From Tubiluchus corallicola (taxonomy: Eukaryota; Priapulida; Priapulimorpha; Priapulimorphida; Tubiluchidae): DNA of 64,000 bases. Below, in pieces: positions 1 to 64,000 of this stretch (position 1 is its first letter; each line of letters begins with the position of its first letter). The position numbers and the translations under genes are program-made. The stretch is taken from positions 496,001 to 560,000 of the forward strand of contig JAQGDQ010000057.1 in the NCBI GenBank assembly GCA_030141605.1. The letters run 5' to 3'. Under the pieces are notes generated by a model. That model was not told where the DNA came from. It did no database searches and saw only the letters and a list, made by a program, of their open reading frames with translations.

Positions 1-755
1 AGGAGAGGTTGCTTACAGTGATGAGCTCACACATCTGAATATGACTGCTATGCACTTTATTTCCCAGTTCAGAGAAATAACCTAACGTCTTTCATCTTTT
101 ATTATGAACCACATTCTTTTAAATGTCACAATTATCTCACATTGCAGTACTAAGCCACTGATATTGAGTACGGAATGTGGCTTGCAGTTTATCAATAACA
201 AAAACTAATGACAGCGGCATTACAATAAGAAAACAACAACAGCAATCATAACAGCAACAACTGCAATTGTTAATTAACATGAGGTACATTAGGTACTAAA
301 AACTTTGTTGGCCTACTGAGCATTCTAAATATATTAGGTGACCTTAATAAATTTTTCTTTTTTAAAATAAATTAATACTATCAGATGGACAGGCTTCACT
401 TTTTTGATCAACAAGTTTTGCCAATGAAACAATAATACTGCTCGAATGCTTGTAAGGACAACAGGAAAGCAGCTATACTGTAGGTGCAGTGTAAGAGGAA
501 TAATAGATTTTTGAAATTTATGGTCACATTGTTATTGTTTTATTTGACCCGCGTCAACGTGGAGTTTACCAACGTTTGAGAAGGACTGATGAACACTGAT
601 CATGATTACGTCACTCAAATATTATTATAATTATACTATAATTTTATGGAATAACAGCTACGCCTGAAAATGTTTTTGCGTGTTACTCGAGATACTTAGC
701 TCGCGCGGTGCATCTGGCGGAGAGGTAAGTGAGTGTTCAACGAAGCATAAACATC
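1..755. other. Upstream region of FAHD1, no gene seen
   Basis: No coding exon is recognised here. The last 70 bases before the FAHD1 start are CpG-richer than their surroundings and probably hold the FAHD1 promoter and 5' UTR. That is an inference from position and composition; no TATA box is evident next to the start. Confidence 0.4.
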
Positions 756-3700
756 ATGGCAGCGTCTGCTAAATTGAAGGAGTTTTATACCACTGGCAAA
801 AAAATAATTGGAGTTGGTCGCAATTACAGGTAAAATTTAATGTGCTGAATAGATAATCCTATACAACTGTTTAATGTTGCAGTGTGTAACGTGCTGCTTT
901 CATTTACATACGTAAATTATAGTGATATCGGATGCAACAAGTTTGATTTGAAATACCTTTATGAAAATAAAATTTTTGCGATTCCATTTCAATAAGGTTA
1001 TCAGAAATTTTAAAATAGTTTAGATAAAAAGTAAAATTACTGCAAAATTTACGTAATTCAAAGCCCAGGTCACAGGTGTACCAGCTTGCTTCTTTTATGT
1101 GTGGAAGCGTAATATACTGACAACCATACGGTTATATAGACAATTTTTTTATAACCATATGTCTGGCAAGGCAACAATAATGAATATTCAATTAATTACA
1201 ATTTGGGTTTGACTCAAAGAAAAGAACATGTATGATTTTTTGAAGGTCATATGGGATGTGTTTGTAACCGTCCTGCGGATGTCAGTGATGCTTCATTTTC
1301 TTTGACCAATTTGGAAATAAGATTTTCAATAGACTTTTTAGGTCCTTAAGATTATAGTGAGTGAGACAACCACTTTCAATGGTGGCAAATTGCACATCAC
1401 ATTTCACAGGGAATATAAGCTGCTGTGCTTCTTGGTGCTTTACATAGTAGAGTCAACCTGGTCTGACTAATAATGACAACTGTTTGTGTGGCAGTGTGTA
1501 GTGAATTTACTTGCAGGTCTTACACTCGCCTTTCAGTTCAGTAATGTTCAAAAGTTTACTTTGTACTTCTAGAGTGTTAAGTTCGTTAGTCCAAGTTTGT
1601 TGCGATAGTATTAAGTTCAGCTTCTGTTGTTTCTCTAGCTGAGGGAGATAAGGCAAGTTCATGATATCTTTATGATACTGAGCTGACAGCATGGTATTCC
1701 ACGTGAGATTTAGCTAATTCTTTAGAGTGTGGTTGATTTTTCTCTGAAGTTTCTGCAGTTGATTAACTGATACTTCATTCACTGCTAGGCTGAAATTTAG
1801 TGATGGAGCTAGATAGTGAGCATAATCCATAATTGTAGTTGGACTTTATTGCTTTATTGTTGATATTTTCTAGAGCAGATTGAACTTTGTCTTGTAATGT
1901 AGCAAAAGAATGTTTCTTTGTTTGCTGAGGAGTAGATGTAGCAAATGTAGCACCTAACAATTTGAATTTGATTGGATCTTCCCAGATGTGCTGTCAATTT
2001 CTGCTTACAAGTTTGGTTGCCATGTTAGGTTCGATGAAAGCATTAGTCTGGATATATTTCGAATTTAATATCAGAACAGACCTTGTTAAGGGTGTACAAA
2101 AGTTCTTTGTGTTTTCCAACCTTTTGAATGAGTATGGTTAGATCATCTACATATGCTAGGGTATTTAGTGGCTGAAATTTGGTAAATTTTAGTTCACTAC
2201 TCTATCCTGAACCTTGTTACGAAGGTAATCTAAGATCGGATTAAATGCCATGACAAACAGAGGTGATAAGGTGTCCCCTTGGAAAAATACAACTGTAGCA
2301 AAACTTGCTTGCAAAGTCTAAGACACCTAACCATAAGACAGTTTTTGACGGTCTATCATAATATAAATTAACATAAATTTCGGCTATCCTAAAAAGAAAT
2401 TCTTTATTACCATTAGTGATCTAGGTAAACGAGAAGATGTTTGTTGGACGTGTTTTGGAACTAATGTCATGGCTGCACTGAACTTAGGCCAACTAGTACT
2501 AAGTTTTTCATCAAATCCACTTTATTGTGAAAGCGAAATGTGCTGGAAAATTTGATCAGTAAAGAGTGAGTTTGCAACTGTAAATGTAAACAAATTTCCA
2601 AGGCTTTATACGGTACGTCGATTCCAGGAGATTGACAAGATGTAGAATTGAAAATTTGCTTTTTTCAGCATTTTGACTGGCCATTTTGAAATTTCTGCCC
2701 ATTTCAACTAGGCTGGCGATCCCATAATTAAAGAAAACCCATAATAAAAAAGTGACACAATATTTCAGTTCATTCTTGCATCTTGAGGTGAAAAAATGGA
2801 AAAATACAAACTGTCAATAAATAATATGATTGTATTGTATCTTATAACCTAATGCTAACACATTCACTGATAAGCTAAAAAAATGCAGTAGGTGAAAGAA
2901 AGCAGACATAGAAAACATACTGTAAATAAAAACCACAAATACAAAACACACTAGTTTGTAACAGCAACACACAGGTAGGAAGCAATAAATGTCTTTATAC
3001 TCTCCCAACCTGTTACTTTTCAGCACTGAATGTCCTCACTTAATGCTTTCCGGCAAAATGCAACGTTAAGCGAAACATTGTTAAATGAAGTCAAGACTTT
3101 CATAAAAAGAAATGTAAAAGAACTTAGATGTTCCAGAGACAATGCCAATGCTGCTTAATTTGTATAAATTAAATGTTCTATGAGTTTATTCATAATCCTA
3201 CTGATTAATTTCTTTCTGCTTACTTGAAACCACATATCTTTTTCTTATCGCTTCTCAAATGGCACTTTCTCTTTCATTAACGTGGAAGGCTTATGCAATT
3301 TCGTCTAGATACTGGTTGCTATAGCAATAGGTTTTAGGTAAAATTCCATTGCATATAGTTTTCACCCAGGTGCTTGGAGGCATTTAAATTGAATTAATTT
3401 TTTTTACTGTTCATAGGGATCTTATAGCTGAATTAGGGCAGCCTGTTTTGCCGAAACCACCAGTATTCTCGAAGCCTACAACTGCTTATGTTAGACAAGG
3501 TGATGATATTTTAGTAAGTATTGGTATTTGCATACAATGTTTCGAAATCTTGTTTTTTACTCCAAAATGTTTCTAATACTCTGGAGCATCATAGATCCAG
3601 TTTGTAATAATAATCAAAAAAGCATAAATGCATGGAAGGATTTACTAGATTATCTGTTAATTTGTTAGTGGATTAGGCCTAAAAATATATGTTTGTTTCA

Positions 3701-4825
3701 GAGTTGTTGTTATTTTACACTATGAGTAGGTAGTGATTTTCTTTTTTTGCCACGTGACAATGTCAATGTGAATTTACCAGATTTTCTAATGAGATTTCCA
3801 CATCTTATTTTGATAAGTTCACCACTCTTTTTCACATAAATAATTCATTTAAAAGTACATTTTTTATTAACACATTTTAATGAACCTATATTAACGAGGG
3901 TAAATGCATATCAATTTTTTGCACAATGATGTAAGAAAATAACAATATGTGTGGTTGTTAGACATGGTATCCAGGCATCTTAGATCATTTAAAATAAAGT
4001 TTTTAGACTATTGTTCGGCCATACTATCGAGTAAAAGTAACAAATCTGAAGGAAAAGTATGGGTAAAGAATACGTCACCACATCCAAACCCAGACAAGTT
4101 ACATATACAATTACCTGATTATTAAGTAAAGCTGATTAAATCACATGAATCAATTCTTGGATAAATGCCTCTTTAGTACTGGACAGTGGACAGGCATAAT
4201 TAAAAACAGAACAAAAACAAAAGCTAACACAAGCATACTAAAACTCAGAATGCAATACAATAAAAAACTTCGTGCATAGACTTTGTTTCCATTTTTCTTG
4301 CAGAATTTTTTCTTTTTTTCATTTTCAAAGATTCCATATGGTAGCAACTATTTGTATTATGAAGTTGAACTTGGTGTTGTGATTGGACGACATGGTAAGA
4401 ACATTCAGCAAACTGAAGCAATGGAATATGTAGGTGGATATGCACTAGCACTGGACATGATTGCACACGAATTACAATCCTATGCCAAAAAGAATGGTTA
4501 TCCTTGGCTCATAGCAAAAGGCTTTGACACATCGTGTCCGGTCAGTGAGCTGATTTCGACCTCACAAGTTCCCAATCCGCATGACGTCGAGTTGTGGCTA
4601 AAGGTTAATGGTACCATAAAACAGAAGGGAAACACATCTAACATGATGATGACAATACCGGAACTACTGAGTTATGTTAGTCAGTATATTACTCTAGAGG
4701 AGAGTGATTTGATACTGACTGGTACACCTGCTGGTGTAGGACCAGTGTATCATGGTGATGTAATTGAATGTGGCCTCGCCCAGCTGCTTCAGATGCAGTT
4801 TACTGTAAAGAATGCACCAGTTTAA
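756..4825 (+). CDS. FAHD1: FAHD1-like acylpyruvase / oxaloacetate decarboxylase, three exons
   Basis: Exons 756-829, 3417-3513 and 4331-4825 join in frame (666 nt) into 221 residues, matching the usual size of FAHD1. In the family this mitochondrial enzyme hydrolyses acylpyruvates and decarboxylates oxaloacetate using Mg2+. Visible hallmarks are GVGRNY (residues 19-24), the metal ligands E68 and E70 in YYEVELGVV, D99 in ALALDM, the WLIAKGFD lysine segment and the signature LTGTPAGVGP near the C-terminus. All introns have GT/AG ends: TACAG|GTAAAA, TCATAG|GG, TTA|GTAAGT and AAAG|ATT. The start ATG lies in AACATCATGGC. From memory of human FAHD1, the lid-helix residues H30 and E33 are catalytic; here the His position is Leu27 (NYRDLIAE) while the Glu is kept (E30). 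Identity as an FAH-superfamily member is near certain; FAHD1 rather than FAHD2 is supported by the short length. Confidence 0.93.
1507..2330 (-). mobile_element. Decayed non-LTR retrotransposon (reverse transcriptase remnant) in FAHD1 intron 1
   Basis: Read on the minus strand, frames broken by stops encode reverse transcriptase palm motifs: QGDTLSPLFVMAFNPILDYL (around 2210-2290) and AYVDDLTILIQKVGKHKELL, with the YVDD active site near 2145. The following connection region (LLGATFATSTPQ..., near 1950) reaches about 1507. The motif style resembles the R2/Dong-type or RTE-like LINE groups, but the clade is uncertain. Several stops and frame changes show it is dead. Minus orientation opposite to FAHD1 is typical of tolerated intronic insertions. 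Confidence 0.75.
3514..4330 (+). other. FAHD1 intron 2
   Basis: AT-rich intron with donor TTA|GTAAGT and acceptor TTTTCAAAG. No embedded gene or repeat is recognised. Confidence 0.7.
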
Positions 4826-5062
4826 TGTGATATTATACAAATTTCTTGATTACATGTCTTCACAGTCATGTCACTTACGAGCCAATTAAGGTGAAATAGT
4901 CGTGTTGCTCAATGTATTATATTAGAATCAGTGCATAAGGCAAATTTTACAACAGCAATAATTGCTTGTCTGCTCACTAAGAACTGCTTAATCTTGTTTT
5001 GATTTTATACTGATATTTTATGTGTTTTTTAAAACGTTGTATCCTAATCTTCCAAATTAACA

Positions 5063-5068
5063 AATAAA
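5063..5068 (+). terminator. Poly(A) signal AATAAA of FAHD1
   Basis: A canonical AATAAA lies 238 bases after the FAHD1 stop codon and is the first on this strand. It is the probable 3' end signal; 4826-5080 would then be the 3' UTR. Confidence 0.55.
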
Positions 5069-5199
5069 AAACCAGTGATGCAGTCCTACTAGTATCAGTA
5101 GTCACTGCAAAATTTAACCAAACCGGACTTTGGAGCCTCAACTAAATCGATGGAGCCTCAACTAGCTCTGGTAGGCGGTTGTCTCAATCATTAATAACC

Positions 5200-6730
5200 C
5201 TATGTTATACAATTTGAGTGCCTAGTGGTGTTAGCTCGTTGTCTTAATAGTGTCCGGTCATGACCTCTCAGGTTCCTGGCAACTCCTATGTTCTCATCAC
5301 GTATTAGTGGGTCGTCTTTGCTGGATTTATCAATCCTGTATAGAAAACGATAATGTCTGCAGCAGAACTGTTCTTTAGCTTCCAAACTGAGTTATCATGG
5401 TCTTTCTGAATGTGTATTCCATATTTAGTCCTTGGGACTAATTTGGTGGTAGTTTGCTGTATTGCCTCAGTAGCTTTGAGATGACATACAAGATGTGAAC
5501 TCCATACCATTGATGCATATATTCCAGATGTGGTGCAACAAAACATATAGCAACAAAACATATATAGCCTTCTAAACCTTATTGTTATGCATGAATCTTA
5601 GAGTTTTGATGACGATTCCTAATTGTCTGTTTGCACTTTTTACATTTTTAAAAATGTATCTGTCAAAAAGTTGTTATCCACACTCTTTTTCGACATGTAC
5701 AGGCCCATGTTCACACATGCTGTTTTTGCCTGGTATGTAGTATCTGTGTTCCTCGTTCTTGTGGTTGTTTATATGTAATACATGGGTTGCACTCTTCGTG
5801 TAAAGATTCTGAAACTGGTCTATGTTAGGTCCAGCAGCTTTGTATGGTTTTATTTTCTTTAAGATTGACCGTAGTTCATATTTCGTAATAAAAATATATT
5901 GAAGTGGCAGAGTTAATAACTGTTTTTTGCCCTAGTGCAGGAAATATTGACATACCTTCAACAGTATATTTCTACATTGTACTGAACAGAAAAAAAACTT
6001 GTCTATTAGGTACAGAATGCTGATGTTGCCATCATGTCTTCTCTTAAAATACATTCAGAATTTCTTAGGGTTGTCCTTAAACTCCATTGTCAAGTTATTT
6101 TCGTTTTGGTATTATGCATCTATCATGAGATTACATGATTATTCTTGCATTCTGTATAAACTTACCAGTTTTGGTCAGTTTTGCAGTAAAGGTATTTCTT
6201 TCACAACCTTTTTTTCAGCTATCAGCTTATCAACATTGTTATTCCTCTAGAGGTGTGATATAATTTAATTCATTTACTCGTATGTATAATTGATTTTTGG
6301 TATAGTATTATATTTTTGTATAATTTCTATAGAGTACTGTACCATGGTTACATCCATGGCTGTAGCAGTGCGTTTATCGGTCTGTACTTCAATAAATGCC
6401 ATTCTAGGATTATCACGAAATGCTTGCTTTTCTCTTTAATTTAGTATCTGTCAGAAAATATGATAGCTTCCAAAAAGATACTTTTAAATTTTGCCAGGTC
6501 ACTTCGATGCTAGAATTTAGCTGGGCACACCAGTCTACAGACTGCAGCTTTTGTCTGAAGGCATCATAGTTGCCACTTTTGAAGTTAAATTTGATCACAG
6601 GTTGACATTCAGTAGACTCCTTGCAGAAAACACTACCTAGCATGCAAATTTCTACCACCAGGACATCATGGTCTGATTTTTCAATCGGTGTCACTTGCCA
6701 CATATTGTCAGTTAGGTGTGGGTAGTTAGT
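5200..6730 (-). mobile_element. Decayed LINE (Jockey/CR1-type) fragment, minus strand
   Basis: Minus-strand reading frames give, in order, the end of an endonuclease domain and linker (DHDVLVVEI ... FNFKSGNYDAFRQKL, about 6700-6420), an RT finger motif (ILKKIKPYKAAGPNIDQF, about 5890-5840) and a connection-domain motif (YASMVWSSHLVCHLKATEAIQ, about 5520-5450). Order and spacing fit one 5'-to-3' ORF2 with an internal deletion that removed the RT palm. Stops and frameshifts throughout show it is inactive. Confidence 0.7.
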
Positions 6731-7000
6731 AAGAACTAAATTTAAGAATGCAGGTGTTTGTTCATGTCTATGACTAGTTTCATTCTTTACCTTCTGTTCA
6801 AGGCTTGCCGTGATTGACAGAAAACCAGGTGCACGCCACTGTTATCGGCTGCATGGACACTATCACTTTCCCAGTTTCTCAGCAATTAAAATCGCCTGCT
6901 ATAAACATGATGAAATCACCTCTTTCCATTTCTCAGATGCTTGTATCGTGGATTTAGTAATTGGTGCATTTTTTTGCCAGATTAGGCTTCTCATGATGGT

Positions 7001-7275
7001 GCGTGGTAAGTTTGGTACTAGTAAGTTTGGTACTGGTAATTTTGGTACAAGGAAATTTTGGTACCGGGAACATTTGGTACTAGGAATTTCTAGTACGCGG
7101 AAATTTTGGTACTGGGAAAATTTGGTACAGAAAAAATGTGACACTGGTAAATATGGTACTAACGAAGTTTTGACAGGCATGCCGCATTTTTGGTACAAGT
7201 AAATATAGCATAAGGTAAAAATAGTACGGAACAAGTTTAGTATTGGGAAAGTTTGGTACTAGGAAAGTTTTAGTT
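7001..7275. repeat. GGTAC-based minisatellite, orientation 1
   Basis: Degenerate tandem units of about 14-16 bp with core TTTGGTACTAGGAA, roughly 15 copies. The array is almost stop-free in several frames, so it produces spurious open frames. The same core appears in reverse complement about 1 kb downstream (8268-8686). Confidence 0.85.
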
Positions 7276-7399
7276 CTACGATAATATATTTTATGTAGCC
7301 TATATCCTCGAACCACTTATAGGGGCTCATATTGTTGCATTTGTTTTTTATTAATTTTGTTTTTGTTTGCGTCCTCTTTATTTGTTTTTGTTATTTGCC

Positions 7400-7800
7400 A
7401 TTGTTGTTGTTGTTGTTGATGATGATGTTGTTGCTTGTCTGTTTCTTACTTGATCTTTTTTGTGATTACTACTACCACCAACACCACCACCATCATCATC
7501 ATTATTGATGTCATCATGTCACCATTGTTACTGTTGTCGTTTTCTTGCTGTTGTTATTGTAGATGTTGTCGTCGTTGCTGAGGTTGTTGTTATTCTTGTT
7601 GTATGTTAGTTTCTTGCTTGCTGTTTTTGTTGACCTCATCATCATCATTGTTGTCATTGTTACATTTGTCGTTTTGTTGCTATTACTGTTGTTATTGTTG
7701 TTGTTTTTGCTGTTGCTGCTGACAACAGTGATGACAGTGACAAGTACGACCATGATGATGACACGCCCATCTCTGCCACTGTCACCACTACCAAGAGCAA
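7400..7800. repeat. Trinucleotide microsatellite cluster (GTT, GAT, ACC)
   Basis: Long runs of GTT/TTG, GAT/ATC and ACC triplets. They create open frames of Leu/Val on the plus strand and Asn/Thr on the minus strand that are low-complexity artefacts. The cluster sits between the two oppositely oriented GGTAC arrays. Confidence 0.85.
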
Positions 7801-8267
7801 CATCATGACAACATTACGCCATCATCGTCAGCACTGCCGGCGTGAAAAAGAACAATTCTCACTCCATTCTGTGGCCTTCTATGCTTATGCAGGACATTTT
7901 TTTCAGTGATCGGTCATCATTGCCACGTTCTTATATTAGATTAATAATGTTTGTATAAAAACACAGAGAAAACGATTGTTTTACTCGAAAAAAACAAATT
8001 AACTGAGCTTTTCGAAAATTTGCGTGTGAGTTGAGATCTTTCATTTTTTGCTGAAAGAATTCTTAAATGTACCTACATGGGTGGTATAATCACGGATAAA
8101 ATTTTAGCTATCATGCACTATTTATTCCAGTAGAAGATTTTATGAACTCTTTAATAAACTTTACTTTCCAATTACCAGATTTCCTCTTTACTGAATAAAC
8201 TTCTTTATTTCTAGTTGAAACAATAATACTGAGATATAGAAATGCTTTCCTTTTCGGAATCAAATTT

Positions 8268-8686
8268 TCCAGTACCAAACTTTCATATTATATATTTTCC
8301 CCCTACCATATTTTCCTAGTACCAATATTTCTTAGTACTAAACAATCCTGATATCACAATTTCTTCGTACCAGATATTCCCACACCACTTTTTCCTAGTA
8401 CCAATATTTCTTAGTACTAAACAATCCTGATACCATAATTTCTTTGTAACAGACATTCCTACACCACTTTTTCCTAGTATCAATATTTCTTAGTACTAAA
8501 CAATCCTGATACCGTAATTTCTTCGTACCAGACATTCCCATACCACTTTTTCCTAGTACCAAAAATTCCTTGTACCTAAAGATTGTAGTACCAAATTTAC
8601 CTATACGAAAATTTTAATGCATACCAAAAATTCCTAGTACCAAATTTTCCTAGTGCCAAAATTATCTGTACCAAACTTACCACCAA
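8268..8686. repeat. GGTAC-based minisatellite, orientation 2, with 78-bp higher-order unit
   Basis: Units such as TTCCTAGTACCAA are the reverse complement of the array at 7001-7275. In its central part a longer unit of about 78 bp (starting CCTAGTACCAATATTTCTTA, near 8316, 8393 and 8472) is repeated at least three times. Confidence 0.8.
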
Positions 8687-8699
8687 GCTTTCCCACATT

Positions 8700-9230
8700 C
8701 TCTGACGATATACAATTTTAGACGATATAGGCTTACAACTTTTTTATAGTGTTGAAATCATCTTATAATTGTATTGAATTGCTATGCCAAGACATTTGAT
8801 CTTAGTTGCGCACCTTTTAAGCTATGTTACAATATTCTTACAGACTAATATGCAAGTCATCTTCATAAGCTACAGAAATACCTGTTTTATCTAGTGCTTG
8901 TCAGATTTGTATTTTGTTTGTGTGTCACTGTGTATGATTTTTTTGCAATTCCTGCTTTAATTTGGACTAAAAGTTCATTGACTGGAATGTGTTTCTTTTG
9001 TTTGTAACAAATAAAATGATTTAATACTTGATTTAAATATTCCTTGGAGTCAATTCAACTAAAAATATAGCATTTAATATTACATGTAATTTTACTAACA
9101 AAACGAAATAAACTTTAATTTGTTTGCCAGCTGGCAAAAACGTTATCAAAAATTTGTTTTATTAATAATCATAATAATTTGTCACATTATTTGCGCCTTT
9201 ACATCAATAATCTAAATAATCATAATAATT
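8700..9230. other. AT-rich spacer
   Basis: Nothing coding is recognised. A duplicated ATAATCATAATAATTTGT motif lies at about 9164-9232. Confidence 0.5.
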
Positions 9231-9682
9231 TGTTTGCAGTAATTTTACGTTGACTCCAAAAGGTCAGCAGCCGGTCGTAGCAAGCACTAACAAACAACCC
9301 TAGAGCTGAAAAACCAAAGTGTAAAAAGAGAAACTGCGAAACACTTTTGTTACGTTTTTCGTTTTTGCGATTAGCGGCTATACTGGGGGCATCAAACGGC
9401 GCATTATTAAAAAATTTTGAGCAACGCATTGACTGTAATCATAATATTCTAAGTTCACCAATAATGTTGGCATACGCGCAATTTCAATAAGCCAAAATCA
9501 CTTTTGCATTTTTAATAAAAGAAGAATATCTCAATTAAAAGCAATTTGTAGTTTGAAAAAACTGAAAACATTTAATGAAAAGGGAAAAATTGTAACTTGT
9601 AAAAATCTGCCGCTAGGGCGACACTAACTACGCGAACTGCTGCGCAATAAGTTCCTTACTTTGTTTTTGTATACTTTGTGCA

Positions 9683-9700
9683 AAACGGGGAAACCCGTTT
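9683..9700. promoter_or_regulatory. Palindrome AAACGGG-GAAA-CCCGTTT
   Basis: Seven-base perfect arms around a GAAA loop; the centre GGGGAAACCC is one base from the GGGRNNYYCC Rel/NF-kappaB consensus. Binding is inferred only. Confidence 0.3.
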
Positions 9701-9900
9701 CGGGCGTAGCCAATGGGGAGCTAATCGGCACTGCACCCTTTCACTTAAAAAATGTATGCGGTAAAACAAAAAAGCTACCCTCAAATAATCATAATATGTT
9801 TCTGTTTACTTGTACTCCAGAAACTGTTACTATTAAATGTCAGCACTCAGCAGCCGCTAGCCGGTCGTAAAAAAGGTTTGCATATATGTGGAGCCGCCCG

Positions 9901-9922
9901 AAAAACGGGGAAAACCGTTTTT
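9901..9922. promoter_or_regulatory. Palindrome AAAAACGG-GGAAAA-CCGTTTTT
   Basis: Eight-base perfect arms with centre GGGAAAACCG, close to the Dorsal-type GGGAAAACC core. It is the second copy of the motif seen at 9683-9700, both upstream of the STING-like start. Confidence 0.3.
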
Positions 9923-10094
9923 CAAATCGCGGTGTTTGCATCGTTCTTTCAAACCTCGTTGTACGAGTGATTGCTAGAATTTTAGAAAACAGTCAGGTTT
10001 TTTGACATACGATTAGATTAGGTCGTATTGGGTTATTGGAACCGCGTTTTTTTAAAATTATAGAGTAAACTGCTGGAAATCTTGCTCTTGAGAA

Positions 10095-10179
10095 ATGGAC
10101 AGTGGTGATTTTCCTCCGGATGCTGCCCAAGGATTGGCTTGGGGATATTTCTTGGGATTTCACAACATAATTTTGCCAG
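10095..10179 (+). CDS. STING-like exon 1: start of domain 1
   Basis: Encodes residues 1-28 with [17 protein letters not shown], the dimer-interface/ligand helix of STING. The residue equal to human Ser162 is Gly17, and Tyr167 is Phe22. Donor CCAG|GTAAGTG leaves phase 1. Confidence 0.85.
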
Positions 10180-13100
10180 GTAAGTGGCTCTGGAAGAGCG
10201 CCTGTTCGAAATGTAACTGAGCATTTATTGTAATTTTGTAAAGTTGCATGTCATGATGTTATTTTTTTAACTAGCACTCAGTAGAATGAGTTATTGGCGT
10301 TATGATCTGTAATTTATGTTGATACTAGTTTTTATATCATAGTATGTAGCGTATATGTCATTCTACTAGAGCATTTTGTTGTACTTTGTCAAACTTATAT
10401 TTTTGTATAAACTTCTGCTTTAGTTTTAACTTCGGCTCATGGTTGACTTGGTGACCATTAGGCATTAGTCTTTTCACCACCTTCTCCATTTCTGTGTTAA
10501 CTGTTATTTTGATTTTGTTGTTTTTTTGCAGTAAAAGAAATTAATAATAAAATATACATGTTCATTCAGTCTTAGAGCCCACAGGTCAGATGGCGAAAGG
10601 CCTGATGGAATGGCTTTAACTCCTTCGACTGAGGGTAGTTCACTTCTTTGGGATATCACTTGTATGGATACATTGGGCACCTTCAAATTTAGGTGGTTCG
10701 GCAGGTTATGCGGCTTAATTAGCTGAAAATAGAAAACGTAGTAAATACAACCAACATTGCATTTTGTGCAATTGCCATTGAAACCTCTGGCACCCTTGGT
10801 ACTGAAGGAAAGAAGTTTATTAAACACATTTGGCTAGCTTGTGCGATTAGAAAATGACAAATTGGAAAAGAAAGAATTAAAAAAGTGGATGGAAAATTGC
10901 TATGACGAAGAATCGAAAGCGGCAGTTACAGCCTGATTTTCAGTGAGTCAAATTTGAGGCCCTGCATGAGTCATGAAATGGACGGGGCTTCATGCTTTTT
11001 TTTAGGCTGGATCTGCTCTACAGTTTCTGGGCTGGGGCAAAATTTTTTGGTATGTGAGTAGGTGGGGTGTAGGGCTTGTGCTTGGCTAAATATGGGCCAT
11101 TTGTGTACAGGAAAATGTTCTGCTAGGAGACAAAAACTGAGGCCGTGGGGTCAGGGCAACAATGTCTTGTAGTGTATCAAATGAAAGGCCTCGATGAGGC
11201 GAACCGAAAGGTAAGAGTTGCACCCAAATTGGTTGACCCCTGACCCGCTAGGGAGAAAAGAATGAAATTGAAGAAACGTAGGCACCAATGCTTCAATGTC
11301 AAGCACCAGTAGCTTGTAATGTATCAAATGAAAGGTCTTGATAAAAGAAATTAAGGGGTATGAGTTACACCCAAATTGGGTGGCCCTGAACCCTTAAAAG
11401 GTGAAAACCAAAACTAGGGAGTCAGGGGGACGAATGCTTCAAATGTTAAGCAATCAGTAGGTTGTAGTGTATTATGAAAGGTCTTACGGAGACGAATTCA
11501 TTAGTGTACATTGACTCGCATATATGATTGACCCTTGATTCACGTAGAACTGATCAAAAAGTAACAAATGTTGTCATTGAAATTATTATTGTCAAGCACA
11601 ACTTTCTTACGTACATATTGTTAAAGGAAAACCGGACAAGTGATTAGACTCAGTCTCATTTTAATTTACTGTTCAAAATGTACATTTTGTTGCCTATAAA
11701 AGTTAGGAATTGTTTCTAACATTTGAATAATTACCTTGGAAAGTTAATTAACGGCAACCGAACACAGCTATCGCTTATGTCACAAACTAACCACAGTTTG
11801 TACAATGGTAGGCCGCTTCCATGTGTGTTAAGCACTTTTGCTTAAGCAAAGATTGCTATAAGATGCTGATGTGATGTCACAAAAATGAGCTCTACGCACA
11901 CAAATGCTGCAAGTCATGATCATGCTTACCACGGTACTGCGCCTAGTTGCCGACCACGCGAATGTGACAAAAAGACATCATTGCCAGTCATAGTGGATTT
12001 GCTGAGCCGCGCATAGCTTTGAAAACTTGTTTAACAAAATTTAACTATCCGTGGTAATTATTGTGGTAAAAATCTGTGGCAGTTTTCAATATTTTAGAGC
12101 ATACTTTATTTTGAACTAATGTCTACACAATTGCCCGGTTTTCCTTTAAATATTTTGGAAAAAAAATTTATGTCTAAATACGAAATGTTGCCAAACTTAT
12201 GTCACTTGAAGTATCTCATGTCACAGTTTTTGATTCACGGGTCACTAGTTATGAGTCAAAAAATATATACTAGCTATGATTTGTAACACACACACTTCTT
12301 TTAGGCTAAACTACTGTATTGTGGCCTTTTTTCATATGCTTGCAAAGTACCTAAAATTGATTTGGAAAGACCAAGGAAAATTGTATAAGGCTCTTTAGTA
12401 AAAATAATAATAATAATACTTGAAGAATTTCTCGTGCATGTAGTAAAATAAAATGTACTCTTTCAAGAAAAAATCGGTTTACTAATCAGAAGTCACTTGG
12501 AAGGAACCGGTATCGATATCTGACCAACTTCAACTCCAGCTTAAAACATTCAAGAGAATGAGCTTAAAATATAAACATGAATGCTGTACCTTAAACTACC
12601 TTTACTTTTAAAACTTTTAATATAGATTCTACCAGTACTAGTTAGTTAGTCGGGTTAAATAAAATATCTTAAAGTGAGGAATTAAGAGTCAGAAGTAGAT
12701 TTTGATGTGCTTTTATGTGGTTCCACATATTTTCATGGATGTAGCATAAATACACATAATTATAGAACAATACTGTTGTTCGTTCTAGTGTCTGTTCTGA
12801 CTTCTAAATCAGAACTGACACCTAAAAGACGCATATAGAACTTTCTTGTCACAATTATACAAACACACGCTATGTCATGTTAGTTTGTTCATTTACTGAT
12901 AAATTTCTGTGTCCTTGTTTTGTTAGTTTGGGCCCCTGGACTATGAGGCCTTGGGCTGAAACCCACTTAGCCTATGCGTTAATAAGACATGGCCCACATG
13001 TTAATAAAACACAGCCAGTAGCCTGCAGTCAAAATCATCTTTTGCTAAAAAATTAAATTCCCTTTTTTCTGTCTGGTTGCCTTTCAGAAGTCTGCTGAAA

Positions 13101-16100
13101 AGGTAAGACCTGAGCTCCCTATTCAGTAAGATTAATGGATGATAGGCCTATTTGGTTATATTACGTATCTAACATGTATCTTTCTATTAGGTTTTCAAGA
13201 TTTCGTTTCTTCATCAAAGGAATTTGGCAACAAAATAAAGTTCAAGAGGTTTTTTATGTTGATGCCAGAGGACTGTTACTGTCCAAAGAGTCTTGCTGGA
13301 GCCGACAGTCGGATAGAGCATGTGGGTAATCTGGATGATCGTCAGCTGAGTAGAGCAGGCAGTGTGAGCCGAAACTATGGCAAAAATTCAGTTTACAAGC
13401 TCACAAGACAAGGGGTATTAATTTAAACATACATAATGTTGAACTTGGAATTTTCTATTTTCTGTATACCATATAACCCCTCTGCGTGCATATAAAATTT
13501 GCTTTCTTTTTATTGTTCGTTGTACAGGGTAGTACAAGTATAGAGTCCCTCCCTCAGATTACAGAAAATCATGTCTTGAAGGCATACATGTACATTCCAC
13601 AGAGAATCATGAATGTTTCAGCATTGTAAAGAAAACTTCATAGATTTTTTGTTCAGACATTTTCCTTACAGGTGATGCTTTAGTCACCTGCATCAAAAGG
13701 CCACACTCATGGATATCTCGGCTTCAGCGGTCTAATGCATAACAATGTCCTTTACTGAGCCTGTCATTGCAGTAAATTTTTTTCAGCTACCAGTTCCACA
13801 GACTCTGTTTTTTTCTCTTAATCCATTTGTATCGCTTGTGTTAAAATAACTTGTGGATTACAAAATGTCAAAGTGTTGTACATGTTTCCATTTTTATTGT
13901 ACTTATGGCAAGTAAACAAGTTATGACAGAATCTACAAATATCAACGTTAATATAAACTACATTGTTAATCAGAATTAAAAGACTTATAAATATCATTAT
14001 GTGGCGTCAGTAGTTAGTCACTTAATGATTTTTTATACAGTGTATTGCAAAAATACTTAGTTTCAAATGTCCATGTTTCCATTTCATGTCTGTCTGGTAC
14101 AGTAATTCCAGTGCACAGTATGTGTGTTTCACATGATATGTGCTTGAGTTAGTGCTTGCTGTATGCTTGAGTATAAGCTTGTCGTTTTGCACGCTTGTGC
14201 GTTGTGGGTAGTATGGTTATGCAGAGGCTGTGTGTGCAGTGGATTACTGGGATTTGGGGTGTCACTTATTTAAAACAAATGTGTTTGTGTCACAAATATC
14301 ACTTCACTAGATTTAATTACTATAATATTCCATTTTGGAGGATTAATGTTGCCAGAGATTTTGCAGCATTTGCTGCGCCAACTCTGTAGGATAAAATATA
14401 TATTACAACATGTCAAACATATAGGTTTCAAGGCTGTTTGACATCTCTTCTATTAAAATGTTACTTATGCATTTTTTGGTTCGATTGTGAACTGCAATAG
14501 TTACAGTACATCCTGCAACAGGTTGCCACTCCACTCATATTTTTACGTCACATGTCACTGCTGAAAACTACTTTCTATTTTGCTTGAACTTTGTTCTATT
14601 ATTCTATCTTTGTTTTTCTCTATTTTTTATTATAAATTCTTTCTCTTGATAGTTTCTTAGCCTTTCCACTTTTCATAGTGGTTTTTAAGCTCTGCCGTTT
14701 AACCACTGTGCAGCATAAATTTCTGGTTGATAAGAGTAGTTTAATCAACAATAGGTTGATTTCTGGTTGATCAAGAACCGTTTCATTACATATGGTTTAT
14801 TTAATTAACAAATATAAATTTAGACTCATTTTAATTTATTTTGTTCATGTGTCTTGTAACAGTGTAATAGTGTTGTCGCTGTATATTCTATGCGTATTCT
14901 TTTGAAAAAAATTATATTTTGTAATTTTATGCTGTGCGTTCTGTAACTCAACCTTTTAGTTGTAGTGATAAATAAACTTACATATTTACCAGATAAGTTA
15001 TTATGTACTTTAGTGACTGTATTATTGCAGTTCTGTTACAATTATTGTATTTTTTTCTAATGTAGCACATAATAGTTCTGCAACAATAACAGTAATTGTA
15101 ATGTAAAATTATGTAATGCTGAATTACCGTATATACTTATGTACAAGTCGATGTGCATTTTAAGACCAAAAATTGCATTATTTTATATATTACCTGTGTA
15201 CAAGTCGACTTTAAAATATTAAGATCTTCCAGAGTAAATGATGTCAACAATGGCCGAGTAATAAATCAATAGCCTACTGTGTTAGTGTGCAAGATACATT
15301 CAAGTGCCTGGGCCGAGTATATTATACCTACCTGATGTATATATTCATGTTGAGGGCATTACTAAAATAAATTACAGTAATATTTGTTAATTTGGTGAAG
15401 TATTGTCAAGATGCGAACATTCTCTGATATGAGGTATCACAGTATGAGTGTTTGTTCAGTCCAGCATATAATGAAGGATTATTTCTTTGCATATTCGTAT
15501 TATAGACGACTCTTTAGCGACATCTCTCAAAAACATATCTTAAATATAAGTTGACCCCAAAAATTTCACCTTAAAATCGCCTCCCAAAAATTCGACTTGT
15601 ACATAAGTATGTACGCTAAATTAAGAAATAACCACACAAGAGAGTCATCCAGCATTGGCAACAGGTTTTCGAGTTGTTTTGCTGCTGTTTTGCACTTGAT
15701 TATTTGAAGTACGTGTATGTCTAAGACCCGTGTCACACAGAGAAAGCCATAATCCGTAAGCCATAAGGCGCATGTTGTAATCCGAATGTCCAAAATGTCA
15801 AAAACTGGATGCAGTTGCATTATGGTTTATAATACAGCATGTTAAAAAACAAAAGCACAAACGGACAAAACTAACTACGTAGGTTAGACCCATTTATAGC
15901 AACAGGCAAAGTGAAGAAGAATTTGCGACATTATTTCAAACAAACAAGTCACAACGAAAAAATTTTAACTACGTTAGAATATCTGTCATATCATGTTATT
16001 GGATTAACAGACTGTCAGTTGCATACACTGTATAATATGATTGACTGGTATCCTGCCTCCTGCACGTAGTGTACATTTCTTATGTGCGCTGTAGAATACG

Positions 16101-19100
16101 ACAGTCATAAATAAGTATTATGGGTTGAAAATGCTTTTTAATGTTTATAGTACATCAGCGTTATAAATTCGTAATTTTGTAAAAGAATTATACACCATAG
16201 GAACCACAAATATGCAAATTATCCCGTTAACGAAGGCGAAAAGGCCAAATTCATTTCGCAATAAGGCGCATTATGAAAAGCTCAAAATTCCTTATAAGAA
16301 ATGTACTGCAGATTATGGTTGACAGCTTACAGTAGGCAAACCACGTTTGGCGTAAGACGGCAAATGGATTATCTGTGTGACAGGGACCATCTGTTAGCAT
16401 GTATTCACTTTTCATGAGGAGTCTTTTTCTCCTTACGGATTATGTCCAGCTCTGTGTGACATAGGCCTAATGTTGTTCTTGATGCTATCATTTACAAAAG
16501 CAATTACAATAATTACAAAAAGGCACGAAATAAATTTAATAGCTACAACAGGAAACTCAAAAATAAATATTATATTAATAAATGCAATGATGCAACTACA
16601 CCTAAGCAAAAATGGCGTTTAATTAATGACGTACTTAACAGATACAGAAACGATCAATTACAAATAAATAGTTTACGAGAAAATGACAGTATAATATCTG
16701 ATCCAGTTGACATTGCTAACAAATTAAATTCCACATTTATCAATCTCGGAAAATTTGACAACTTGCCACACCAACATAATGCAAATATACACAATATATA
16801 CAAAAACCAATCAGTAATACAATCCACTTTCTCATTTACTAACGTCACAGAATACGACATCTTTAGAATATTAAACAGTTTAAATATAAATAAAGGAAGT
16901 GGACCCTCAGACATGCCAATAAAGATCTTAAAAGACTGTGCCAGCATCATTACTCCTCATCTAACATATATCACAAACCAAGTCTTAATGCGCTCAGAAT
17001 TTCCAGCAGTGTGTAAACAAGCAAACATAACTCCAATACACAAGAAAGATGCTAAAGATGATGCTAAAAACTACAGACCAATCTCAGTAGTGCACGTACT
17101 AGCCAAAGTATTTGAAAGAGTTATCTACAACCAAATAAACCATTACATTGAAAATAATAAGTTACTGTCAAATCATCAATTTGGTTTTAGAAAACTACAT
17201 TCTACAATAGAGGCGATAATTGATGCCACTGAAAAGTGGCGTTACAACTTAAATAAAAATAAATATATAACAGCAGCATTTTTAGATCTAAGTAAAGCTT
17301 TTGACAGCCTCGATCACAATTTACTACTAGACAACTTACGCCAACTAGGATTCGATTATACTTCTCTCAAACTAATTAATAATTACCTACACAATAGAAA
17401 ACAAAGAGTCAAACTGAACAAACACACTTTTTCAACATGGGACACACCACAGAGAGGCATCCCACAAGGTACGATATTAGGTCCATTACTCTTTTGTTTA
17501 TACGTTAATAAAATTCATTTAGTTTTACATAATTCAGACTTAACACAATATGCCGATGATACAACACTCTATACAGCACACTCAGACTTTCTAACATCAA
17601 AAAATAATCTAGAAAAAGACATAACAAATATAAATGCAGCATTTAACTATTTTGGTTTAAAAATGAATGATGATAAGACAGAATTTATGGTAATATCACC
17701 CAAATCTAATGACATTACTTCTAATGCAACACTAAAAGTAGGTGACTGTTCCATAGAACAAGCAAAAACTGTAAAATTTTTAGGCATTACTGTCGACAAT
17801 AAACTCACTTGGGATGAACAGTTTCATCAAATACACAACAAGATGGCATTAAGCACGACATTCTTACGCCAAACCAGAGGCCATCTAACCAAGAAAACAA
17901 AAATTCTCATCTACAAAAGTCTAATATTACCACATTATCTATATGGTTGCACTTTACTTCAAAACGTCAAACATGAAAACTTTAGAAAACTAAATACAAT
18001 GCAAAACTACGCACTTAGATTAATTCATGGCTACTCTAACAAAACTGCTAAACAACATGCTGCTTCTGCAACAAGCTTAAGAACGTCCACAAAAATACCA
18101 ATATTAGAAGCCTATCGAGATTACAAAACACTGATATTTCTTTATAAATATATAAATAAACTGAGCATTCCATTTATAAACAATCCCTTAGCATTTATTC
18201 CTGATACCACATTGAACACTAGAACATACAATTTAAAGCAAATTACAGTAAACAATAAATTTGGAAATAACTCTATATCAAAACAGGCCATACATTTATG
18301 GAACTTACTACCCAGTGAAATAAAACAAATAGAATCTCTCCACCACTTTAAAAAGAAATTAAAAGAATATCAATATAACAGGTTTCAACTTCCACCTTGT
18401 GCATCTGATACTAATTACACAGACTCCACTTTCATATACCCCCGCCCCTGACTCCATATAATGATTAAAAATGAAATTTTTTAAAAAAATTATGTAATGT
18501 AATACGTGTTATGTTAGTTTCGTGTTTCGTAATGTTAAATGTATAAATAGTGTGCACTATGTAATGTAAAATTTAATGTACTTTCCTGTAATTGTTTGTA
18601 AAAATATTTTAATATGGTATTTATAAATATGTTCATTATATTGTATATAGTTTGCACTTTAGTTTTTTTTAGTATGCACTGGACGCATTTGTCTTGAACA
18701 GTGTTGTTATTTTAACATTACGCTGAGGCTAACTCAATTTTATTATAATGAGGGAACCGTTTTTATGACAAATAAAGAATTAATATATAATATATATATA
18801 TATAGGTTGATACTTACTTTGTGGCAGAATTCTCCACCCCTTTATTGACCATGTACGAAATGTCACAAAGTGATGACATCACCATCTCAAAAGAGGACCT
18901 TCACAAGCAGATGGTGGAGTTTGTCAGGACAGTACGCTATCTTCTCTCTTCCAACACTGCGTTTGCCCATCAGTATGAAATAGTCACTGTGAAGGATTTG
19001 AGCAGTGTGTCTGATTTGGTTGCTGAACGTATCGCTTCAGGTGGAGAGGAACCAACAGTGCCGGATCCTCAAGCTGTCCCTATTCATGTTGGTGCTGGTT

Positions 19101-22100
19101 TGGCATGGTCTTACTATCTTGGATTCTTAAAAATCATATTACCAGGTGAGTTTAATAGAATTAAATTATAACAAAAAAGAATATAGTTTATTAAATTTGG
19201 CACTATTAACTTGTATTCATTTTTGTTTGAAAACTTTCAGGATTAACAATACTTGAACCTCTTTTCTAGTTATTATTTATTAGCCAAGTTAATGTCATTT
19301 TCAGATTTTGATAAGTTTGTGTCATCATCCCCAGACTTTGGTACAAAAATCCACATCAAGCGATTGATTATATTACTGCCAGAGGATTGTAACTGTCCCG
19401 GGAATTTGACAGAGGCTGATCCCAATGTACAACATGCCGGCTTTTTGGGAGACAGAAAGATTGATAGATCGGGAAATATTAACCGAAACTATGGAAGGAA
19501 TTCCGTTTACAAAATAACGGATCAGGGTGAGGTAAGTGGGTTAACCAACAATAACAAAACATGAATGAAAAATGGTCACATAATTATAACAACATTGCAA
19601 CCACTAATAACAATGTTTATCATCAACTAAAACAAACCATATCAAAAACATCAATATCAACAATATTTGTTAAAGTAATAAAACTAACATCTGCAATGTT
19701 AGTATTATAGGACTACAGGGTAGATCTAGAACTTTAAGCTCTAAGAAATGTCTCTAAAGAATATTAAAGAATCCCTTTAAAAATCAGGCCTGTGGTAAAC
19801 AGTGATTGACATCCTGTGTATGTATATCTTTACCCAAGATCACTTGTAAGTTGTACGGCAGATACGATGGCAACACAGTCTATTGGACAACTTTTGCACC
19901 TGGTGGCTCAAACTTGATTATAAGTTTTCGTTAGAATTGCCATGATATAGTATATAGTTTTTGCTCTATTGTTTTATTTCAAGTTTAAAATTCAAATTGT
20001 GAGTTAGATATTTTAAACATAATTATTTAAGCAATATTATTCTGTAGTCTTCTGACCATATAATGTTTCAGTAATCATAACTGTCTAGTCACTGTCATAT
20101 AAACATAAAAAGAAATCTCATTCATAAAGAGCAAACAAACAAGTGACATACATATGCATGAAGATATGGCATTGACTGCAATGCTGTGATTTTCTTAAGA
20201 AAACATAGCTGTCTTTCTGACAGTAAGAAGTCTTCATTAAAAATATTGAAACTGATATTTTGGACTTGATTTTCGATTTCGTTAAAAATTTTCAAAATAA
20301 CAGTGTACTATATACATCCACCAAAAAATTTAAAAATTCAATTATAAGATTCTGAATTTACTTTTGGTATTACTGTATACTGCCTGTAATGTGTATAGCA
20401 CATGTACACTGTAATTAATTTTGTAGAACATATACATTTTTTTGCAAAAATTTTAATTGTACCTTTTGGTTTCCATTTATGTATTCTTTGAAAATTTTCT
20501 TTATTTGTTGTAAAAATTAAATGATAGCATTGTAGTTGTGGTGGACACGCTTTGTCTCATGGCAACCAATATTGCTAAGCTAAACCCCAGTCCGCCACTG
20601 TTTTAGACAACGTGATTGATAATATCAAAATGCAGAAAGCCTCAAAATTTATAAGCAAAATTATAATAACAGCTTTTCAAAGCAATGTTTCTATCTCTGT
20701 AATGGAAGCATTGTGTAAAATATACATGTGCATCATTCATGCTTAGGAGTAATGCAGTCTAAGTGTTTAAAGTGCATCAATGCGTATGTCATTCGGTTTG
20801 TCTTCAATCTACCTTTGCAGACATTGTATGCAGAATGTCAAAATAAAATAAAAGGGTGCCGTCTGGAACAGGATAGATTTTAAAAAGTGCTGATAAGTTA
20901 CAACTGTCGCTGTGTGTATGGGCCAGTCTCATGAAATTTGACAAAACAAATGTGCAAAAACTTGAAAATTCACACTTTGCAAACCTATCTTCAACCTTTA
21001 TGATATTGCATTTTGATTGTCTGGGTGCCTGTTCACCAAATACAGCATAGACTGCATTATAGCGGAGATATAGGTTAGTTAATTTTTAATCAGTCCTCAT
21101 GATGTCTACACGGGGCGCATGTACAACCATTTGTTGGACATACGGTTTTGGTATGTGGACGTAAGTCCGTGCTGGTGGACATTATAAATGGGCAATTCCA
21201 TGAGTGTCATGGAGTGACATTTGATTTGAAATTAATTTAATATTGTCTGTAACGTTTGTTGTACAACATTGTGCAACAGTACCAGATAGCCTGACTAAAT
21301 CAAAAACGACAATAAGTAGAACAATTCCTTGTGTTTTGCATTTTTATGCAAGACTATTATCTAATATAGGTAAAATGCTATTGTCTTACACTAATTTGTT
21401 AAAACTGGTGTGATAAAACTGAGACGCAATCAACGGTGATGAAACATTTGTCATGAAATGATACATTTAGTTTATAAATGAAGTCACTAATTAATACTGT
21501 AAGTGGAAACCCTCGTTGGGAGCTTGTTTAATTTGGGCTATTTAAAACATTTATATATTTCTAGCTAGACTGAAAACTTTATTAGACAGTTATTTAATTA
21601 ATAAGCAACTTCTAATCTGCTTAACTAGTATGCTCATACTACAGAGGTTTCGGCCTGAGTATTAATAGGTGCCATTTTGTTTATTTTAAACTAGAAACAT
21701 GCACACTATTATTATAAACTTTTTTGAAAACAATGTTATTAGTGCATAAGTTTCTTAGTATTTATTCATGTCTGCGGTTAGTGTTTACATGTATATTTTT
21801 ACAACCAATGTTTCTCCTTAACAGGGACAGATGTCCATGAACCAGGACAACTTTTGTGTGTTCCGGTCCTGGACGTCCTGGTTATGGACATTTTTAGATA
21901 AATACTTAATTTGCTACAGTACCTTTAAAACAAGCAATTCCTATTAATTACTAAATTAGCTAGTCTTAACTACTTGTAAACATCACGTAAACTATGATGC
22001 TAATGGTACTGTTTTCTAATTATGCATGTCTCGGTAATAGACACCTAATAGATGTACTCAAAAAAATATGCTAAATGTCCTATTGCCCCGCAAAAAGAAA

Positions 22101-25100
22101 TAACTAAAGGCGGTTGCCAAAGTTCTGTCACAAAATTAGATGTGACCATGGATATTCTTATTACTACACAATCCCTAGATAGACTACGCCTATTTAAACA
22201 ACTAATAGTGGATGTGCGCAACACTCCGCCATTTTACAGTGGTATAACTCGTGCTTTATTCCTATACTGTAATAGATTATGTGCATTAGTGTACTTCAGG
22301 AATCTGAGAAATTTCATTTCTGAGAAAGGAGGAGATAGCATAAAAAATTTGGAAGCACCTGAAAATTTTGGGAGGTTTTTACTGGTAGGGGTGAACATTT
22401 TGTACCAGAAAACGAATTCGAATCGAATCAAATTTGTGACTTTCGAATTCGAATCAAACCGGATTTCGAATTCGAGTCAAATTTGAAGTTACTTTGAAAG
22501 ATTTTCGAACCTTCAGTAAAAAGCGGTGTTACAAAGATCATGCATTAGGTCCTATTACTCGATTTTGTTCTGCAATAAAACCACTAATAATGAGTGTAAA
22601 AAATGCACACAGAAAACTCTACTAAATTGTGCTAATTGCGTGATGTTAAAAACATTTTAATAACAAAAGAACCTATCTGGTTGAAGTGCTGAATTATCTG
22701 AATCTATAGTTTTAGGTTCGAATCAAATTTGCATTAAAAAACACATTCGAGTCGAATTCGAACGTTCGATCCTCATCCCTATTTACTGGTTATTGACAGT
22801 GGTAGGTATTAACCTACATAATAATACCATGTAAAATGCTCACATACTAGACTTTCACTCTTAAACTAAATTCTGTAGTAAAAAATGAACAAACTGCATA
22901 GATCTGTCAAACGTGGACGTGTAACCAAGTAAAATAATACAGACACTTTCACATAATCCTCATACCAGGAAACAAAGTTATGGCTATAATTTATTGCACT
23001 TTACTGATGAAAGGTATTGTCAGAGTCCTTAGATGAAGCACAATTTTATTTGTACACTTGACAGTACAACAGTATATGACCATTTTGCAAAATAATACCA
23101 AATACTAAATGAAAGAAGCAAGAAGAATGCATATAGTCACGTTGTAATCATGGTGAGGTAATCCCACTGTAACATGGCAGCACAAGTTTTTGTCAGCAGT
23201 AGTGCAACAGCTCATCTAGAGATTATGTAGTGATATTATTATCTATGAGTGTGACTGTCAGCACAGATTTAGATGTGATCTCAGAGAGAGACTGCTAGTC
23301 GTGTGCAAAAAAGTAACAAAACAATGGGCACCATGTTGCTGAGTAAGCTGCTACTTTCTGCTACTTCTTTATTATACATGCATGCGAAGTTTTTGCAATT
23401 GTATTTTCATTACGTATGTAGTGAATTTGCATGCAAATAGTAAAATAGTTAAAAGTGCCAGCCTCCAGTGTTATCTATAAATGTTCAAATTGGGCAAAAA
23501 AAGCATCAGCAAGGTCGTTTTGCATTTAACAGCATCCTACATTTTCATTTAAGTAAAACAATATTATAGTATTTTTGTCGATGGTCTTTTATTTGTAAAA
23601 TGCTTTCAAAATATTCAAGAAACTGCAGGGCCGGCTCTACCACTAGACAAACTAGGCAGTTGCTTAGGGTGCCAAATTTTGGGGGAGTGCCAAATTCTAG
23701 AAAAAATTAAGCTTCCATAAATAATGATGTAGAAGAAATGCATAAGTATTTAGGTGTACAACACTAATTAAATGAAACGAATTGTATTATTTTCATGCCT
23801 GCATGATTCATCCACGATAATATGGAACGGTCTACCTGCAACAAACACTTTCTACTTTCGCTTTACTAGGTTTATATAGATTTACACCAATAATACTACT
23901 GACTACATTGCACTACTTTTGCTCATACTTTCTACTGTGTGCAACTATGCTTTGAGTAGCTGAGCAGTTTCTTGCAATAACATTTATCTAAACTTATAAG
24001 GAATTGAAGCCTTCAGCCTTCAAGGATTAATGCAGTAAACTAAAGGAAAAGGCTGGTGGACATTCAAGTAGTTGAACAGTAAAAAGATCCGCTGATGAAG
24101 TGTTTGCAACCAGACCAGAATTATGGTTGTGAAGATTATAAAAATAACGAAATGAAAATGCGAGAAAAAGAGGAATTATGGATTCAGAAGCTGTAGCCTC
24201 GAATCTTATGTATAACATACCATCGAAATTAATATATAGACTAGCAAAGGCCCTGCAAAAAAATTTGCGTATAAATTCACTTATAATCAATAATATGCAA
24301 ACATCCTACATAATCCTCATTTATAACGCAAAGGCAGTAGCAGCTTTTGCTGAATTAAAGTTATAAGCAGAGTATAATGGATGACATCAGAACAATGGCT
24401 TTGCGTCAGCAGTTTTCCAAGCGAAGATCGCCCGAAATGGAACCTCCAATCAAATCGTCACAGCTCCTCGGTGTGGAGACGTCCTGAAATATAGCCCACA
24501 CCATCGTGTAGCCCTGTTCCTCCTCTTTCTAAAGAGCTATGTATCTCCATTCGAGAGTCCCACCAGGCATCACTAGAACGTTAGTCCTGCAGGCTGTTTG
24601 GTCAAACTTTCGGAAAAAAATCGGAAGTTGGGTCCGGGAAAACGTCCGTTAAGGGACGCCGTGGCCCTCTCGCGACTTCTAAGTACGCCTACTACACCCA
24701 CCGTTCAACGAGCTATCTATCCATGGCATGCACCGCTCCCTGCCCATATCCTTTCTCCAGAAATAAGAGGTATACGTTTTGCAAAAAACGGCCGAAAATG
24801 GCCATTTTGGAGGTTTTTTGCCCCCGTTCCTCCCGTTGGGCCCGATTCGAAAATAAACCATCAATGGCACGACACTAGATCGAGACCTTTTGTTTGATAT
24901 ATAGATCGTCGCAAATGGTGCCGCCGTTGGAGCTGTAGCCTCCAATCTTATATATATATAATATTTGTATTAATATATATATATATATATATATATATTA
25001 AGCCCATGCCAGCAAAATTAATATGTGCGATATATACAACAAAAATTCAATTTTAAGGATGGGGGCAGTAGAGAAGCCAGATTTACCAATAGGCTGACTA

Positions 25101-28100
25101 GGCTGCAGTTTAGAGAGCTGTGGCAGCTCGTAGCTAAAATTAGTGGGGGGTGCTGCAAAATTAAATATTTTTAGCTATTGTTTTGATACTGAGTAAAACG
25201 AAACAAACATATGTAATTTCAATGTTGTAATCGTAATTTTAAACAAACAAATTTATATATATACAAACTTGATAAACTCCTAAACAAAAAACATTGTTAC
25301 CTTACGATTAGCCTAAATTGTCGCTGTTCAAGAATATGCCGATAAATGGCTTTTAAACACGTGGCAACTGACAACGCATGCTGTGTGAGCGACATACTCT
25401 TCCTACCTAAAGTGCACTGTCTTATCTCAGACATGTGTGCATGGCCGCCAAACACCGCATTGCACTTTGCTGTGAAGGAAATTGTACTTCCCTCACGTGC
25501 TCCAGTTCCGCACAAGTATAAAGAAAGAACTAAAGAAAAAAGACATAATAGTGAATATTATCGTCAATAATGAGTGAAAACAGAGGGTGCCACGGTACCT
25601 ATACACGAGCCGCCACTGTTAGAGAGGCAAATTTTGAGGGAAGCTAGAATTGAGGGGCTCAGTATTACAAATTCTTATTCTCCTTGGGAAATGCTTATGC
25701 TTTCATATTCTTATGAAGCACATATTTTATAACACACCTCAAGGAGTTGTTAAACCACATTTCATATAAGAGCCCATATAACAATATATGTTGTAATTTA
25801 TTGGCCAACAGTAATATGAAAACACTACAAATTGCAGCATAAATATAACATTTTTTAATATAATATAATATAACAGTGAAACGCCATTGAAAATACATGT
25901 TGACAAGTTCCTAACAGCTGCTGTTGCCCAACAACATGGCACCTTTAAGCGTGACTCTTTCGAACAAGTTTTCGAACCTTCAGTAAAAAGCAGTGTTACA
26001 AAGATCATGCATTAGGTCCTATTACTCGATTTTGTTCTGCAATAAAACCACTAATAATTAGTTTAAAAAATGCACACAGAAAACTAAATTGCTAAATTGT
26101 GCTAATTGCGTGATGTTTAAAACATTTTAATGACAAAAGAACCTATCTGGTTGAAGTGCTGAATTATCTGAATCTATAGTTTTAGGTTCGAATCAAATTT
26201 GCATTAAAAAAACTCATCCAAGTCGAATTCGAACGTTCGATCCTCATCCCTATTTACTGGTTATTGACAGTGGCAGGTATTAACCTACATAATAATATCA
26301 TGTAAAATGCTCACATACTAGACTTTCACTCTTAAACTAAATTCTGTAGTAAAAAATGAACAAACTGCATAGATCTGTCAAACGTGGACGCGTAACCAAG
26401 TAAAATAATCCAGACACTTTCACATAATACTCATACCAGGAAACAAAGTTATGGCTATAATTTATTGCACTTTACTGATGAAAGGTATTGTCAGAGTCCT
26501 TAGATGAAGCACAATTTTATTTGTACACTTGACAGTACAACAGTATATGACCATTTTGCAAAATACTACCAAATACTAAATGAAAGAAGCAAGAAGAATG
26601 CATATAGTCACGTTGTAATCATGGTGAGGTAATCCCACTGTAACATGGCAGCACAAGTTTTTGTCAGCAGTAGCGCAACAGCTCATCTAGAGATTATGTA
26701 GTGATATTATTATCTATGAGTGTGACTGTCAGCACAGATTTAGATGTGATCTCAGAGAGAGTGTGCAAAAAAGTAACAAAACAATGGTGGGCACCATGTT
26801 GCTGAGCAAGCTGCTACTTTTGAATAGTGAATTTGCATGCAAATAGTAAAATACCGTATATACTCGCATATAAGCCGAATTTAGAACTATAAAATACAAT
26901 ACTGAAATCAGGGGGTCGGCTTATATGCGCATGAAACAAAATGAACACAAGGACAGACACTAATGCCAATTTTCCAGCCACACATTTTCATCGCTATCTG
27001 ACTCTTTATTTGGTTGTGTGTCACCAGTGGTGTATTGGAGGGGGATCGTGGGGAATCGCCGTCCACCCACTTTTTTTTAAGAAAAAATTCACATTTCAAT
27101 AAATGTCTGCTTTTTGTATTCATTAGATAAAAAATATTAAAAATGTATACGGGTTTGTAATGTAAAGTCAGACGATGAGGGTGGTAGTTGATGGTCGGCT
27201 TATATACGGGTTTTTGCAAAAACTGGCCATTTTAAAGCAGTTTTAGGGGGTCGGCTTATATGCGATGTAGGCTTATATGCGAGTATATACGGTAGTTAAA
27301 AGTGCCAGCCTCCAGTGTTATCCAGGTAATATTATAGCACTAGCCAACCCCATAAAAAAGTTTGTGCATAAACTCACAACAACACAACCACCACCACCCC
27401 ACTCACAACACACGACCCGCACCACACCACAACACCACACTGTAGCACACCACCTACACCACACCACACCACCACATTATCCACACCACATCACCCGCAA
27501 CACACCATTAATACCATACCACATCACCCAGATCAAACGTCACCACACCACTCCAACACCACACCCACACAACCTCCCCGCCATCCCCTACCACACCATC
27601 CACAGCACACTCACCACACCCACCACATCACATGGTGATGATGATGTTGATGACTATGATGCTGATGATAACAACAGTGATGACACCTACAACACCATCA
27701 CCAGTAGCACAAGATAACAACAAAACCATTCAAAACATTTTGCACAAAGTCAAACTGTGTGCTATAATAAATGCTATTAGTCTGTCTACCAATGATCAAC
27801 AATGCACAGACATTCTACATAGTTTTTTATTGTTCCTCAGATGATGATGGGCTAACAGAACTTAATTACATGTAAAATCCATAACACGGTCAAACGGCGG
27901 GTGAGAACAATGCCTGGAACAGCTGCAAAATTGATCAAACTTAAAGACAATGGATTTTCCAAATATCATGCAGCACAGGAGGGTTGTAAAAGAACTTTGA
28001 AACACACGTTTCCCGTTTCGTCTAGTTGACATCTCTCCTAGTAAAAACCTTCAGCATTTTGTAGACCATTCCGTCTTCTTTCTGCGGGTGCACTGATTTT

Positions 28101-29742
28101 ATTTCCCAGCATGCCCAAACAGTTGCACAAATTGAGTTCTTCTAGAGGCTGTTTGAGCAGTTTTCTGCAAAATTTGCGTGGTTGTGTCCGGGAAAACATC
28201 CGTCGCGGACGCCATGGCCCCCTCGCAAATTCTAAATATGCCTACTACACCCACTGCTGAATGGGCTATCTACCCATAGTAAGCACCCGGTGGGCCCGAT
28301 TCGAAAAATAAAGTCCCAATGAGACCACACTAGATCGAGACCTTTCGTTTGATATATATAGATCGCCGCAAATGGTGCCGCCGTCGAACTTTCGAAATAT
28401 TGTTCTATACGTAAGCAAGCAGTCCCTCTATACACTTTAACTAAATCTGTGGACTGTCAGCCATATCCTGGTGCATTCTGGGGTTGATTTTCAGATGCCT
28501 CTAGTAGCAACAAAAGTTTTAATTAAATTCCCAGTTGTGGACAATTTTTTTAGACATTAGTACATTTGTTGGTGGTTTTATTAAGAGCTGCCGACTTGGA
28601 AAAGCTTATGAATGTCAGCTATGCCCTAAATATGGGCTAATTACCACAAACACAAAAAATCTCGAAAGTTTAATACTTTTTGTGTTAGAAGATCATTTTG
28701 ACAAGTTGGTGAAGCAATAGACCGTCCCGGACATGAAAATCTCAAGCAATTTCTGCTTTCAAGTCCAACTAATGTGAACATACTGCACTTGTAATTTCTC
28801 AAATATGTTTGTTCTGGCAACAGACAACACAAACCAAAAATGGTGTAAGTTGATGGTGAAAACTAGATAAAATTACCAAAGGCACCATTTTGTAACATTT
28901 TGCAAGAATGGCCCATATAACAATTGCTAAAGTCTGCCTAACAGATTTAGTAGAGCAAGTTTCTGTTTGTCAATTTACAACCTATAATAATCTGAGAAAC
29001 AGTGGCAAAATACTGCTGAAGTTGAACACGTTATGTGGAACAGTCATTAAATTTATGCAAGAAACTTTTCCCTTAGGTGTCAACATTACTCAAAATCAAA
29101 TGATTAAATAAAATTCTCACTAGAAACTGAACTTGGACATAATGGGCAATGTCCATTATTCACCTGATTAACAATTTGTGAATGTAATCTATTCACATTG
29201 TACTTAGAGTAAAATATTTTAGCATAATAATCCAAATAGTTGCCTAAATATTAGCAGTTTTGCCAAGCAGTTAATTATAATACTTTAAAGTTACTTTACT
29301 AATATGTAATATGTAAATTTTATTACATTCCCAATGATTTTAATTTTATCTAACTCATCATTTTATATGTAGCCATTGCTGCTCATGTTTTTGATTTTAC
29401 AAGTTTGAAATGCTAGTTTTTGGCCTTTACCTGTAAATGTTTAATATGTAATAGTGTTGCTTCAGTTTCTAAAAAATTAGAACATTTTTTGCTAATTTTT
29501 AGGACAAGTATTTTGTGGCTGAGTGCCCTGCAGTACTGCTGACTATGTATGAGATGTTGCATCACAATAAGAATGTAACCTTCACCCAAGAAAATCTTGC
29601 ACAGGAACTGGAGCAGTTTCTCGCAACTTTGAAATGGCTTCTTGGTAAGAATGGAGACTGCAAGAACCAGTATGAGGTCATTCCTGTGAAGAAAATAAAT
29701 ACAATTTCTGGATTAATTGCAGTTGCTTTTTCTGGGGGTTAA
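10095..29742 (+). CDS. Tandem STING protein: two fused cyclic-dinucleotide-binding domains, no membrane domain
   Basis: Exons 10095-10179, 13191-13414, 18806-19145, 19305-19531 and 29503-29742 join in one frame (1116 nt, 371 residues). STING binds cyclic dinucleotides such as 2'3'-cGAMP and triggers innate immune signalling. Domain 1 covers residues about 12-178 and domain 2 about 197-371. Each has the helix motif GLAW(S/G)Y(Y/F)LGF..IILP, the PEDC.CP strand, the lid R.Y motif ([24 protein letters not shown]) and an AE...LLTMYEM segment. The linker (residues about 168-196) is acidic and proline-containing. The N-terminus is only about 11 residues before the domain, so the usual four transmembrane helices are absent, and no PxPLRTD-like tail is present. 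An in-frame TGA lies two codons before the ATG, so the start is firm unless position 10092 is a splice acceptor joining unseen exons. Family assignment is very strong. The exact C-terminus is less sure. Confidence 0.9.
10180..13190 (+). other. STING-like intron 1
   Basis: About 3 kb. It holds the tandem modules at 11120-11520 and a 14-base-arm hairpin at about 12788-12824 (GTGTCTGTTCTGA paired with TCAGAACTGACAC). A minus-strand open stretch at about 10560-10730 has coding-like composition but no recognised family. Confidence 0.6.
11120..11520. repeat. Tandem ~140-150 bp modules (TATCAAATGAAAGGYCTT core), copy A
   Basis: Three degenerate modules, each with ATCAAATGAAAGGYCTT followed by GTTGACCCNTGACCCGCTAGGG-like sequence. 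The same modules recur at 30130-30620, and the sequence before each block is also related (AATTTTTTGGTATGT). It is therefore an interspersed, probably mobile, repeat. Confidence 0.75.
13191..13414 (+). CDS. STING-like exon 2: domain 1 core and lid
   Basis: Acceptor TTTCTATTAG. Encodes residues 29-103, including LMPEDCYCP, Arg83 (human R232 position), and Arg89 and Tyr91 (human R238 and Y240 positions). Donor CAAGGG|GTATTA, phase 0. Confidence 0.88.
13528..13629 (+). CDS. Possible alternative last exon for the STING-like gene
   Basis: A good acceptor (pyrimidine-rich run then TTGTACAG) is followed by 33 codons and TAA. It is in the phase needed to continue directly from exon 2 (phase 0). Use of it would give a short isoform with an incomplete domain 1, lacking the E260/T263 segment. 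There is no family match, and chance is possible at this length. Confidence 0.3.
   Translation, partial: GSTSIESLPQITENHVLKAYMYIPQRIMNVSAL
13630..15126 (+). other. STING-like intron 2, left part
   Basis: AT-rich intronic DNA with no recognised gene. Confidence 0.6.
15127..15616. mobile_element. MITE with CCGTATATACT ends and TA target duplication
   Basis: Left end CCGTATATACTTATGTACAAGTCG and an inverted right end reading AGTATGTACGC are flanked by TA. Length 490 bp, no coding capacity. It belongs to the same end-sequence family as the element at 26854-27292. Confidence 0.75.
15725..16466. mobile_element. MITE-like element with GTGTCACACAGAG terminal repeats
   Basis: Left end GACCCGTGTCACACAGAG and inverted right end (reverse complement GCCTATGTCACACAGAG) continue into a matching CATAATCCGTAAG on both sides. 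CTAA flanks both ends, a possible 4-bp target duplication. A further internal end (about 16370-16387, TCTGTGTGACAGGGACC) suggests nested or rearranged copies. Confidence 0.65.
16471..18803 (+). mobile_element. 5'-truncated LINE (CR1/L2/Jockey type) with intact RT frame
   Basis: An open frame running from about 16471 to TGA at 18449-18451 encodes reverse transcriptase without an endonuclease domain. RT motifs seen in order are [59 protein letters not shown] (YADD codons 17549-17560) and [12 protein letters not shown], then a CR1/L2-like C-terminal domain ending [12 protein letters not shown]. The frame lacks any ATG near its beginning, which supports 5' truncation. A 3' UTR of about 330 bp with AATAAA near 18773 ends in a TA repeat that touches the exon 3 acceptor. 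The unbroken frame implies a fairly recent insertion, in sense orientation. Confidence 0.9.
16763..18451 (+). CDS. LINE reverse transcriptase ORF (5'-truncated)
   Basis: 562 codons counted from a TTG, with no stop for a further 95 or so codons upstream, so the true start is missing. It encodes the RT fingers, palm (YADD) and thumb plus a C-terminal domain. It copies element RNA during target-primed reverse transcription in the family; without the endonuclease this copy is not autonomous. Confidence 0.88.
   Translation: MPHQHNANIHNIYKNQSVIQSTFSFTNVTEYDIFRILNSLNINKGSGPSDMPIKILKDCASIITPHLTYITNQVLMRSEFPAVCKQANITPIHKKDAKDDAKNYRPISVVHVLAKVFERVIYNQINHYIENNKLLSNHQFGFRKLHSTIEAIIDATEKWRYNLNKNKYITAAFLDLSKAFDSLDHNLLLDNLRQLGFDYTSLKLINNYLHNRKQRVKLNKHTFSTWDTPQRGIPQGTILGPLLFCLYVNKIHLVLHNSDLTQYADDTTLYTAHSDFLTSKNNLEKDITNINAAFNYFGLKMNDDKTEFMVISPKSNDITSNATLKVGDCSIEQAKTVKFLGITVDNKLTWDEQFHQIHNKMALSTTFLRQTRGHLTKKTKILIYKSLILPHYLYGCTLLQNVKHENFRKLNTMQNYALRLIHGYSNKTAKQHAASATSLRTSTKIPILEAYRDYKTLIFLYKYINKLSIPFINNPLAFIPDTTLNTRTYNLKQITVNNKFGNNSISKQAIHLWNLLPSEIKQIESLHHFKKKLKEYQYNRFQLPPCASDTNYTDSTFIYPRP
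18806..19145 (+). CDS. STING-like exon 3: end of domain 1, linker, start of domain 2
   Basis: Encodes residues 104-216. It finishes domain 1 ([13 protein letters not shown], with Glu111, Thr114, Pro115 and Thr118 at the human E260, T263, P264 and T267 positions), gives an acidic linker ending ...PIHVGA, and begins domain 2 with [16 protein letters not shown]. One uninterrupted exon crosses the join, so the fusion does not rest on a gene-model guess. The acceptor is preceded by a TA repeat rather than a pyrimidine tract. Confidence 0.92.
19305..19531 (+). CDS. STING-like exon 4: domain 2 core and lid
   Basis: Acceptor CATTTTCAG after a 159-bp intron. Encodes residues 217-292 with [15 protein letters not shown] (like human MADPN), Arg271, Arg277 and Tyr279. 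Donor GAG|GTAAGT, phase 0, the same as the exon 2 donor. Confidence 0.92.
19532..22385 (+). other. STING-like intron 4, left part
   Basis: No gene recognised. It contains an imperfect 16-bp-stem hairpin at 21832-21890. A 144-codon open frame starting at 22052 has no recognisable family and runs into the hAT-type MITE. Confidence 0.55.
21832..21890. repeat. Imperfect inverted repeat (hairpin)
   Basis: TGTCCATGAACCAGGAC pairs with GTCCTGGTTATGGACA across a 26-base spacer, with about one mismatch. Function unknown. Confidence 0.7.
22386..22781. mobile_element. hAT-type MITE with 8-bp target duplication TTTACTGG
   Basis: It begins TAGGGGTGAAC and ends ...CATCCCTA, with GAATTCGAATCGAATC-like inverted repeats inside each end. 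The octamer TTTACTGG flanks it at 22378-22385 and 22782-22789, the 8-bp duplication expected of hAT transposition. No coding capacity. Confidence 0.85.
22502..23475. repeat. Direct duplication, copy 1 (MITE-empty form)
   Basis: About 970 bp nearly identical to 25969-27322. The copied segment starts inside the hAT MITE at 22386-22781 and includes its right target duplication, so the copy was made after that MITE inserted. It carries the empty TA site (GTAAAATAGTTAAAAG, about 23440-23455) for the MITE in copy 2. Confidence 0.9.
23629..24000. repeat. Possible MITE end (GGCCGGCTCTACCACTAGAC)
   Basis: A GC-richer start followed by CTAGGCAGTTGCTTAGGGTGCCAAATTTTGGGGG resembles a common MITE-like terminus and the sequence around 25062-25109 and 25627. 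The right boundary is not resolved. Confidence 0.35.
24588..24922. repeat. GC-richer interspersed repeat, copy A
   Basis: Contains GTCCGGGAAAACGTCCGT, CCTACTACACCCACCG, GTTGGGCCCGATTCGA and ATCGTCGCAAATGGTGCCGC. All recur in the same order at 28142-28393, where about 95 internal bases are missing. Open frames on both strands here are by-products of the base composition. Confidence 0.8.
24943..25000. repeat. (TA)n microsatellite
   Basis: Two TA runs directly after the GC-richer repeat. Confidence 0.9.
25118..25618. mobile_element. hAT-type MITE with 8-bp target duplication TTAGAGAG, nested in another repeat
   Basis: It begins CTGTGGCAGCTCGT and ends ACGAGCCGCCACTG, imperfect inverted repeats. 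TTAGAGAG occurs immediately before (25110-25117) and after (25619-25626). The flanks joined without it (GGCTGCAGTTTAGAGAGGCAA) resemble the element end at 23629, so it appears inserted in an older element. Confidence 0.8.
25969..27322. repeat. Direct duplication, copy 2 (with MITE insertion)
   Basis: The same sequence as 22502-23475 with few substitutions, a deletion of roughly 60 bases near 26815-26830, and a 439-bp MITE inserted at a TA. Confidence 0.9.
26854..27292. mobile_element. MITE with CCGTATATACTCGCATATAAGCCG ends, TA target duplication
   Basis: Terminal inverted repeats of about 24 bp are flanked by TA (26852-26853 and 27293-27294). The duplicated locus at about 23440-23455 has the uninterrupted sequence with a single TA, which directly proves the element boundaries. 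An extra inner copy of GGTCGGCTTATAT lies near each end. Non-coding. Confidence 0.95.
27375..27632. repeat. G-poor CAC/ACC-rich simple repeat
   Basis: About 250 bases made almost only of A and C with scattered T, followed by GATGAT triplets. The resulting plus-strand His/Thr/Pro open frame (27277-27717) is low complexity and not a credible gene. Confidence 0.85.
28142..28393. repeat. GC-richer interspersed repeat, copy B
   Basis: Matches 24588-24922 in order and orientation, with an internal deletion of about 95 bp. Confidence 0.8.
28400..29502 (+). other. STING-like intron 4, right part
   Basis: No certain gene. A plus-strand frame at 28535-28720 and a second at 28908-29111 look like broken pieces of a coding sequence, possibly a transposase, but show no motif I can name. 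Confidence 0.35.
29503..29742 (+). CDS. STING-like exon 5: end of domain 2 and stop
   Basis: Acceptor TAATTTTTAG nearly 10 kb after exon 4. Encodes residues 293-371, [13 protein letters not shown] onward: Glu299 and Thr306 are kept, but the human T263 and P264 positions are Ala302 and Val303. The frame stops soon after NTISGLIA, where domain 1 reads SSVSDLVA. No close downstream AATAAA is seen (the first is near 31.87 kb), so the end or the last exon may differ. Confidence 0.85.
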   Translation, partial: DKYFVAECPAVLLTMYEMLHHNKNVTFTQENLAQELEQFLATLKWLLGKNGDCKNQYEVIPVKKINTISGLIAVAFSGG

Positions 29743-30129
29743 ATAAGTGTTACATACCTACAGCTTGTGACACTGCGGGGCGGCACTTGAGTTTGCCCTT
29801 AGATATGCCTCCTTACGTACTTTACATCACAGTGAGAACATATCACTATCGACTTTGTACATGCGTAATTGGTGTAGGCCCGCTGATGTATAGTTTGTGC
29901 ACTATACCCCAAACAATTTTGTCGTTTTGGAAATCATTCAATTTTGCAGATAGCATTGGCCTGAGATTGGTTGATCTGGGTCAAAGGTCATGGAGCAGGC
30001 AGGGTTTGTTGTTTTTTCGTTATGCTGGTTCTCCTACGTTTTTGAGCCATGGCCACAATTTTTGGTATGTTGCTAGGGGGTGCCGAGCTGATGTGCATGG
30101 CTGAATATCAGGAGGCATAAATCAAAATC

Positions 30130-30620
30130 GAGGGGGGTTAGGAATATCAGTGCTCCCAGTGTCGAGCAACAGTAATGTGTAATATATCAAATGAAAGGCC
30201 TGATCGAGGTGAATCGAATGGTATAAGTTTTGCTGATTTTGATTGACCCCTGACCCCGCTAGGGCACAAAAACCAAAATCAGGGGTTGGGACACAAGTGG
30301 TTCCACTGTCAAGTAACAGTACTTTGTACTACATCAAATGAAAGGTCTTGATGAGAAGAATGGAATGGTGTGAACTATGCCCAAATTGGTTGACTCTTGA
30401 CCCGCTAGGGGGCAAAAACCAAAATTGAGGATCATGAAGACAAATGCTTTTCATTGTCCAGCAGCAACAGGTTGTAGTATATCAAATGAAAGGTATCAGC
30501 AAGGCTAAATAAATAAGTCATTTGTTGACCTTTGACCCTGTAGTCACAGGTAAAGTGGAAGTTCCAGTTTTAATATCTTATAATACATCAAATGTAAGGT
30601 CTTTATGTGACAAATTGACT
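30130..30620. repeat. Tandem ~150-bp modules, copy B
   Basis: Four modules with the ATCAAATGAAAGGYCTT core (near 30182, 30331, 30479 and 30587) and TTGACCCNTGACCC segments. Same family as 11120-11520, about 19 kb away and in the same orientation. Confidence 0.75.
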
Positions 30621-33600
30621 GGTGTATCTTGACCCGTGTGTGGTTTAACCTTGACCCACAGGTGACTGGTCAAAAAGTAGCAAGCTCTGGTTTCACTGAA
30701 GCCTCTTTTATCATAGAAGCAGATATTACCACAGTTTTTGACACAGTCAAATACGTCCACTACTTAGTAATTCTTTCTTACAGTTTTTCTTTTCAAAACT
30801 TATGAACAGTGCACGTCTTTAATTAACTCTGATGTATATATATATTTACAATCTTTTCTGTGTTAACATTTGAAGAAGCTTCTGAGTGGGTCTACTGTCT
30901 TTTAAACATACAGGGAGGGAAAATTTATTTCTTTATCAACAAATTTTTAAGTAGTTCTCTTTCTTTTATCAGTTTTTCTCCACAACATATTGCAGCTGTA
31001 ATGTAACACCACTAAATTTTACAAATCTAAAATCACTGTAGCTACATTGTATTTTTCTTCAGGAGTGAGGGGGCAGTAAACTCAAGTGCCACCTTGTGCA
31101 CCCACAAGACTAGCTTTCCTACTTTTAGAAGTATTTTATGTGTCACTGATTCATAGACCGAGTAAGAGATATATGTGCTTCGTGGGTTTGCATTTATTAA
31201 AAAAAATTAAAAAATGTAGTAAAAATGTGTGCACTGTTCAGGTCTTTAGTTTTCTCTGTTAATAGTGTCATTGTTTTAAAGTCACTGAATACGGTCGCCG
31301 AATCCCTGGATAGTAAGGTTTGCCTGCACTGCATATGACATACTTACTGGATTGCACTTTCATTTAATGTTTGATTAAAAAAACAATATTTAAAACTGAT
31401 TCACGTGTATGTTTTCAAAAATTCAGGGAAAATCCTGGAACATCCTTGAAAATACAGGCTATCCTGGAAAAGTCTGGGAAAAGGATTTTGGTAAAAAAGT
31501 CAGGGAAATTGGAAAGGGTGCAAAAATAATCACTATGAACCGATATTTTTCCAAACATATTTTTCAGCGATTCGTGTTCAAATACAAATTTTGCTAAAAA
31601 GGCTCCTAGGTTTGATTTCTGTTCCAAAAATAATGATTGGCCAACACATTATATCAGTATATGTACAAAAAATCTTTTGAATATGTATACTTGTAATGCA
31701 CTTTCTGCTTACATTGGTCATGGAAAATCAATATTCGGCCAGTGAAGGGAAATTTATTTTAAAATTCTAAGGGAACCCTAAAAATTTTATTTATGTCAAA
31801 GAAGCCATTCTTGGTACAGTAATATACCATCAGCAGGAAATGTTTGTGCCATTTTACTGATAGCAGTGGCAATAAATTAAACCTCGTTGAATTAGCTTTT
31901 GTGCCACTCCTTTGTAATGGATATATAGATATTGAACTGCTGACGGTACCTTGCCGACTGCGGTAAAACCAATCAGGTTGGTTCGGTACCAGCAGCAGAT
32001 GTGGAGGCCAATCAGACTACGATACCTTTATTGGCAAATTACATGAAGTAGCTTCAAATATAATGATGAAATGAAATTTACACCATCGTGGATGAATCTA
32101 ACTGGACCAGTAAAAAAGCAGAGATGACTGCTTTTATACAGGCCAGATGCATAACTTGGCTTTAACAGAAACTTAATTTTGCGTGAAAGGGGTGTTCAGT
32201 ACAATATGTATGTGAAGTGCTTTCTTAATCTATTATTGTTTACAGATTTATTGTAATTTACTATTATTACTATATTATTCATTACAAGGAATATGTTTAC
32301 TAGGAATTACTAGGGCAGAAGCATAATCAGCTCCAAATTTTAAATAAATCTTCTCTTGGTTGTCATTGGATAATCGGGTAATTATTATAATTGGATAATA
32401 GCGCGTGTAATTTTATTCAAATCTCTAACATAATTCTGTGTAATAAACTGTGTAGATTATGAATTGTTTTTGGTTTTTAACACAGATGAATTCTTAATGA
32501 CAACAATAGTAACAATGAATAAAAAATTCTACAATTAAAAAACCAGGAAAAGGAAACTGGGCTCAAACTTTTCAAATTACCATTGTGCAATGTATTCAGG
32601 TGAATGTAAAAAGAGAAAAATCATAAGGAATGATTAGAACTGCAAAATAAATTTTTTGGAAGTTTTTGCATAAAAATAGATATCAGTGAAAAGTCAAGCC
32701 AAAAAAACTAGTTTAGTAGTTCTAGTAATTTCCTTTCCTTTTTTCTCTTTTGTCTTTTTGTGTTTGTTTGCCTGAAGAATTATAGTTGTTCAAAAATTTG
32801 TGACCTTTTTTCTTGGTTTTTAATTGTGGAATTTTTTGTTTATTCTTTATCAATTTTTAACTCATATGAACATTGATGCAAAAAGCTTACACCTTTAACA
32901 ATGTATGTTAATAGTGTTTTGGTTGTTTTTTGATCTCGTGCTATAACATCAATGCACAGAACTATGTGGATTGTGTGGTTCAAATTTCAGCGTGAATGTT
33001 ACATAGTTCCTATTTTCCTGTTATATTATTCCTATTATATTTCTTTGAGATATTACATCACCAGTCGACACACATGCTAAGGAGGGGTATTAGATATGTT
33101 TGTAGAGGAGAACTTTACGTGAAGTTAATTTTTTTATGTGGATGTATAAAATTTGTCTGTTGCACTTCATTTACGTGTTTTTGCTTGTTTGTTTTTGTTG
33201 CATGTACAACTTTTAAAAATTTGCTAAAACAACCGTACAAAAAGATGGCTGACTGCTGTGCTTTGGGGTTGAAGTTGTTTTCTTTGATTATTTCTTTTCT
33301 GTTTTTGTAATTATTTGTGTAGTCACAAGTTCTGTAGTTTTGTGTAATCGTGTCATTGTGTTTCGTGTAGCTTCATGTTTTAATTTTGTCGGTATAATTA
33401 TAACGGCTTAAGGTTTACCAATGTAGCATTTTATAAACTTTTTTGTGCAGTGCAAATGTACATAACTATAATATTGTAATGACAGCGGCCAAGAGGTCCT
33501 GGGTTCAATTCTGGATTGTTTCAGTTTTGTATTCATCAGTGGTGACAGCGTAAAAATGTGAATTGAATGCAGGAAATTTGTAGGAAGAAACTGCCGGATT

Positions 33601-35440
33601 GTAGTTAGGTACTGCCATCTATGTGCTAATCTTGTTACATTCTACCAGCTGACTTACCTTCAGTATAATTGTATGGTCCAGTGACTACATACACACTGGT
33701 CCACTCCCTATCTAAAATTAATGGTTGTTGTGAAGCCTGTGCAAGTCTGCATAGGTCAAGTTCTATACCTGTATACTGGCTGTGAAACAGGTTTTACTGA
33801 TTGTTTTTGCTTTCTAGTTTTTGCTCCATGTTCAGTGCAGCAGTTTTGCTACTCATGTTTTCTATTGTTCAATACACACTTTTGTGTTGTGTGCAGTGCG
33901 AATATTTATTATAGATTTTTGGTTCCTATCCATAGTTCTCTGTGTGTAAACTCAATCATAACAAAGTAACTGAACAAAAACTTCAAAAATGACTTTCACA
34001 ACCCGTTCACCAACTGAATAGACCAGGCCATTCCATGTCAGCGGTATTATACTCAGTATGCAATACTGATATGCAGTTGCTTTGTAACGGGTGATTCATT
34101 GCTGTATAAAAGGGGTACCTGAAAAACTGGCTTCAATGCAATATTATTTGTATCATGTCATTTTATGGTGTCATTCTTCGTAAGTAGAGCGTGAACAGTA
34201 TGCTATTGAATTTGTGGTTTTTAGTATTCATGTGTTGTGCTTATTTCTGATATATGTCTATATTTACAGTCAGGTTTTTATTTTTTTCATGATAATAATT
34301 ATTAGCTATTAACGTGCAGCCCTTTAAACACCATTTAAATAAGTAGCAAAATGAAATGAATAAAATAGCTTTCATTAAAATCAGAGAAAAAAATCATCAG
34401 ATTAATAACACAAGATTTCATTGTTGCTAAAGAATTTTCTTTGTTTACATTCTCCTAAGTAAATAGTTATATACAAAAAAAAAACAATTTCTATACAAAT
34501 GAGTTTGAAATTAGATTAAAAATTAGGCAAAATTGTGTTAATCATGATAATGCTTCAAAAGTTTATTAAACAACGATAGTCATCTCATCACTCTACAATT
34601 ACAATGAAAAGAGAAAATATGCATACATAACAGTACAACTTAACTAAAAACAAAGAAAATAAACCACTTATACAGTTACTATATCATGGGCTTCTTGGGA
34701 GAATATAAAATAGCAATTAAGTTTACACAATTAATGTACAAGAGTTACTGCATAAAACTTATGAATTTAAACTCTGGTACCAACACTCAGACGATATTTT
34801 AATGGCCAGTCGAAGAGTAAGAATTTGAAGTTAGCTCAGGTAATATTGAGTGAAGCTTGAAAAAATAATCAGAGCATTCATACTGCACACTTCAACAACT
34901 CTGCAAAACTATGAATTACCTTGTGTTTTAATAATAATGCTTTTTGGTGCATATTGAAATGAGCCAGTGATAAATTACCAGACAGTGCAAACATTTGTAA
35001 GTCCCTTTCCCTTTGTTTAACACTCATAAAAGAATTTTAATTGTATTTTTCCACCATATTAATTTTGCTTGTGCACCAGAAATTTTAGAGTTTGATCCAT
35101 AACGTCAAAATTCAAATACGTTTAGATATTTCAGTTAATGTGATAACAAATTTGTAATAAATATGAACAGATATTTACACACATCTCACACGCAATTTTA
35201 CAAATAAATTGAAGCAGTAAACATTACAACAGCAAGAATAGAACCTTCAACTATCATAATAGTTAATAAAGTTATTATTTACAATAACTCACAGATCTTG
35301 TTGATTCATACTTTCTTCCAACAATAAGGTGACATTTGTATCTATCTTGCAGAGCAAATTGTCTACAGACATTGCCATGGCACCTCACGTCTTAATAAGT
35401 TTCCATATCTTGCTACACGTCTTGCGTTTCTGTCTTTCAG
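30620..35440. other. AT-rich spacer after the STING-like gene
   Basis: No recognised gene. A tRNA B-box-like GGGTTCAATTCTGG at about 33500-33515 may be a SINE relic. Open frames at 32996-33310 and 33721-33969 lack any family features. Confidence 0.45.
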
Positions 35441-37500
35441 ATCAAGTCACTCAAGCCAGTGAAGGCAAGATTTTTAGCTGATGTACGATCTTTCCATGAG
35501 AAGGTTTTTTTGAAAGGTTTTGGTAATTCTTTGAAATTGTTTTCCAGAAGCCATTACTTTTTAATTAATTGGTGTTTCTTTAATTAATTATTAGGTATTA
35601 AATCGCCTAACGGAATATCTAATGATGATCCGTATGATGTGGTCAAGAAGAATCCTTGGAGTGAAGAAGTACAAGTAAGAAGATTGCATTGGTTTGGGCA
35701 CACTAAAATTACCTCAAGAGTTTCCTCTTCCTATAGCATTTTGTAAAATTCTCGAAACGAAAAAAAATCCTGAGAAGGTGTCAGCTATTGATACAAAAAT
35801 ACATTATGGGCAGTAGCAGTGGACAGAAATTCATCAACATGTGGGACATTGTTGTTCTACCAACATGTTTGTTCTACCACATTTTTAATGACATTGTGAT
35901 TGAGGAAAATTACAGACCTTTTGTCGTTTAATGCATATCAAGTTTAATATAGTGAACAATAGAATGCATCTTGAGCACACACAGTTTAGACCTATTCATG
36001 GATACTAATTCCCCAATGATCACAAATGCATAAGAAATTAATTTACAGTAATAACCTTCCTTTGTGGTATTTCAAACTTAGGAAACTCCAGTAATATGTC
36101 ATAATACCAAAAGTATTGTTATAAAAAATTCACTAACGCACCAGTGTGAAATTATCAAGCATTTTCAAGCCATGCCCTCTGTAATAGCACATAATTGTGT
36201 TAATAAACATATAGAACAGTGAAGATGCTGGTCTCAATCACAGTTGTTTGTCTCCTGTTCAGCATGATTTGTGACATATGTTCACTGTCACATTTGCACT
36301 GTTGTTGATGTGGGACCCTGGCTAGGGGTGTGAGTAAGTGTTGGCACAGGTAAGTTCGTTAGCAAATCTTGTATAGCTGGATATATGCTGCACTCGCCTA
36401 AAAAATTAAAAGATAACCTATTGTAATCATCACAGTATTTCCAAATAAATTTTTACACATAAACGTACATACAAAGTAACAGTCCAGCAGTCCACAGGAT
36501 TTGGTCAAATGAAAGAGGTACCAATATCTAACTGTCCTCTGTCCTATCATTTATGGAAATAGTTAAGGTGTACAGACTTGGACGTCTGCCAGGTGCCCTC
36601 TCCTCTTCTACATGTGGCTGATGTTAACCCCTTAAGTAGCCCAAAATGCCTCCATGTAGATCAAAAGAGGGGTGTAGATGATAGACACGTAAAGGTCCAA
36701 ATTTTTTAGCTGCATTGAACATTTGAGGTACCCAGTTGAAAACAATTTTAGCTGGACATTGAATCCCATGGAGCCGTGCCAGACAGGTCACGCCCTATTT
36801 AAGCTCAGCCAGACAACCATTTCAATATGCTGTGTATGACCCTCCGAGTGATTAAGCCCAATCAAACACTGAAGGTACAAGTAAAGAATGAATGAACTTC
36901 AAATGATTGGTCATAACCCACACAACATGGCACAAGCCTTCTGTCTAGTCCTTGCCACTTGGCACAAAGCACTTATATTAGACGGTGCACAACCTGATCC
37001 TTCTCTTTATATTAGACTGTGCACAACCTGATCCTTCTCTTTATATTAGACTGTGCACAACCTGATCCTTCTCTTTATATTAGACTGTGCACAACCTGAT
37101 CCTTCTCTTTATATTAGGTTGTGCACAACCTGATCCTTCTCTTTATATTAGACTGTGCACAACGTGATCCTTCTCTTTATATTAGACTGTGCACAACCTG
37201 ATCCTTCTCTTTATATTAGACTGTGCACAACGTGATCCTTCTCTTTATATTAGACTGTGCACAACCTGATCCTGGTGGTCTCAATCACAGTTGTTTGTCT
37301 CCTGTTCAGCATGATTTGTGCACAAGATAGAATGTGCACAACCTGATCCTTCTCTTCACCTATAGAAGCCTTTATTATTTGATCTTTATTATTTCTAGTC
37401 TTTATTATTGGTCTTTCAACAAAATAACACATTTCATAATTTTCAGGTGAGTTGTCCTTATAATGAACCAGGCTTGGAGAATGGCAATAGCTTTTCATAG
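35441..37500 (+). CDS. Unidentified small exons: 3' end of an unknown gene or STING-like tail
   Basis: Three segments, 35441-35516, 35595-35674 and 37447-37500, join in frame to 69 codons and a stop. Splice signals are good: CTGTCTTTCAG before exon 1, ATTATTAG and CAA|GTAAGA around exon 2, ATAATTTTCAG before exon 3. An AATAAA follows 122 bases after the stop. The peptide is basic, then acidic/polar (DDPYDVVKKNPW). I do not recognise it. It could be a C-terminal extension of the STING-like gene by alternative splicing, but exon 5 offers only weak phase-0 donors (for example GCA|GTTGCT). The last exon overlaps coding-like sequence on the other strand, which lowers confidence. Confidence 0.3.
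36228..36273. repeat. 45-bp direct repeat, copy 1
   Basis: GGTCTCAATCACAGTTGTTT... is repeated almost exactly at about 37275-37320. The two copies bracket the region containing the 34-bp minisatellite. Confidence 0.85.
36972..37274. repeat. 34-bp minisatellite
   Basis: About nine near-identical head-to-tail units containing TTATATTAGACTGTGCACAA and CCTGATCCTTCTC. A stray unit part follows at about 37329-37355 after the 45-bp repeat. Confidence 0.95.
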
Positions 37501-37621
37501 TCTGACTTCAGCAACTCACAGGAATCCAACGCAAGTAAGCATGAAACATTGCACCTATTTGCACGATTAGCTGCTGATGACAGATCACTGAGATCATGAT
37601 TTGCTTTTGCAATTTTTTCCC

Positions 37622-37627
37622 AATAAA
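37622..37627 (+). terminator. Possible poly(A) signal AATAAA
   Basis: It lies 122 bases after the stop of the unidentified exons at 35441-37500. Chance occurrence is possible in AT-rich DNA. Confidence 0.3.
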
Positions 37628-37969
37628 TTGACTTTAGTTGTATTGCATTCAGTTGGAAGTTTGGAAGGAAATCTCATGCATTGCATGCACTGTGTCATTC
37701 CATCAAGTTGATATTCAATGTTGTAGCTGCGTAAGCTAGGCCTACATCCTAGCTGCAGACCTTCAAGCACATCTTCTTTACTGTGAGCACTGTTTCCAAA
37801 ACATTGACTTCATCATAAGACAGAGACAGGTTCAAAAATAATTTAGATGTACAGGATGAGTTTTGAGACTATTAAGGTGCTCAACCACATTTCTCTATGG
37901 ATACATTGAACCCTGGCCGTACTATAAACTGCATCAGAAGATGTGTAAACATAATTTTCCTCGCAATGG

Positions 37970-38140
37970 TTTCTATATTTTCTTCACCAGATGGTATTTG
38001 AGACCACAGTGAAGGGTTCTATAGAAAGACTGCACTTCTTCTGGTAGAAGAGCTGAGGAGATTTTAAGGTCTTCAAGGCCACTGTTGATGAAGATTTCCA
38101 TAAAGGCTTTGCCCTGATAACACTTCAAAGGTAAAGTGCA
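37970..38140 (-). pseudogene. Coding-like decayed segment, minus strand
   Basis: After an acceptor-like TTATCAG the minus strand reads an unbroken, non-repetitive 46-codon stretch (GKAFMEIFINSGLEDL...) and then, in a shifted frame, another coding-like run (EENIETIARKIMFTHLLMQF). The broken frames and adjacent repeats suggest a dead gene or transposon. Family unknown. Confidence 0.3.
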
Positions 38141-38749
38141 ATCAACCAAATCACATTCAAGTTCTTATCATCAGTATTCTGAACATTTTATAGCCAAATT
38201 TCTCCTTTTACTATAACTGTATATTAGCTGTAACTAGGCAGTATAACGTTGTACACTTTGTATGTTTCCACCTGTACCAAGGTATTCTCCTTTCCTATCA
38301 AGCTTTCCTATGACAATTGAAAAGAGAACTTTGGATACATGTCAGAAAAAGATGCCAGAGAGTGTCCAAAATGCCTATGACAAAAATTTGAGCATGATTT
38401 GATTGACTGCACTCTAGATTCAAAGTGTTATGCAGGCAACGCCCAAAAGAAAGTCTCCATCACTAAAGTCTGTAGACCTTAAAATTCAGTTTGCCTGCTT
38501 TACCGGAAAAGTACAGCTCCTCAATTGAACCCTTCTAGTGGTCCCAAACAACCATCTGGGGAAGAAAACACAATCATCCCAATGAAAGTATTGTTCATGT
38601 CTTTCCATACAGAGAACCACGTTTCTAGGAATGAAGTTAAGCACCTTTACACACTGAAAATTCATGCTTAATTGTTTGGGAAGCAGCCCCACTTGTGCAG
38701 TAGTTAAAGTTATAAAATCAGAAGTTAGAAGCATAAAGTCTTTGCTAGA

Positions 38750-39200
38750 AATTCAAAATAAAAGTTTCTGACAGGGACTAATCAGAAAGCTACATGTCTG
38801 ACATAGGTAACCCATGCTTTGTAGGATGACTATTTGAAAATTTTCGTTCCTGCTAACTTAAATCTTTGGCCTGAGTAAACCACAAGAAAGTGTCCATTGG
38901 TCCAAAATAAGGATTTTCTAGCAGATACTAAGCAGAGGATTACATGACTGGCACCAATATGTGGTACACGACTAATCATTTGAAGTTGTTTTTTTAGTAC
39001 TTTCTTTGTTTGACACGCGTTAAATCACAGAAAGGTCTAACGGCCCTTAATAAAGGTCGTTTGGCAGGGACTAAACTGAGGGCTGCATGTCTGGCATCAG
39101 ATATGCCACGACAATTCACTTGAAGTTGTTCTTTACAGATACCTTCAATGTTTTACTCATCTAAATCACTTTGAGGATCAAACAGGGAATGTTAGTGGGT
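38750..39200. repeat. Degenerate ~150-bp tandem repeat
   Basis: Three diverged units share GGGACTAA/GATACTAA, then GCTACATGTCTG/GATTACATGACTGGC, then CACTTGAAGTTGTT-like segments (near 38775, 38925 and 39070). Confidence 0.6.
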
Positions 39201-39431
39201 GTCTGAAAAAGCTCGGTTGTCTGGCCCTTTGGTATTCCATGTAATGCCAATGTCCAGTTAACATTGTTTTCAACTGGTTGCCTTCAACAAGAGCAGCAAA
39301 AAATTAGGACCCTTAAAGAGTGCCTGGGGGTCTCTAATTGTGGGAAACGTGTCAGTCGTCCATGCCTCTAATGACCTGATGGTACTCAACATAGTTTTCA
39401 GTGGTAACCCTAATATTTAAGCTAGCCCCTT

Positions 39432-42400
39432 TTAGGGCCATTTTAGGGAGTGTCGGGTCCGCATGCAGACGTGAATTAATGGTAATACACATTTTTTACA
39501 AAAATAAACAAACAATTTGAGATACTCAAGCTTAATTGACTTACTCATTTGGGGATTAAACTCTGCAAATCTTTTTAATAGGTTGCCTATAAGAGCAGCT
39601 TCAGGGGGCAATTGAATGGATGTTGGTCGAGCTATGCTGGGGTCAAAAAGTTGGGTCCGGTTTTTCTCCAATTCATACAGGATGGGTACAGAAAACGTTT
39701 GCTGATCAAATCCACCGTGAGCATTCTGCAGCATTCGAGTGAGATGCAACTGCAAAAAATATAATAGTAGAAATGTTGTTTAAATAAAGTGAAAAACAAT
39801 GAAATATCTAGTCAGAAAAGCATGCAAGTTATTCATTAACAGAAAAAATTATAAATGTTATCTGCTGCTGAATAATGTACAGCTAACTGAATTGTGGCAC
39901 TGGTAATTAAATGCTAGTGAACGGCAAGTTAACTTGATTATTTGCTGAAACATTTGATAACTGAATCAGAAAAACATACTAGTGAAACATGTACTATACA
40001 AACAAGTTAAATAAACAATGCATGCAAAACCACCAGTGCCCTCTTTCCACTAAAACACAGTTTCAGACAAAGACCCCAACTTAAAAAATAAAAAATTTAT
40101 ATATCAACTAAGGAGTATGAATGCAGGAAAATGTTTTGTAAATGATATAAAGTTTTGGATAAATTTGTATGGTACCAATTGATAGCATCCCTGACACTGA
40201 CGTTTGCTGCTGTTGCTTAATAAGAATGCCACATTCTGTACCTCTATCTTATTTTCACTAGCCATCAATTTCATGACAGACAATAGGAGTTATTTTGCAA
40301 TACCGTCACTAAATAATCAGTGACTAGTTCCTATAACTGTAATTGCTGAAGGTACTGGTTGCAAATCACCAGTTCAATAGGAATTTTTGCTGTGAAGAAA
40401 TCCATTTAAAACTTAAGAAAAACAGGCATTTAGTGGCAAACTTAATCAGATGCTGCAAATTGTTGCAGAGCTTTACAAAGCGAAGCTTCTAAGTTCTAGT
40501 TATGAAAGGCATACTTACAAAAAAGACAATAGAGTTGCGATTTTTAATAATAAATGCAGAAGTTCCCACAGGTGGGAATAGTTGTACAGGAAAGTGAGAG
40601 AAAACGTGTGTGGGAGGTATAATCCAACACCACTGCAGTGACCAATGTGTTGTTCCGCCTGAATTCTGCAATTGTAAATGAACAATCATCACAGAAACCT
40701 GGACAATGGCATGATTAGTAAATTAATTAATTAATTAATTAATTAGTAAGCTAATTAACTACTGTGCTTTCTTTGTTGAGGAAGGCTATTCGTTCTGCTT
40801 CACACCAAGGCCATTAAAGATGGTACCTGCCGTTCAAAGTACACCTCAATATAATTAGAACAAAAATTGGATAATGGTGGGTCACCGACTTTACTGCATT
40901 TTTTTCCAATAATTATTTAGGTCTTGCATCTGACTTTTTCATTTCCCCAATTTCTGCTTTATTCCATATGTGAATCACCTTTGATAACCTTGTTACACCA
41001 GACACTTTCTACACGTGGTATTAATTTCTTCAAACAAAATTATTAAAGTACATGTAAAATAATGACATCAATTCTTTAACATTCTTTCAAACAGTGACAT
41101 TTTGTGGCTTTTGAACACTTAGAGACTTCTGAAACTGTTTCACTATTCTTGTTATCAATTGAATTTTTTAAATTACATGAATTTTTAAAACATATGTATC
41201 AAAAAATAATTTCTTTCATATTAGATGTCTTTGCAGCTTATACAAGGAAACAACCTGATAAGGAGTAATCTTGGAAGCACGTTATTTCTTAGACACAAAC
41301 ACACACATAGTGCTTTTCAATTTACTTTGATTACTGTTCGTTTGAGAACTGCACTATGGTTCACTTACCAATTCAATTTTCATGATGTTGATAAGGTCCT
41401 TAAAGATTCGTCGAGGTACAGTGAGCATTTTCATGAAAGCAACGACCGCTGTGGGTCTGTAAGGAGGACAAGCTATCCGTCGCTCAAACATGGTCTCCAC
41501 AACCTGTAGGTCTTCTGCTAACCACTCATTCTGAAATTCTGAAATAAGAAATCAACAGTGAAAACTGTTTATTTGTTGATCAAAGCAGTTTGTTAAGCCC
41601 TCCTAATCAAGATTTCTAATTGAAATGGCTTCAATTAGTTCAGATATTTTACATTGTGTGACACTACAAGTTGGACATAGTTAGAAACTGAAATGCCAAA
41701 TAGTACTCTGACACCAACAATGGTAAGTAACCCAAATGACTCGTCCAAAAGATATTAATAAAAAAATATATTGGCATGGATTTCAGATCAATGGATATTG
41801 TACTATATAAAACAAAGCACGTGAGAAATGGTTAACTTGGCAATAATTAAATATGCAAGAATATGAATGACTGCGGCTACAATAAATGTAACAGACTTAT
41901 TATGACTGTAAACCTTTGCAAAAAGAATCTCAATGTTTCATTATAAAATGTTATTCCGTTTATACTACACAGTACATACTGCACCTTGGGTATACAGTAT
42001 ACTAGGGTACTGGCATCATATCAGGTCATCCATCTATAATCATCCAAATACATATAAATAATTCGTTGTTTAGAGTTGGTTAACTCTCACAATAATTTTC
42101 AACTTCCATTTCCAAATCAGCAAATGGAGTATTTTCAATCATAATGCTAACCAAACAGAGTATTTGTTTGACGAATTTTCTGTAATAGTTCGCAAACTGT
42201 TGACAGGAAATAACAAAACACTTTGCACAACATTTACAATGTTCACGGTATACACAAAAATATAGAAGAATACTGCAACCTTTACCTCAACAATACTACT
42301 AACTACTTCAATAACATCTGTCAGCATTCACATCATTCACTGCTATAAAAAATTTAAAAAATCTTACATTTTTATGACGTACCTGGTAATGGGGTCAGTT

Positions 42401-42500
42401 TAAGTTGTAAATGTTGTAAGGTCTGTGAATTTAATGAAACCTTACAAATCGTTCCATCAATTTTAAACTGTATCACTCCCGGCTCCGTTGTCATTGACAA
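39432..42500 (-). CDS. MED14: MED14 C-terminal part, four exons
   Basis: [41 protein letters not shown] and [16 protein letters not shown] follow human order. In the last segment the frame continues past NPQM to a stop at 39432-39434, giving a tail unlike the usual GECTIFAAVRDLM ending. A perfect donor (ATGA|GTAAGT) lies just after NPQM at about 39548-39557, so a further exon is expected, but I could not find it downstream. Confidence 0.85.
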
Positions 42501-45500
42501 CTGGAAAGACAGAAATAAAAACAACAATTGATGAGAAAGACGTCTACAACAACAGTACCAAAAATGTAACCAGCAGCACACGAAAGTAAATGAGGTCTGT
42601 AATGATTAAGCCATTTAAATTAAAAGTTTAATGGTTCATGGACTTTACCACTAAAATGCACTAATTTTACTTCATCTAATGACATTTACTTCCACAAAGA
42701 CTATGTCAGCCTTGGAAACAATATTAGGATTTTTTCTGAAATTTTGTCCACGTTCTCACATCTTAGCTGCAGATATATTGAACAGCACAAACTACGAAAC
42801 AAATTTGAATAGTAAAATTTGCACAATAATAATAAATGTGTTTATATGTAAACTTAGCAGCCTTCATCCACATAACAGGAAATACCAAGATTACTTTTTC
42901 ACTACCACTCATGAATATATACGTAAAGGTACCTATGCTTATGTTTATATTTAGATAATTATACACAGACGTCATTCAAACTGATATAATTGCATTAAAA
43001 ACCAACATCATTTTACTTCATAAGCATTATATTATCGGGAAACTCAAACAACGAATCTTTGGAATTGTTCAACTTTTACTGCACTGAGCTTCATTGCATC
43101 ACATTGCAGACAAGCAGCTATGCTTATATTTTCATAAGTAAGGCTTACATATTACAAATGATAAGGAAGTAGTCTAATATCTTAAAATCGTAGTGGAAAT
43201 AAAATGTGTGCAAGGGTAAAACTGTACTGTTTTATATTATTTACAGATTACGGTTGTATAATGTACAAAGTTTAAAGTATCACATAATAAAAACAGAACA
43301 GCTTTACAGACATGTTTTTACCAAAACAGGGAATGTTCCAGGTGACAATCCTGAAATTACTGTTACATATAATAAATTAAATCTATGCATTTACAAAAAT
43401 GCATTTAAATCAGTGGCTTTTGACTGACTCTGAGAAATAATAATAATTTCACTCAGGACACCTTAAGTAACTCAACACTTATCTCCAAGGTGGTCCCGAT
43501 TATTATTATCCGTATGTTATTTCGATAAACCCGCATCATTGGCCGAAGTACCGTTTGCGCCATTTTTCAAGTCTTTAGTATTACTCGGTCGAAAATTGAA
43601 CCCGCTATCTCCCAGATGGAAAGCAAGCATGCTACCATTGAGCTACACACTCGGCCTAAGTTTGTTACACCATCAAGGTACAGAGCATTCCACAGGATAA
43701 CAATACTTCCAGCTTGATAGATGCTCTGCTCAAATATTTAAACACAGTGTAACCAAGATTGATAAGTTTTAATACATATTGCAAGAAATTAAGAGAAATG
43801 ATTTTTACCATATCCTCGCTTTGTGCTACTCTTTGCATCTGTTTTCGTAGAAACACGCAACCCAGAAAGCGTTCAAGAGGTGATGTCGAGAAAGTGTCCG
43901 TTTGCGTTTCAGAAGGCGGTGTCGGAGTGAGGACATATGTAAGTGCTTGGTGGGAGAGGAGAGTAGGTATAGCTGCCGCCCATGATCGCTGAGGAAGTAT
44001 CCATGATGAAACAACGCCAGCTGAAAAAAATAAGCACTGATGTCGGTTGTTATCAAATAAACAATGAAAATAGATGCTAGAACAAAATTCAGTTCTGCTA
44101 TGCAAGGATAGCACCAAGTAATAAAGACAAAGACAAGAAGAAACATGTCGTAGTGAACAATCAAAAATCATAAAAAATACATTTAATTTGCAATTAAATT
44201 AACAACCTGTGAAACTGCTATTAGTGTAGTAGATATGGCTTCTGTCTATCTGTTACCTATTCTAAAAATGGGCTTAACCTAATAGTGAGCAGTTGCCCTA
44301 GTTTTGCTATATTCTGTGCTACTAGTTGGTTGTTACAAGATGTTACACGTAGACATCTTTTTACCTGCATTTCTGTTGAAACTGCTACATCAATAAACGT
44401 TTAAAGTGTCAACACGACAAAACACTTTCTCCCATTGACTTCATTGTGCATTACTGACCATTTTGCATTTGCATCAACAACTCAACACATTCTTGAACGT
44501 CAGAAGACAGTAAATGTCAAATTACTTTGTGTCAGTACTGACATTCAACAGTCACACAGTTAAAAATTTATTTTTGCTTTTTAACTTGATCATAAGTTGA
44601 TTCATTACTTGCACACACTTGTGCAAATAACATACACACATGCTTATGCACACTTGTACACACTTGCACATGCTTGCACACACATCTACATGCTTGCACA
44701 CACTTGCACAACCTTGCATACACTTGCACACAAACTGTTCTCTTAATATTTACTGTTACCAAAAATACATATATTTTACATAAGCACTTTTCATATATAC
44801 ATGTGAATATATGTCAATAAGTTTGCCATTAAAAGACGGAGACAATGACAACAATGTCAAGAAAGAATGTAAAATACTCACAAGAAGGGACCATCTTTGT
44901 TGGATCTTGAGGGCCACCAACAGAAGGAGAATGCATCACCGGATGACCTGGTGACATTGCAAGTGCAAGCCGATTTGCTGGACTGGGTCCAGGAACTGAT
45001 GGGGATGTTGGAAGTCTAGTACCTGGAGACTGAGTAGGAAACGGAGATCCGGATTCCACACCTTGCATGACTTGTCTTTTCTTGCCGGGAGATGCAGTAG
45101 AATCTACAAGTAAAAATTCATAAAATAAAACTGACAGGCTTCCACTTAACAAAAGGCATGGTTTTTATTCAGACACAACATTTTTAGTGTTTCGACATAC
45201 TAAGATCATTTTCATGCAACAATCACAAATAAAAATACAGTGTAAGAAATATATGCTAAAATCAACACTGTGACAAGCAAAACAAGACAAATACTGAATA
45301 ATAAACATGGATATCGTGTTATACAAAGCCAAAAGACAAAAAAATACAATTAAGTTACTCCTTCATGCTTCAGCCTCTGACCAACACCAATACACTGCAC
45401 CATATTTCAACATTTTAGCAAATTTGTAATAATGGTTTACCTGGTGTTGGCTGCATAAACGTTGCTGGTGATGGCATGTGGGGACTTGGTCCGTATCCTT

Positions 45501-48500
45501 GCCCGGCTGGAGAGGGAGCATGAATTGCGGGGCTTGGAGAGCTGCCGTACAGCAAGTTTCCTGGGGAGGGAGTCCGCATTTGCAATGATGGTGACGGGTT
45601 CACGGCGGGTGGTGATGTGAGTGGAAATCCACTTCCTGGAGATGCTGTATATCCCTGAAATTATTGCCAATAAACATTTTAGGTACAAATTCATTTCATA
45701 CAGTACATTATATACTAAAAGTTATATATGAAAATTTACTATTACAGAAATCACGGGATTAAGCAATATAAAGCTCTACTGAAACATAACAACTCACAGA
45801 CTGGTGTTGGGGTACTGATGTGTGAGGAGATGCTGGTGTATTTGGGTTTGACGGTGGCGTCATCGGGTGATGAAAACGCAAACTATCCGTGCGCTGAGCT
45901 GGAGAACCGGATGTCGGGGGCTGCTGAGACAAGAAAGACTCCATGGGTTCTACTGGTGATGGCGGGTTGTCATCCTCGGCCGCCAGATGGCGCCTTGATG
46001 CAGATTCATCCACGTACATATTGAGAAATGCCTGAAAAATGTAAATCTAGCAATCTGTATGTTACTGATGACTACTCTAAATAAAGACATTGATTTTTGA
46101 ACAACGAATATTTCTATCGAAAAAGTAAGGCTAAATCTTCCAACAAATTTTACAAGTGTTGCTTTATTGATCGATAAATTTAGAGAAGCCTAGAAGCAGC
46201 TAAGCAAGTTGTCAATTAAATTCCGAAGAGAAAGGCAAAACACACTAAGCATATAAGTGCTGTCACTTTACATCTGACTCACAATGTGCTTTGACCTGGA
46301 AACATGCATTCAATGTTACAATATGAAACGAATAATTTGTTTAAAAAATGTTTAGTATTTTCAAACAATAGTACATCACTGAAAATGCTTTCTGAACACT
46401 TTCTTGTCATTCTCATTAAAAGTAATCTATTTTAAAGGTTTTAGTTTCATCATACATGAGAATTATTTTTTGACTTTAGAATTTGTCAATCAACAAGCGA
46501 TTTAACATATAAAGAAATGATTTACTTTCAAGCCTGGAGCAGGTGTAAAACCTTCCATTGCTTTACTCTTGTCAAACAGACTGTATGCCCCGTCTCGTAC
46601 AGCAACTAGTTGGTTACCACGGCAGTGTACATCTAGACAGTATGTCCCGCGGAAAACAATCCTTATGTGAGTTGCTGACTGGGGTATGACAGTGAAGCCT
46701 TGCACTGTTCTCTATAAAAAGATATTGCTGCTCAGAAAAATATAAACTCATAATAAGTCACACGCTGATTTTGTTTAATACAAAAGCTTTTACCAGTCTT
46801 ACTACAAGTTAAAAAAACTATAAAGAAAATAATTGAAGTAGCTAAATTTTGCATAAACAGAGTCAGTTTTAATACTCAAGGTACTTTTTTAAATATAATT
46901 TGGCACTTTGCAAGTTAGAATCAAGCCTTTCAAGTGCTAGCGTATTCAGTACAGAAAACGGTAACGGAGAACCTACTGTAAGCTGGAAAAAAGTGTTAGC
47001 CAAATATTTACAAAATGAACTTCAAAGCCTTGTTTACAACATGATATTTTTGTGAAACGCCACAACGACATTCCAAGTGAATTACACAGGTTAAAGATTG
47101 ATAGAAATTCATGGCTTCATTTCACAGTAAGACACACTATCAAGAAATGCGCTATGTTATTAATAACATTATTGTTTGTATTTATCATAGCGCACAAGAA
47201 CCTACAAATTTACCAACGTGTACTGTCACAGTAGTGGGCGTAGTTTTTAGTTATAGTAGCAAGAAGTGGCACAAGTATGCACAGTGCCTTTCATTTATCA
47301 CTAACACTTGTGCTGACATAACTATTTTAGTACCAATAAACCATAAGCCAAATATAGCCGACATGCTGCTGCTCTAAAGAAACAATAGTGACTTAAAAAT
47401 TAGTGTAAATTTGTGTAATTTATTGTCTGGAAATTGATACATCTGGTTCTCCTTGCAAAATCCACAAACATTTCTAGCATAACTAATTGTAAGGGTTTAC
47501 AGTATTTAAATATCAAGAATTGGTAAAAATTGGAAACAAGCAAAAATTAATAACATTCTTTGAAACGTAAGTGAACATTTTCTTTCATTTACATATCATT
47601 ATACAAATTCAAGTCTTTAACACAAATAACACACAAGCCACTTGGCTCTGCCCATCCAGAGAAAATGTAGTTTGTCGATTTTTTCATTTATAATATCTTA
47701 CTTTTTGCTCTGGTTATTCTAGCAATACTCCCTGCAGTATTGAATGTTTTCAATTTGGCCAATTTAATTTTGGTTAACAATTTTTCTGCTCCGTTAAACT
47801 AGCAGTTTCACTGACTAATGTCTATAAACACTAAACAGCATTGTCTTTTTCTGATGGGCACAAATGAAGGAAATTCAATTAACGATATATCATACGTGCA
47901 TGCAACACAGGGGTATTTTACCAGACAGGACTCCAGGAGCAGGCTTATCTCTAGCAGGCAAGTATCAACACGAAATCATGTAGGCGTTACCAGGGCCTGC
48001 TGCTATCATTACATCATATTTGCACACTGATTCAGATTTTAGCAACTTCTTTATAACAGTAAATCAGTCTTCTCTGTGAGCAAAAATTTGTAGATAAAGC
48101 GAAACAGACATCTTTAAGTGAGAAAAAGATGATAAAAGTTCATCATGATTAAGAATGAAAGTCACCAAACGAAGAATCGTTAAGCAAGGACAAACTTTAT
48201 AGTTAATTTTAATGTGCAATTATATTATTATAAAACTTCGCCAATCCTTATATTATACATATTACCATAATCACTACTTATCAAGTATTACTTGAAGCTG
48301 CGAAAGTGTAAAATATCCGAAATGGACAGAGCACTAAAATGAGCATTCTAGAGTTTTGTTAAAAAAGTATAATGTATGAAATGAAGATGAATGTAGTTTA
48401 CAGAACTTGCAAAGTAAATTGAACTAAGGAAAGACAAACCTGAAAATGCATGCTTCCCGTGGTTATTGGGTTTGTTGGCAGTCTGCCAATAGCTTTCAAT

Positions 48501-51500
48501 GGAGCATGTGTTTCATGTAAAACCTAAAGTATTAATTAGTGATCTTATTCTCGCAAACATTTAAAAATTATTATGATATCCAGTGACGCAGAACTTAGAA
48601 CAATTTTTAACAATGTATCGTCATGGACATGGCAAAAATTGATGTAAGACGTACTTTCTTAGTTTGTGTAGCGACCACAGCAGCAAGAGAGCAAAGAACA
48701 CTTTTAATAATCTTAATTAATAATAGCTCTTATATCAACAATTAAAAACTGAAAAATTTGAACAATATTATTCGCAATTTATTACTGAAATTGATGGTAG
48801 TCAGCACATAAAAAAGTAAATGTTACTAGGCAATCCAAACTTGAAATTTCTTCAAAACGTTACACATATTTCCCAGATTTAATTATTCCAATAATGAAAC
48901 AAAAAGGAAACATTACAAATTCAGCTTATAAACATTGGCTTAATGCCTAACTTGGAAAGCAGTATCGATTTGTCTTTATTTTTCAATGTTACTAAAATAA
49001 TTGTCAAATGTTACAATAGTTGAAAAAGCCAATGTTTGTTAAAACCACTTTATCCCTAAAACCACAACACGAGTTGATAAAATCTTTCAAGTTTTTCCTC
49101 AATTTATCAAATTAATTAGCATTGTTTGGCATTGGCAACTTAATTGGCATATACTAATAACATTTGGAAACTGCTAAATGAATGTATGATGATATGATAC
49201 CTGAATAAGTAAAGGGATTGTCTTGTGCTGATTAAAATCATTCTGTAACTGATGTGTAACAATGGCATGGCAATTACTGCTGCTGGCTTCTGGAGGAATT
49301 ATCCCAAATATGAGCTTGAACTGCCGATCTGGTATTGACCATTCTATGGTGACCTGCAAATATTGCAAGTGATTTATTTAAATGACAACAGCAAATCAAA
49401 AAGCTGAGATTAAAGACTAATCATTAAAGACGAATAACAAAGTGCCACTTATTATTACAACTGCTAGAAATAAATTCTAACAACATTTTGACCAAAGTTA
49501 TAACTAAGTGTATAAATTTTGTTTGTGTAGTTTAGTAAATCGTAATGTAGTAATGTATTCTGTAAATGTATAATTAATTAGTATTGTATCAGTTCCTTTG
49601 TAAAGTTAATTTGGATGTTCTCAATTGTCGTCCTCACTAAAATATGTAGATGTTGCCTTGTTTTTTTGTTTGTATAAATGTTATTTTTGATTTTGTTCTG
49701 CAATGTTAATGTATGTATAAATGTTATTTTTGATTTTGTTCTGCAATGTTAATGTATTTTGTAATGTTAATGTGTAAAGTTAACTAGAATTAAAGAAGAT
49801 TTAGTGTAGATGATATTGTGACTGATTATACACAAACATTTTATGTATAATGTATTTTGTACAGTACAGTTTGTGTGCATTAATTGTGATAAAGAACATT
49901 ACATATACATGAACAAAATTGTACACCTACAAACAATTTTCACATTGGGTAAGTAAACCCAAAATGTTGTGTCGTCACTTTTCAACCAGCTGTACAAACT
50001 GTATAATGACCTTGTCATACTTAAACTTTATCTTAACTTAGTTATAAAAGTGTAAAACAATTGTTATTTTAAGCTTCAAACAAAGAGCATATATTACAAG
50101 CTACAGTTGTAAATTGTTCACACATGATATACATAAGATGTGAGTTAGCTGTTACAGCCCCTTAACTTTTACTATCGACAAGCACTGCAAGAGTTCTGTA
50201 GTCCCAAATATTACTCTTGTGATGACCAAAGACTAGCCGTTCTTCACACACGAATGCAGGTGGATGCGGTGACTTTTAAAAAAACACAAATCAGAAACCA
50301 GTAAAAACAAGACAGCAAATATGGCTGTTAAAAGAAAACTTACCAGATTACAAAACGCTGGCCCGTACAGCAAAACAAGTTTCTTATAATTGAACGATTG
50401 AACTTGAACAATGTTCAGCAGCTTGTTCTCAGGATCTGTCAATAATGAAAACAATTAACAGTGTAAACTTTATCCTCAGCACCATACAGAAAAGACCAGA
50501 GGCATATTCACCAATAACCTAACCAGGCTGTAATCTAGAACACCAAATTTTGAGCTGTGCCAGTTTTTTAAAGGCCCAGTGTTAAAAATTTTTTTATTCT
50601 CCTCAGAAAATGCATATCCTCTCATATTTCACACAAAGTGCATAAGCTGCATGATTAGTTTTGAGCACATATTTGGGGTATATTCACAATTATTGTTAGT
50701 CACTAAATTAAATAAGTGTGTTTCAATCAAGCTTCCTTCATTGAAGTCACCGGACAGCACAGCGCAGAACTTAAAACAATTCAAGTAGTTTCACATGCCA
50801 AGCTGGTACATGAAGTGATTCTAACATGCAGCTGATAAAAATTGACCACTAGTACATTTGCAAATTATTCTGTCGTGCACGACTTGAATGTTACAGCATA
50901 AAATAAACAAAATTAACGAGTAATGGGCGAATTGAAAAGCCGAAAGGCACACAGCATGGACGAATATCTAAAGAAAAGTGCAAACAACAAAACACTATTG
51001 AAAAACATTCTCAAACTATTTCAGCCAGAAGACAAAAAACAAAAACTACAGAGTGTAATTTTAAAGCAAACTAATTAACATTTGGTCATCAAGCAGACTC
51101 CTCTGTTTCAATAAACAGCTATGTATAAAAACACAGAACACCTGAGAAATGAACGCAGGACTATGAATTTTTGTAAAACTTGGTGTGCTGTGCAATTAGG
51201 TTTATTTTTTGGCCCCTAGACATCCGTGGAGTTCACTGCATTAATATATAAAAAGGATATCACACTAAAAAGGATACAAATGCATGAAATACAGTAGCAT
51301 AGCAGGTAAAAACACAAGGGAGAAACACAGACAGAAGTACAAAATCACTAGCCACAGTCAGAGAACAGAGTGAAGATACAACAGAAACTAATAAAACAGA
51401 ACTGCACTTTAAACAAATTTAATTTGTTTAAAGTAGGAAGGAATACTTCCAGACTTACCATTCATATAAGCAGCAAACTCATGTACTACAGTGTAAAGCC

Positions 51501-54500
51501 GTATCATCATAGCCCAGTATTCAAGGAAAGCATCCACAACTTCCCCGATCTTCTCGTTCTCGGAGATGTCATACTGGAAGTACACGTGCTGCCTCCGTCC
51601 CTGCTCCTTTTCAGACATTGTACGAAGAGGTCGCCCGTGAAAAACAAACTTAAAAAGAAACAAACAATTCAGATTTTAAAACAATGCTGTTAGTCATGAA
51701 GACAGAAAAGAAATACACTCGAATTTTAATGGGAAAGTCAATACAATCATTTTATATACAATAAACCACATGAAGAAATACACAGTACAGACCGAACAAC
51801 ATTCTTCCCTCTTACAATGTTCTTCTGCTGCTTGCACAAATCATTGTTTTCTATCCACAAAAGTTGACTAATGTAATACAATTAACGAAGGAATAATACT
51901 ATATCTAAAAGAGCATGCTGTCTAATGAATATCACAACCCATATAAAACCTCGCAAGCACACTGCTTTTCATACATAAAAAGGCAACTTAAATGTTAAAA
52001 CAATAACAATTTGATTGGTACTGTGAAAGTTAGTTATGAAGCTGAAATTGAACACTTGCAAAAAAAACAACTGAACACTATATTACATATCTGCACAGAA
52101 CTGAAACACGTTTATTACACTAAATACACATGAGTAAAATACACAAGTAAAATGAAGATCACGACTGCTGCACTGCACTGAGAGTGTGAGTCAGACAGTG
52201 TGTAGCACGACTGCACGTGACTGAGAGCGTGACAGAGAGACAGTCAGTAGCACGACTAGCATGACTTCTGCACTAACAGCGTGACAGAGAGTCAGTCAGT
52301 GGCTAGAAGTGAAATCTAGCCAGTTTATATAGGTAGAGAACTATCCAAAAACTTGGCTTCACATATCCCATTACAGTAAAAATAGGGGAGATCCAGTGAG
52401 TTTGCATATTCACTGGACCGAGCAATTGTACTAAGGGTGAGTTTAACTAGTAAAATGTTAAAGTAACTTATCAATAGATGGCAGCACCTAAAATATACAG
52501 TTACAACTTTCACAGGTACTTACTTCAATGTTCCATTTTTCATTTGCAAATTCATGCATAAATGTATCATGACAAACTCACCTCAACCACCCATAAACGG
52601 ACGGGCCTCCCACTCTGCACCCTAAAACTGCACCTGATTAATCTTCTCAATAAACTTTTAGCACCTTTTTTGTTACTTGTGGGAAGCCTGAATAAGACAA
52701 AAACAGAAATCATTCAAACAAATTTAAACCAGAAAAACTTGTGTAAAAGTAAGTGATGTTAGTACTATATACACAGCAGTCCTACTTACTATAACAGAGT
52801 CAAATCTCCTAGGGTTGAACATTTGGAAAGTTATTGTCTATTGCAACACTAGTGTATAATATAATGTCCTACATACGTGCACCTTGAAGCCAGAAAGAGT
52901 CTGTTTCATAGCAACTCTTCAAATATGTATTACAATTGAAAAAACAAGGCAACTTCTTTGAGATGCCGAATTTCAATCAACCCAATATAATTTACAAGCG
53001 CAATGAGGAAACACATGGAAGCATAAATGTAACATTAAATTTAATACCACAAAATTCACTGAACTTATTGAGTTACTTATTTAATATTTGCATTTTTGCA
53101 AGACCCGCTCATTCCAAATAAGGAGCACTAATAAAAAGAACCTTGACATGCTGGAGATACAGGGCAAGCAGGTCAGCCAAGTCAGCCATGTATTGTTTGG
53201 AAAAGGTAACAAATTATTTGTAAAAACCACGAATTGCTTTCCACACATATTTTGAAAATTAAATGTTTTTTGTAGTAATACTAATATCATAATATCATGA
53301 AATAATGCCAGGAGAGCAGATTAATGCTTACGTTACAAGTTGCCTCACTAAACCAGCTCCAAATGGTTCAACTTCAAGTCCTTTATGAGCTACTCCTCTC
53401 CGACTAAGCTGTAGCAAAATAAAAAGCCAATCTTAACGCCACACTTCTGGCTATTTAATAAAATATGTAGTTAAGGTACGTTTACACAAGCCTAGGCATT
53501 GTTCGCACACATCTACAAGCAGGAAAAATAGACACCAATAAATTTTTGGTTAAAAATGAAAATTTATTGTTCATTTAATCGTAAAATTGCTATAATACAC
53601 TTATTTTCATATAGCAAGGGTACTTAAAATAATACACCTAAGATTTAAAACTGACTATACTTAATAAGAGATTGTGCATGACACGCTGAAGCTTTAATTT
53701 TGTTAATGTTACTGGTGCCAAAAGAATTCCATTGAAAAAAATCTAGCAATTTCTAAATTCATATGTAAAAAAATAGGACAAAAAAAATCATGAGAAATTT
53801 TGACAGGAATGAATAGTAAAAAAGGATAGCTATATGTCAGACTTTCATGGAGAAATTCGGTTAATTCATGAAGAAATTATTTTTATTGGCACACAAGAAA
53901 AACTTTTATTGTATATACTGGTAGGCAGTTACAAATTTTTAAATAGCCTACTGCGGCGTACCAAATTCTTGTTATTACTTAAACCCCCATATTTTGTAAC
54001 TCATTTCGTTTGTTAAAATAACCTTCAAATTATGATCATACCTGGATCGACTTTAACTAAATATGATACAGGATATGATGGTGGCTGTGTCTTTTTACAC
54101 AGATTTAGAATAATTTTAAGTAAAAATTCCAATCTGTTATTCTGTGTCAATACAGAAAATAAATTTTTTACGGTAGTCTCTACGTATGTCGATCATATCG
54201 GGGTTATGATACAAAGTGATAAACTCTGAATAACACAAAAATAAATAACCACTTGTAAAAGGTGTGTTAGACTGTAAATACCTCTTCCCCAAGAAACCAA
54301 AATGGTATTTTCTCTTCACACATAGCAACCACATGAGCAAGCTCAGGAATGTAGTACCAACTTCGAAACTTTTTGGTGGCCGAATCTCCGCTCCGCCGAC
54401 TTTTACGTTTGCCTGCAGATGCCGCCACTCTCTCATCAGACTCTGTATCTAAGCAAAATAAAAGAAATACATCAATAAAAGCAAAACCGACTGGTCATAA

Positions 54501-57500
54501 TTGCAATCTGATTAATAACAAATACACAAGTATGATTTTAATCAAGTCCATGTTTTTTTAAGTTTACTTAAACCTAGAAAAAACAATTAGATGATCAAAA
54601 TTGGCATGATTCAAGTACTTTGAATTCTTCAGAGCCACGGGTCCACAGTAACCAGAGACCACCATCTGCACTATTACGAACGTCTGAATGTTAATGATAA
54701 TAAATCAGTGAATAATTTACTGTTTAACTTTGTTTATCACTGATTGTGCTTAGCAAGCACACTCATTCCTAACTGCAAACTGAGCAGAAATAGCATTTTG
54801 TATATTTAAAAAAAGTATTTTCGATATTTTTTGAACACAGTCTAAAAAAACATTATTTCCATTTTAATTAATACGAAAAATATAGTTTTACCTGTGACTT
54901 TGGTATAAGGCCCATGAGTTATGGCAAAATTATCAAACTCAATAAGACTAGCAACTTTCAGGAATGAGGTAGTTACTTCACCACCAGTCGCCCCATCAAA
55001 TGTCACTGGTTTTGCTATCATCATGTAATACTCTGGTGTGATCTCCTTCGAATCTTCTTCCAACTGTTTCATCTCTACAACCTGTTTTTAATAAAAAAAG
55101 TTTAATGAGCAAATGTGCATAAAAACGCTGAATAACGAATAAAAGGCAGCGATTGCACAAGTGTGTTCAAGAACAGAACCCAATCACAAGTGTGCTCAAG
55201 AACAGAACCCAATCACAAGTGTGTTCAAGAACAGAACCGAATAACAAGTGTGTTCAAGAACAGAACCCAGTCACAAGTGTGCTCAAGAACAGAACCCATT
55301 CACAAGTGTGTTCAAGAACAGAACCCAATCACAAGCGTGTTCAAGAACAGAACCCAGTCACAAGTGTGTTCAACAACAGAACCCAATCACAAGCGTGTTC
55401 AAGAACAGAACCTAATCATATGCGTGTTCAAGAACAGAACCGAATAACAAGTGTGTTCAAGAACAGAACCCAGTCACAAGCGTGTTCAAGAACAGAACCC
55501 ATTCACAAGTGTGTTCAAGAACAGAACCTAATCACAAGCTTGTTCAAGAACAGAACCCCATCACTCTTCAGAAAAACTCATAAATCATGCTGCAGGGTAG
55601 ATTTGGAGCCGGTCTCAAAATTCCCACACATAGATTAATTAAATAAGTTCAAAACGATCGCGATCTAATCTTTCTGTGGAATTGGGGGACTAACTCAGTT
55701 TCATTAAATAAAAGATATCTCATTACCTTCAGTGTTAACTGGCTGGCTTGCTTGCAAAAACAGATCTCACACAGGCTGTCTCGGACAATAACTAATAAAG
55801 CAAGCAATTACTAGCCTACATCATTATACTGCTATTTTAGTAACAATGCATTTGTTTATAACATGTTAATCTCTGGTTGAATGTTACATCTTTTGCTTAT
55901 ACACAGTGCTTATTGCTGCAGGTGAAAAGCCAAATTAGTACTCAAACAAAATACAAAAGACAAATGATCCGTACCACATAGCAACTGCTATATTTTGTGA
56001 GTGACACGTAAACCCGGTATTTACTCAGCTTAGCTAGTGGACTGTTCTCTACATCAAATAGTGGAAGACTGGTCTGACATTCGGCAAACAAATGTTGCAC
56101 GGTTTTGCTGCAACGATGCAACATCAACTGATACCTAGAGCAAAAAAACAACGAAACTTTTAGACATGACATTCAATTATTTTGCCATTAAAGATCGCAA
56201 AAATATGATAACTTGATTTTCACACATTTTTAAAAAGGCAGATGGTGAAGTCTTTTTGTGTTATTTAGAGAAAAAACAGTAGGAAAAGTTTTATTTTTAA
56301 CAAAATGAAGCAGTAAATTTTACGCTAGCATACCATAAAGACTTTGAAAAACCACTTGCACCTGTAATAACTTGAGAAACAAGCACCAGGTGATAATGGT
56401 GTGATGAAACACAAACCAAAAGCTGTTCAAGGTACATGCTGTTATAAAACAAATTAAAAGATGTGCATAAAGCACATACATATGTCAGTTTTGTACCTAC
56501 CAATCAGTAAAATAAGTTATTTCACTATTAATAATGATGTATAAACAATGATTGACAAACCACTTTTGTAGCCTAAATAAAATGAGAAAATGAAAAAACC
56601 ACACATATTTTTTAGTCACAAACAATTTAAAATGAGCATTGCCATAACAGCCAATAGACTTTATTACAATTTTGTAAATAGTAATATAATAATGATAATT
56701 CTTATTTAAAGTCAGTTTTTAGATAAACAAATAATATAAAGTGAAAGGCTTTTTCGCTGACTGTAAATAATAATTCTAAACTACATAAAAGAGAATACGA
56801 TTATCCCACTTTTATCTCAAATACCACATGCCAGACTAGGCAATAGCACGTGCCATTTTCAAAGTCTTCAGTATTTTAAACTTAATGTAAGAAGTTCATC
56901 ATCAATTACTTAATTTTATGATATATTTACCTCAGTTCACCTAGCAATTTTCCCAATTCCCACTTTTCACCATTAAGCATTTTTTCAATGTCCTTCACAA
57001 CTGTGAGACTCAAATCTAGAAAATGCAATTCAAAGTAGTAAGAAAAAACACTAGATGCAAAATTTAAATCTCATTTCCAAAAGAAACACTTTCAGTTTTT
57101 TTCATTTCTTTCTACCAATATAAGTACCATTCTCAGTGATTCAATACAAAGATACATACAGGAAGAATCAGTCATTCATAATGCCAAAAATTATAGAAAA
57201 ATTATAGAGACTTCTATTATACCATGAAGAGGCAAGCTGGTCAAAATTGCACCAAACAGAAAATCAACAGATATGTGAAGCTGTTCTGAACTCATACAAG
57301 GTTCTAGTAATGGTACATATAGCACTGCAGGTGTACCAGCTATCACACCTGAAAATAAATAAAAGTCATCACAATTATCTTACTTTGTTTCTAGACTAGC
57401 TCACCTTAGGAAGAACAGTTACTGGTATCACGAGTTACATCTTTTATGACTTTCACATGAAAACCGTTTTGTGCAAATCTCCATGCAAGCCCTATTGCTC

Positions 57501-60500
57501 GCTATTGTGCAAAAATATGTAATCCCTAATTAACAACGCAATTAATTATAAGTGACTGCACTATAGGCTTGCCCTATACCGGCAGGTGTTAAACAGGTTA
57601 GCGTCACACTGCATTTGGCAACCAGAATATTCATTAGGGTAGGTTCACACTAATAATTTCACTTGGCATTACTTAAAGTACTGTAAAACTGCCAAAACAC
57701 GTTAAATCACCATTGGATGCTCAAGCAAGTCAGAAGTGAGAAAACACACAAGTAAAAATGTTTTTTCTGCATTACTGTCTATAATAACTGGACGCCTGAT
57801 AGTCACCCACGGTACATAAAGCAACGCCTCAGCAGTGATCTCAGCGACCGTAAGAGCTAGCCGTTTTGTGGACGGTTTCAACCTGTATGGTTCTCATATA
57901 AAAGCCATATTTATTCCATTATTAAAATACTTACTTCTAAATATATCACACACTTCACCTAAGAAACTAATTTCAGATCTATACAGTTTCAGCAAACAAT
58001 TCGATTAATGAATACATCAGAAGCAATACAAGCAAAATTATCATATATTATTTGAGAAAGATATTGTAAACGTGATCAAGTGTAAACAGCTTGAATTCTT
58101 TAATAGAAATCATCTTAACCTGATACTAGATTGGACATATCACAATTAACTTAAGTAATGTATTTTCTGTATTGTCCTCCCCTTGACAAAGTACTATATT
58201 GTTCGTTTTTGTGTAAATATTCTTATTTGTCTATGCTGCTAACAAATTGAAAATTGTACTACAATTTCGAAATAAATAACAATAATTATATCCCACCTCA
58301 ATAAAGTACTCGATTCAGCAGTAGTGAAGAAACTGTAATTATTCATAGTTACAAATAAAAACAACCACTAATGCATTTTAACTATGTTAACTATTGTTAT
58401 GTTAACAAGCTTCATTTATTACACCCTGAACACGTGAGCTGTGAGTCGCGAAAGTTAGTGTCTTCACACACAAGGCATTTGACTGAGTTTTATCATCTGG
58501 TTTTATCTGACAGACCTTAATTACTTCATTGAACGCTTAGTCAATGAGTCTAACGTAGTGCCGCACTGAACACTATTAATACAGTGTGGGGCATAGAGGA
58601 ATAAAATAATATACATTATCCTTTTTATTAATAAACAATTTTATTTGGATAATTAACCTCTTGGTAAAGAAATCATAGTTTGTTCTTTCGTAAGTCGCCC
58701 ATACGGCAAAAGTGCTTTGATCTGCCTTCCCCTGCTGGCTGTCACCCTGACTCACTGCCAAACGCAGTAGTGGTAGTAGGTATAGGTACTTACTGTAGAA
58801 GTACACAGCAGAACGTGACATTTAAATTTTAATTTTCTAACATCGGATATCGTATTATAAATAATGTATGTATTTTCATTGTTGGACCCGGGTAGAAATA
58901 TTAGGCTCGTGTAATAAACAATGCGGGTAGTTGCTCGGGTACCCGATGGAAAGACTACTATGATAATTACTGCTTACATTCACTGCAGCCGTGTTTCTCC
59001 ATGGCAGCTTTAATCTCTTGTAGTTTAGCTTTGGCTCGAAAATGTATCGTGTGAATAAGCAGCCTCTCTATTGATAAATATTCAGACTAAAATGAAAAAA
59101 TAATGTTCAACTTTAAAAACAAGATTTGTATAATATAAAATAAATAACAAATAAAATTGGTCATTACCGCATAATAAATATTAACTAAATTAAAATGCAA
59201 AAGACTTACCAAATATCGTCACAAATGAATATGCAAATTTGTACAAACTTATTTCACATTGTAGAAGCTACACCAGACACAATTTTTCAATATATTACAC
59301 AAACAAATGTACCTTAATAGCTTGCTCAGCCAATTTTGCATCTTTGATCATGGGCTTGTGCACAACCTGCAGTGGTTTGTTGCTATCAGAGGGATCAACT
59401 TGCACTGTTAAAGTGTAATCACTAACAGTAACGTTTCTTACGTCTTTTCTAAAAAATCATGAATCAAATGATACTATAAAATGAAACAATAGAAAAATTG
59501 TTAACTAAAAGCAAAACTAGTAGCTTGATAAACTGTATCAGATCAATTCAGACACCATTTTTATCTGCAGTGCTAACGTCACGGACCATGAGAGCATATA
59601 TGCTATTTTTTCATTTCATTATGCTAGACTATAAAGAGTCTCTAGCCAATGCAGGTTGATGCAGCCTAAACAATTGTCACCCATCATCTAGCATCTACAC
59701 TGACATTTTGCAGAACAAAACCTATCTTTATAACACAATACAAAGCTGCAATTATTAGAATCCTCGATCTGCCTCCCTCCTCTGGGGAAGGGGTTAAAAT
59801 ATTTTGTCAATGACAAATTTTCAGTAGGTGAGAGATCATTGTAAATTTCTCACATTGAGCTGACTGGGATCCTGTCACTACACCCACCATCCTCAATCCT
59901 CCCTCTGCCCCTCCCAATCTGGATGAAGGAACAAAATATTTTGATTTATGCTGGATTATCAGTAAGTAACAGGCCACACTATTTCCTAGCATTGAGCGGA
60001 TTCAGATCCTCCTACTGTGGCTACCAAGGCTGTGCAGAGGTTGAGGTGTTTATCCGTTTATCCCCGTTCTTGATAAGCCTTTGGGATGACCTTTCATCTT
60101 TACCATCATCTTGTCCTAAAGTTACCCCATACAAAAAGTTCAAGGCTACCCTTAGTGGTTCTGGTATAACTGTTTTAAACTCAAATTGTGAACGATCGTT
60201 GGATAAGAGACGGCGGATGACCCTTAAGGGTTCCCAGACTTGAAAAGGAAGGACTTAAAGGTCCTAAGTGTAGTTTCTGGACTACAACAACATTAATGAA
60301 ATTGAAAACACATGCAAGTAAATACCAAACTGTTTTACTTTTCAGAGCAAAAATATGACAGTGGAACAGTGGAACAAGCTAAAGTAAGTTGGGACAGTTC
60401 TGGAAGATGTGTGATATTTGCCAATCCTAGACAAAATATATAGCCTATAAACAAACATTAACTGGTTCACCAACTAAACACTCCACATACTGGATAGCAT

Positions 60501-63500
60501 GGAGTTGTTAGACTTACCTCCAGTATGACAAGGTTAACAAGCGACCTGGTGCATACTCATCAATACGTATGCTAGAACCCAACCTGTCCTGATATAACCG
60601 TTCCAGCTGATAATTTAACACTTCTAACTGAAGACTTTGACAAAATGAATCTACTCAGCTGTTAAGTAACTTATAACAACAAAATTTTTTGGGCAAAAAG
60701 AAACATTTACTAATGATGTATTCAATGATTACAACTCAACTACTCTGGATATGTAAAAACCTCAACCAAATAAAAAACATAAATAATATAAATAATTGAC
60801 TGTCAATCATTTTCAACGTAGTACAGATCACTGAAATGTTGTAGTTTTTTGTGTACAAATTCTAATTAGTAAAAATGGGAGAATTTAAATTAAAGCTAAA
60901 AATTTCTGGCAAAAATGAAATACATCTTGCAAACTAAAAACTAAATGTATAAAGATTTCCAGAAATGAGCACTGAGACACAAAATAATTCAAGGTGTACT
61001 TCTAAGACTAAAAGTACTACTTTTTATCTGACAAATCAAAACTGCCTTGTAAATTTTTTTGAGAAAAATGAAATTAATTCTGTGTGCTCTGATTTGGGTT
61101 ACAACTCACAACTATTGATATATAAATATAACAATAATCGTATATAACATTAATATAATATGTATAACATTAAATGTGTATAATATTAAAAATACAACTT
61201 CATATGTGAGACAGATTGTCTCTAAGTGCATTTATAATATAACCAATATTATTTGTAAAAGATATTATAAATGTGATTGAGAATAAACAGTTTGAATAAT
61301 AATGAACTTAATCTTATCCTACATTGGATGTCAAAATTAACTTAAGTAATGTATTTTCCCCCTGACAGACTACTATATTGTTTATTCTTCCTTTTTCGGT
61401 AAATTATTATAATGTGTAAATATCCTTATTTCTTTGTGCTAATAACAAATTGAACATTGTACTACAATTTTGAAATAACTAATGATAATAAATGTTATAC
61501 CTGAATTCAATTAATTTTCTAAGATCTTGGAATACCATAGAAGAAAAAGGCACAACTAGAAAAACAGGCAAAAATTTCCAAACTTAGTACAAGTAATGAT
61601 GGTAGTGTTGGGGCAGTTTGTGTAACACCTGACTGTGCTACGTCTGCCAATGCATGTAACATGTAAAGGATACGAAGCAAACTGTAGAGATCATGAAGAG
61701 GCTGGGTATTATCAACAAGTCGTGACTGAACTAACTGATGTATGTATTGTACTTGTAGTGGATGAACTAATGATTTGCTATCTGCAAAAAATACAGCTAA
61801 CAATGATAAAAAGCTGCTTATTTACATAAAAAATTCATGCTACTATTGACTCTTTTATTAGATTAACACTTACAATATATAAATATGTTGTCTTGGAGCA
61901 AGCATTGTATAAACACAACAACCAAGTCAAGCTTTTTTAAAAGTATTTTAAATTTCATTTGATGAAAATAATGCATAAAGAAATACGTCGTACAAAAGTC
62001 ACTCACCACCACTTTCTTTATTCTGTACAAGAATGTCAATCTCCAGGAGTCGCCACGGTATGTTAGGCCCATCACCCATCAGCGTCAATGACACCTAAAA
62101 TGTGCAACACTCCATTGTATCATTCATGTCATCATTGTATCACTGCATATCATCACTCTTCCAAATGTACTGCACACAATATTTTTTGAAATTAAATAGT
62201 TTGAACAGGAAAAATAGTTTCACTAAACTTTAGTCGTCTTTAACTGATGATGCTAACATGTCTTCAGACAATTATTTGGCAGTCAGCGCAGAACAGCAAA
62301 AATATTATGGAAATTTTTTGGAAGTTTGGTCCAAAAAAGACTACGACAGTTTTAAACATTTGCTAAGTTACTAGAACCAAAATGAGAACCTACTTCATTA
62401 ACTGCCCTGAAGAAAAATTAATGCTTGAAATGTAAGAGAAAACAGGCCTGATTAATTGCAATCAACTCGCAAAAAATCAAAATAAAAACAGATGAAGAAA
62501 GAACACACTCAAAACTGCCTTCCAAGTTCAAATCTGCTTCCCAAACAATATTACTGATTGATTTCACAAAACCATAAAAAACAATAAAAAAATTGACATT
62601 TTTATTTTGTAAGAAATCAGACAGTCTACATAGCATAAGCAAACAAGCCTAACAATATGCCGCCGTAATATTATTAAAAGTGAAGTTTTTAATAGCCAAT
62701 ATTAAGAACATGGATAATGATAATAAGATAACAATAGGACGTCAGAGGAGTTAATAAGCAAGGCAATATTAGTAGAACACCAAAAAATTATTTTGTGCTT
62801 CGCAAAAATCGACACTCACCTCAAATTCATGATCGACATGAAATTTGACACGACCGTTTTCTGCAACAGAAAACCGTTTCAAATTATACACATACTTCTG
62901 TCACCAAGTTTTCACATAAATTTGACTAGTGCAGGTCAATTTATTTATAAAAGCACTTGCAATACATTAACTAAAAATCAATAAAATTGCACTCTGTATC
63001 CTAGTGAAACTTGGCAGCACCTACCTATTTCAAGATTTCTCATTTGAGCTGGTAATAAGGTTGTGACTAGTCTGTATTGGATGATGTTGTTTAGCTGATT
63101 CAGCGTCGTCTGTTTCTCAGCCTCACTCACCGGATCAGGTGGAACAATTTTATCCTGCAAACAGGTAAACTTCTCATGTAATGTGACAGCAGAGACAGTT
63201 TGTTTGAGTAAAGTATAAACTTAACATAAGGTTTAAGTAGAATAAAAGCTTTAGTTAACACAGTAACTTCCACTTTAAAACGCACACTTTTAGAAAAATC
63301 AGTTGAACTACACAAAAATTCATCTAGGAATATTCAGGGTAATCCTATCAGAAACAGCAAAAAATAAAACTACTTTTAGGAACCAGCGACGAGAGGTCAT
63401 GAGAGCATCTTTCACAAAAACTAATAAAAGCAGTTTAATGTAGTAATGATCTAAATTCACTGATGTGAGTGATAGGAAATTAACCTTAATATTGTCAAAG

Positions 63501-63639
63501 CATTTCATTTGAGCTGTTAGTAATTTCAAAAAGAGATAAACAAAGAGGTATAAAACATACTCGAATACAAGCAGGCAAACGTGGGAATGTTCCTGTTGTC
63601 AAAACATCAACAGCTAATGGTAAGGAAAAGTTTGGTAAC
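39432..63639 (-). CDS. MED14: MED14, Mediator complex scaffold subunit (28 exons; 5' end outside window)
   Basis: MED14 is the backbone linking the head, middle and tail of Mediator, the nuclear co-activator of RNA polymerase II. Exons from 5' to 3': 63639-63561, 63154-63025, 62860-62820, 62094-62007, 61781-61674, 60650-60518, 59448-59313, 59086-58978, 57348-57223, 57015-56931, 56134-55975, 55081-54892, 54448-54282, 53408-53332, 52687-52582, 51648-51459, 50435-50344, 49353-49201, 48523-48440, 46711-46526, 46031-45798, 45654-45441, 45103-44882, 44020-43809, 42500-42383, 41538-41369, 40665-40519, 39749-39432. All junctions are GT-AG and keep one frame (about 1357 codons). Human MED14 has 1454 residues, so roughly 100-150 N-terminal residues lie beyond the right edge. 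Landmarks match human MED14 throughout: [53 protein letters not shown]. The last few dozen residues differ from the usual ending. Confidence 0.95.
40719..40756. repeat. (AATT)n microsatellite
   Basis: A run of TTAA/AATT tetramers in the MED14 intron between exons 41369 and 40665. Confidence 0.9.
43492..43662 (-). mobile_element. tRNA-derived SINE in a MED14 intron
   Basis: On the minus strand, GGCCGAGTGTGTAGCTCAAT then GGTAGCATGC (A box, around 43655-43625) is followed by GCGGGTTCAATTTTCG (B box, around 43601-43586) at tRNA spacing, then a non-tRNA body. The anticodon arm is degenerate, so this is a SINE head or tRNA pseudogene, not a working tRNA. Confidence 0.65.
43809..50435 (-). CDS. MED14: MED14 tail-proximal part with Ser/Pro-rich region, eight exons
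   Basis: [50 protein letters not shown] and [12 protein letters not shown] are strongly conserved. Exons 46031-44882 encode a low-complexity Ser/Pro-rich stretch with repeated SPSP/TPSP motifs, as in human MED14 where it is predicted disordered. Exon 44020-43809 returns to conserved [19 protein letters not shown] and [13 protein letters not shown]. Confidence 0.93.
44606..44735. repeat. CACTTGCACA-type minisatellite
   Basis: Degenerate repeats of ACACTTGCACA/TGCTTGCACAC in the MED14 intron before exon 44882. Confidence 0.85.
49660..49757. repeat. Tandem duplication of ~44 bp
   Basis: TGTATAAATGTTATTTTTGA and the following TTTTGTTCTGCAATGTTAATG occur twice in direct succession in a MED14 intron. 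Confidence 0.85.
51459..57348 (-). CDS. MED14: MED14 central part, eight exons
   Basis: Covers [18 protein letters not shown] to the [23 protein letters not shown] exon. It includes a basic [15 protein letters not shown] stretch (exon 54448-54282) at the site of the human KRK/KKTKR nuclear-localisation-like segment. The intron at 55082-55974 carries the 29-bp minisatellite. Confidence 0.9.
52155..52310. repeat. Degenerate GTGACAGAGAG/CAGTCAGT repeat
   Basis: Recurring AGCGTGACAGAGAG, CAGTCAGT and AGCACGACT motifs in a MED14 intron, with no coding meaning seen. Confidence 0.7.
55156..55564. repeat. 29-bp minisatellite in a MED14 intron
   Basis: About 14 units with core GTTCAAGAACAGAACCCAAT and the bases CACAAGTGT, few variants. 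Because 29 is not a multiple of 3 and no unit carries a stop, overlapping plus-strand frames stay open (161 codons from 55153 and 94 from 55163). They are artefacts of the repeat, lying antisense inside a MED14 intron. Confidence 0.95.
58045..58291. repeat. ~250-bp direct repeat, copy 1 (MED14 intron)
   Basis: Shares TTAACTTAAGTAATGTATTT, ACTATATTGTT and TTGTACTACAATTT in order with 61240-61497. Probably an interspersed repeat tail. Confidence 0.8.
58978..63639 (-). CDS. MED14: MED14 N-terminal part, eight exons
   Basis: These exons encode the conserved N-terminal Med14 domain after its first segment: [73 protein letters not shown], the [10 protein letters not shown] segment, [10 protein letters not shown] and [20 protein letters not shown]. 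In yeast and human structures this region contacts the middle module. Every piece aligns collinearly with human MED14 recalled from memory. Confidence 0.93.
61240..61497. repeat. ~250-bp direct repeat, copy 2 (MED14 intron)
   Basis: Second copy, in another MED14 intron, in the same orientation, diverged by substitutions and small indels. Confidence 0.8.
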
Positions 63640-64000
63640 CTAAAAAACACATTAAATGTGAACAAACATAGTCTCCAATATCCATTGCATCTAACAAACA
63701 AACAAATTTCAAAATTTTCAATTACAGTTTTCAAGGCAAAAATTAAATAGCAGCAAAAATGTGTTTAATTAATTTAGCTTTATTTATAGAAGTTTCCACT
63801 CAAGACCGTATTCAAATATTTTTGAATAATATTTATGCGACATAATCAGGGCTATTACATTACAAGCCTATTTAGCAGCATACAAATTCTTGAGTCAAAC
63901 TTGCCATAGCAGAGGAAATCTACCCAATTTCTATTATGCAAGGAAAATATACACATCAAAAATTCCATATGTAAGTATTTAACTTGATCTAAGTGAATAG
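63640..64000 (-). other. MED14 intron running off the window
   Basis: AT-rich sequence upstream of the first visible MED14 exon. No further exon is recognised; the remaining 5' exons lie to the right. Confidence 0.7.

What the first reader, a model, noticed from the sequence alone, without database searches (positions are those of the whole stretch)
10095..29742. Single gene encoding two STING ligand-binding domains in tandem
Seen: exon 3 alone carries the end of one STING domain, a short linker and the start of a second, so the fusion is inside one exon. All five exons splice into 371 codons with no frame break. Known: canonical STING has one ligand-binding domain and works as a homodimer. 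Inferred: the two domains could fold as an intramolecular pseudo-dimer that binds a cyclic dinucleotide on its own. From memory, unusual STING architectures including tandem ones have been noted in some molluscs, so this may be a variant rather than the first case.
Basis: partly seen in the sequence, partly recalled or inferred. Interest (0 to 1): 0.9.

Follow-up and report, generated by a model that had tools for sequence, protein, structure and literature searches.

The report
Soluble double STING gene in an animal
This animal gene joins two copies of the STING sensor domain (normally one per protein, working in pairs) into one short soluble protein without a membrane anchor, and every STING-domain gene found in the same genome is built as such a double, which suggests a rebuilt version of a well-known immune sensor.

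Summary
Five exons (10095-10179, 13191-13414, 18806-19145, 19305-19531, 29503-29742) with GT/AG introns join into one 371-aa frame holding two complete STING ligand-binding domains (Pfam STING_LBD, two stretches, 245.8 bits, E 2.4e-73). Exon 3 carries the end of domain A, a ~15-residue linker and helix 1 of domain B. A second complete gene (contig C818) has the same five exons and phases at 60% aa identity, with synonymous sites near saturation, so both domains are under purifying selection.

The protein has no transmembrane segment, TIR domain or C-terminal tail. Both domains keep the dimerization stem and main cyclic-dinucleotide contacts (aromatic 167, R232, R238, Y240, E260) but differ in a conserved way at pocket positions 162, 263 and 264, suggesting an asymmetric built-in pseudo-dimer.

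No paper in the searchable library describes tandem animal STINGs, but many papers are not held. Folding, ligand binding and expression are untested. Best reading: a soluble intramolecular STING pseudo-dimer acting as cyclic-dinucleotide receptor or buffer.

The parts
9907..9916 (+). GGGGAAAACC, kappaB/Dorsal-like decamer 188 bp upstream of the ATG; the only copy in the window; the same decamer lies (other strand) upstream of the C818 paralogue
   Evidence: post hoc, function inferred
10095..10179 (+). exon 1: ATG (G at -3 and +4), 10 residues, then helix 1 (stem [10 protein letters not shown]) of STING domain A; in-frame TGA directly upstream
13191..13414 (+). exon 2: middle of domain A, including lid with R232, R238, Y240 (human numbering)
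   Evidence: Pfam
16460..18451 (+). 663-codon reverse-transcriptase frame (LINE-type) inside intron 2; not part of the gene product
   Evidence: RVT_1, E 1.5e-36
18806..19145 (+). exon 3: end of domain A (E260, T263, P264), linker of ~15 residues ([15 protein letters not shown]), helix 1 of domain B ([10 protein letters not shown])
   Evidence: tblastn (5e-68)
19305..19531 (+). exon 4: middle of domain B, including lid with R232, R238, Y240
   Evidence: Pfam (4.6e-10)
29503..29742 (+). exon 5: end of domain B (E260, A263, V264), stop codon TAA at 29740-29742; no C-terminal tail

Best explanation
The gene encodes a soluble, cytosolic, 371-residue tandem STING. Shown: two complete STING ligand-binding domains in one chain; stem and main ligand contacts kept in both; no membrane segment, TIR domain or tail; the same architecture in a paralogue under purifying selection. 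Inferred: domains A and B pair with each other as a V-shaped pseudo-dimer that binds one cyclic dinucleotide, as the homodimer of ordinary STING does, with the lids (R238) closing over it. Because A and B differ in a fixed way at pocket positions 162 (G/S), 263 (T/A) and 264 (P/V), the pocket is probably asymmetric and may favour a dinucleotide with two different bases made by the genome's cGAS-like enzymes. Lacking an anchor and effector, it either buffers (sequesters) the messenger or passes the signal on through a partner or through chain-to-chain oligomers; I lean slightly to a soluble receptor or buffer rather than an ER-based adaptor.
For: Two STING_LBD domains; relatives with solved ligand complexes align over 150-170 residues of each domain; R232, R238, Y240, E260 and aromatic 167 kept in both domains (the aromatic and R238 contacts are called universal in PMC9980059); stem GLAW-YF/GLAWSYY kept, a stem required for dimerization of metazoan STING (PMC12424679). 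Paralogue with the same exon phases, 60% aa identity with 71% of four-fold sites changed, equally in A and B. A domains group together (96/94) and B domains together (99/96), so the internal duplication is older than the gene duplication. 20 fixed A/B differences. No hydrophobic segment reaches a TM threshold (best 19-residue mean 1.33) and the C818 gene has a TATA box ~100 bp before its ATG, arguing against a missed upstream TM exon. Candidate cGAS-like enzymes with Mab-21 and ankyrin domains and a kept metal-binding motif are present, as is an IRF domain.
Against: No structure model, binding assay or transcript. A and B could pair between chains instead of within one. Pocket substitutions (G162 in A; A263 and V264 in B; F167 in both) might weaken binding. 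No effector or tail explains signalling. The exon 2 donor is weak.
Confidence: 0.6

Rival explanations
1. Cyclic-dinucleotide sponge: the soluble tandem protein binds the messenger but signals nothing and dampens the pathway, like the human TM-lacking STING isoform that sequesters cGAMP.
For: No TM, tail or effector. A soluble human STING isoform that sequesters cGAMP is on record (Wang et al. 2018, title in the reference list of PMC10962316).
Against: No single-domain signalling STING was found in this genome for it to dampen, although one could have been missed.
Confidence: 0.3
2. Open oligomer: domain A of one chain pairs with domain B of the next, so that ligand drives filaments or rings of covalently linked domains.
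For: STING signalling works through oligomers in animals and bacteria (literature knowledge; PMC9402430 abstract); the linker is short and rich in Pro/Glu.
Against: Nothing in the sequence prefers this over pairing within the chain; a ~15-residue linker can in principle span a domain.
Confidence: 0.2
3. Two adjacent single-domain genes, or a decaying copy, misread as one gene.
For: Weak exon 2 donor; other copies in the genome are decayed (C1793) or interrupted (C1326).
Against: Exon 3 fuses both domains in one open frame here, in C818 and in C1326; all five window exons are open; strong purifying selection against C818; shorter branches than C818 in the tree.
Confidence: 0.04
4. A tandem STING that is membrane-anchored through an unrecognised upstream exon, i.e. 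TM-STING-STING.
For: Some STINGs carry the TM region on separate exons; an AG lies directly before the ATG (10091-10092), so exon 1 could be internal.
Against: In-frame stop just upstream of the ATG, good start context, and a TATA box close to the start of the C818 paralogue.
Confidence: 0.1

Closest known systems
Metazoan TM-STING (human STING; coral Sp-STING1/3, PDB 8gjz, 8efm, 8efn)
   Same: ligand-binding domain with the same stem, lid arginines, aromatic stacking residues and E260
   Different: one domain per chain, four TM helices, homodimer; here two domains per chain and no TM
Oyster TIR-STING (PDB 6wt6/6wt7)
   Same: invertebrate STING domain without the four-TM region; aligns to domain B at 86.8 bits
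   Different: TIR effector fused to a single STING domain; here no TIR and two STING domains
Soluble human STING splice isoform that sequesters cGAMP (Wang et al. 2018)
   Same: ligand-binding domain without membrane anchor
   Different: splice product with one domain, not a dedicated tandem gene
Bacterial STING (CBASS effectors)
   Same: same domain superfamily; weak prok_STING match just below cut-off (25.6 against 27.1 bits)
   Different: single domain with TIR or TM effector in an operon with a CD-NTase
Class II and III STING loci of the same genome (C235, C414, C2160, C1844, C2192; C2317)
   Same: also tandem; class III shares the class I intron positions and phases
   Different: strongly diverged; class II domain A is one exon and has lost R232

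Membership tests
STING ligand-binding domain family (PF15009) | profile match above the curated cut-off | tested here: met
   domain A 124.5 bits, domain B 125.8 bits, cut-off 27
STING ligand-binding domain family (PF15009) | conserved ligand contacts (aromatic 167, R232, R238, Y240, E260; T263/P264) | tested here: met
   all but T263/P264 kept in both domains (Y167 is F); T263/P264 kept in A, A/V in B
STING ligand-binding domain family (PF15009) | binds a cyclic dinucleotide | not testable with these tools
   needs an EMSA or ITC
Canonical metazoan TM-STING | four N-terminal transmembrane helices | tested here: not met
   no segment reaches a TM hydropathy threshold; only 10 residues before helix 1; TATA box near the C818 start
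Canonical metazoan TM-STING | one ligand-binding domain per chain, homodimer | tested here: not met
   two domains in one frame; oligomeric state not tested
Vertebrate STING | C-terminal tail with TBK1/IRF3 motifs | tested here: not met
   the chain stops at the end of domain B
TIR-STING | TIR domain fused to STING | tested here: not met
   Pfam finds only STING domains
Intramolecular STING pseudo-dimer | dimerization stem kept in both domains | tested here: met
   GLAWGYF in A, GLAWSYY in B; stem role from PMC12424679
Intramolecular STING pseudo-dimer | the two domains pair within one chain | not testable with these tools
   spliced chain not accepted for folding; needs structure or SEC-MALS

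The most novel reading that the evidence does not exclude
In this lineage the obligate STING homodimer has been replaced across the whole gene family by covalent tandem pseudo-dimers (three ancient classes), mostly or entirely soluble, with no single-domain membrane STING left; the tandem pocket is asymmetric and tuned to a mixed-base cyclic dinucleotide.
Probability: 0.35. Interest if true: 0.78.

Novelty: new variant of a known kind. Interest (0 to 1): 0.62.

Why it matters
STING is described as an obligate homodimer, and surveys list TM-STING, TIR-STING and, in fungi, PNP-STING (PMC10732462, PMC12424679, PMC9980059). A natural covalent dimer lets the two halves of the pocket evolve apart, which a homodimer cannot do. 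That makes a testable case for how asymmetric messengers are read. A genome in which every detected STING gene is tandem, and the best one is soluble, would show that cyclic-dinucleotide sensing in animals does not need a membrane-bound homodimer.

Tried and rejected
Organism identity: genome statistics in papers gave nothing; no COX1 contig; no molluscan-type haemocyanin match, which shows little because nothing rang in the controls. Seven Hox fragments, one of Ubx/Lox2/Lox4 type, suggest a protostome, probably a lophotrochozoan (my reading). RuBisCO search was only a negative check for plants. Search with a coral STING domain for a missed single-domain gene found only the known tandem loci. 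NG86 dN/dS for window against C818 failed through synonymous saturation (dS undefined), so codon-position and four-fold counts were used. The exon upstream of the class III gene has no Pfam match. Relations between classes I, II and III are unresolved because of long branches.

Full report
The observation. The window is G000:C460:496001-560000 of a 343.5 Mb animal genome. The five exons were re-derived from splice borders: 10095-10179, 13191-13414, 18806-19145, 19305-19531, 29503-29742. All four introns begin with GT and end with AG; the phases are 0/1/0/1/0; the frame is 371 codons plus TAA. Pfam reads two STING ligand-binding domains in the chain (245.8 bits, E 2.4e-73) and each half alone scores about 125 bits against a cut-off of 27. 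The nearest solved structures are coral STINGs and the oyster TIR-STING. Exon 3 carries the end of domain A, a linker of about 15 residues and helix 1 of domain B in one open frame, so the fusion is in the DNA and does not rest on a splice guess.

More than chance. A search of the whole genome found a second complete gene on contig C818, minus strand. It has the same five exons with lengths 106/224/349/227/222 against 85/224/340/227/240 and the same phases. Amino-acid identity is 60% in both domains, while 71% of comparable four-fold sites differ and codon positions differ by 28%, 23% and 64%. That is strong purifying selection on both domains since the two genes split. A third copy on C1326 has an AT-rich insert flanked by a repeat of the target sequence in exon 4, and only exons 3 and 4 were found; C1793 is decayed.

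Anatomy. Helix 1 starts at residue 11; there is no hydrophobic segment long enough for a membrane helix (best 19-residue mean 1.33), no TIR domain and no tail after domain B. In the C818 gene a TATA box lies about 100 bases before the ATG, which argues that exon 1 really is the first coding exon. In human numbering, both domains keep the aromatic at 167 (as F), R232, R238, Y240 and E260, and both keep the dimerization stem (GLAWGYF, GLAWSYY). The aromatic and R238 contacts are described as universal (PMC9980059) and the stem as required for dimerization (PMC12424679). Position 162 is G in A and S in B; 263 and 264 are T-P in A and A-V in B; both differences are shared by the two paralogues, among 20 fixed A/B differences.

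History. In a tree of single domains, the two A domains group (96/94) and the two B domains group (99/96), so the internal duplication is older than the gene duplication. The rest of the genome adds more. Five loci (C235, C414, C2160, C1844, C2192) hold a diverged class II: a single-exon STING domain followed 1.5-2.5 kb later by a second one. C2317 holds class III: two diverged STING domains, each split into three exons with the same phases as class I. Class II domains compared with C1844 give dN/dS of about 0.13-0.23, while the most recent class II copies give values near 1. Every STING-domain match is in a tandem gene, or in a fragment of one (the C2185 match is a lone exon 1). I did not splice classes II and III to full length, so that their two domains share one transcript is inferred from order, strand and spacing. 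A single-domain STING could be missed if its exons are short or withheld.

Mechanism. Shown: two domains, kept contacts, kept stem, constraint, no anchor. Inferred: A and B pair within the chain and bind one cyclic dinucleotide in an asymmetric pocket. The genome has candidate cGAS-like enzymes, some with ankyrin repeats and a kept GS...DEFDF motif, and an IRF domain, so a messenger and a response are plausible. Whether the protein signals or buffers is open; a soluble human STING isoform that sequesters cGAMP is a precedent for buffering (Wang et al. 2018, cited in PMC10962316).

What is known. Surveys of animal STINGs describe TM-STING and TIR-STING (PMC10732462; PMC9980059) and a fungal PNP-STING (PMC12424679). 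Searches for tandem or double STING found no description. The library lacks most subscription papers, and databases may list such architectures without comment, so I do not claim first discovery. Verdict: real, a new variant of a known kind, of fairly high interest, with the mechanism untested.

Noticed in passing
window 16460-18451 (+): 663-codon open reverse-transcriptase frame of a LINE-type element in intron 2 (RVT_1).
   Followed up: partly
window 9907-9916; L023 upstream of the C818 exon 1: GGGGAAAACC occurs once in the window, 188 bp before the ATG, and again (other strand) upstream of the C818 gene, which also has GGGGATCCCC 25-30 bp before its TATA box: possible NF-kappaB control (post hoc).
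   Followed up: partly
L024-L028 (C235, C414, C2160, C1844, C2192): Diverged class II tandem STING loci; the three youngest copies have dN/dS near 1, as expected for relaxed or diversifying selection.
   Followed up: partly
L029 and L059 (C2317): Class III tandem STING with an open donor after domain 2, so the gene may continue; an upstream exon (NNHAHGGQYSEDEAK...) has no Pfam match.
   Followed up: partly
L030 (C1326), exon 4: AT-rich microsatellite-like insert flanked by a 14-base direct repeat interrupts the exon.
   Followed up: no
L056-L058 (C716, C1992, C1560): Single-exon proteins of 720-900 aa with ankyrin repeats and a Mab-21 nucleotidyltransferase domain: candidate cGAS-like receptors.
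   Followed up: partly
window 4280-4825 (+) and 39432-39779 (-): Neighbouring exons match fumarylacetoacetate hydrolase and Med14 C-terminal domain.
   Followed up: no
window ~11170-11490 and ~30180-30350: Short dispersed repeat units (TATCAAATGAAAGG...) in intron 1 and downstream of the gene.
   Followed up: no
window 55132-55638 (+): Open frame made of a short tandem repeat ([14 protein letters not shown]-like units).
   Followed up: no
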